Shown: positions 1-38,150 of the stretch, one piece after another
Position numbering within the stretch: the stretch's first letter is position 1
How the letters are laid out: each line of letters begins with the position of its first letter
NCBI GenBank assembly: GCA_016744435.1
Contig: JADGEJ010000034.1
Coordinates: 1 to 38,150, forward strand
DNA: 38,150 nt
DNA from: Lentibacter sp.
Lineage (GTDB): Bacteria > Pseudomonadota > Alphaproteobacteria > Rhodobacterales > Rhodobacteraceae
Direction of reading: 5' to 3'
The notes under the pieces: generated by a model
The model's input: the letters and a program-made list of their open reading frames with translations, nothing else
Told to the model about the DNA's origin: nothing
Databases searched by the model: none
Position numbers and translations under genes: made by a program

Positions 1-2
1 GT

Positions 3-122
3 GTTAACATCAAGGTTATCGCCACCTCTGAGATCAAAATCTCGGTTTTGATTGACCGCAAGTACATGGAACTTGCCGTTCAGGCCTTGCACGATGCTTT
101 TGAACTTGAGAAAGCCGGATAA
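3..122 (+). CDS. lysC: Aspartate kinase, C-terminal end (partial)
   Basis: Only the last 39 codons are inside the window, in the frame starting at base 3 and ending with TAA at 120-122. The visible peptide contains [12 protein letters not shown] and ends in [10 protein letters not shown], which matches the C-terminal ACT domain of aspartate kinase (allosteric lysine/threonine site). The enzyme phosphorylates aspartate as the first step of lysine, threonine and methionine synthesis. It is followed 180 bases later by ptsP on the same strand, a pairing frequently seen in alphaproteobacteria, which supports the call. The catalytic domain lies outside the window. Confidence 0.85.
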
Positions 123-129
123 GCCAGAA

Positions 130-167
130 AAACAGGCTCCCGAGTGTCATATTGAACGCCTGTTTAT
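130..167 (+). terminator. Possible intrinsic terminator after lysC
   Basis: AAACAGGC (130-137) pairs perfectly with GCCTGTTT (158-165) across a 20-base loop, just after the lysC stop, followed by a short T-rich stretch. The loop is long and the T run is interrupted, so this may be a weak terminator or only a hairpin. Confidence 0.4.
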
Positions 168-302
168 TGGGCGGATTAGGCTGCCTTACCGCTCGAAACC
201 TGCCCAAAAAGCAGATTCCCGTTTCCCTTGTCATATGCCTGTGGTGTAAGCTGTGTATCGGTCCTGCATGAACGGGCCAAAAGGGAGCTGAGCGCAACGC
301 CA

Positions 303-2558
303 ATGGCTGATCCAGAGATCAAAACAGACAGTCGCCAGATGCTGGCACGCCTGCGTGACGTCATGGCCGAAGACAGCGCAGGGCAAGCGCGGCTCAATAC
401 GATCACCACGTTGATCGCTGAGGAGATGCATTCTCAGGTCTGCTCGGTTTACCTCTTTCGCGACGAGGAAACCCTCGAGCTCTGCGCCACCGAAGGCCTC
501 AACCCGGACTCCGTTCACCAAACTCGGATGAGAATGGGCGAAGGCCTTGTTGGCCTTGTCGCCCGCAAGGGCCAGCGGATAAATACACCTGACGCCCCTT
601 CTGAGCGCGGCTTTCGCTATATGCCCGAAACCGGCGAAGAGATTTACTCCAGCTTTCTTGGCGTTCCCATCCAACGGCTTGGCGAGAAACTCGGTGTTCT
701 TGTGGTGCAAACCAAAGACAGCCGCGAGTTTGCTGACATTGAAGTTGACGCGCTTGAAGTTGTCGCCATGGTTCTGGCCGAAATGGCCGAGCTTGGCGCA
801 TTCGTCGGCGAAGGCGCAGCCCTCACGGCGCTCCACACATTACCCGTTCTGTTGCGTGGTTCCACGGGCCAAGAAGGCGCGGCGCAAGGCCACGTTTGGC
901 TGCACGAGCCACGTGTTGTTGTGACAAACCCGATCGCAGAAGATCCACAGCGCGAGCTTGAGCGCCTGCAAGAGGCCGTTGAAGAAGTCCGCGTCGGCGT
1001 CGACAAAATGCTCGCAGGCGCACGTGGTGGCGGCAAAGAGCAGATCGAAGTTCTCGAGGCCTACCGCATGTTCGCCAACTCCAAAGGCTGGATGCGGCGG
1101 ATGGAAGAAGACATCAGTCGCGGACTTTCAGCAGAAGCGGCTGTTGAAAAAGAGCAATCAACCGCGCGCGCGCGTATGCAGCAGGTAAAAGACGTTTACC
1201 TGCGCGACCGCCTGCATGACCTTGACGATCTTTCAAACCGCCTCCTGCGCAAGCTGACAGGCCAGGGCCTTGATACGGGGGCGGAAATGCCGTCAGACCC
1301 TGTGCTGATCGCCCGCAATATCGGCCCCGCAGAACTGCTGGATTATGGCCGCTCTTTAAAGGCGATTGTACTTGAGGAAGGCTCTGTTGGCAGCCACGCT
1401 GCCATCGTGGCGCGCGCACTGGCGATCCCGCTGGTGATCCACGCCAACCGCATCACCAACGAAGCGCTCAACGGCGATCATATCATGGTCGATGGCGATC
1501 AGGGCATCGTGCACCTGCGCCCTGACGACACAGTTGTTGCCGCTTTCAAAGACAAAATCGCGATGCAGGCCGAGGCGCAGGAGCGCTACACTTCAATCCG
1601 AGACAAGCCTGCGACCAGTAGAGATGGCGTCACAATCGCCCTCAAAATGAACGCAGGACTGATGGCAGATCTACCCTCCCTAGAGGGCTCCGGCGCTGAG
1701 GGCGTTGGCCTGTTTCGAACAGAACTTCAGTTTTTGGTCCGCAACCAAATGCCCAAGCGCAGCGAGTTATCAGCACTCTATGCCCGGGTTCTCGACGCGG
1801 CGAATGGCAAGCAAGTTGTGTTTCGAACACTTGATATCGGCTCTGACAAAGTACTGCCTTACATGAAGCCCAATGACGAGCCAAACCCCGCGCTTGGCTG
1901 GCGAGCAATCCGCGTCGGCCTTGATAAACCCGGTGTTTTGCGTATGCAACTTCAGGCTCTCTTGCGCGCTGCGGCGGGCCGACGGCTGACAGTGATGTTC
2001 CCGTTCATAGCCCAATCAGAAGAATACACAGCTGCTCGGGCTGAACTTGAAAAAGCACTGGCCCGTGAAAAAGTGCTTGGGCATGTAGCCCCCGAAGCGA
2101 TCGAAGTCGGCGCAATGCTAGAAACACCGTCGCTGGCGTTTGCACCTGACAAATTCTTTGAAGAGGTTGGATTTCTGTCGATCGGCGGCAACGATTTGAA
2201 GCAGTTTTTCTTCGCTGCTGACCGCGAAAACGAGCGCGTTCGACGCCGCTATGACACGCTCAATGTGAGCTTTCTGACGTTCCTTGAGCAGATCGTGCAG
2301 CGCTGCGAGGTCTCAAACACACCCCTGAGTTTTTGCGGCGAAGATGCGGGTAGGCCAGTAGAGGCTGCCTGCCTTGCTGCTATTGGCCTGCGCACTCTGT
2401 CAATGCGCCCTGCCTCTATTGGCCCTGTTAAGAGTATGCTGCACAGGTTAGATTTGGGCGAGCTGCGCAGAGTTATTTATGCGGCCCGCGATGATGGCGC
2501 GCAATCAGTGCGCCCGATGGTGACAGACTTCCTCAGAACTCAAACACGCACGGCCTAA
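303..2558 (+). CDS. ptsP: Phosphoenolpyruvate-protein phosphotransferase EI-Ntr (PtsP)
   Basis: EI-Ntr takes phosphate from PEP and passes it to NPr, starting the nitrogen-related PTS cascade; it is cytoplasmic. With the ATG at 303 the protein has 751 residues, the usual EI-Ntr size. A GAF domain occupies roughly residues 15-150 (motif LFRDEETLELCATEG). The EI domains follow: the phosphohistidine motif GSVGSHAAIVAR with His365, the PEP-binding barrel with GVGLFRTE and SIGGNDLKQF, and the active-site CGEDAGRP with Cys678. An in-frame upstream start at 228 would add 25 residues that do not look like the family, and AAGGGAG precedes the ATG at 303, so the shorter form is chosen. It ends 11 bases from the convergent EcsC-family gene. 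Confidence 0.95.
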   Translation: MADPEIKTDSRQMLARLRDVMAEDSAGQARLNTITTLIAEEMHSQVCSVYLFRDEETLELCATEGLNPDSVHQTRMRMGEGLVGLVARKGQRINTPDAPSERGFRYMPETGEEIYSSFLGVPIQRLGEKLGVLVVQTKDSREFADIEVDALEVVAMVLAEMAELGAFVGEGAALTALHTLPVLLRGSTGQEGAAQGHVWLHEPRVVVTNPIAEDPQRELERLQEAVEEVRVGVDKMLAGARGGGKEQIEVLEAYRMFANSKGWMRRMEEDISRGLSAEAAVEKEQSTARARMQQVKDVYLRDRLHDLDDLSNRLLRKLTGQGLDTGAEMPSDPVLIARNIGPAELLDYGRSLKAIVLEEGSVGSHAAIVARALAIPLVIHANRITNEALNGDHIMVDGDQGIVHLRPDDTVVAAFKDKIAMQAEAQERYTSIRDKPATSRDGVTIALKMNAGLMADLPSLEGSGAEGVGLFRTELQFLVRNQMPKRSELSALYARVLDAANGKQVVFRTLDIGSDKVLPYMKPNDEPNPALGWRAIRVGLDKPGVLRMQLQALLRAAAGRRLTVMFPFIAQSEEYTAARAELEKALAREKVLGHVAPEAIEVGAMLETPSLAFAPDKFFEEVGFLSIGGNDLKQFFFAADRENERVRRRYDTLNVSFLTFLEQIVQRCEVSNTPLSFCGEDAGRPVEAACLAAIGLRTLSMRPASIGPVKSMLHRLDLGELRRVIYAARDDGAQSVRPMVTDFLRTQTRTA

Positions 2559-2569
2559 AAAGGCTCCGG

Positions 2570-3352
2570 TCAAGCAAGGTTTATGTCGGGTTTGGCGAGT
2601 TGCTTGCGTAACTGTTCGGTCAAGTCAGCCAAGTCCATATCGGCCTTGATGGCCAAGCGCCGCAAGCCAAAGTGCACATGCGCCATGTCTTGATAGTAGC
2701 TCGTGTAGGCGTAGTTGGTTGCGGCGCCCGCGGCGGCGCCCAACACTGGCACGGTTTGCGCAGCCAGCTTTTGGCCAAGGACAACACCTAGGCGTGGCGC
2801 AACCCGTGAGATCAGCGCTTTCAGCGCCGCACCGTTTACCAGAACTCGCGTGGTTAAAAACGCCAGATCAGCGCCATCATCTGCCTCGAGCGGCCCGGCG
2901 ACGGCGAACACCTGAATACAATCATACTTCACTGCGGGCTCTGTGGCGTCAAAGCCATGCTCCTGCGCGATGCTCTGGATAGCACGCAGCAGTACCGTGG
3001 TTGTCACGGGCAACTCTGCCAGTGCACTGGGCAACCCACCCATGCCGCCTGCGGCGCCCATCGCCGTGGTCAGAGCCTTGGTCATCCAACTAGGCCCACT
3101 TCCAATGCTGCGTGAGCGCGTCGCCGCCTCAAGCGCAAGGTTCAGCGCGCGTTCTGTCTGGCTTGCAAGCCCGCTCTGAACCGCTGGCGGCAGGCGCTCG
3201 ACCAGCCCATCGGCCTGCCCGCCAATATAATTGAGTACATCAATAACCAAGCTGCCTGCGCCCTGATACCGCGCCACCAACATGGCAAGTTCTGCGTCTA
3301 CTTCGGCGGGTGAAATCGGCGCATCAAGCACCTCTGAGATCGGAACATTCAT
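2570..3352 (-). CDS. EcsC family protein
   Basis: This 260-residue protein resembles the EcsC family, named for a gene of the Bacillus subtilis ecs locus; the biochemical role in proteobacteria is not established. Typical features are an acidic N-terminal helix, a central small-residue-rich stretch (TTAMGAAGGMGG, about residues 95-110), LPVTTTVLLRAI, and a C-terminal glycine/alanine-rich segment (VPVLGAAAGAATNYAYTSYY) followed by HVHFGLRRLA. The alanine- and glycine-rich segments could be amphipathic or membrane-associated; no signal peptide is seen. It stands alone on the minus strand between ptsP (convergent) and a GNAT gene 31 bases upstream, with which it may be co-transcribed. The family call is firm, the function is not. 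Confidence 0.8.
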   Translation of the reverse strand: MNVPISEVLDAPISPAEVDAELAMLVARYQGAGSLVIDVLNYIGGQADGLVERLPPAVQSGLASQTERALNLALEAATRSRSIGSGPSWMTKALTTAMGAAGGMGGLPSALAELPVTTTVLLRAIQSIAQEHGFDATEPAVKYDCIQVFAVAGPLEADDGADLAFLTTRVLVNGAALKALISRVAPRLGVVLGQKLAAQTVPVLGAAAGAATNYAYTSYYQDMAHVHFGLRRLAIKADMDLADLTEQLRKQLAKPDINLA

Positions 3353-3383
3353 AGACAGTATATCGGCGTGATCGGCCTGATTT

Positions 3384-3869
3384 TCAAGCAGAGCGCCTGA
3401 CTTTACCTGTCACACCGTCCCAAGCACCTGCCTGCAAGGCCTGCCCCAACACGCGCTCTGGGTTGGTCGGTGGGGGCATTTCCACCCCCAACAATGGCAC
3501 AAATCCAAAACGCGCATAGTAAGGCGCATCGCCCACCAGCATGACCCTGTGCCAGCCCAACTCTTGCGCTGCTTGCAGGCTTTCACGAATGAGCCGGCCG
3601 CCAATGCCCTCGCCCTGGCGTGTCGGGTGCACGGCCACGGGGCCAAGCAACAACGCGAGATGCCCGCCAACACGGACAGGCCAATAGCGGATCGCGGCCG
3701 CCAGAATGCCAGCCTCATCGCGCGCCAGCATCGACAAGCCAGCAACCGGAAGAACACCCTCGCGCAGACGGTACGAAGACAGGCCCTCACGCCCCGGCGC
3801 AAAGCACAGGTCATACAGGTTCTCGACTTCCCAGCTTTCGTTTGCTGTTTCTGCGGTGAGTTCGATCAC
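3384..3869 (-). CDS. GNAT family N-acetyltransferase
   Basis: Predicted acetyl-CoA-dependent N-acetyltransferase of about 161 residues. The GNAT core is clear: the acetyl-CoA pyrophosphate-binding motif is HPTRQGEGIGGRLIRES, followed by LVGDAPYYARFGF, which is typical of the yhbS-like subgroup. The substrate cannot be predicted. The start is uncertain. The GTG at 3869 gives VIELTAETA, a normal family N-terminus, and has AAAGGGG upstream. An ATG at 3947 would add 26 residues and would overlap the start codon of the divergent flavin reductase. The family-typical length favours the GTG. Confidence 0.8.
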   Translation of the reverse strand: MIELTAETANESWEVENLYDLCFAPGREGLSSYRLREGVLPVAGLSMLARDEAGILAAAIRYWPVRVGGHLALLLGPVAVHPTRQGEGIGGRLIRESLQAAQELGWHRVMLVGDAPYYARFGFVPLLGVEMPPPTNPERVLGQALQAGAWDGVTGKVRRSA

Positions 3870-3945
3870 GGTGAGCGCGCCCCTTTCGGCTGGAAACGGG
3901 CCTAGCACGGCGCTATGCAGAGGTGCAAACAAAGGATCGCGCTTC

Positions 3946-4560
3946 ATGTTCTTTCGCCCCGCCGATGGCCACGGATTACCACACAACCCGTTCAATGCCC
4001 TGATCGTTCCGCGCCCGATTGCCTGGATATCAACTCGCAGCGCTGAGGGCGCTGAGGGCGTTGACAACCTCGCCCCCTACTCGTTCTTTTCCGGCGCAGC
4101 TTATGATCCGCCACAGGTTATGTTTGCCAGCACTGGCACCAAGGAAGACCAAGACGGAACCAAAGACACCCTCGCCAATATCCGCGCGACAGGCGTGTTC
4201 TGCATCAACCTCGTTGAACAAGCCGCCACGCAAGCGATGAACGCCTCCTCCGCGACGCTCCCTGCAGACGCATCAGAGTTTGATCATGCCAATTTAGAGC
4301 GCGCAGACTGCAAAACAATCGAATGCGCGCGCGTTGCCCAAGCGCCCGCGAGCCTTGAGTGCAAGCTCGTCGACATACACCAAACGCGCGGCGCGGCAAA
4401 TTTCGTTACCATCGGCGAGGTCACAGGCATCCACATGCGCGACGACTGCCTCGTTGACGGCAAGTTTGACGCAACCCGCTTCACGCCCCTCGCCCGCATG
4501 GGCTATCGCGACTACACTGCGGTGCGGGAAGTTTTTGAGCTTTCGCGGCCAGATGACTAA
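3946..4560 (+). CDS. Flavin reductase-like (FMN-binding split barrel) protein
   Basis: This 204-residue protein belongs to the flavin reductase/flavoredoxin family, which binds FMN and either reduces flavin with NAD(P)H for partner oxygenases or acts as an electron carrier. Recognisable family segments are NPFNALIVPRPIAWIST, NLAPYSFFSGAAYDPPQVMF, DTLANIRATGVFCIN and the C-terminal PLARMGYRDY. The ATG at 3946 starts exactly at the family N-terminus (FFRPADGHG); a longer in-frame reading from 3706 only reads through the opposite-strand GNAT gene. No oxygenase is adjacent, so the partner is unknown. Links to the hpa operon 3.3 kb downstream or the Rieske gene 23 kb away would be speculation. Confidence 0.85.
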   Translation: MFFRPADGHGLPHNPFNALIVPRPIAWISTRSAEGAEGVDNLAPYSFFSGAAYDPPQVMFASTGTKEDQDGTKDTLANIRATGVFCINLVEQAATQAMNASSATLPADASEFDHANLERADCKTIECARVAQAPASLECKLVDIHQTRGAANFVTIGEVTGIHMRDDCLVDGKFDATRFTPLARMGYRDYTAVREVFELSRPDD

Positions 4561-4633
4561 TCCAATGGCCGAAAGCGACTTTGAAGGTCGATAACATGCG
4601 AGAAACTGCCTGAAAGCCCGCCAAAGTTAACTT

Positions 4634-5857
4634 ATGCGCCTCCTTGTTTCCTTCGCCGCCCTGTTTATGTCCGTCGCGCTCTTGCAGCTGTCGACGGGCG
4701 GCGTTGGCCCGCTTGACGCCCTCTCGGGTATTGCTCTCAACTTTTCGCGCTCCCAGATCGGCTTGCTTGGCTCCGCGCATTTCTTAGGCTTCTTTGTTGG
4801 CTGTTGGTGGGCGCCACGCCTCTTGGGCTCAATCGGCCACAGCCGCGCCTTTGCAGCCTTCACGGCCCTCGGGGCGATGGCACTCTTGGGCCACTACATC
4901 GTCATCGACGCTTATGCTTGGGCGCTTATGCGTATTGCCTCAGGCCTCTGCGTTGCGGGCTGTTACACCGTGATCGAAGCATGGCTGCAAGCCAAAGTCA
5001 CCAACGAGAGCCGCGGCCGCACAATGGGCATCTACCGTGTTGTCGACATGGGTGGCTCTCTCTTCAGCCAGCTCCTCATCGGCTTTCTCGCCCCCGCCAG
5101 CTATGTCTCTTACAGCGTGCTCGCGATCCTCTGCTGCGCTGCTTTGTTGCCGATCACCCTAACCAAAGCCAGCCAACCAGAAACCCCCTCGGCGCCGCGC
5201 CTGCGGCCCATGCTCGCCGTTACGCGCTCTCCCCTCGCGGCGGCTGGGGTTGTTGTTGCGGCGCTCAGTTCTGCCTCGTTTCGTATGGTCGGGCCTGTTT
5301 ACGGCCAAGAAGTCGGTCTGGAAGTTGGCCAGATCGCGACGTTTCTAGCCGCATTTGTGTTCGGCGGCGCGCTGGCGCAATACCCGGCAGGCTGGCTCGC
5401 TGATAAATTTGACAGACGCTGGGTGCTGATCTGGCTCTCAATTGCCGCCATCGTCAGCTGCGCGTCAACGGCGCTGCTTCAAGAGTTGAGCACCGGAGGC
5501 ATTCTGCTCAACGCGGCGTTTTTCGGAATGACAACCTTCCCGATCTACTCTGTCGCAGCGGCGCACGCCCACGACTTCGCAAGCTCCGAAGAACGTGTCG
5601 AATTGTCCGCAGCACTGATGTTCTGGTTTGCCACAGGCGCCATAGCGGCCCCGCTTCTGGCCTCGCAACTGATGGAAAGCTACGGCCCACCCGCTCTCTT
5701 CATAATGATAGCCGTCGGCCACGCCGCCCTCGCCATCTTCGGCCTCGCTCGCATGCGCTCTCGCGCCGCACCGGCCGAGCGTACTCCATATGTCTACGCC
5801 CCCCGCACCTCCTTCACCATCGGCCGCCTTCTTGGACGCTCACGTGACAAGCACTGA
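4634..5857 (+). CDS. Major facilitator superfamily transporter
   Basis: A 407-residue inner-membrane protein with about 12 hydrophobic segments. The N-terminal segment is LLVSFAALFMSVALLQL, and the loop between helices 2 and 3 carries a degenerate MFS signature (APRLLGSIGHSRAF). A second such motif in the C-terminal half is PAGWLADKFDRRWVL (about residue 255). Overall it resembles the YcaD-like group of MFS proteins, whose substrates are mostly unknown. It follows the flavin reductase by 73 bases on the same strand. A hairpin-bearing repeat lies just downstream and could end the transcript. Transport of a small metabolite or drug is the only safe functional statement. Confidence 0.85.
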   Translation: MRLLVSFAALFMSVALLQLSTGGVGPLDALSGIALNFSRSQIGLLGSAHFLGFFVGCWWAPRLLGSIGHSRAFAAFTALGAMALLGHYIVIDAYAWALMRIASGLCVAGCYTVIEAWLQAKVTNESRGRTMGIYRVVDMGGSLFSQLLIGFLAPASYVSYSVLAILCCAALLPITLTKASQPETPSAPRLRPMLAVTRSPLAAAGVVVAALSSASFRMVGPVYGQEVGLEVGQIATFLAAFVFGGALAQYPAGWLADKFDRRWVLIWLSIAAIVSCASTALLQELSTGGILLNAAFFGMTTFPIYSVAAAHAHDFASSEERVELSAALMFWFATGAIAAPLLASQLMESYGPPALFIMIAVGHAALAIFGLARMRSRAAPAERTPYVYAPRTSFTIGRLLGRSRDKH

Positions 5858-5871
5858 GCTTTTTCTTTCCT

Positions 5872-5932
5872 AAAATATCCCGGGGGTTTGGGGGCTGGCC
5901 CCCAACAGGTCGGATTTTGCGCAGCAAAATTC
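5872..5932. repeat. GC-rich double-hairpin intergenic element
   Basis: Two stem-loops lie side by side downstream of the MFS gene. TTGGGGG (5888-5894) pairs with CCCCCAA (5899-5905) around CTGG, and ATTTTGC (5914-5920) pairs with GCAAAAT (5924-5930) around GCA. The preceding AAATATCCCGGGGGTTTGG is, from memory, very like a short dispersed element found between genes in many Rhodobacterales genomes. Only one copy is present here, so its repeat nature rests on recall, not on this sequence. It may act as a transcription terminator. Confidence 0.5.
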
Positions 5933-6021
5933 GATCCTAGATTTCGAAACCTGTAGAACCTACGCACGCGATCCGCTAAGCACCTCCAAACAGCACAAAG
6001 ACAGCACGGGCGGGCAAAAAC

Positions 6022-7725
6022 ATGGCACGGCATCTCATCACTTCGGCGATTCCCTATATCAACGGGGTCAAACACCTCGGTAATCTCGTCGGAAGTCAGC
6101 TTCCCGCCGATCTTTTCGCCCGGTTTCAGCGTGCACGTGGCAATGAAGTGCTGTTCCTCTGCGCTACCGACGAACACGGCACACCCGCTGAACTAGCCGC
6201 TGCAAAAGCCGACAAACCTGTCGCCGAATACTGCGCTGAGATGCATGACGTGCAAGCCAGAATCGCCAAAGGGTTTGGCATGTCGTTTGACCACTTCGGC
6301 CGCTCCTCAAGCCCCGAAAACCAAGCCCTCACCCAACATTTTGCGGGGACACTCGCTGACGCGGACCTGATCGAAGAAGTAAACGAAACCCAGATTTATT
6401 CCAAAGCCGATGGCCGTTTTCTGCCCGACCGCTACATCGAAGGCACCTGCCCCAACTGCGGCTTTGAAGATGCTCGCGGCGATCAGTGCGACAATTGCAC
6501 AAAGCAGCTTGACCCGACCGATTTGATCAACCCACGATCGACAATTTCGGGCAGCACCGACCTTGAGGAACGTGCCACAAAGCACCTCTACCTCAAGCAA
6601 AGCCAACTGCGCGACAGGCTACAAGACTGGATCAACTCCAAAACAGACTGGCCCATCCTGACCACGTCGATCGCCAACAAATGGCTCAACGACGGCGACG
6701 GGCTGCAAGACCGTGGCATCACCCGTGATCTTGACTGGGGCGTGCCTGTTAAGCGCGGCACCGAAAACTGGCCAGGCATGGAAGGCAAAGTTTTCTACGT
6801 CTGGTTTGATGCGCCGATCGAATACATCGCCTGCTCGCAAGAATGGGCCGCAGGCGACGAGTGGCAGCGCTGGTGGCGCACTGATCTGGGCGCTGACGAC
6901 GTCACCTACACCCAGTTCATGGGCAAGGACAATGTGCCGTTCCACACGCTCAGCTTCCCCGCAACTATTCTGGGCTCCGGCGAGCCTTGGAAGCTAGTCG
7001 ACTACATCAAGTCGTTCAACTACCTCAACTACGAGGGCGGCCAGTTCTCCACATCCCGTGGCCGTGGCGTGTTCATGGATCAAGCGCTTGAGATCCTTCC
7101 CGCCGACGTATGGCGCTGGTGGCTCTTGTCAAACTGCCCAGAAACATCAGATGCAGAGTTCACTTGGGAAGGCTTCCAAAGCGGCGTCAACAAAGACCTA
7201 TCCGATGTGCTGGGCAACTTCGTCTCGCGCGTCACCAAGTTCTGCCGCTCCAAGTTTGGCGAGGCCGTTCCCGAGGCAGGCTCGTTTGGGCCTGACGAGG
7301 AGGCTCTAATAGGCGCGCTCACCAAACGCATCCGCGCCTATGAGGGCCACATGGAAGCGATGGACGTGCGCAAGTCAGCCCAGGAGCTGCGTGCCATCTG
7401 GGCACTTGGCAACGAATACCTGCAAGACGCGGCCCCTTGGACATTGTTTAAAACTGACCCTGACAAGGCAGCTGGCCAAATTCGCTTGGCGCTCAACCTC
7501 ATTCGCCTCTACGCGGTGCTTTCGGCTCCTTTCATGCCAACGACATCCGCAAAGCTCTTCGTCGCCATGAACACGCTCGACACAAGCTGGCCCGACGACG
7601 TTGAAGCAGCCCTTGGCAGCCTCGCCCCCGGCCATGAATTTAGCGTGCCTGACAACCTCTTCGCCAAAATAACCGACGAAGAACGCGACGACTGGGCGGC
7701 GCGTTTCTCAGGGAAGCGTGACTAA
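6022..7725 (+). CDS. metG: Methionine--tRNA ligase
   Basis: Class I aminoacyl-tRNA synthetase that charges tRNA(Met) with methionine in the cytoplasm; 567 residues. The HIGH-type motif is HLGN at residues 18-21. The zinc-binding connective peptide shows CPNC and CDNC (Cys143, 146, 156, 159). [24 protein letters not shown] and [19 protein letters not shown] are standard MetRS segments, followed by the anticodon-binding helical domain (about residues 380-540). There is no C-terminal EMAP/tRNA-binding extension. The KMSKS position reads QFSTS (341-345) followed by RGRG, so both canonical lysines are replaced. I recall similar FSTS forms in related bacteria, so this is probably a functional lineage variant. 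Start ATG at 6022; no riboswitch or T-box-like leader was seen. Confidence 0.96.
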
Positions 7726-7819
7726 GCCGGTTTGACTGGAAGGAGCGCCTTACGGCGCACTTTACATCTCGTCCTTACGCCTTTGGCGACGTCCTCGAGC
7801 GGGCGCTTTTTGCTATGGC

Positions 7820-7858
7820 TTGACTTACTCTATTTATTTATTAACTTGTTAATGAATA
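7820..7858 (+). promoter_or_regulatory. Predicted promoter and operator of the hpa operon
   Basis: A -35-like TTGACT (7820-7825) is followed after 16 bases by TAACTT (7842-7847). A 24-base near-palindrome covers the predicted -10: TATTTATTAAC (7835-7845), two bases, then GTTAATGAATA (7848-7858), with one mismatch between arms; the core ATTAAC-TT-GTTAAT is perfect. The hpaF ATG begins 18 bases later after AAGGGAG. Hpa operons are classically repressed by the MarR-type HpaR/HpcR, whose sites are AT-rich palindromes over the promoter. No regulator gene is in the window, so the ligand protein is inferred. Confidence 0.6.
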
Positions 7859-7876
7859 AGGGAGCAAGAATCGCAG

Positions 7877-8266
7877 ATGCCGCATTTTTCAATAGAGTAT
7901 TCAGCCAACCTTGAGGCCCATGTCGACATGGCAGAGCTCTGTGATGTGCTCCGCCTAACCGCCATTGAAACCGGCCTCTTCCCCATGCCCGGCATCCGCG
8001 TGCGCGCCTTCAAGGCCGACCACGTCAGCATCGCCGATGGCAACCCCGACCACGCCTTTCTTGACCTGTCCATTCGCCTACGTGAGGGCCGTGAGCAGCA
8101 GGCGAAGGAAACTGCCACCCAGCATATATTTGAGGCTCTCAAAGCCTTCCTCGCTCCCGCCATGACCAAACAGTCCATCGCGCTATCCATTGAGATGCGC
8201 GACATCGACGCCTCGTTAAGCCCCAAGGCAGGCAATATCCGCGACCATTTGAAGAAAGACGCCTGA
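7877..8266 (+). CDS. hpaF: 5-carboxymethyl-2-hydroxymuconate delta-isomerase
   Basis: HpaF (HpcD) isomerises 5-carboxymethyl-2-hydroxymuconate to its 2-oxo form in the homoprotocatechuate meta-cleavage pathway. The 129-residue length matches the family of small trimeric tautomerase-superfamily enzymes. Pro2, which becomes the N-terminal catalytic proline after Met removal, is present (MPHFSIEYSANLE), as are FPMPGIRVRAF and HAFLDLSIRLREGR. It is the first gene of the operon, directly behind the predicted operator, with its stop codon one base before the hpaE ATG. Confidence 0.93.
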   Translation: MPHFSIEYSANLEAHVDMAELCDVLRLTAIETGLFPMPGIRVRAFKADHVSIADGNPDHAFLDLSIRLREGREQQAKETATQHIFEALKAFLAPAMTKQSIALSIEMRDIDASLSPKAGNIRDHLKKDA

Positions 8267-8267
8267 C

Positions 8268-9779
8268 ATGAGTGACCTCTCCACAAATATCGAAAAAGCC
8301 ACAGTCTATCTTGCGCGCTTCAAAGACAAAGGTGTGATGAATATCATCAACGGCAAAACCGTTCCTGCCCAGTCTGGCCTAACGTTTGACAACGCCTCGC
8401 CAGTCGACGAAGCCTTCCTCTGCAAGGTGGCCAAGTCGGATGGTTCTGATATCGACGCCGCCGCCAAGTCCGCCCACGCGGCCTTTCCCGCATGGCGCGA
8501 CATGCCGTTGGTCGAGCGCAAGAAAATCCTCCACAAGATCGCCGACGGCATTGTCGAACGTGCCGAAGAGATCGCTTTTGCCGAATGCCTCGACACAGGC
8601 CAAGCGATCCGCTTCATGTCAAAAGCAGCTCTGCGTGGCGCCGAAAACTTCCGCTACTTCGCTGACAAAGCCCCTGCTGCTCGTGACGGCCAGACTTTAC
8701 CCTCACCAACTCTAATGAACGTGACCTCCCGTACGCCCATCGGCCCTGTCGGAGTTATCACGCCTTGGAACACACCGTTCATGCTCTCGACTTGGAAGAT
8801 CGCCCCAGCGTTGGCCGCTGGTTGTACTGTCGTTCACAAGCCCGCCGAATTTAGCCCGATCACTGCGCATATCTTGGCCGAAATCGCCCATGACGCAGGC
8901 CTGCCAGCAGGCGTATGGAACCTCGTGAACGGCTTTGGCGAAGACGCAGGCCGCGCTTTGACCGAGCACAAGCTGATCAAAGCCATCGCCTTTGTCGGCG
9001 AAAGCAGCACAGGCAGCATGATCATGCGCCAAGGCTCGGAAACGCTTAAACGTGTGCACTTCGAGCTTGGTGGCAAGAACCCCGTTATCGTCTTTGACGA
9101 CGCCGACCAAGAGCGCGCGCTCGATGCTGCGATCTTCATGATCTATTCGCTAAATGGCGAGCGCTGCACCTCGTCTTCGCGCCTGCTGGTGCAAAAATCT
9201 ATCGCAGGAGAGTTCACCGACAAGCTCGTCAGACGCGTAGAGAACATCAAAGTCGGCCACCCGCTTGACCCGCAAACAGAGGTCGGCCCACTCATCCATA
9301 AGGTGCACTTTGACAAGGTCTGCTCATACTTCGACATCGCCCGCCAAGACGGCGCGACCGTGGCAGCCGGCGGCAAAGCCCCGCAAGGCAAGGGCCACTA
9401 CGTGCGCCCGACATTGTTCACGGACGCCACCCCAGACATGCGCATCGCTCAGGAAGAGATCTTCGGGCCGGTGCTGACTGCCCTCACCTTCGAGACAGAA
9501 GAAGACGCGCTGGAAATAGCCAATGGCACCGAGTACGGCCTCACAGGCTATGTCTGGACGCAAGACATCACCCGCGCCATGCGCTTCACAGACAAGCTCG
9601 AAGCTGGCATGATCTGGGTGAATAGCGAGAACGTCCGCCACCTGCCGACGCCGTTTGGCGGCATCAAAGCATCAGGCATAGGGCGTGACGGCGGAGACTG
9701 GAGCTTTGACTTCTACATGGAGCAAAAGCACATCGGCTTCGCCATCGGACACCACAAAATTCCGCGTCTCGGCGCTTAA
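8268..9779 (+). CDS. hpaE: 5-carboxymethyl-2-hydroxymuconate semialdehyde dehydrogenase
   Basis: HpaE (HpcC) oxidises the ring-cleavage product 5-carboxymethyl-2-hydroxymuconate semialdehyde to the dicarboxylate with NAD+. The 503-residue protein is a full-length aldehyde dehydrogenase: ITPWNTPFMLSTWKIAPAL and KPAEFSP form the cofactor region, FELGGKNPVIV carries the general-base Glu, and NGERCTSSSR holds the nucleophile Cys300. EEIFGPV and PFGGIKASGIGRDGG complete the family signature. Assignment to HpaE rather than another ALDH rests on its place between hpaF and hpaD and on overall resemblance. The gene starts one base after the hpaF stop, so translation is probably coupled. Confidence 0.92.
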   Translation: MSDLSTNIEKATVYLARFKDKGVMNIINGKTVPAQSGLTFDNASPVDEAFLCKVAKSDGSDIDAAAKSAHAAFPAWRDMPLVERKKILHKIADGIVERAEEIAFAECLDTGQAIRFMSKAALRGAENFRYFADKAPAARDGQTLPSPTLMNVTSRTPIGPVGVITPWNTPFMLSTWKIAPALAAGCTVVHKPAEFSPITAHILAEIAHDAGLPAGVWNLVNGFGEDAGRALTEHKLIKAIAFVGESSTGSMIMRQGSETLKRVHFELGGKNPVIVFDDADQERALDAAIFMIYSLNGERCTSSSRLLVQKSIAGEFTDKLVRRVENIKVGHPLDPQTEVGPLIHKVHFDKVCSYFDIARQDGATVAAGGKAPQGKGHYVRPTLFTDATPDMRIAQEEIFGPVLTALTFETEEDALEIANGTEYGLTGYVWTQDITRAMRFTDKLEAGMIWVNSENVRHLPTPFGGIKASGIGRDGGDWSFDFYMEQKHIGFAIGHHKIPRLGA

Positions 9780-9806
9780 GAAACACTCGACAACCGGAGG
9801 CACACC

Positions 9807-10787
9807 ATGCCCGTTCCAGCGCCCAATCTTTACCCTGACTTCAACATCGTCCGCCTGTCTCATGTTGAATACCGCGTCAAAGACCTCGCCAAATCGCGGG
9901 CCTTCTACGTCGACACTCTCGGCCTGCAGGTGAGCCATGAAGACGATGAGCGCATTTACCTGCGCGCCCTTGAAGAACGCGGGCACCACTGCATTGTTTT
10001 GGTGCAGGCAGATACATCCGACGTTGGCGTGTTGGGCTTTAAGCTTTACGACGAGCCAGACCTTGAGAAAGCCGAAAAGTGGTTTGCAGGCAAGGGCTTG
10101 CCGACCGAATGGGTTGAGCGGCCCTACATGGGCAAAACCCTGCGCACGCGTGATCCTTGGGGTATCCCGCTTGAGTTTTACGTGAAGATGGAGCGCCTCG
10201 CGCCGATCCACCAAGAGTATAAGCGCTACCATGGCGTGCGGCCTCTGCGGATCGACCATTTCAACATGTTCTCCGCCGACGTTGACGCCTCCGTCGCGTT
10301 TTACAACGAGATGGGCTTTCGCACGACGGAATACACCGAAGACGCCGAGAGCGGCCGCGTTTGGGCGGCTTGGATGCACCGCAAAGGCGGCGTGCATGAC
10401 GTGGCCTTCACCAACGGCACCGGCCCGCGCCTGCACCACTCAGCCTTCTGGGTGCCAACCCCGCTGGCGATCATCGACTTGCTCGACGTCATGAGCACCA
10501 CTGGCTGGGTCGAAAACATCGAACGTGGCCCGGGGCGGCATGGCATTTCCAACGCCTTCTTTCTCTATATCCTTGACCCTGACGGGCACCGCATCGAGAT
10601 CTACTGCTCGGATTACCAGACAGTAGACCCTGACTTAGAGCCGATCAAATGGGACCTCAAAGACCCGCAGCGCCAAACACTCTGGGGCGCGCCAGCACCC
10701 CGATCGTGGTTTGAGCATGGCAGCGTGTTTGAGGGAGCCGAAGCAAAAGAAAGCGCACTCAAAGCGCAGCCTATCATTGCGCCGTAA
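9807..10787 (+). CDS. hpaD: 3,4-dihydroxyphenylacetate 2,3-dioxygenase
   Basis: HpaD (homoprotocatechuate 2,3-dioxygenase) opens the catechol ring at the extradiol position with O2 and Fe(II) (Mn(II) in some homologues). The protein has 326 residues in two vicinal-oxygen-chelate repeats: an N-terminal structural one (LSHVEYRVKDLAKSRAFY) and a catalytic one from residue 147. Predicted metal ligands are His151 (RIDHFNM), His211 (LHHSAFW) and Glu264 (HRIEIYC). His197 in GGVHDVAF corresponds to the second-sphere acid/base His200 of the Brevibacterium enzyme. CCGGAGG lies just before the ATG at 9807. It belongs to the class I VOC type, distinct from the unrelated LigB-type HpaD of enteric bacteria. 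Confidence 0.94.
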   Translation: MPVPAPNLYPDFNIVRLSHVEYRVKDLAKSRAFYVDTLGLQVSHEDDERIYLRALEERGHHCIVLVQADTSDVGVLGFKLYDEPDLEKAEKWFAGKGLPTEWVERPYMGKTLRTRDPWGIPLEFYVKMERLAPIHQEYKRYHGVRPLRIDHFNMFSADVDASVAFYNEMGFRTTEYTEDAESGRVWAAWMHRKGGVHDVAFTNGTGPRLHHSAFWVPTPLAIIDLLDVMSTTGWVENIERGPGRHGISNAFFLYILDPDGHRIEIYCSDYQTVDPDLEPIKWDLKDPQRQTLWGAPAPRSWFEHGSVFEGAEAKESALKAQPIIAP

Positions 10788-10842
10788 GGCCGAAGAATGG
10801 ATATTTTTGCCAAGAAGATGCAGCAAAGTGAAAGCGTAACTG

Positions 10843-11157
10843 ATGTGTGACACAAACTCTGAGGGCACCGCCAAAGGTGACGTGCTGATCGACAACGGGC
10901 GCGTGCGCGTGACTCGCTGGTCGTTTGCCAAGAAGGGAGACAACACCGGCTGGCACCGCCACGAACACGACTATGTCGTGGTGCCGCAGTTTGACGGAAC
11001 GTTGGAAATTACGCTGCCCGAGGGCGAGCATATGACCGCCGATTTGCAAACAGGCGTGCCATATTTTCGCGAAATCGGAACCGAACATGACGTGGTGAGT
11101 GGCAACGACTTTTCTTGCTCATTTATCGAAATTGAACTTCTCGACAAGAAAGGCTGA
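10843..11157 (+). CDS. Cupin domain protein within the hpa operon
   Basis: A 104-residue single-domain cupin. The first cupin motif is visible as GWHRHEHDYVVVPQFDGTLEI, with His residues and the following Glu spaced as metal ligands, and a glycine-containing second motif follows around residues 68-90 (PYFREIGTEHDVV). No DNA-binding part is present, so it is not a regulator of the usual XRE-cupin kind. It sits between hpaD (55 bases upstream) and hpaG (3 bases downstream), strongly suggesting co-expression with the ring-cleavage pathway. It is not part of the classical E. coli hpa set. It might bind a metal and an aromatic or dicarboxylate intermediate, but no activity can be assigned. Confidence 0.85.
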   Translation: MCDTNSEGTAKGDVLIDNGRVRVTRWSFAKKGDNTGWHRHEHDYVVVPQFDGTLEITLPEGEHMTADLQTGVPYFREIGTEHDVVSGNDFSCSFIEIELLDKKG

Positions 11158-11160
11158 GCC

Positions 11161-12015
11161 ATGCGCTTTGCAACTATAAACACCGACGGCGGCCAGTTCT
11201 TTGGCGCGATTATTGAAAGCGGCTTTGTTGCGCTTTCGCAAGACTTCCCACAGTGGACAACGATGCGTGATGTGATCGAAGCAGGCGGTTTGCCTGCCTT
11301 GGAAAAGGCGGCTGCGGGCCGCGCGGTGAGCCACCCAGAAGGCAGCTTTACCTACGCAATTCCGGTGCCGAACCCCGAGAAAATTATCTGCGTTGGCGTC
11401 AACTTTCCTGACCGCAACGCCGAGTACAAAGACGGCCAAGACGCGCCCTCCAACATGTCACTTTTCCCGCGGTTTGCACGCTCGTTCACAGGCCATGGCG
11501 AGGCGCTCGTGCGCCCACCCGAAACGCCACAGCTGGACTACGAAGGCGAGATAGCGGTTGTCATAGGCAAAGGTGGACGGCGCATTAACCAAGCTAATGC
11601 ATTTGATCACATCTCCGCTTTAAGCCTTTGTAACGAAGGTACTTTACGCGATTGGGTTCGCCACGCAAAATTCAACGTGACCCAAGGCAAGAACTGGGAC
11701 AGCTCAGGCGCGATCGGCCCTTGGCTTGTGCCGTTTACCGACGCGAGCCAGCTTGATGACATCCGCCTGACGACGCATGTGAACGGCGAGCTCAGGCAAG
11801 ATGATCGCACCTCGCGCATGCTCTTCCCGATCCGCCGCCAGATCGAATATATCTCGACATTCACAACCCTTGTGCCCGGAGATATCATCATCACAGGTAC
11901 GCCCACTGGCGCAGGCGCACGCTTTGATCCTCCGCGCTTTTTGGTGCCGGGCGATGAGATCGTCGTCGCCGCAGAAGGCATCGGCGAACTCAAGAATACT
12001 GTGAGAGACGAATGA
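11161..12015 (+). CDS. hpaG: Fumarylacetoacetate hydrolase family protein, HpaG-type isomerase/decarboxylase
   Basis: A 284-residue protein of the FAH superfamily. In the homoprotocatechuate pathway such enzymes decarboxylate 5-oxopent-3-ene-1,2,5-tricarboxylate and isomerise 2-hydroxyhepta-2,4-diene-1,7-dioate. The N-terminal about 75 residues form the small FAH domain. The catalytic part shows KIICVGVNFPDRNAEY, the metal-binding LDYEGEIAVVIGKGGR with its two Glu residues, VTQGKNWDSSGAIGPW and GDIIITGTPTGAG. Enteric HpaG is a fusion of two FAH units, while this gene encodes one, so it may carry out only one of the two reactions or both as an oligomer. It overlaps hpaH by four bases (ATGA). 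Confidence 0.85.
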   Translation: MRFATINTDGGQFFGAIIESGFVALSQDFPQWTTMRDVIEAGGLPALEKAAAGRAVSHPEGSFTYAIPVPNPEKIICVGVNFPDRNAEYKDGQDAPSNMSLFPRFARSFTGHGEALVRPPETPQLDYEGEIAVVIGKGGRRINQANAFDHISALSLCNEGTLRDWVRHAKFNVTQGKNWDSSGAIGPWLVPFTDASQLDDIRLTTHVNGELRQDDRTSRMLFPIRRQIEYISTFTTLVPGDIIITGTPTGAGARFDPPRFLVPGDEIVVAAEGIGELKNTVRDE

Positions 12016-12806
12016 CACCAGAGCAAATCCAAACCGCCGCACGGGCGCTCTGTGAGGCTGACAAGACAGGCCAGCAGATCGACGTGCTTTCCGTTCAGCA
12101 CCCTGACATCAGCATGGATGACGCCTATGCGATCCAGGCTGCGCTCGTGGCGCAAAAGCTGGCCGCAGGGCACAGCGTGATTGGCTGGAAGATCGGCCTC
12201 ACCAGCCGTGCGATGCAGATGGCACTCAATATCGACATCCCTGACAGTGGCGTGCTGCTTGACGACATGGCGTTTGAAAACGGTGCGCGCATCCCCAAGG
12301 GACGGTTCATCCAGCCACGCATCGAGGCCGAGATCGCTTTCGTGATGAAAGCCCCGCTTAAGGGGAGCGTCACGCGCGAGCAAGTGATCGCGGCGACTGA
12401 CTTTGTTGCCCCTGCCATCGAGATACTGGACACGCGCATTTCGCGGGCCGACCCTGAGACAGGCCAAGCCCGCAAGGTGTTTGACACCATCTCTGACAAC
12501 GCCGCCAACGCTGGCATCGTGCTGGGCGACGGCCAGTTTGACCCCACGTCTGACTTACGCTGGGTGGGCGCAATCGTGTCGTCAAACGGACAGGTTGAAG
12601 AGACAGGCCTTGGCGCAGGTGTGCTCAATGATCCGGTTCAAGGCATCGTCTGGCTCGCCGAACGAATGGAGCTTTATGGCCAAAGTATTGAAGCTGGCCA
12701 AGTTATTCTCTCAGGCTCATTCATTCGCCCGCTTGAATGCCCGTCAGATACGCGGATTGTGGCTGACTACGGCCCATGGGGGCGTGTTAGCTGCCACTTT
12801 GAATAA
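12012..12806 (+). CDS. hpaH: 2-oxo-hept-4-ene-1,7-dioate hydratase
   Basis: HpaH (HpcG) adds water to 2-oxohept-4-ene-1,7-dioate, the step before aldol cleavage to pyruvate and succinate semialdehyde. The 264-residue length and the motifs GWKIGLTSRAMQ, FIQPRIEAEIAFVMK (metal-binding glutamates) and VGAIVSSNGQVEETGLGAGVL match the hydratase/decarboxylase family (also MhpD, XylJ). Context with hpaFEDG makes HpaH the best choice. The start codon overlaps the hpaG stop. The 3' end overlaps the convergent phnM gene by 20 bases. The aldolase hpaI expected next is absent, because the strand switches here. Confidence 0.92.
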   Translation: MTPEQIQTAARALCEADKTGQQIDVLSVQHPDISMDDAYAIQAALVAQKLAAGHSVIGWKIGLTSRAMQMALNIDIPDSGVLLDDMAFENGARIPKGRFIQPRIEAEIAFVMKAPLKGSVTREQVIAATDFVAPAIEILDTRISRADPETGQARKVFDTISDNAANAGIVLGDGQFDPTSDLRWVGAIVSSNGQVEETGLGAGVLNDPVQGIVWLAERMELYGQSIEAGQVILSGSFIRPLECPSDTRIVADYGPWGRVSCHFE

Positions 12807-13941
12807 AGCGCTGCGCGGTCTCGCCTGACATATGGCTGATGCGTCCAGCTGCGATGGTCGCGGCGAAACGCTTCGTTTTGGCGTCAACGATCATCATGTC
12901 AGCGCGCTGCCCTTGCTCCAGTGTGCCGCGGTCAGACAGCCCCAAAAGACGCGCAGGCCCGCTTGACACAAGCGCCCAAGCCTCGTGCAGCGGCAACAGC
13001 CCTGCTTCCGCCACAAAGAATGCCGCGCGCCTGAGCGACGGGTAGTGGTAGTCAGAGGCCAGCGCATCGCATTGGCCCATCGCGATGAGATCAACTGCGC
13101 TGACGTTGCCGTTGTGGCTGCCTCCGCGCACCACGTTGGGCGCACCAAGGATGACACCAGCACCCAGCTCATAAGCCGCCTCACCCGCCTCGGCAGTTTC
13201 GGGGAACTCCGACAGGGTGACGCCAGCATCTTGCCAGAAAGCCCGCTCTTCGCGCGTGCGGTCGTCATGGCTGCCAAGGCGCACGCCCTTAGCCGCAAGT
13301 CGCGCGGCCAAAGCCTGCACGGCTTCAGGCACCAGTCCGCGTTCGTCATGCATCTTTTGCAAAAGCTTGTGCAACATCTCTGGGCTGCGGCGACTTTTGA
13401 GCGCCATCCCGTTGAGGCGGCGCGGGAGAAGGCCCTTCTCGAGCCGCTCATGTTGGATGTGGTCGTTGAACACGACATAGCCAACAGAGTGCTTGGCCAC
13501 GAGCGCTTCAAACGCCGCATAATCGTCGAGCATGTGAGTTTCAAACCGAAGCTGCGCGCGTAGGTCTGTAAGGCTCTCCGCCTGCACCTCGCCCAATGCC
13601 GTCAATATCTGGTCAGCAAATTCAGGCCCGCGCAACCCGCCTTCCCAGCTGAAAAACTGCGCCAGAACAGCCGTCGTCACGCCGTTGCCTGCCAGCTCAG
13701 CCTCGGCCGCGCGCAGGCCAGCGCCCATGTCTTTCATAGCACCACGCCGCACCGCGACGTGGCGCTCAAAGCCGTCACCGTGAATGTCGATCATGCCGGG
13801 CAACACGAGGTATCCACTCAAATCCACGTCGCGCCCGCCGCTGTCGCAGATCACCCCGTTCGCAAACGAGAGCGCATCTTGCGTGACGCCGTCAGGCAGC
13901 AGCACATCGGCATTCACCAGCCGCAAAGCAAGCTCAGTCAT
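12787..13941 (-). CDS. phnM: Alpha-D-ribose 1-methylphosphonate 5-triphosphate diphosphatase
   Basis: PhnM, an amidohydrolase-superfamily enzyme, removes pyrophosphate from ribose 1-methylphosphonate 5-triphosphate before C-P lyase acts. The 384-residue protein shows the metal-site motif [14 protein letters not shown] near residue 50, [11 protein letters not shown] in the middle, RLGSHDDRT about two thirds along and the C-terminal [10 protein letters not shown], all typical of Phn[14 protein letters not shown] and [10 protein letters not shown] close the fold. No other phosphonate gene is in the window, so it is an orphan here. Its start overlaps the end of an upstream alpha/beta hydrolase gene by eight bases, so the two are probably co-transcribed. 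Confidence 0.9.
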
Positions 13942-14665
13942 CAGCGCTGCCTCGCCCCCAGATCAGGTCCAGATAGCTCAGATCATGGTCAAACTTTCCC
14001 TCCCGCAGAAACGCGAGAACTTGCGCCACGACCAAAGGATTGTTCATCAGAAAGGTATGTGTCACGGGCAAAACGAGGTGGTCTGCCATGCCTTTGAGCC
14101 GTGTCTCACGCACCGCGACTTTGCCGTCGTCGGGCCCGTCAATAAATGCTGAAAATGCGGGATTGAGCGACTGGTTGCCAGCAATCACGCCAAGGGGAAA
14201 GTTGGCATCCGGCAGGTGCCTGGCGATAGCATTTGGCCCAGTGCCCAGTTGCTTGCCTGCTGGCCCGTTGATCCAGCCAAACACCTGTAAGTTGCCCAAC
14301 TCGTCAACCAGTTGCGAGCCTTGGTTGGGCGGCGCCAGCATGACAACGCGCCCAAGGTTTTCGGGCACTTCACCAGCGAACCAGAAGCGCAGCAAAATGC
14401 CGCCCATCGAGTGAGTCACGTAGTGCACAGTCTGCGCGCCGCATTGCTTTGTCGCGCGCGGCAGCACTTCAGTGGCCAGCGCCCCAACAGACTTGTTGGT
14501 ACTCGGATAGCCCAGCCGCACAACCTGATAGCCGCGCTCTTCAAGAACCTCCTCCATCAGAAACAGTGAGCTTTCAGAACGCGCCAAGCCGTGCAGTAAA
14601 ACAACGCAGTCAGCCCGTGCAAAAGCCGGACTTAGGAAAAGTATAACGGTCAATAAATATCGCAT
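13934..14665 (-). CDS. Exported alpha/beta hydrolase (lipase/esterase-like)
   Basis: Predicted serine hydrolase of 243 residues beginning at the ATG at 14665 with a signal peptide ([18 protein letters not shown]). The oxyanion loop follows at once ([13 protein letters not shown]), and the nucleophile elbow is THSMGGIL (catalytic Ser around residue 90). A later [12 protein letters not shown] probably carries the catalytic His. The pattern resembles small lipase- or PGAP1-like hydrolases of proteobacteria; the substrate is unknown. An upstream in-frame start at 14716 would add 17 residues and bury the signal peptide, so it was not used. Its last codons overlap the phnM start. Confidence 0.8.
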
Positions 14666-14719
14666 AAGCCTTGAGATAAGCCCAAAACCTGCCCTATGAA
14701 AGAGGCAAAGGAGCACACA

Positions 14720-15172
14720 ATGGTTAATCGGCCTATTCGCCTCGCGGTGCGCGCCGTCGTGCTACACGACAACAAGCTTTTGATGGTGAATGCTTGGCGT
14801 GACCCCAAAAGTGACCTCTGGTGCGCCCCCGGTGGCGGAGCCGAGCCGCACCAAAGCCTGCCCGAAAACCTGATCCGCGAGATCCACGAAGAGACCGGCC
14901 TCACTGTGTCCGTAGGTGAGCTGTGCCTGGTGAACGAATTTCACGTGCCTGACGGCGCGTTTCATCAAGTCGACATCTACTTTCGCTGCAAGATCACCGC
15001 AGGCTCGCTTGATCCGCATTGGAAAGACCCCGAGAATGTCGTCACCCAGCGGCAGTTTTTCAGCCGCGAGGAGTTGTCTGAAATTCGCTACAAGCCCGAC
15101 AGCCTGCCCGACATTGCATGGGGCAGCAGCAGCGTGTTCGGCTATGACGCGCTTGAGCCGCTCCTACGGTAA
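14720..15172 (+). CDS. Nudix hydrolase
   Basis: A 150-residue Nudix protein, cleaving a nucleoside diphosphate linked to another moiety. The Nudix box reads [18 protein letters not shown] followed by HEETGL, fitting G-x5-E-x7-R-E-x2-E-E-x-G-x with the Mg-binding glutamates in place. The ATG at 14720 has AAAGGAG seven bases upstream, while an in-frame start at 14696 lacks this and adds a non-family leader. It is divergent from the exported hydrolase. Its last 31 bases overlap the convergent DMT transporter gene. Substrate unknown. Confidence 0.88.
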
Positions 15173-15984
15173 AGCGACAGAGCCACGCCGCCAAGCACCA
15201 TGGTGGCCGCGATCAGCACTTGCAACGTGGCCGCCTCGCCCAAAAAGAGTACACCGCCAATTACCGCCAAGATCGGCACCGTGAGTTGCGCCACAGCCGC
15301 CGTGCTGGCGCTGATCTCGGGCAACACCCGATACCAAAGCGCATAGCCCAACCCCGATGTGACAGCCCCCGAAAGCACAGCCAACACCCAGCCCTGTGCG
15401 CTTGGCCACACAGGCTGCATGAGCCACATAAGTGCAGCCACGGGGCTGGCCCAAAGGAAGTTTACAGCGGTTTGCAACAGCGGGTCGCGTGCGCCACGCC
15501 CAGCCAGAGAGTAGATGCCCCACCCGACAGCCGCCGTGAACATCATCAGCGCGCCGCCAAAGTTTAAGGCCGCGCCACCCGTTGGCCACATGAGGTAGCA
15601 CAAGCCCGCAAAGGCCAGCCCCGCACCAGCCCACTTCTGCGCGGTGACCTGCTCTCGCGAAATAACCGCGCTCGCAAACATCGTGACTTGCACACCACCA
15701 AACAAGAACAGCGCGCCTGTCCCGGTGTCGAGTGTCGCGTAGGCAAAGGAAAACCCGAGCACATAGACCAAGAGCGCAACAGGCCCGACAAGGCTCGCCG
15801 GGGTAAACCGAACCTTTTGCCCGCGCATCAAAACCAGCGCGCAAAGCGTCAGCGCTCCCGCGCACAGCCGGATCGCCCCGTAAGTCGCTGGTGCCGCGCT
15901 CTCCGTATCAAGGGCGAGGCGGTTGAGCACCGAGTTGGCCGCAAAAGCGACCATCGTAAGCGTAACAAGTAGAACCAGCCGCAT
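15142..15984 (-). CDS. DMT family (EamA-type) transporter
   Basis: A 280-residue inner-membrane protein with about ten hydrophobic segments arranged as two EamA repeats. The first repeat starts at MRLVLLVTLTMVAFAANSVL and includes FAYATLDTGTGALFLFG. The second includes WGIYSLAGRGARDPL, TSGLGYALWYRVLPEIS and LTVPILAVIGGVLFLGE. This fits the drug/metabolite transporter superfamily, usually exporters of amino acids or similar metabolites; the substrate is not predictable. AGAGG precedes the ATG at 15984. The 3' end overlaps the Nudix gene on the other strand. Confidence 0.88.
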   Translation of the reverse strand: MRLVLLVTLTMVAFAANSVLNRLALDTESAAPATYGAIRLCAGALTLCALVLMRGQKVRFTPASLVGPVALLVYVLGFSFAYATLDTGTGALFLFGGVQVTMFASAVISREQVTAQKWAGAGLAFAGLCYLMWPTGGAALNFGGALMMFTAAVGWGIYSLAGRGARDPLLQTAVNFLWASPVAALMWLMQPVWPSAQGWVLAVLSGAVTSGLGYALWYRVLPEISASTAAVAQLTVPILAVIGGVLFLGEAATLQVLIAATMVLGGVALSLYRRSGSSAS

Positions 15985-16231
15985 GTGAGGCCTCTTAAGT
16001 GTGAACGGTCACATTGGGCAAGCTCTCCTAAGGGTGCAATCAAATTCCGCTCCCTTGACAGCCGCAGCCAGCGCCCCTATCTGCCCCGATAAGGGATCGG
16101 ACCCCTGCCGCTCGCAGGCATATGCCATGGTGAAGTCCGCTTGTTTATAGATAACCGACGTCAGCCCTAAGCGGTTCGTTGGCAACGCGAGCACCAGCCC
16201 ATCTCCGCAACAACGCTGAATGAGGTTTACT

Positions 16232-16663
16232 ATGACACATCCGATCCCCTCCCTTGAGGCTCTCAAAACGCAGGCCAAAGCCTTGCGCCAAGCGCTTCTA
16301 AAACTAGGCCAACCCACGACACACGGCCAGTCGCTCGAGCTGCTCGCGCGTCAGCTTGGCCAACGCGACTGGAACACGCTGCACGCCCTTGCAGGAAACG
16401 CGCCCGCTCTGCCCTTCGCGGTTGGTCAGCGGGTAACAGGCCGCTATCTGAAGCAGCCGTTCACGGCTAAAATCGTCGCGCTCAACCACCGTGCTGATGG
16501 GCAATACTACGGCCTTAAGCTCTACTTTGATGAGCCTGTTGACGTGATCACGTTTGACAGCATGTCCAACTTACGCACCCGCGTGAACGTGACGGTTGGC
16601 CCCGATGGCCGCACCGCTCAGAAAACGTCAGACGGTGTGCCGCACTTGGTGCTTGATATGTAA
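16232..16663 (+). CDS. Glyoxalase-related (Glyoxalase_8-like) domain protein
   Basis: A 143-residue protein whose N-terminal about 55 residues (LEALKTQAKALRQALLKLG, then SLELLARQLGQRDWNTLHAL) match the short helical domain often found attached to glyoxalase/bleomycin-resistance proteins. The C-terminal part forms a probable small beta-rich domain (VGQRVTGRYLKQPFTAKIVAL and DVITFDSMSNLRTRVNVTV). No glyoxalase active-site residues are seen, so enzymatic activity is doubtful. GAGG sits seven bases before the ATG at 16232. An ATG at 16220 is in frame but would place that GAGG inside the gene. No operon partner is apparent. Confidence 0.7.
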   Translation: MTHPIPSLEALKTQAKALRQALLKLGQPTTHGQSLELLARQLGQRDWNTLHALAGNAPALPFAVGQRVTGRYLKQPFTAKIVALNHRADGQYYGLKLYFDEPVDVITFDSMSNLRTRVNVTVGPDGRTAQKTSDGVPHLVLDM

Positions 16664-16695
16664 AGGTTTGGGCCGCACTTAACGGCGTGGCCCCT

Positions 16696-16725
16696 TCTAC
16701 ACCCTGCCAATCTACACCCTGCCAA
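16696..16725. repeat. Exact 15-bp tandem duplication
   Basis: TCTACACCCTGCCAA occurs twice without a gap (16696-16710 and 16711-16725). On the minus strand the second copy contains the stop codon of the GNAT gene, and the first copy holds the same stop just downstream, so the duplication leaves the protein end unchanged. Confidence 0.9.
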
Positions 16726-17203
16726 ACGCCTTTGGGTAAGTGAGTTTGGCCTCTGGTGTGCCTTCATGCCCAGCCAGCAGGGTGTTCTTGACAGGATATG
16801 GGCTTTGCAATTTCGCGGCTCCGGCTCGCGAGAACCCTGTGCTTTGGTAAAACTTAGGCTGGCCCAAAACGACAACGGGCTGCTTGGTGCTCTCAGCCCA
16901 AGCCACAAGCTGGCCGATCATGCGCTTGCCGTGGTTTTTGCCCTGCCACTCAGGCGCAATCGCCACGGGCGCAAGACAAAGCCAGCCTTTCGGCTCAACC
17001 ATGTTTGAGAGCGCGTAATAGCCGATCACACCGTCGCTCAGCGGCAACACCATCTCCCCCGCCATCACGCCAGCGCGGCGCAGCTTGACCGCAAGCTCGG
17101 CTTCATCAGGCCCGTCGAAAGCCTTACGCAGAAGCGCGTCGACTTGCGCGATTTCATCAGCGCGCATTGGGCGGGTGAAGGAGGGAAAGATGGGTGCGCT
17201 CAT
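16712..17203 (-). CDS. GNAT family N-acetyltransferase
   Basis: A 163-residue acetyltransferase unrelated in detail to the one at 3.4 kb. The acetyl-CoA-binding region is LAPVAIAPEWQGKNHGKRMIGQLVAW, and FYQSTGFSRAGAAKL near residue 120 is typical of the yhbS-like N-acetyltransferases. The N-terminal part (RPMRADEIAQVDALLRKAF) is the normal alpha-1 region. The ATG at 17203 is used; an ATG twelve codons later is possible. The gene stands alone and ends inside a 15-bp tandem duplication. The acceptor substrate is unknown. Confidence 0.82.
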   Translation of the reverse strand: MSAPIFPSFTRPMRADEIAQVDALLRKAFDGPDEAELAVKLRRAGVMAGEMVLPLSDGVIGYYALSNMVEPKGWLCLAPVAIAPEWQGKNHGKRMIGQLVAWAESTKQPVVVLGQPKFYQSTGFSRAGAAKLQSPYPVKNTLLAGHEGTPEAKLTYPKAFGRV

Positions 17204-17401
17204 GATGTTAGCTTAAGGGAACGCCTGCGAATAAAACAAGGGAGGTTTTCCCAAAAACTTTCTTCTAAGGGCTATCCACTGAAATACCACATTCACCCCT
17301 CAATAGATATGGAAATATCGCCACATCCTCTAATTACCTACTTGACGCCTACCCACACCTACCTCATACCAGTGAGTATAGATACAAAGGAGTTCATTTC
17401 A

Positions 17402-17899
17402 ATGACAGTAAAATATACCTCAACCGAACGTAAACAAGCCATCCTTGCAATGCTTCCGGGTGCGGCTCGCATCGGCAAAGGTCAGCGTTGGGTTATTCAG
17501 CTATCTGATGGCAAACGGGCAATGCTCAAAACCAGCCTATATGACAATATCATGGTAAAAACAGATGTGCCTTCTCCTGAAGACGCAACATTAAGTGGAT
17601 TTACAAGTGATGTGGATCACGTTTTGGCAGTAACCGGCGATATCGGTAGTTTGTCAGCCTACTTGATCCCGATTGACGAAGTCGAAAGAAAATTCCGAGC
17701 TGGGCAGCGTAAGTGGATGAACGAAGATCCAGAAAACCGTAGCAACACGACTTGGTCACTTTACAATATTGGCTCGCTGTTCAGCGAATACGAATATGAT
17801 CTTGAGCTACGAGCTATCACGCCCGAAGAGGCGAAACGACGGCTGGCCGTTCACTTCAACACCACGCCAGACAAGATCAACATAAACGTCAGTGTCTGA
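17402..17899 (+). CDS. Hypothetical protein, unrecognised family
   Basis: I do not recognise this 165-residue protein. It is predicted soluble and charged, without signal peptide or membrane segment. The N-terminal part (STERKQAILAMLPGAARIGKGQRWVI) begins with a helix followed by a basic, beta-like stretch, and the C-terminal part (ITPEEAKRRLAVHFNT) looks like a helix. AAAGGAG lies seven bases before the ATG at 17402. Reading further upstream to 17144 would run into the GNAT start region and gives an atypical leader. The coding sequence and the 198 bases before it are visibly richer in A+T than the neighbours, suggesting recent acquisition. It is flanked downstream by hairpins and a strong bidirectional terminator. 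Confidence 0.65.
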   Translation: MTVKYTSTERKQAILAMLPGAARIGKGQRWVIQLSDGKRAMLKTSLYDNIMVKTDVPSPEDATLSGFTSDVDHVLAVTGDIGSLSAYLIPIDEVERKFRAGQRKWMNEDPENRSNTTWSLYNIGSLFSEYEYDLELRAITPEEAKRRLAVHFNTTPDKININVSV

Positions 17900-17913
17900 G
17901 TGCTAACTCAGAC
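17894..17913. other. Perfect 8-bp hairpin at the stop codon
   Basis: GTCTGAGT (17894-17901), loop GCTA, then ACTCAGAC (17906-17913). It spans the stop of the hypothetical gene and lacks a T run, so it may protect the mRNA 3' end rather than terminate. Confidence 0.5.
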
Positions 17914-17930
17914 TGCTAGCAAACATCCTA

Positions 17931-17965
17931 AAAAGGGCGCCCCGTTTGGAGCGCCCTTCTTTTTG
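17931..17965. terminator. Bidirectional intrinsic terminator
   Basis: AAGGGCGC (17933-17940) pairs with GCGCCCTT (17951-17958) around a 10-base loop. Five Ts follow on the plus strand (17960-17964), and TTTT follows the stem on the minus strand. It lies between the convergent hypothetical gene and groL and can serve both. Confidence 0.85.
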
Positions 17966-17986
17966 TCTGGCGTAACCCTCTCGGCA

Positions 17987-18037
17987 TCTTTGCAAGGCAA
18001 AGAGCCTGTCGGGTAGAGACATTTCCGTAAGGAAATG
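17987..18037. other. Two hairpins downstream of groL
   Basis: TCTTTGC (17987-17993) pairs with GCAAAGA (17997-18003) around AAG, and CATTTCC (18020-18026) pairs with GGAAATG (18031-18037) around GTAA. Both are perfect and lie between the groL stop and the bidirectional terminator, in the groESL 3' untranslated region. They may stabilise the transcript. Confidence 0.5.
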
Positions 18038-18040
18038 CTC

Positions 18041-19693
<1,653 letters not shown>

Positions 19694-19720
19694 CTAAAAT
19701 TGAATTTCGTGGAAGGACAG

Positions 19721-20008
19721 TTAGGCAATAACGCCCATGATGTCTGATTCTTTCATGATCAAAAGCTCTTCGCCGTCGATCGTGACTTCGGTGCCTGACC
19801 ATTTGCCAAACATAACGCGGTCGCCCGCTTTTACGTCCATTGCAATGCGGTCGCCGTCTTCGTCGCGTGCGCCTGCACCAACAGAGACAACTTCGCCTTC
19901 AGCAGGCTTTTCTTTTGCGCTTTCAGGGATGATCAATCCGCCAGCAGTTTTTTCTTCGCCTTCTACGCGGCGAACGACTACGCGGTCGTGAAGCGGTGTA
20001 AATGCCAT
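19721..20008 (-). CDS. groS: Co-chaperonin GroES (10 kDa)
   Basis: The 95-residue lid of the GroEL folding chamber. [14 protein letters not shown] at the N-terminus, the mobile loop [18 protein letters not shown] (about residues 17-35) and [19 protein letters not shown] at the C-terminus are classic. The ATG at 20008 gives the conserved family start; a longer in-frame reading from 20077 would run through the CIRCE element. First gene of the groSL operon. Confidence 0.98.
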
Positions 20009-20063
20009 CAGTCGAGGCTCCTTACGCTTGAGTTTTAATGTCCAACCCAGTTTTGATCTGGGT

Positions 20064-20090
20064 TTAGCACTCACCACATGCGAGTGCTAA
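20064..20090 (-). promoter_or_regulatory. CIRCE operator (HrcA binding site)
   Basis: TTAGCACTC (20064-20072), nine bases, GAGTGCTAA (20082-20090): an exact match to the CIRCE consensus with the canonical N9 spacer. It lies in the groS leader. HrcA binding here represses groESL until heat shock; hrcA itself is not in the window. Confidence 0.97.
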
Positions 20091-20097
20091 CGGCGCA

Positions 20098-20126
20098 TAG
20101 CTAAGGTTGGTTTTGGGGTGAGTCAA
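20098..20126 (-). promoter_or_regulatory. Predicted groESL promoter
   Basis: On the minus strand TTGACT (20121-20126) and TAGCTA (20098-20103) are separated by 17 bases, upstream of the CIRCE element. The -35 is good and the -10 is poor, so the exact boxes are tentative. Confidence 0.6.
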
Positions 20127-20245
20127 GGAAAGGCCGCGAAAATATCTCCCACCCGGTTTGATCTGGCGAGTTTACCCTATAGTATCTAAACTATACACAA
20201 CTTACACACGCCAAAACAAACCACTTCAGAGAACGCGAACCGACC

Positions 20246-20671
20246 ATGCCTGTCGACATAGTTGCCCTTTGTTTTCTATTCCTCATCATGTCTTTTGTTT
20301 ACCTGATCGTGGTTATGCAGCTCAGCACTGGCTTTCCACCTTTCTATGAAGGCGCCGCCAAAACAGATAAAAACCGCTTTCAACTGTTTGAGCATTTTCC
20401 AAAGAGCATGGCCCTCATTTTTGTGCCCCTTGCCTTAACCGCGCTGACAACCCAGCCGTTTTTTGCCGCTCTCACAGGGTTTGTGTGTGCTTGGAACGGG
20501 TGGCGTATCAGAAACAGGTTCAAAGCTCATACCACAGGCATCGACCCTTGGTTTCTGCCTGTGTTCATCCCCTATCCATCACCCAAATACAAAATGCTGG
20601 TGTTTGATGCGTGGACATTGCTCAATGCTTTTGGGTTTGGCGCATTCGTCGCAATTAGCTTCTCAGCATAG
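20246..20671 (+). CDS. Small hypothetical membrane protein
   Basis: A 141-residue protein with three likely membrane segments: residues about 4-25 (VALCFLFLIMSFVYLIVVM), about 55-80 (MALIFVPLALTALTTQPFFAALTGF) and about 120-140 (AWTLLNAFGFGAFVAI). The loop after the second segment is basic (WRIRNRFKAH). I do not recognise the family and no function is claimed. Divergent from groESL. Its stop codon lies inside a small tandem-repeat array, and an IS200-type remnant follows, so the 3' end may have been altered by a past insertion. Confidence 0.6.
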   Translation: MPVDIVALCFLFLIMSFVYLIVVMQLSTGFPPFYEGAAKTDKNRFQLFEHFPKSMALIFVPLALTALTTQPFFAALTGFVCAWNGWRIRNRFKAHTTGIDPWFLPVFIPYPSPKYKMLVFDAWTLLNAFGFGAFVAISFSA

Positions 20672-20712
20672 CCCACAGCATAGCCCACTGTATAACCCAC
20701 TATAATCCACTG
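20667..20712. repeat. Degenerate 12-bp tandem repeat
   Basis: Four consecutive units: CATAGCCCACAG, CATAGCCCACTG, TATAACCCACTA and a shortened TAATCCACTG. The first contains the stop codon of the membrane-protein gene. They abut the IS200 remnant. Confidence 0.7.
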
Positions 20713-20732
20713 TCATCTTTCTGGCACGAGCC

Positions 20733-20893
20733 CTCGCCATAATGACACATCGCGTTTCCGCACAAACCCGCCGGATAATATCGCGCACCCTGAGCCGGCT
20801 ATTGCCTTGCAGAACCTTGTCGCGATATTTGGTTAACCAAACGAGGTGGTAGCGATGGTAAAAAACGCAATGCTTTCCGGTGTCATATTGCAC
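20733..20893 (-). pseudogene. IS200/IS605-family transposase TnpA, N-terminal remnant
   Basis: About 52 residues of a Y1-type (HUH) transposase are readable from the GTG at 20893: VQYDTGKHCVFYHRYHLVWLTKYRDKV (shown as two parts: YHRYHLVWLTKYR is the family hallmark) and RLRVRDIIRRVCAETRCVI. The HUH motif (DHVH) and catalytic tyrosine that should follow are missing, and the frame then drifts into the tandem repeats. The bases upstream (about 20894-20930) keep a good Shine-Dalgarno sequence (GGGAGGAAT on the minus strand). The element is therefore a truncated, non-functional relic. No intact right end was seen. Confidence 0.8.
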
Positions 20894-20939
20894 GCTCTTA
20901 TTCCTCCCAAGGAAATAGTTGACGACACCTCAACAGGCC

Positions 20940-22049
20940 TTAATCAGATGCTGGGAGCGTTGGAGCCGCCTTTTCCAATGAGAGTGTCGCATCTGAAAAC
21001 ACCCAAGGGCCGCTAACACCAGGGGTGTTTTCTGGAGCTATCTCAAGACCCCGGTGTTTAATTTGAGGATCGCTGAATGCCTGCTCGATAGTATTGATGG
21101 GGCCTGCCGGGACGCCTGCTTCCTCAAGCGCTTGCAGAAGGTCATGTGAAGTCCACGTTAGAATAAAATTTTGCGCCATTTCAGTAAGAAGATCGCGGTG
21201 CTTGACCCGACTTTCGTTTGAGGAAAACCTTGGGTCATCCCGTATCGCTAGCGCCTTAATGGTTTCACAGAACGAACCGAATTGTGCGTCATTGCCAACG
21301 GCCAGAATGATGTGCCCATCACGTGTCTGCATGACCTGATAAGGTGCGATATTAGGGTGGGCATTTCCAAGGCGGGTCGGGCTTTCTTTGGTTGTAAGGT
21401 AGTTCATCGCCTGATTGGCCAGTACAGAGGTCGCACAGTCCAATAGTGACATATCAACATGTTGGCCTTTCCCCGTGGTATGGCGCTGTTCAACAGCGGC
21501 AAGAACTCCAATGGTGCCATAAAGGCCGGTCACGATATCGGTGATCGCGACGCCAACTTTTTGGGGCTGCCCGTCCGGCTCGCCGGTGATCGACATCAGA
21601 CCCGACATGCCCTGAATAAGAAAGTCATACCCCGGGCGCTTGGCGTAAGGGCCGGTTTGGCCAAATCCGGTGATTGAGCAATAGATCAAGCGCGGGTTGA
21701 TTTCTTTTAGGCTGTCGTAATCAAGCCCGTATTTGGCGAGGCCGCCAACCTTGAAGTTTTCAATCAGAATGTCCGCATCACGGACCAACTCGATGACCTT
21801 GTCACGCCCTGTATCTGTTCGGAAATCGGCAATAACGCAGTCTTTGCCTCTATTGGCCGCATAATAATAAGCGGCAGATTTGTCTCCGTCTCTCTCAATA
21901 AATGGAGGCCCCCATTTGCGAGTATCGTCACCCTCGGGGCTTTCAACCTTGGTGACATGCGCCCCCAGATCAGCCAGCGATTGGCCGATCCACGGGCCAG
22001 CCAGAATGCGGGCGAGTTCAACAACTTTGAGGCCTTCAAGAGGGTGCAT
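20940..22049 (-). CDS. Class III (CaiB/BaiF) CoA-transferase, probably glutarate-specific
   Basis: A 369-residue family III CoA-transferase, moving CoA from a donor such as succinyl-CoA to a carboxylic acid. The N-terminal LKVVELARILAGPW and LGAHVTKVESPEGDD are hallmark segments, and RPGYDFLIQG contains the expected catalytic aspartate (Asp142). GQHVDMSLLD and AGVPAGPINT follow in the second half. Divergently linked glutaryl-CoA dehydrogenase and aminotransferase genes suggest it makes glutaryl-CoA, as the human SUGCT homologue does; that specificity is inferred from context. AAGGA precedes the ATG at 22049. It lies nine bases downstream of the XRE-cupin regulator. Confidence 0.88.
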   Translation of the reverse strand: MHPLEGLKVVELARILAGPWIGQSLADLGAHVTKVESPEGDDTRKWGPPFIERDGDKSAAYYYAANRGKDCVIADFRTDTGRDKVIELVRDADILIENFKVGGLAKYGLDYDSLKEINPRLIYCSITGFGQTGPYAKRPGYDFLIQGMSGLMSITGEPDGQPQKVGVAITDIVTGLYGTIGVLAAVEQRHTTGKGQHVDMSLLDCATSVLANQAMNYLTTKESPTRLGNAHPNIAPYQVMQTRDGHIILAVGNDAQFGSFCETIKALAIRDDPRFSSNESRVKHRDLLTEMAQNFILTWTSHDLLQALEEAGVPAGPINTIEQAFSDPQIKHRGLEIAPENTPGVSGPWVFSDATLSLEKAAPTLPASD

Positions 22050-22058
22050 ATTCTGTCC

Positions 22059-22640
22059 TTAGAGATAGGGCGGCGTGCAGGCGGAAATTACCTCGCAGGC
22101 GCGATCAGAGATGTTACGAAACCGGTGCGGCTCGCGGCTGTTAAACAAGAAGGCATCGCCAGCTTTTAGCACACGAATATCGTTGCCAACGGTGATTTCG
22201 ATCTCGCCGGAAATCACGATTCCACCTTCGCTGGCTTCGTGTTCGATCATCGACGCACCAGTATCGGCCCCCGGCTCATAGCGCTCTTGCAGGATTTGCA
22301 GCCCGTGCAATTTGGCGTCACCGATTTGTTTGATGGTGATCACATGCTCGGTAGACTTGCTGTCTTTGTACAAATGAGATGTCAGATCCCGCAATTCGGA
22401 AGGGGTGAAAAACGGGTGCTGACTGGCGGTGGCATCTGGCTCGAAAAACTCAGACATGGAAATGCCAAAACCGCCCAGTATCTTGCGCAACGAAGCGACG
22501 GAGGGACTCGACTTATTGGTTTCGATCATTGAAATCTGCCCGTGTGGCACGCTGGCATGTTCTGCCAACTGCCGTTGAGACAGGCCATACTGGTGGCGCA
22601 GTGCCTTTAAGCGTGCGCCCACATCGAATTCGTCGGTCAT
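22059..22640 (-). CDS. XRE-family transcriptional regulator with cupin domain
   Basis: A 193-residue regulator: helix-turn-helix at about residues 10-62 (LSQRQLAEHASVPHGQISMIE) and a C-terminal cupin at about 115-190 (EGGIVISGEIEITVGNDIRVL, then FLFNSREPHRFRN). The architecture is that of PuuR-like repressors of polyamine and amino-acid catabolism, which sense a small ligand in the cupin. The ATG at 22640 is preceded by GGAG; a GTG five codons upstream overlaps that site. It faces gabT across a 136-base gap containing a perfect inverted repeat, making it the likely regulator of both directions. Ligand unknown; 5-aminovalerate or glutarate are candidates. Confidence 0.9.
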   Translation of the reverse strand: MTDEFDVGARLKALRHQYGLSQRQLAEHASVPHGQISMIETNKSSPSVASLRKILGGFGISMSEFFEPDATASQHPFFTPSELRDLTSHLYKDSKSTEHVITIKQIGDAKLHGLQILQERYEPGADTGASMIEHEASEGGIVISGEIEITVGNDIRVLKAGDAFLFNSREPHRFRNISDRACEVISACTPPYL

Positions 22641-22691
22641 CGTGGTAATCTCCACTGTCGTTTCATCCCTATAGTAACCGAATCAAATTAT

Positions 22692-22740
22692 ATTGCGCAA
22701 CTTTTAGCTATCATTGCGCAATATATTGAGCAATGATAGC
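22692..22740. promoter_or_regulatory. Operator region of the divergent regulator/gabT promoter
   Basis: GCTATCATTGC (22707-22717) and GCAATGATAGC (22730-22740) form a perfect 11-bp inverted repeat with a 12-base spacer. Three ATTGcGCAAT-like palindromes are also seen: ATTGCGCAAC (22692), ATTGCGCAAT (22713, perfect) and ATTGAGCAAT (22725). The spacing and multiplicity suggest cooperative binding by the XRE-cupin protein. Core promoter boxes could not be fixed with confidence. Confidence 0.7.
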
Positions 22741-22776
22741 CATCAGAATCATTAAACATGGATAGGAGATTCCGCT

Positions 22777-24069
22777 GTGAGTATGACTGAAGCCCTAAAA
22801 AAACGCCGTGCTGATGCTGTCGCAGTTGGCGTTGCAACTCGCGGCATATACGCTGTTAAGGCTGAAAACGCCGAATTGTGGGACGCGGACGGCAAGCGTT
22901 ATATAGACTTTGCCGCCGGCATCGCGGTGAACAACACCGGACATCGCCACCCTAAAGTGATGCAAGCGGTTGCCGATCAATCGCAAGCTTTCACCCACAC
23001 ATGTTTCCATGTCGCCCCTTACGAAAGCTACATCGCGCTGGCAGAACGCCTGAACAGCGCGACACCTGGAGGCTTCTCCAAAAAAACAATGCTCGCAACA
23101 ACTGGCGCGGAAGCCGTTGAAAATGCTGTCAAAATGGCGCGCGCGCATACAGGGCGCTCCGGGGTGATCGCCTTCTCAGGTGCGTTTCACGGGCGCACGC
23201 TTCTGGGCATGGCGCTTTGTGGCAAGGTTAACCCCTACAAAAAAGAATTTGGTGCGATGCCTGCCGAAGTTATGCACGCGCCCTTCCCGAATGAGTTCCA
23301 CGGCGTCAGCGTTGCCGACAGCCTGAATGTTCTGGAAAACATGCTGCGCTCCTCGATTGATCCTGAGCGCGTGGCTGCCATCATCGTTGAGCCGGTGCAG
23401 GGCGAAGGCGGGTTTGTAACGGCTCCGCCTGAATTCCTTCAAGCCTTGCGCAAGATTTGCGACACTCACGGGATCATGCTGATTGCCGACGAAGTGCAAG
23501 CTGGCATGGCGCGTACTGGCAAGCTGTTCGCGTTTGAGCACTCCGGCGTAGCCGCCGATCTCGTTTGCATGGCCAAGGGTCTGGCTGGCGGCTTCCCGCT
23601 GTCGGCCGTTACAGGGCGCGCCGAAGTTGTTGATGCCGCCCCAACGGGAGGTATCGGCGGCACATACGCAGGTAATCCGCTGGCAGTTTCTGCGGCCAAT
23701 GCCGTGCTTGAGATCATCGAGGAAGAGGGCCTATGCGCGCGTGCTGTTGAGATCGGCGATATGATTAAAGCCCGCCTGAACGACATTGCATCGCGCCAAG
23801 GCATGGAAGCCATCGGCGAGGTGCGCGGCCCTGGTGCGATGGTCGCGTTTGAGATGGTCACGGACCGCGAAACCAATGCGCCCGATGTGGCTGTTACCCA
23901 AGCAATTGTGGCCGAAGCCGAGGCTCGCGGCCTTATCATTCTGCCTTGCGGCACTCGTGGCAATGCGCTGCGCTTGCTACCACCTCTTACCACTCCGCTT
24001 GCACAAGTCGAAGAAGCCCTCAATATTCTTGAGGCGTCGATTGAAGCCGCTATTAATAAAGGAGCCTGA
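22777..24069 (+). CDS. gabT: 4-aminobutyrate / 5-aminovalerate aminotransferase
   Basis: A 430-residue class III PLP aminotransferase, moving an omega-amino group to 2-oxoglutarate. Key segments: GTG-start MSMTEALKKRRADAV, the PLP phosphate region ATTGAEAVENAVKMAR, GRTLLGMAL, LIADEVQAGMARTGKLFA, and CMAKGLAGGFP with the Schiff-base Lys267 at the same position as in other GabT proteins. GabT and DavT are close relatives; the adjoining gcdH and CoA-transferase favour 5-aminovalerate -> glutarate semialdehyde, though GABA may also be used. AGGAG is eight bases before the GTG at 22777; an ATG two codons later is an alternative. gcdH follows after three bases. Confidence 0.92.
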   Translation: MSMTEALKKRRADAVAVGVATRGIYAVKAENAELWDADGKRYIDFAAGIAVNNTGHRHPKVMQAVADQSQAFTHTCFHVAPYESYIALAERLNSATPGGFSKKTMLATTGAEAVENAVKMARAHTGRSGVIAFSGAFHGRTLLGMALCGKVNPYKKEFGAMPAEVMHAPFPNEFHGVSVADSLNVLENMLRSSIDPERVAAIIVEPVQGEGGFVTAPPEFLQALRKICDTHGIMLIADEVQAGMARTGKLFAFEHSGVAADLVCMAKGLAGGFPLSAVTGRAEVVDAAPTGGIGGTYAGNPLAVSAANAVLEIIEEEGLCARAVEIGDMIKARLNDIASRQGMEAIGEVRGPGAMVAFEMVTDRETNAPDVAVTQAIVAEAEARGLIILPCGTRGNALRLLPPLTTPLAQVEEALNILEASIEAAINKGA

Positions 24070-24072
24070 GAC

Positions 24073-25287
24073 ATGGCCAACACACTCTCCCCCCAAAGCC
24101 GCCCAGAGCTGTCATCATTCAACTGGGAAGATGCGTTCTTGCTCGACAGCCAATTGGCCGATGACGAGCGTATGATCCGCGACAGTGCCTTTGCCTATGC
24201 GCAGGAAAAATTGCAACCTCGTATCACGGAGGCATTTGCCAAAGAGCAAACCGACCCCGCGATTTTTGCCGAAATGGGCGAAATGGGCTTGCTGGGAACA
24301 ACCATCCCCGAGGAGTACGGCGGGCTTGGTGCCAACTACGTAAGCTACGGTTTGGTAGCGCGCGAAGTTGAGCGCGTTGACAGTGGCTACCGCTCAATGA
24401 TGTCAGTGCAAAGCTCGCTGGTGATGTACCCAATCTATGCCTACGGCAGTGAAGAGCAGCGAATGAAATACCTGCCCGGTCTGGCGGCCGGCACGCTGAT
24501 CGGCTGTTTTGGCCTGACAGAACCTGACGCCGGATCTGATCCGGGGAGCATGAAGACCACCGCGAAAAAAGTTGACGGCGGCTATGTGCTGAACGGCGCA
24601 AAAATGTGGATTTCCAACAGCCCGATTGCTGATGTCTTCGTGGTTTGGGCGAAGTCTGACGCCCACGGCGGTAAGATCAGAGGCTTTGTGCTGGAAAAAG
24701 GCACCAAGGGCCTAAGCGCACCAAAAGTCGAAGGGAAAATGTCACTTCGCGCGTCGATCACTGGTGAAATTGTGATGACTGATGTTGAAGTCAGCGATGA
24801 GGCACTTCTACCGAATGTTGAAGGGTTGAAAGGCCCGTTTGGCTGTTTGAACCGCGCGCGCTATGGCATTGCTTGGGGCGCGATGGGCGCGGCCGAAGCG
24901 TGCTGGCATGGCGCACGTCAATATGGCTTGGATCGCAAACAGTTCAACAAGCCGCTGGCGCAAACCCAGTTGTTCCAGTTGAAACTGGCGAATATGCAGA
25001 CCGAGATCACCCTTGGCTTGCAAGCCGCATTGCGCGTCGGGCGCCTGATGGACGAAGCAAATGCTGCACCCGAAATGATCAGCATGATCAAGCGTAACAA
25101 TTGCGGCAAGGCGCTGGAAGTTGCCCGCCATGCCCGCGACATGCACGGCGGCAATGGCATTAGCCTGGATTTTCACGTGATCCGTCACATGGTGAACCTT
25201 GAAACAGTGAACACCTATGAAGGCACTCATGATGTGCATGCACTGATTTTGGGGCGCGCACAGACTGGCCTACAGGCGTTCTTCTAA
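24073..25287 (+). CDS. gcdH: Glutaryl-CoA dehydrogenase
   Basis: FAD enzyme that oxidises and decarboxylates glutaryl-CoA to crotonyl-CoA. The 404-residue protein has the acyl-CoA dehydrogenase fold with the GCDH-specific features: [13 protein letters not shown] at the N-terminus, [52 protein letters not shown] and the catalytic base in [10 protein letters not shown] (Glu383). This combination distinguishes it from generic acyl-CoA dehydrogenases. It is the second gene after gabT, three bases apart, and is followed by a terminator-like hairpin before the aldehyde dehydrogenase. Electrons would go to ETF, encoded elsewhere. Confidence 0.95.
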
Positions 25288-25307
25288 ACCTGTTGCAAAA
25301 CAGGCTC

Positions 25308-25350
25308 GAAAGAGGGGTGTGTTCTTCCTGAAGCACTCCTCTTTCTTTTG
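25308..25350 (+). terminator. Intrinsic terminator after gcdH
   Basis: GAAAGAGGGGTG (25308-25319) pairs with CACTCCTCTTTC (25334-25345), 12 pairs including one G-U, followed by TTTTG. A smaller CCTGTT/AACAGG hairpin precedes it. It may partly uncouple the aldehyde dehydrogenase from gabT-gcdH. Confidence 0.75.
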
Positions 25351-25376
25351 TAAATTCAAATACCAAAGGAGTGACC

Positions 25377-26807
25377 ATGAAACTGAACCTTATTTCTGGT
25401 GAGTGGCTGGCTGGACCCGATCATGTGTCAAACCTAAACCCTGCCGATACTTCTGATGTGATTGGCCTCTATACACGGGCCTCTGTGGAGCAGGTTGACC
25501 TCGCGGTTTGCGCGGCAAATTCGGCTAGCTCAGCTTGGGCGAAAGCCAGTCCGCAAGTGCGCTCGGACTTGCTGGAAAGCGTGGCGCAGGCGTTATTTGC
25601 ACGAAAAGATGAGCTGGGCCGCATTCTGGCGCGCGAAGAAGGGAAAACGCTCGCTGAAGCCGTCGGCGAGACCATGCGCGCAGCGCAGATATTCCGGTTC
25701 TTCGCGGGCGAAGCGATCCGCGTTGCAGGGGATGCGATTGCATCGGTGCGCCCTGATGTCGACGTCAATGTGATCAGACAGGCCGCTGGGGTTGTTGGCT
25801 TGATCACCCCATGGAATTTCCCGATCGCGATTCCGGCGTGGAAAATCGCGCCTGCATTGGCTTATGGCAACTCAGTGGTGTTCAAGCCTGCCGATCTGAC
25901 CCCCGGCTCGGCGCATCTTCTGGCCGAGATCATCCATCAAGCCGGATGCCCTTCCGGGGTGTTCAATTTGGTGATGGGCCGAGGCTCGGTAGTTGGCGAT
26001 GCGATTGTTGGCCACCCATTGGTTGATGCGGTATCCTTCACCGGATCAGCCCCTGTTGGCCGCGCAATGGCAGTGCAGGCGGCGCAAGGCATGAAAAAAG
26101 TGCAGCTCGAAATGGGCGGCAAGAACCCAATGGTGATTCTGGATGATGCCGATCTTGATATTGCAGTTCCAGCGGTTTTGAACGGCGCGTTTTACTCCAC
26201 AGGTCAGCGCTGCACTGCATCCTCCCGGATCATTGTGCAGGCGGGTGTCCATGACGCATTCGTGGCGCGGCTGGCGGCAGAAACCAAGGCGCTGAAAATC
26301 GGCAACCCGCTGGATGCGTCGGTTCAGGTTGGGCCTGTGGTTTCTGAAAAGCAGCTGATGAACAACTTAGATTACGTTGAAATCGCGCGTGCCGAGGGTG
26401 CAGACGTGATCGGTGGCGAACGCTTGAACCGCGAGACTGAGGGCTATTTTCAAGCGCCTGCTTTATTCGTGGGCGCCACCAACCAGATGCGCAGCAGCCG
26501 CGAGGAAATCTTTGGGCCTTGCGCGTCGATTATCAAAGTCGGAGATTTTGACGAGGCGCTATCGGTTGCGAACGACACTGAGTTTGGACTGTCGGCCGGC
26601 ATATGCACCGCCAGTTTGAAACATGCTCGTGCGTTCAGGCAGGAGGCACAGGCGGGGATGGTGATGGTCAACCTTCCAACCGCTGGCGTAGATTACCATG
26701 TGCCATTCGGCGGCACAAAAGGCTCATCAATCGGATCACGCGAGCAAGGACGCTATGCGGCTGAGTTCTACACAACAGTGAAAACTGCCTATAGTTTTGC
26801 GGGATAA
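25377..26807 (+). CDS. NAD(P)+-dependent aldehyde dehydrogenase (semialdehyde type)
   Basis: A 476-residue aldehyde dehydrogenase: PWNFPIAIPAWKIAPAL and KPADLTPGS form the cofactor pocket, QLEMGGKNPM holds the general-base Glu, and GQRCTASSR the nucleophile Cys279. The C-terminus (PFGGTKGSS then SREQGRYAAEFYTTVKT) is of the kind seen in the ycbD-like alpha-ketoglutarate semialdehyde dehydrogenases rather than classical GabD. In this context the natural job is oxidation of glutarate semialdehyde to glutarate (a DavD role), or succinate semialdehyde; a 2-oxoglutarate semialdehyde role is also possible. AAAGGAG ends six bases before the ATG at 25377; a GTG at 25371 overlaps that site and was rejected. 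Confidence 0.88.
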   Translation: MKLNLISGEWLAGPDHVSNLNPADTSDVIGLYTRASVEQVDLAVCAANSASSAWAKASPQVRSDLLESVAQALFARKDELGRILAREEGKTLAEAVGETMRAAQIFRFFAGEAIRVAGDAIASVRPDVDVNVIRQAAGVVGLITPWNFPIAIPAWKIAPALAYGNSVVFKPADLTPGSAHLLAEIIHQAGCPSGVFNLVMGRGSVVGDAIVGHPLVDAVSFTGSAPVGRAMAVQAAQGMKKVQLEMGGKNPMVILDDADLDIAVPAVLNGAFYSTGQRCTASSRIIVQAGVHDAFVARLAAETKALKIGNPLDASVQVGPVVSEKQLMNNLDYVEIARAEGADVIGGERLNRETEGYFQAPALFVGATNQMRSSREEIFGPCASIIKVGDFDEALSVANDTEFGLSAGICTASLKHARAFRQEAQAGMVMVNLPTAGVDYHVPFGGTKGSSIGSREQGRYAAEFYTTVKTAYSFAG

Positions 26808-26879
26808 GCCGCCGCACGACCAGCAAGTTATTGCAGTTCTACAGCAAAGCCTCGTTTGGCTTTGGTCTTACCGCAAGGA

Positions 26880-26922
26880 GCTGCCCCTTGATAACCACTC
26901 ATAGGGTTATACTAGGGGCAGC
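26880..26922. other. Large imperfect inverted repeat between convergent genes
   Basis: GCTGCCCC (26880-26887) and the following ATAACC (26891-26896) pair with GGTTAT (26905-26910) and GGGGCAGC (26915-26922), leaving a small asymmetric bulge between the two stem parts. The right position for a shared terminator of the aldehyde dehydrogenase and Rieske genes, but there is no T run on either side, so a protein site or a Rho-independent variant remains possible. Confidence 0.6.
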
Positions 26923-26935
26923 GTCGGTATGAGAC

Positions 26936-28090
26936 TCAAGCTGTCAAACGCCCTTCAAGCGCATCGTGAATTGCCTTGGTTCCAAGGTGTAGGCCGATCT
27001 CATAACGGCCAAACAAAAATTCGGTGTTTGCCCCCGTGCTCAGACCTTTCTGGGTGTTCTCACCAATCTCGAAATCCTCATTAAAGACAGTGCGGATCAC
27101 ATCGTAGTTCTTTTCCCAATAACGCTCGGCTTTTTCAGTCTTGGGTGCTTCCGGGACCAGCATCATGCATTTGAAAATGCAGGTGTCCACGCCCGTCGGA
27201 ATGACTGTGTGGATGTAAACATGATCCGTCATCACCTGCACATAATTGCAAGGGAAAATATAGTTCTGCGTCATGAAGTAGGGGCGAGGATCCCAATCTT
27301 CCGGCGCTTTGTCCTTTAGCTCAACCACAGTCGGCAGCGGCACGGAATGGCGCACATGCGGGTAATTGTTAGTCCAGACGCTTTGGTTATCAAGGTAGGC
27401 GGCACAAGCCGTATGCTCATGTGCTCCACAGAAATGGTAGGATTCTTGGAAGCCCTCAAGTGCGAGATGCCAGTTCATCTTTCGGTCAAGAGACCATGCT
27501 TTAAACACTGTGTGGTTCTCTAGGCCCAGCCCACTAAGTTGCTCGGCCATTGGTGCGATCCATGCATCGATATCTAGCGGCTCATCGTCAGCCGACGGGC
27601 GCACCCAGATCAGGCCAAACCGCTCGAACGCGGGCAGCTCAACCAGCCCCAGCGCCTTTTTGTCGATGTCGCCAAAACCTGCGGCTTGTGGCAATCCGCG
27701 CAGGTTTCCGTTCAGGTCGTATGTCCACTTGTGGTAAGGGCAAGAGAACGTCTTGGATTTCCCACATTCACTTTCGGTCAAACGCGCGCCGCGGTGGCGG
27801 CAAACGTTCATGAAGGCTTTGACCACGCCATCGTTGTTACGCGTGATCAGGATAGGAACGCCCAACTCATCATTCGTGAAGTAAGAGGCAGGCTCGGGCA
27901 ATTGCTCGGAATGCCCCATAATGACTGGAAATTTGCGAAACAGAATTTCGACTTCTTTGGCCAGCACATCTGGATCAGTATAGGTGGTCACCGGGTTTCG
28001 CATCAACTCGGGCTGCATGTCGGTGGTGCCATCCTCTGTGTGCTGCAGAATGGCTTTGACGATGTCTTTTTCTTCGACACTAATGTTCAT
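26936..28090 (-). CDS. Rieske non-haem iron oxygenase, alpha subunit
   Basis: A 384-residue ring-hydroxylating or demethylating oxygenase alpha subunit. The Rieske [2Fe-2S] ligands are Cys97, His99 (CRHRGARL) and Cys117, His120 (CPYHKW). The catalytic domain has the canonical NWHLALEGFQESYHFCGAH pattern, with the bridging Glu216 and iron ligands His219 and His224; the third ligand is probably Asp339 (NEDFEIGEN). No reductase or ferredoxin gene is adjacent, so electrons come from elsewhere. The substrate is unknown: aromatic, betaine-like and N-heterocyclic compounds are all used by relatives. The ATG at 28090 has GGGAG upstream. It is the last gene of a ligase-flavoenzyme-oxygenase unit, four bases after the preceding gene. 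Confidence 0.88.
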   Translation of the reverse strand: MNISVEEKDIVKAILQHTEDGTTDMQPELMRNPVTTYTDPDVLAKEVEILFRKFPVIMGHSEQLPEPASYFTNDELGVPILITRNNDGVVKAFMNVCRHRGARLTESECGKSKTFSCPYHKWTYDLNGNLRGLPQAAGFGDIDKKALGLVELPAFERFGLIWVRPSADDEPLDIDAWIAPMAEQLSGLGLENHTVFKAWSLDRKMNWHLALEGFQESYHFCGAHEHTACAAYLDNQSVWTNNYPHVRHSVPLPTVVELKDKAPEDWDPRPYFMTQNYIFPCNYVQVMTDHVYIHTVIPTGVDTCIFKCMMLVPEAPKTEKAERYWEKNYDVIRTVFNEDFEIGENTQKGLSTGANTEFLFGRYEIGLHLGTKAIHDALEGRLTA

Positions 28091-28094
28091 AATC

Positions 28095-29072
28095 TTATAC
28101 TCCCTCTTCATTTTTTGGTGCCGGTAGATATCGGCTGCCCTTACACTGGTCAGCCACGGCTTGACGGTACTCTTGCCTTAATGTGGCGACAACCTCCGCG
28201 ATGCTTTCAGATTTAGTGATACCACCGACGCCCTGCCCCGCGCTCCAGACATGCTTCCATGCCTTTGAGCCGGCGTGCATGTCACCTGAAAAGTCAAACT
28301 TTACCGCTTTGGCCATGTCCTCGATCGGAATTCCCGCGGCTTCAACGCTTGCGCGCATCCAGTTGCCCAACGCGCCGGTTATGGCGCGTGAAGCGATCAG
28401 GTCTTCCATCGCGCTTTCCCAGACCATCTCGCGGTAAGCTTGCGGAATCATGGTTTCGCGCGCGGCCAGAAATCGTGTGCCAAGATAAGCAAAATCAACG
28501 CCAAGGTTTTCAACGGCTCGAATAGCGCGGCCCGTCCCGATGCCACCCCCTACGATCAATGGTCCGTCAAAAAAACCGCGGACCTCTTCGATAAACGGCA
28601 GCATCGCATATTCACCCGTATGGCCGCCCGCACCGGCACAGACCAACACGAGGCCATCCGCCCCTTTGTCGAGCGCTTTGCGCGCGAACCTAGGAGACGT
28701 CACATCAGCAAAGACCAAGCCGCCGTACTGGTGCACTTGCTCAGTGACACGGTGCGGCCCCCCCAAAGCAGTGATCACCAAATTGGGTTGAAACTCCTCT
28801 ACCAGCGCGATTTCATCGTCAAAGCGGCCATAGCTGGAATGCGTGATCATGTTCATGGCCCAAGGTGCGTCATCCGGTCCGACACGGCTGGTGATCTGGG
28901 TTAGCCAGCTGCGCAAATCATCAGTGGTGCGGGCGTTAGGGCCGGGAAACGAGCCCATGACGCCCGCTTTGCAAGCCGCTACCACCGTCTCGGGATTTGA
29001 AACAAGAAACATCGGCGCAGCGATGGCGGGCAACACCATCGCTGATTTAAGTTCATCTACTTTAGTGTTCAT
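28095..29072 (-). CDS. Nitronate monooxygenase-like flavin oxidoreductase
   Basis: A 325-residue FMN-dependent TIM-barrel protein of the NMO / 2-nitropropane dioxygenase family. VLPAIAAPMFLVSNPETV, FADVTSPRFARKAL, GADGLVLVCAGAGGHTG, VGGGIGTGRAI and FAYLGTRFLA are the standard family segments, and GQGVGGI lies near the C-terminus. Many family members are not true nitronate oxidases; some act as NADH:quinone reductases or as enoyl reductases. Here it lies between the acyl-CoA ligase (23 bases upstream) and the Rieske oxygenase (4 bases downstream), so a role in the same catabolic route is likely, but the reaction is unknown. Confidence 0.85.
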   Translation of the reverse strand: MNTKVDELKSAMVLPAIAAPMFLVSNPETVVAACKAGVMGSFPGPNARTTDDLRSWLTQITSRVGPDDAPWAMNMITHSSYGRFDDEIALVEEFQPNLVITALGGPHRVTEQVHQYGGLVFADVTSPRFARKALDKGADGLVLVCAGAGGHTGEYAMLPFIEEVRGFFDGPLIVGGGIGTGRAIRAVENLGVDFAYLGTRFLAARETMIPQAYREMVWESAMEDLIASRAITGALGNWMRASVEAAGIPIEDMAKAVKFDFSGDMHAGSKAWKHVWSAGQGVGGITKSESIAEVVATLRQEYRQAVADQCKGSRYLPAPKNEEGV

Positions 29073-29095
29073 AGATCAGCCTTTCCGGGGCGAGT

Positions 29096-30565
29096 TCAGG
29101 CATCAGCCCGCAGACTATTTTGCAAAGACGTTCGGTCTACCTTGCCTGCCGGGGTCAGCGGCATTTCTGGCAAAATGATCACCTCTGCAGGCATTTTGTA
29201 GCCGATCAGATTGTCTTTGCAAAAAGACAATATACCGGCTTCATCCGCCGCCGTACGCAGCGTGACAAAGGCCACCGGAACTTCGCCTGAGCGAGAGTGA
29301 ATACGGCTGACCACACAGGAAGCTGATATGGCGGGGTGGGCCAACAGCAACTCTTCGAGCTCACGTGGAAAAACGTTGAAGCCACTGACAAATATCACAT
29401 TCTTCTTGCGATCCGTAATGGTAAGGAACCCTTCTGCATCTAGCGTGCCAATGTCGCCCGTGTAGACAAACCCGTGTCTTAAAGCGATCGCGGTTTCCTC
29501 TGGGCTGCAGGTGTATCCAGCCATCATATGTGGCCCCTTAATGCGGATTTCTCCTGCTTCGCCAGTGCCAAGCACGGTGTCTCCCGTCTCAAGATCAACG
29601 ATTTCGACCGTAGTATCTGGCACCGGCTTGCCCGCAGAGCCTAGCAGCACGCCATGCGCCTCAGTATTGATCGTGATCGGGGCGATCTCGGTCATCCCGT
29701 AGCCTTCGTAAATCTTGAGGCCAGTCGCCGCTTCCCAGCGTTTGTGGACATCCAGCGGGAAAGGTGCCCCGCCACCGGGGCAGATACGAAGCTCTGGAAA
29801 CCGAGCGTCGGCAAATTTGGCCGAAGACATAACGGCCTGATATATTGCAGGCGGCCCGCCACCAAAAATAGTCACGCCTTCACTTGCCAGCAGGTCCACG
29901 ATCAGATCCGGCTGGAACCGCTCGGGTATGACAACAGAACCTGCCCGAATAATCGGATTGGCCAGCCCCATCAGAAAGCCGTAAATATGAGTAAAGGGCG
30001 CAACAGGCAGCCAGACCTCATCCGCCCGCGTTCGCCAGCCCCAATCGCCTCGTTCCATCGTTGCGATGACGGCGGCGTTTGTGTGCGGAACCTGCTTTGG
30101 CAAACCGGTTGTCCCACCTGAATACATGATGGCGGCAATGTCATCAGCCGTACTGGGGTCGGTCAACTCGGCGAGTTCGGCAGGTTTGAGCAAGCTCTCA
30201 ACCAGCGCATCGTTGAGGATGCGCGTGCGGCCTGTTGAGTGCTCATGGTCCGACAGGGTAACCACGGCACCCAGATCATCGAGCAGCTTGGAAATTGTTG
30301 CAGGCGGGTTGCCATGGTTGATCAACGCAGGCGTTCCACCGGCAAACAAAGTCGCAAAATAGGCGATCAGAAAAGCCGTAGAGTTGGGTAGGATCAACGC
30401 AACAGAGCGCCCTTGCACATCCGCGCGCAGCTCATCGGCAAGCGACTGAATAGCACCCGCCGCCTGACCATAAGTCAGCGTGCCCGTGCTCCCTTTACAG
30501 TATATCGCATCAGGGTTGCGTTCTGCCGCAACTTTGAAGGCGCTTGCGATGGTCTGCGCCTCCAT
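29096..30565 (-). CDS. AMP-dependent acyl-CoA synthetase/ligase
   Basis: An ANL-superfamily ligase of 489 residues, activating a carboxylic acid as acyl-AMP and then as the CoA thioester. The ATP P-loop is MYSGGTTGLPKQVPHT, followed by APFTHIYGF, the adenine motif YEGYGMTEIAP, VYTGDIG with the ribose-binding Asp, the hinge DRKKNVIFVSGFNVFPREL and the catalytic Lys in LTPAGKVDR. It most resembles medium-chain or aromatic acid ligases; the substrate is unknown. First gene of the minus-strand unit ending with the Rieske gene. A TTG at 30598 would add 11 residues and has an AGAGAG tract upstream; the ATG at 30565 is preferred only for codon type, so the start is uncertain. Confidence 0.85.
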   Translation of the reverse strand: MEAQTIASAFKVAAERNPDAIYCKGSTGTLTYGQAAGAIQSLADELRADVQGRSVALILPNSTAFLIAYFATLFAGGTPALINHGNPPATISKLLDDLGAVVTLSDHEHSTGRTRILNDALVESLLKPAELAELTDPSTADDIAAIMYSGGTTGLPKQVPHTNAAVIATMERGDWGWRTRADEVWLPVAPFTHIYGFLMGLANPIIRAGSVVIPERFQPDLIVDLLASEGVTIFGGGPPAIYQAVMSSAKFADARFPELRICPGGGAPFPLDVHKRWEAATGLKIYEGYGMTEIAPITINTEAHGVLLGSAGKPVPDTTVEIVDLETGDTVLGTGEAGEIRIKGPHMMAGYTCSPEETAIALRHGFVYTGDIGTLDAEGFLTITDRKKNVIFVSGFNVFPRELEELLLAHPAISASCVVSRIHSRSGEVPVAFVTLRTAADEAGILSFCKDNLIGYKMPAEVIILPEMPLTPAGKVDRTSLQNSLRADA

Positions 30566-30634
30566 TTTCCAACCGTCAGGAGCGTGTTTCTCAGTCAAAG
30601 CTTAGTCTCTCTCTTCTGTCGCTGTATCTGTGGC

Positions 30635-30694
30635 CGATCAAATTCAAGTTGATCGTGCCAACCATACTATAACGCGGCTGGTTGGCATGTCATC
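30635..30694 (-). promoter_or_regulatory. Predicted promoter with two operator palindromes
   Basis: On the minus strand GATGAC (30689-30694), 17 bases, TATAGT (30666-30671) form a plausible promoter for the ligase-NMO-Rieske unit. Two perfect inverted repeats overlap it: TGCCAACCA (30656-30664) with TGGTTGGCA (30679-30687), bracketing the -10, and CGATCAA (30635-30641) with TTGATCG (30649-30655) just downstream of the expected start site. Regulators are not encoded inside the window next to it. Confidence 0.6.
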
Positions 30695-30780
30695 CAAACT
30701 GTAGATGCCACGTTAAACATGCACTCAACAGCACGTCTGTGCCATCCTGAAACACTTTTGAAGAACTTGCAAAACCCACG

Positions 30781-30808
30781 TAAAAAGGTGCCCCGCTTTC
30801 GGGACACC
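30781..30808 (-). terminator. Intrinsic terminator of the hyu-liv operon
   Basis: On the minus strand GGTGTCCCG and CGGGGCACC (arms 30800-30808 and 30787-30795, one G-U pair) close on a four-base loop and are followed by TTTTTA. It lies 23 bases past the livK stop, ending that transcript before the ligase promoter region begins. Confidence 0.88.
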
Positions 30809-30831
30809 AAATTCACTTACGACTTGAATAT

Positions 30832-32001
30832 CTACTTCAACAATACATCCAGCGGCACAGGCTCGCTTATGGTGAAGCTGCCAATCACCCCAGGCTTCCC
30901 ACCGGTGATTTCAACGATCTGCATTTCAGCGGTGTTCTGGTGGTGGATTGTGTCTGAGAAACTACGGGGGCCAAATGTTGTTGGCTCGTTGTCCATTTTC
31001 TCAAGCTCGGCGGTTACCGCGGACGCTTCAACTGTTCCGGCACGCTCAACAGCCTTGGCCCAGAGATCAATCAGCAGATAGCCCGGATATACGTAAGTGC
31101 TTGATGGGCCAGCGCCTGTTGCCGCTTCATACGCATCGCGGAACTCATTTACGGCAGGGCGCGTGTCGTCACCATAGATAGAGCCCTGAACCGGAACGAT
31201 GAAGTTCGTCAGATCAGGCGTTGCATCCAGCCAGTAAGAACCATCTACAGCAGATCCGTTCAGGATTGTTGAATTGATACCAGCCGCCCGAATCTGACGC
31301 ACAGCAGACGCCGCGCCCGGAATGTATGAGCAAAGCATGATCACATCAGGCTCTTTATCAAGGCTTTTGATCCGCGTGATTTGGCTGGCAATAGAAGCGT
31401 CGCCGTTCAGGAAGGTATCACGGCCAACAATCTCGCCGCCTGCTTTGGGGAACATCCAGTCGTAACCCGTACAGATGCCTTTGTTGTACTCAATCGTTGT
31501 ATCAAGCAGCACATAGCCCGTCGTGGCTTTCCGTTCTTTGACAGCCCACTCAGCCACTGTTGCGCCTTGAACCGCCGCAAGGACAGATGCGGAGAAGCTG
31601 TTGGGGCCAACGCCTTGAATGCCCGCTTTGATGTCTTCAGCACAGAGGAAGAAAGAGTTCAGCCCTTCACCTTCAGCCGCCAAAGCAGCCGGTGCGCCAA
31701 AGTCATAGTCGCAAGACACGATCAGCATGTCTGCACCTTCGTCAACCAGTTGCAGGCCCGCGCTTGCAGACTGTGCTTGGTCGCTCTTGGTGTCGGCTTC
31801 GATCCATTTGATCTGCTTTCCCAAGAGGCCCCCGGCAGCGTTGATCTCGTCAATCCGGATGCGCGCAGCTTCAACAGCCGGGCCATCATAGGCTTGAACC
31901 CAGCCAGACTTGGCGATTGCAAAGCCGATAGTGATGTCATCGGCCATAGCAGCCGTGCCAAGGCTCAAGGCGAGCGTTGTCGCAGTTAAGAAATGTTTCA
32001 T
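30832..32001 (-). CDS. Branched-chain amino acid-type ABC transporter, substrate-binding protein
   Basis: A 389-residue periplasmic binding protein with a clear signal peptide (MKHFLTATTLALSLGTAAMA, cleavage before DDITIG). ITIGFAIAKSGWVQAYDGPAVEAARIRI opens lobe 1 as in LivJ/LivK proteins, and KQIKWIEADTKSDQAQSASA is the usual second segment. Family members bind amino acids, amides, urea or aromatic acids, so the ligand here is open. It is the last gene of the operon, 39 bases after the livM-type permease, with GGAG before the ATG and an intrinsic terminator behind it. The linked hyuBA genes suggest an amide, hydantoin or lactam ligand. Confidence 0.9.
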   Translation of the reverse strand: MKHFLTATTLALSLGTAAMADDITIGFAIAKSGWVQAYDGPAVEAARIRIDEINAAGGLLGKQIKWIEADTKSDQAQSASAGLQLVDEGADMLIVSCDYDFGAPAALAAEGEGLNSFFLCAEDIKAGIQGVGPNSFSASVLAAVQGATVAEWAVKERKATTGYVLLDTTIEYNKGICTGYDWMFPKAGGEIVGRDTFLNGDASIASQITRIKSLDKEPDVIMLCSYIPGAASAVRQIRAAGINSTILNGSAVDGSYWLDATPDLTNFIVPVQGSIYGDDTRPAVNEFRDAYEAATGAGPSSTYVYPGYLLIDLWAKAVERAGTVEASAVTAELEKMDNEPTTFGPRSFSDTIHHQNTAEMQIVEITGGKPGVIGSFTISEPVPLDVLLK

Positions 32002-32040
32002 GGTAATCTCCTCTGTTGGCAGGTTTATATTGTTTTCCCG

Positions 32041-33069
32041 TCAGCGCCCGCCAATGCGCAAACGTAGTTCACGCCCACCGGTTAGCCCGGCGGGGCGTAG
32101 AATGAGGACAAGGATCATAATGACCCCTATAAGGATTTCTTGAGCGCCGGTTGGCAGCGCCAGCGTAGTTTCGCCAAACTCCACACCTCGCTCCATGCGC
32201 ACGAGACTCTCGATCATGATCGAAAGAACCAGAACGCCTGTTACCGCGCCGGTCAGGCTGCCTATTCCGCCCACAACAAGCATGGCGAGCGTGATGAACG
32301 TCACGCCAAGGTAGAAGCTCGAAGGGTTCAGCACGCCCAAAGAATGGCCAAACAAGGCCCCTGCGACACCGGTGAAAAAGGCAGAGACCACCAGGGAAAT
32401 CAGGCGATGGCGGTACATGTTAATCCCGCTGGCTGAGGCCGCAACTTCGTCTTCGCGGCTGGCGCGCAAAGCAAGCCCGGAGGCAGAGCTCGCATACCAA
32501 GCCGCTGCGAGAACCGTGACAGAGGCCCAGCCAAACGTCACCCACTGGTCTGCGTAGCGCGCGAGGCCAACCACTGATGATGTGGCCCCGGTCACGCCTT
32601 CCCAGCTGGAGTAAACCGTGTAGACAATCGCGAGAAAGGCGAATGTCGCGATAGAGGCCGCGATCCCCGTGAGCCGCAAAATGGCAGCACCTGAAACCAG
32701 CGCAACAAAAGCCGCCAGCAAACCAGAGACAACAGCCGCCGGAAGCACGTGCCACTCGGCATTCGCCAGAAAGGGCCAGAGGTCAGGCAAAAACAGCCCC
32801 TTCATCTGCGGCTTTAGCGTTAGCCAAGCAGAGCAATATGCCCCGATCGCCATATAGCCCGCGTGCCCGAAACTCACGACACCGGAGTTTCCGACAAAAA
32901 CCCAGAGACCCACAACAAATGTGACACGGATCATGGTTTGCGCCGCCATGCGCGCCAATGATTTGTCGCCCAGCATTGTTACCAGAAGAGTGAAAACCAG
33001 CAGAATGAGGATCAACAGAACTGGTGTTGACCATGCGCTCAGGCGTTTTTGTTTATGTGTTTGTGCCAT
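32041..33069 (-). CDS. Branched-chain amino acid-type ABC transporter permease (LivM-like)
   Basis: A 342-residue inner-membrane permease with about ten hydrophobic segments. GNSGVVSFGHAGYMAIGAYCSAWL near residue 60 is the LivM signature. SREDEVAASASGINMYRHRLISL in the central cytoplasmic loop is the EAA-like contact with the ATPase, and GGIGSLTGAVTGVLVL lies near the C-terminus, ending in LILRPAGLTGGREL. It pairs with the LivH-like permease three bases upstream to form the membrane channel. Confidence 0.92.
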   Translation of the reverse strand: MAQTHKQKRLSAWSTPVLLILILLVFTLLVTMLGDKSLARMAAQTMIRVTFVVGLWVFVGNSGVVSFGHAGYMAIGAYCSAWLTLKPQMKGLFLPDLWPFLANAEWHVLPAAVVSGLLAAFVALVSGAAILRLTGIAASIATFAFLAIVYTVYSSWEGVTGATSSVVGLARYADQWVTFGWASVTVLAAAWYASSASGLALRASREDEVAASASGINMYRHRLISLVVSAFFTGVAGALFGHSLGVLNPSSFYLGVTFITLAMLVVGGIGSLTGAVTGVLVLSIMIESLVRMERGVEFGETTLALPTGAQEILIGVIMILVLILRPAGLTGGRELRLRIGGR

Positions 33070-33072
33070 GCT

Positions 33073-33987
33073 CTAGACCCTCGGTTTTGCAGAGTTTGAG
33101 GCAAACAACCCTTGGGGCCGCAGCAACAGGCTGACGATGACCAGCGTATAAAGGAAGGCATCTCGGAAGGGGCGCGCTTCGAGCGGAAGGAACCCCTGAA
33201 GGATCACTGATGCCGCACCAATAAGGAAGCCCGCAGCAACAGCACCCGGCAAGCTGCCCAACCCTCCGATGACCGTCGCAATAAAAGCAACCAGCATGAT
33301 TTGCCCGCCCATGCGAATGTCAGCAACGCCAGTCTGTGTGGCCATGATCATGGCAACGGCAGCGGCCAAGGCGCCAGACAAGGCAAAAGCGCCTGTGATC
33401 ACCACATTGGCCTTCACGCCCAGCAACCGCGCCATTGTGAAGTTCTCAGCAGCGGCGCGCATTTCTAGCCCAATTTTGGTCTTCTTCAGAAGCAGAGCCA
33501 ACGTCACCACGACAGCCAAAGTCGTCAGGATGACAATAATTTGCAGCAAGGGAACCGACGCTCCGACAATGGAGACCGGTGTGTTCAGCTCGGGCCAGAG
33601 GCTGATCGCCTTTGGGCGGCTGCCGTAAACGGCAAGCAGCGAGTTCTGAATCACAAACCCGAGTGCGAACGAAGAAATCATCATTGCAACAGGCGTGGCA
33701 TTGCGCATGTGCCGGAAGACAAAAAACTCAGACGCAACCGCAACCGCCGCACCGATCGAAAGAAGTATCGGGATCAGCACAATAGCGGGCGCTTTGCCCA
33801 GAAACATCACGGCCACGGCGTCGGTAGAAGGCACGATCAGCGCAAAAACGCAAAAGGCGATGTATTCGCCATGTGCGAAGTTCACGAGGTTCATCACCCC
33901 AAAAATCAGCGCAATGCCAAGGGCCGCCATGGCGTAGATGCCACCAAGGCTCATGGCGTCAAAGAAGAGCTGTGGAATTGCGTTCAT
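33073..33987 (-). CDS. Branched-chain amino acid-type ABC transporter permease (LivH-like)
   Basis: A 304-residue inner-membrane permease. GGIYAMAALGIALIFGVMNLVNFAHGEY at the N-terminus is the LivH signature (two overlapping parts: IYAMAALGIALIFG and MNLVNFAHGE). TKIGLEMRAAAENFTMARLLG is the cytoplasmic coupling loop, and FIATVIGGLGSLPGAVAAGFL follows. The C-terminal LLLRPQGLFAS is typical. Its ATG overlaps the stop of the livF-type gene by four bases. Confidence 0.92.
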   Translation of the reverse strand: MNAIPQLFFDAMSLGGIYAMAALGIALIFGVMNLVNFAHGEYIAFCVFALIVPSTDAVAVMFLGKAPAIVLIPILLSIGAAVAVASEFFVFRHMRNATPVAMMISSFALGFVIQNSLLAVYGSRPKAISLWPELNTPVSIVGASVPLLQIIVILTTLAVVVTLALLLKKTKIGLEMRAAAENFTMARLLGVKANVVITGAFALSGALAAAVAMIMATQTGVADIRMGGQIMLVAFIATVIGGLGSLPGAVAAGFLIGAASVILQGFLPLEARPFRDAFLYTLVIVSLLLRPQGLFASNSAKPRV

Positions 33988-34718
33988 GAGGATGCCTCAG
34001 CTTTATCTGTTCCAAAATAGGCTTCGTTGAGCACGTCGCTTTCTGCGAACTTCTTGGCGTCACCATCACCAACAACAGAACCGCCGCGCAGCAACACCAT
34101 GCGTCCGCCAACACGCGCAGCACGTGCAGAGCTTTGCTCAACAATAATCAGCGTCAGACCGCGGTCTTTCTGCAAATTTACGAGCGTTTCATAGACTTGA
34201 TCGACAATATTGGGGGCCAGCCCCAAAGATGGCTCATCCACCAGCATCAGCTTGGGGTTGGTCATCAGACCCCGCCCGATTGCCAACATCTGTTGCTGCC
34301 CGCCAGAAAGCGCGCCAGCATTGGCATGACGGCGCTCTCCCAAAATGGCAAAGTTTTCGTAGACTTCTTCGATGTCATTTTCGACAGCAGACTTGTCGCG
34401 CCGGATACCCGTGCCAACACGCAGGTTTTCCTCAACCGTCAATGTTCCAAAAATGTCGCGGCCCTCAGGCACCATTGTCAGGCCAAGCCGCGCAATCGCT
34501 TCGGGCGTGCGGCCTGTCAGCAAATCACCGTCCACTTCGATCCGGCCATGGGAGGTTGCAACAGCCCCGCAGATAGCCTTGAGCAATGATGACTTTCCAG
34601 CGCCGTTTGGCCCCGAGATGAACAGGCGCTCACCTTCCTCAATGGTCAGCGTCACATCCGTAAGGGCTGGGACTTTGCCGTAGCGAACCGCAACATCGTA
34701 AACACCAAGCTTAGACAT
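33984..34718 (-). CDS. Branched-chain amino acid-type ABC transporter ATP-binding protein (LivF-like)
   Basis: A 244-residue ATPase. Walker A is GPNGAGKSSL (about residue 36), the Q-loop region includes VPEGRDIFGTLTVEENL, the signature motif is LSGGQQQML, and Walker B is LMLVDEPSLGLAP. PEGR-x-IF-x-LTVEENL is characteristic of LivF rather than LivG. It follows livG with a one-base overlap and precedes livH with a four-base overlap, giving tight translational coupling. Confidence 0.93.
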   Translation of the reverse strand: MSKLGVYDVAVRYGKVPALTDVTLTIEEGERLFISGPNGAGKSSLLKAICGAVATSHGRIEVDGDLLTGRTPEAIARLGLTMVPEGRDIFGTLTVEENLRVGTGIRRDKSAVENDIEEVYENFAILGERRHANAGALSGGQQQMLAIGRGLMTNPKLMLVDEPSLGLAPNIVDQVYETLVNLQKDRGLTLIIVEQSSARAARVGGRMVLLRGGSVVGDGDAKKFAESDVLNEAYFGTDKAEASS

Positions 34719-35494
34719 TACGCGCCCTCCGTGTGTTCTGTATGTTCTGCGCCAAGGTAAGCATCACGCACAGCTTGGCTGCTAAGGATCGCGTCCTTGT
34801 CGCCTTCTTCGATGATCGTTCCCGCGTCCAAAACATAGACATGGTGAGAGACAGACAAGACCAGCCCGACATTATGCTCAATGAGCAAAACACCTGTGCC
34901 TAATTCTTCGGAAACGCGTTTGATGATGCTTGCCAGATCGCTGGCTTCCGCCTCGGACATGCCTGCGGCTGGTTCATCAAGTAATAAAAAGTCTGGGCTA
35001 AACATCAGCGCGCGGGCAATGCCAACGCGCCGTTCATCCGTATAGGGCAGCCCCGCCGCCGGCAGTTCCGCCAAGTGAGATGAGCCCATCCACGCAAGCA
35101 GGCGCATGGCCTCAGTCTCAGATGCCCGGCGCGAATGGCCAAGGCCAACACCCGTAACGGCCAGATTATCTAGCACATCAAGTCCGGTAAACAAACGCCC
35201 GGCCTGAAACGTTCGGGCAATACCAGCACGGCGCAAAGCATGCGGCGACCAGTCTCCGACACTCGTGCCGTTCAGTTTTACAGTCCCCGTTGTGGGGGCC
35301 TGAAAACCGGTCAGCACATTAACCATCGTGGTTTTTCCCGCGCCATTCGGCCCGATCAGCCCATGCACGGCACCCGGCGTGATAGTCAGTGTAACATCCG
35401 TCAGGGCCTTGAACCCGCCGAACGCCACTGTCACCCCGGAGGCCGCAAGGGAGAGAGCTGATGTGTTTGATGTCTGGCTCACTGGTGTTCCCAA
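34718..35494 (-). CDS. Branched-chain amino acid-type ABC transporter ATP-binding protein (LivG-like)
   Basis: A 258-residue ATPase. Walker A is GPNGAGKTTM, followed by VLTGFQAPTTGTV and IARTFQAGRLFTGLDVLDNL (the LivG-type Q-loop). The signature region departs from the usual LSGGQ: the sequence reads LPYTDERRVGIARAL, so the canonical LSGGxQ is replaced by LPYTDER, a variant seen in some LivG proteins. Walker B is FLLLDEPAAGMS. It forms the ATPase pair with the LivF-like protein. It starts six bases after the hyuA stop, tying the transporter to the hydrolase. Confidence 0.9.
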   Translation of the reverse strand: MGTPVSQTSNTSALSLAASGVTVAFGGFKALTDVTLTITPGAVHGLIGPNGAGKTTMVNVLTGFQAPTTGTVKLNGTSVGDWSPHALRRAGIARTFQAGRLFTGLDVLDNLAVTGVGLGHSRRASETEAMRLLAWMGSSHLAELPAAGLPYTDERRVGIARALMFSPDFLLLDEPAAGMSEAEASDLASIIKRVSEELGTGVLLIEHNVGLVLSVSHHVYVLDAGTIIEEGDKDAILSSQAVRDAYLGAEHTEHTEGA

Positions 35495-35500
35495 CGCCCC

Positions 35501-37585
35501 TTAGCTGGCTGCATCAGACGTCAGAACATAGACGCCACTTTCATGCAGGTTGACGGTCCACTCCGGCTCAACAACGATGGTCGTTGTGACCTCTTCGATC
35601 ACGGCAGGGCCTTTAAGCGTGTCCCCTGCCCCCATTTTTCCGCCGTCATAGACAGGCGTGTCCTTGGTGGCACCATCCTTGGAGAACACCATCGGGCGGC
35701 TGCCCTTGAGCGCGCTTTCGGCGCCGCTTCCAGCCGCGATTGTCATGCGATCAGGCTTGTCAACGTGGCCGGCAATCGTGCTCTCGACGTTCACAACCTC
35801 GATCGCGCTGCTCGGCTCGTCGTAAGTGTAGAGTTCTTTGTGACGGGCGTGGAAGGCGTCTTTGAGGTCTTGCAAACGCTCTTCCGTGACCTCGAAAGGC
35901 TCGATCTCGACAGTACATTCGTGAACCTGACCGACATAACGCATGTCTAGGCTCCGCCTGATCGATATCTTGTCTTCGGCAAAGCCATCGCCTGCCAAAT
36001 CTTCGCGGCCATTGGTTTCCAGACCGCTGAACAACGTGTCGAGCTTGGCCGCAGCCTCCGCGCCTTCAACGCGGATCGGTGCGGGCGCCATATAGTTGTA
36101 CTTTACGTCAGAGATAATCTGGCCATAGGCACAAAGACCCGACGCCAACTTGGAAATCAGAACCTTGCTGATCCCCATCTCACGGGCCAAGGCCGTGATA
36201 TGCGCACCGGTCGCACCGCCAGCCCCCATCAAGACAAAATCACGCGGATCATAACCACGTTCAACCGAAACGCGACGGATCGCATTCACCATGTTGTTGT
36301 TCACGATGGTGAACATGCCATGCGCGGCCTGCTCAACGGTGATCCCGAGAGGATCCGCCAACTTGCCTTTGATTGCAGAGCGCGCTTTGTCAGCATCCAG
36401 CGGCAGACGTCCGCCCACCAAGCCATCAGCGTTCAGATACCCCATGACAAGGTTCGCATCCGTGGTTGTCGGGTTTTCACCACCTTGGCTATAACAAGCT
36501 GGGCCTGGCTCTGAGCCCGCAGACTGCGGCCCCATCTGGATCAGCCCCATAGAGTCGATCCAGCCGATCGAGCCACCGCCGGCGCCAAGTGTCTCTACCT
36601 GAATCATCGGGATACCGATGCGGTAGCGCAAGAAGTCGATGTTCTTGTTGACGTTCGCATGACCGTCACGGGTGAGTGTGATGTCAAAGCTGGTGCCACC
36701 CATGTCGCAAGTGATGATGTTCTTGTCACCCCAAGGGGCAGCCACATCAAGCGCGGCTTGCGGCGCAGAGGCGGGACCAGAGTTGATCGCGTAAACCGAC
36801 TGGTCGCTGACAACCTTGCCCAAGGCCAAACCACCGTTCGACTGGAAATAACGGACCGGGTTTTTTGAGCCCAAGTCACGGAAGTAAGCGTCGATGCCTT
36901 CGACGTAACGCTGAAGGATAGGCGCGAGATAGGCGTTCACAATCGCCGTGGATGTCCGCGTATATTCCCGCACTTGCGGGTACAAAACCGAGCCAACCGT
37001 GAGGCGCACATCCGGCATCATTTCACGCACGATCTCGGCGGCGCGCATCTCGTGCTCCTGATGCAGGACTGACCAGACAAAGCTGATCGCAACGCTTTCA
37101 ACGCCCTCAGCGATGAAATAACGGCACGCCTCGCGCACGTCTTCTTCAACCATCGGCGTTTTGACATCACCTGTGGAGATCACACGCTCTGTTACGGGGC
37201 GGCGCAGGTGGCGCGGCACCAGCATTGTCGCGGGTGGGTAGTCGGGATCATAGCGATAACCGTCTTCCTTGTGACCCAAACGAATCTCGATTGAATCCTC
37301 ATGGCCGCGTGTCGCTATCAAGCCCGTTTTGGCGCCCGTGTGGGTGATCAAGGCGTTCAAGCCAACGGTCGTACCGTTGATGCAAAGGTCTGAGTTTGAA
37401 ACGATTTTCTCCGCCGTAAGGCCCGTTTCTTCCGTGATCAGCGCCAGACCGTTTTTGATGGCCTTGGTGGGTTCTGTAGGCGTCGAAAGCACCTTGAAAA
37501 TCTGCAAACTGCCTGACTTGTCTGCCAGAATGAAGTCGGTGAATGTGCCGCCGGCATCAATGCCCAGACGATATTGAGTACGCAT
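35501..37585 (-). CDS. hyuA: Hydantoinase/oxoprolinase family protein, subunit A
   Basis: A 694-residue subunit of an ATP-dependent amidohydrolase or carboxylase (families of hydantoinase A, 5-oxoprolinase, acetone/acetophenone carboxylase and caprolactamase). It has the actin-like ATPase fold: YRLGIDAGGTFTDFIL at the N-terminus, INGTTVGLNALI, NSGPASAPQAAL, IITCDMGGTSFDI (second phosphate motif), ETLGAGGGSIGWID, GSEPGPACYSQGG and TTTDANLVMGYL. These enzymes phosphorylate a ring amide, or a carboxylate or enolate, to drive cleavage or carboxylation. The B subunit gene lies 23 bases upstream on the same strand. The substrate cannot be read from sequence; a lactam, hydantoin or N-methylhydantoin is plausible. 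Confidence 0.9.
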   Translation of the reverse strand: MRTQYRLGIDAGGTFTDFILADKSGSLQIFKVLSTPTEPTKAIKNGLALITEETGLTAEKIVSNSDLCINGTTVGLNALITHTGAKTGLIATRGHEDSIEIRLGHKEDGYRYDPDYPPATMLVPRHLRRPVTERVISTGDVKTPMVEEDVREACRYFIAEGVESVAISFVWSVLHQEHEMRAAEIVREMMPDVRLTVGSVLYPQVREYTRTSTAIVNAYLAPILQRYVEGIDAYFRDLGSKNPVRYFQSNGGLALGKVVSDQSVYAINSGPASAPQAALDVAAPWGDKNIITCDMGGTSFDITLTRDGHANVNKNIDFLRYRIGIPMIQVETLGAGGGSIGWIDSMGLIQMGPQSAGSEPGPACYSQGGENPTTTDANLVMGYLNADGLVGGRLPLDADKARSAIKGKLADPLGITVEQAAHGMFTIVNNNMVNAIRRVSVERGYDPRDFVLMGAGGATGAHITALAREMGISKVLISKLASGLCAYGQIISDVKYNYMAPAPIRVEGAEAAAKLDTLFSGLETNGREDLAGDGFAEDKISIRRSLDMRYVGQVHECTVEIEPFEVTEERLQDLKDAFHARHKELYTYDEPSSAIEVVNVESTIAGHVDKPDRMTIAAGSGAESALKGSRPMVFSKDGATKDTPVYDGGKMGAGDTLKGPAVIEEVTTTIVVEPEWTVNLHESGVYVLTSDAAS

Positions 37586-37608
37586 AGTTCTGTCCTTTTT
37601 GTCTGAGC

Positions 37609-38150
37609 TTAAGCTGCGCGGGTCTTGGCAGTGGCTGCTTCGTCAATGGCAAGTGTTTCGGGGTCTGCAATGATCACACCGTAATCAAGCTTGGCACCTT
37701 CGATGCTGACCAGCCCGTTGCGGATGTCATCAACAACTTTCAGCGGATCACGCTCGAACGGGTTGCCGAAACCACCACCACCGGGGTTCATATTGGCCGC
37801 GATCTCACCGGGCTTGATTGTCTCAATGACATTTTCCTTGATAATTTCAGTGCTGCCATTTCGGGTGATCTCTAGGCGACCAACTTTCTTCTCGACCATG
37901 GCCGATTTTGCACCAGCCGCCCCCATCGCCGGAATGCGGCGGCCTTCGCCAAAGGTGATCATGGTCATATCAGAGTCCAGCGGCTCCACAGCCCAGCGCG
38001 TGCCAGACCCGCCACGGTGTTTGCCCGCGCCGCCACTGTCTTCCATCAGACCATACTCGTGGATGATGATCGGGTAGGAATGCTCCAGCATTTCGATATC
38101 ACCAGAGGTCAACGCACCAAAACAGCACTCCGGGCCGCAAGCGTGCCACC
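37609..38150 (-). CDS. hyuB: Hydantoinase/oxoprolinase family protein, subunit B (C-terminal part)
   Basis: The reading frame is open to the window edge, so the gene is cut at its 5' side; about 180 C-terminal residues are visible. Family segments include CGPECCFGALTSGDIEM, YPIIIHEYGLMEDSGGAGKHRGG (as YPIIIHEYG and GGAGKHRGGSGTRW), and NPGGGGFGNPFERDP, the diagnostic glycine-rich end of HyuB proteins. A TTG at 38112 is inside the gene and is not the start. HyuB forms a complex with HyuA. With hyuA and the liv genes it makes a continuous co-directional run on the minus strand. Confidence 0.92.
   Translation of the reverse strand, partial: WHACGPECCFGALTSGDIEMLEHSYPIIIHEYGLMEDSGGAGKHRGGSGTRWAVEPLDSDMTMITFGEGRRIPAMGAAGAKSAMVEKKVGRLEITRNGSTEIIKENVIETIKPGEIAANMNPGGGGFGNPFERDPLKVVDDIRNGLVSIEGAKLDYGVIIADPETLAIDEAATAKTRAA

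Follow-up and report, generated by a model that had tools for sequence, protein, structure and literature searches.

The locus at 26936-38150 of a Lentibacter sp. contig raises the question of whether ten adjacent minus-strand genes serve a single catabolic pathway, and on which substrate. The window analyzed here is this contig (C65) in full, 38,150 nucleotides long. A preliminary description read the genes as one island joining an uncharacterised hydrolase to an importer and three tailoring enzymes, with an N-heterocycle, lactam or hydantoin as the guessed substrate. Lactams are ring-shaped amides, nylon monomers among them. We found the ten open reading frames in place, with family matches that agree and in the order claimed, capB-capA-livG-livF-livH-livM-livK and then CoA ligase-NMO-Rieske (Table 1). 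The junctions, given as 1-6 bases, are in fact 23, 6, -1, -4, 3, and 39 bases from capB to livK, followed by 233 bases between livK and the CoA ligase and by 23 and -17 bases thereafter.

Table 1. Features of the window considered in this study, with the matches on which each label is based
Feature	Position	Strand	Match or remark
capB, caprolactamase beta, C-terminal part	37609..38148	-	NF050157 match at 399-575 of 577
capA, caprolactamase alpha	35501..37585	-	NF050156 1221.7 bits; 6YRA chain A 834 bits
livG, ABC ATPase	34718..35494	-	ABC_tran; LivG model best, 188.7 vs 362
livF, ABC ATPase	33984..34718	-	ABC_tran; UrtE and LivF models best, both below cut-off
livH, permease	33073..33987	-	BPD_transp_2
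livM, permease	32041..33069	-	BPD_transp_2
livK, binding protein, proposed lactam binder	30832..32001	-	Peripla_BP_6; amino-acid anchor positions apparently replaced
Terminator-like hairpin closing the capBA-liv unit	30787..30808	-	
CoA ligase, separate cassette, judged outside the lactam unit	29096..30598	-	
NMO/FabK-like flavoprotein, separate cassette	28095..29072	-	
Rieske oxygenase, GbcA/CntA-like, separate cassette	26936..28111	-	
Semialdehyde dehydrogenase, glutarate semialdehyde proposed	25371..26807	+	Aldedh
Glutaryl-CoA dehydrogenase (GCDH)	24073..25287	+	634 bits to Burkholderia GCDH, 547 to human GCDH
gabT, omega-amino acid transaminase	22777..24069	+	TIGR00700 540 vs 506.65
XRE-cupin regulator, divergent from gabT	22059..22655	-	HTH_3 and Cupin_2
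CaiB-type CoA-transferase, succinate--glutarate type proposed	20940..22049	-	NF052585 517.6 vs 750

The 233-base gap divides the genes into unit 1 (capB-capA-livGFHMK, 30832-38150) and unit 2 (CoA ligase, NMO, and Rieske, 26936-30598), both on the minus strand. Immediately after livK, a hairpin of nine pairs, seven of them G-C, is followed by TTTTT (30808-30787). Across the window, hairpins as strictly defined as this one number two on the minus strand, the second at 17956 behind groEL, and none on the plus strand; shuffling the mononucleotides of the minus strand 20 times produced a single match in total. A looser terminator scan of 22000-38150 did not exceed chance (22 matches against 19.9 expected). 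Before unit 2 lies a promoter-like site (30693-30666); sites of this class exceed chance only moderately (14 against 8.1 expected, sd 3.0). On these results, capBA-liv and ligase/NMO/Rieske are likely to be two transcription units.

The enzyme named HyuAB and described as uncharacterised belongs to the caprolactamase family (CapAB/OplBA), enzymes that hydrolyze lactams with ATP and bicarbonate and for which a solved structure (6YRA) exists. CapA passes the cut-off of 1000 of the curated NCBIfam caprolactamase alpha model (NF050156), which was exceeded in none of 14 control genomes, and its D11 and D295 are kept. On the basis of these matches, "HyuA" is a caprolactamase alpha subunit, a known kind of enzyme rather than an unknown hydantoinase. 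The gene described as hyuB is present at its claimed place, but the window holds only the C-terminal 179 residues, the gene being broken at the contig end; the remainder is found at the end of contig C45 (L138:14685-16118), and the two contig ends overlap with 132 of 133 bases matching. The window piece of CapB by itself scores 261.4 against an NCBIfam cut-off of 1000. An orthologue from another locus (L007) passes at 1097.7; over 441 residues the C45 piece shares 95.7% identity with it, and five motifs are the same in both. Read through this orthologue, the metal ligands D41, H99, D102, and H124 of 6YRA are all kept, together with Tyr136, both vicinal Cys residues, and all but one of the 13 pocket residues. 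Contig C45 also carries, divergent and upstream of capB, an AraC-type regulator; the preliminary description had proposed looking upstream of position 38150 for the regulator.

We then compared the surroundings of capBA across relatives, counting genes by tblastn in a named-genome scan; all locus counts below refer to the best 80 of 296 relatives. Full flanks were available in 52 of these 80 loci, so that absences within 10 kb give lower bounds for presence. CapB accompanies CapA in 78 of the 80 loci and an AraC-type regulator in 71, and LivG lies directly behind CapA in 33. The importer is not obligatory, since 42 loci are without two or more of these liv genes; capBA without liv was also seen at L218-L220. 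An allantoin-type permease occurs in other loci (12 of the 80), and a family scan assigned no family to two further possible permeases (L047:4745-6256 and L029:5399-6934). Seen from the importer, 295 family genomes contain 12 LivK orthologues, three of them cut by contig ends, and all nine with visible surroundings occur together with capBA. Together with the CapA family match, this conserved synteny supports the earlier proposal that uptake is coupled to the first attack on a cyclic amide.

LivK missed the NCBIfam cut-offs for both LivJ/K (80.3, cut-off 477) and UrtA (47.4, cut-off 492.75), and on these grounds an ordinary branched-chain amino acid or urea importer was ruled out. The alpha-amino-acid anchors of LivJ/K are Ser79, Thr102, and Glu226. 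In an alignment of about 20% identity, LivK appears to be without these three holding residues and has Tyr99, Glu122, and Ser250 at their positions, invariant in 10 of 10 sequences; 3hut, a putative branched-chain binder, seems also to carry Ser at the third position. Whether livGFHMK forms an ABC importer dedicated to lactams, as a subfamily of the Liv/HAAT transporters that lost amino-acid recognition and is co-inherited with the caprolactamase, we regard as evenly balanced.

Beside the capBA-liv neighborhood, and omitted from the preliminary description, a transaminase, a semialdehyde dehydrogenase, a CoA-transferase, and GCDH lie together within 6 kb (20940-26807). GabT passes TIGR00700 and does not reach several narrower GABA transaminase models (e.g., 619.3 versus 724); it is a GabT-type transaminase with predicted 5-aminovalerate activity. 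GCDH, which adjoins gabT, matches the Burkholderia and human enzymes, and among the lower hits the best chain under another name reaches 242 bits; its only NCBIfam GCDH model match, to the Desulfo type, stays below the cut-off (217.7 versus 470). The best model for the aldehyde dehydrogenase, alpha-ketoglutaric semialdehyde dehydrogenase, was missed (533.3 versus 770), as was NF052585 by the CoA-transferase. The set fits as a route that would take up the lactam product. Elsewhere, gabT is in reach of capA in 23 of the 80 loci, which show five different arrangements by side, strand, and presence of liv, and of the 38 loci carrying two or more liv genes, 21 are without gabT. GCDH at no less than 60% identity lies inside five loci, none with a liv set; the sole liv-bearing locus with a GCDH piece (L010) has it cut by the locus edge.

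We favor, as the better-than-even reading, that a lactam is imported and then hydrolyzed with ATP, its product passing through the GabT/GCDH route; delta-valerolactam (2-piperidone) is the likeliest substrate and caprolactam a possible one. LivK would bind the lactam and LivFGHM import it; CapA would activate it with ATP, and the metal site of CapB would hydrolyze the activated ring, yielding 5-aminovalerate in the case of delta-valerolactam. GabT would take off the amino group, the aldehyde dehydrogenase form glutarate, the CaiB-type transferase convert this to glutaryl-CoA, and GCDH convert glutaryl-CoA to crotonyl-CoA. The divergent AraC-type regulator is probably the lactam sensor, by analogy with OplR of Pseudomonas putida, and the gabT side is probably under the control of the XRE-cupin regulator.

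That all ten minus-strand genes serve one pathway, with the CoA ligase, NMO, and Rieske enzymes tailoring the product or preparing the substrate, would agree with their shared strand and adjacency without an intervening gene, but is very improbable. Apart from the hairpin between the units, no locus among the best 80 for capBA contains any of the three at 40% identity or above. Relatives of the cassette occur in nine other genomes that have no close CapA, and in 10 genomes with all or some of its genes the best CapA match is 34% identical (one of these genomes, G142, is 77% complete); the genomes listed as LivK-positive and as Rieske-positive overlap in our own genome alone. Co-conservation with capBA-liv, on which the preliminary description had staked its single 11-kb island, thus does not extend to unit 2, and the island was rejected. 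The three genes of unit 2 appear to form a cassette of their own, possibly parallel to the CoA ligase/IpdC/Rieske sets of steroid degradation. Its neighbors elsewhere include GST, iron alcohol dehydrogenase, a VanA-type Rieske protein, an EamA transporter, dienelactone hydrolase, NUDIX, and an FAD-binding oxygenase, and because they vary between genomes the context yields no substrate. A TetR-type gene stands between NMO and Rieske in L139 and L167. The Rieske protein misses the NCBIfam GbcA cut-off (123.6 versus 670), and the flavoprotein (Pfam NMO 80.4, gathering score 28; FabK equivalog 90.3 versus 453.1) can be placed as NMO/FabK-like, at family level only. An ATP-dependent hydantoinase, 5-oxoprolinase, or acetophenone-type carboxylase in place of the lactamase is scarcely credible: the Pfam families are shared and an N-methylhydantoinase structure matches at 413 bits, against 834 for 6YRA, with the caprolactamase cut-off passed and the pocket kept. 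The acetophenone carboxylase models are far below their cut-offs (ApcA 217.2 versus 1250, ApcC 335.8 versus 1500, ApcD 34.4 versus 1500). A lactam was among the substrates first guessed.

Two rivals concern what is carried and cleaved. Caprolactam as the main substrate, which CapAB would open to 6-aminohexanoate for conversion by GabT and the aldehyde dehydrogenase to adipate semialdehyde and adipate, we consider unlikely. The best characterised relative hydrolyzes caprolactam (passages of PMC6061476, PMC8453981), the pocket residues are near-identical to those of 6YRA, and, in the passages of PMC11879879, oplBA deletion abolished growth of engineered P. putida on caprolactam; however, the acyl-CoA dehydrogenase encoded next door is of the glutaryl-CoA type, in keeping with C5 but not with C6, and the aminotransferase is GabT-like, whereas that of P. 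jessenii is described as Vibrio fluvialis-like (PMC6061476). Sequence cannot decide between C5 and C6, since CapAB and OplBA, described as 80-86% alike, both handle caprolactam (PMC8453981). Alternatively, the importer could carry an omega-amino acid (GABA, 5-aminovalerate) or another amide, the lactam entering otherwise or forming intracellularly. The frequent proximity of gabT, the existence of a Liv-type GABA receptor (3ip5), and the loci with capBA and no liv, or with an allantoin-type permease, speak for this; yet LivK appears to be without the ammonium and carboxylate anchors, matches 3ip5 at only 32 bits, and in the loci seen accompanies capBA with or without gabT in reach. We therefore judge it improbable and retain lactam import as the preferred reading.

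CapAB of P. jessenii GO3 (6YRA) is likewise a two-subunit ATP-dependent lactamase, with catalytic and pocket residues in common, and its cluster, as described in the passages of PMC6061476, likewise has an aminotransferase and a semialdehyde dehydrogenase nearby; unlike there, a Liv importer lies behind capBA here and GCDH in the nearby series. The same passages report four caprolactam-induced binding proteins, one of branched-chain type, on other contigs and with uptake only proposed. In P. putida KT2440, OplBA/OplR provide a lactamase for valerolactam and caprolactam use (PMC11879879, PMC8453981, PMC11683335); the operon resembles ours in having a regulator of the AraC family, but these source passages mention no Liv importer. 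Passages of PMC11879879 describe an engineered P. putida whose growth on caprolactam and further C6 monomers was supported by PP_0411-4, an ABC transporter of polyamine type. Our importer shares five-gene architecture and fold with the Liv/HAAT branched-chain and urea importers, and differs from them in the missed cut-offs, the replaced anchors, and the tie to capBA. The downstream genes are of the same four kinds as in the 5-aminovalerate/glutarate route of lysine catabolism (GabT/DavT type, GCDH), unlike which they lie near a lactamase and importer, with CoA-transferase and aldehyde dehydrogenase below curated cut-offs. In the open-licence PMC literature searched, we found no Liv-type importer near a lactamase and, by title and abstract start, nothing pertinent on 2-piperidone and marine bacteria. 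The enzyme, regulator type, and route are of known kinds; the new element is the Liv-type importer tied to a lactamase.

Recurrent Rhodobacterales sets labeled "hydantoinase plus branched-chain amino acid transporter" can accordingly be relabeled as probable lactam use, and the predicted Liv-type lactam importer is directly testable by a binding assay. The importer-hydrolase pair may be of use for nylon monomer work and for the question of natural lactams. If livGFHMK is indeed such a dedicated importer, many Rhodobacterales would feed on free lactams, above all delta-valerolactam, as a real nutrient that enters intact through a high-affinity system and is burned through glutaryl-CoA.

All ten minus-strand genes that the preliminary description had read as one catabolic island were found, but they divide into two units: capB to livK (unit 1), and a cassette of CoA ligase, NMO (a FabK-like flavoprotein), and Rieske genes. 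The division is suggested by a hairpin behind livK and from the neighborhoods of CapA relatives in a scan of named genomes, of which the best 80 of 296 were compared (full 10-kb flanks in 52; all counts out of 80 refer to this set). CoA ligase, NMO, and Rieske genes were each found, at 40% identity or more, in 0/80 of these capBA loci, with weak 27 to 30% matches to the ligase or the Rieske protein in three. The window is the entire contig C65 (38150 bases); the genome comprises 3.25 Mb and is assembled into 68 contigs. Intergenic gaps within unit 1 are, in order, 23, 6, −1, −4, 3, and 39 bases, while the CoA ligase starts 233 bases beyond livK, with a promoter-like site ahead of it. Hairpins as strictly defined as the one in the table number two on the minus strand, each behind a gene end (livK and groEL), and none on the plus strand; when the minus strand was shuffled 20 times by mononucleotide, one arose altogether. 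A looser terminator scan showed no excess over chance (22 observed, 19.9 expected).

Features of the window and of related loci (L, extracted loci; C45 and C49, other contigs of the same genome)
Feature	Location	Strand	Content
Unit 1	38150 down to 30832	−	capB (C-terminal part), capA, livG, livF, livH, livM, livK
Hairpin 3′ of livK	30808-30787	−	9 pairs, 7 G-C, then five T
Cassette	26936-30598	−	CoA ligase, NMO, Rieske
C5 series	20940-26807		CoA-transferase, XRE-cupin, gabT, GCDH, aldehyde dehydrogenase
Meta-cleavage genes	8268-12015		Homoprotocatechuate type
AraC-family regulator	L138:13577-14617 (C45)	Divergent from capB	AraC_binding_2 + HTH_18
Gene pair upstream of AraC regulator	L138:11084-13407 (C45)		CaiB-type CoA-transferase, acyl-CoA dehydrogenase
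GCDH fragment	C49:38334-38872 (L221)
Genes close to gabT (capBA loci)	L010:2365-3699 and L014:4985-6082		Phosphate butyryltransferase-like; butyrate kinase (over cut-off)

The cassette has a distribution of its own. Of the 295 family genomes, eight others have close Rieske relatives (61-87%) and genome G327 has a fragment at 63%; in the class, 1/385 genomes has one (64%); the remaining matches within the family lie at 31 to 35%. An NMO gene is near the Rieske gene in 9/9 other genomes with a close full-length relative, and a related CoA ligase is also nearby in five (G352, G268, G142, G242, and G607, the last with its Rieske gene on the opposite strand). A CapA search in these nine genomes and G091 (NMO, partial others) gave matches in 7/10, the best at 34% identity. 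Among the genomes listed as LivK-positive or Rieske-positive, only the present one is both, which is weak evidence by itself because both genes are rare; together with the 0/80 count and the hairpin, it argues for a chance adjacency of the cassette and unit 1. By family, no typical Rieske reductase is among the three cassette genes, and the proximity of NMO raises the question whether the flavoprotein might supply electrons to the Rieske protein.

The "HyuA" of the preliminary description agrees with the Pfam hydantoinase/oxoprolinase family, but the protein passes the cut-off of the NCBIfam caprolactamase-alpha model (1221.7, cut-off 1000). Six of 14 control genomes had some match, none over this cut-off. 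The closest solved structure to CapA is 6YRA, the Pseudomonas jessenii caprolactamase (834 bits; next, an N-methylhydantoinase, 413), and the closest CapA relatives in the named genomes, among the best 80, are from Aliiroseovarius, Shimia, Actibacterium, and Defluviimonas (88-89% identity). CapB is truncated by the contig end, and its N-terminal part lies at the end of C45; the two ends overlap by 133 bases, 132 of them matching. CapB was mapped onto 6YRA via the orthologue at L007, using the catalytic and pocket residues listed in PMC8453981. Against these lists, all four metal ligands, the vicinal cysteines, and 12/13 pocket residues, Tyr136 among them, are conserved in CapB (Ile368 is Cys), as are Asp11 and Asp295 of CapA. 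Five motifs around the mapped positions are identical in the C45 CapB piece and L007.

The importer accompanies this enzyme in many loci. Among the best 80 loci, and within the identity limits applied, CapB is present in 78, an AraC gene in 71, all five liv genes in 34, and two or more in 38; in 33, LivG follows CapA on its strand with a start no more than 400 bases away, and L050, L056, and L058 carry a more divergent Liv set on the opposite strand. In the reverse direction, LivK was found at E ≤1e-100 in 13/295 family genomes, our own included; in nine of the 12 others LivK lies with CapA and CapB, the gene order unchanged, and three are truncated by contig ends before the site is visible. 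CapA without Liv also exists (e.g., L218-L220). An allantoin-type permease occurs in 12/80 loci; 25 carry a module resembling 5-oxoprolinase (PxpA, biotin carboxylase), three of them also with liv, and nine have none of these. The permease, a different uptake partner, follows capBA on plasmids of Paracoccus seriniphilus (L173, with an N-methylproline demethylase gene, hpbA, upstream) and Azoarcus (L176). The module, with carboxyltransferase, is carried by the capBA loci L036, L021, and L174 (Shinella plasmid), and some such loci add a second HyuAB pair and a LysR gene as multi-lactamase islands.

LivK has the Liv fold (predicted model, pLDDT 77.7; best PDB match, 4gnr) and scored under both cut-offs against LivJ/K and UrtA models. 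Its fold neighbors include amino-acid, aromatic-acid, and urea binders, so the ligand is not readable from the fold. We take Ser79, Thr102, and Glu226 to be the amino-acid anchors of leucine-binding protein; 1usg carries S, T, and E there. At these positions LivK has Tyr99, Glu122, and Ser250 (alignment at ~20% identity), invariant in 10/10 aligned orthologues and, in a set of 47, kept in ≥95%. Judged from an alignment of such low identity, the pocket would lack the carboxylate and ammonium clamp and suit a neutral ring amide, although the putative branched-chain binder 3hut likewise appears to carry Ser at the last of these three positions.

The genes just beyond the island form a C5 series. 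GabT is over the TIGR00700 cut-off, and GCDH scores 634 and 547 bits against named glutaryl-CoA dehydrogenases (first lower chain of another name and family, 242); the aldehyde dehydrogenase and the CoA-transferase are nearest to the alpha-ketoglutaric-semialdehyde and succinate--glutarate types, both under cut-off. gabT, GCDH, and aldehyde dehydrogenase are divergent from XRE-cupin and CoA-transferase. In the same genome, there is no close second GabT (next, 39%), and the only other close GCDH is broken, which may leave the window with the sole intact copy. Farther along lie the meta-cleavage genes (HpaE over cut-off, a glyoxalase-type dioxygenase, an FAA hydrolase). Among the best 80 loci, gabT and XRE-cupin each occur in 23, aldehyde dehydrogenase in 19, CoA-transferase in four, and GCDH (at least 60% over half its length) in five, none with the liv set; the only liv-bearing locus with GCDH is L010, as a piece at its edge. 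gabT and liv occur together in 17, and the placement of gabT relative to capA varies in side and strand, whether or not liv is present (five combinations; 6, 11, 3, 1, and 2 loci). With GCDH and liv so sparsely together, a direct liv-glutarate link is confined to the window and L010; elsewhere it runs via gabT. A phosphate butyryltransferase-like or butyrate kinase-like gene is found in 17 loci, of which 15 also have gabT; these genes are possibly an alternative activation of the acid (glutarate).

The presence of GCDH favors delta-valerolactam over caprolactam as the guessed substrate, but OplBA serves both (PMC11879879). OplAB of Pseudomonas putida acts strongly on delta-valerolactam with only traces on gamma-butyrolactam (PMC11033972), which speaks against a C4 lactam. 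The P. putida lactam operon likewise includes a regulator of AraC type (OplR), which has been employed as a valerolactam sensor (PMC11683335). The gene pair upstream of the AraC regulator on C45, whose CaiB-type CoA-transferase is a second one, was absent at ≥60% from the 80 other capBA loci (best 80 of 296).

Already known are the enzyme with its mechanism, the control of a lactam operon by AraC, and the glutarate route. For uptake, PMC6061476 proposes four caprolactam-induced binding proteins of P. jessenii, one of branched-chain type with 51% identity to 3IP5; the present LivK matches 3ip5 at 32 bits and so belongs to another subfamily. An engineered P. putida strain grew on caprolactam and further C6 monomers with the support of PP_0411-4, an ABC transporter of polyamine type (PMC11879879). 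Among the papers listed in searches of an open-licence library, none was on a Liv-type importer beside a lactamase. The importer co-inherited with capBA is thus the part that merits testing.
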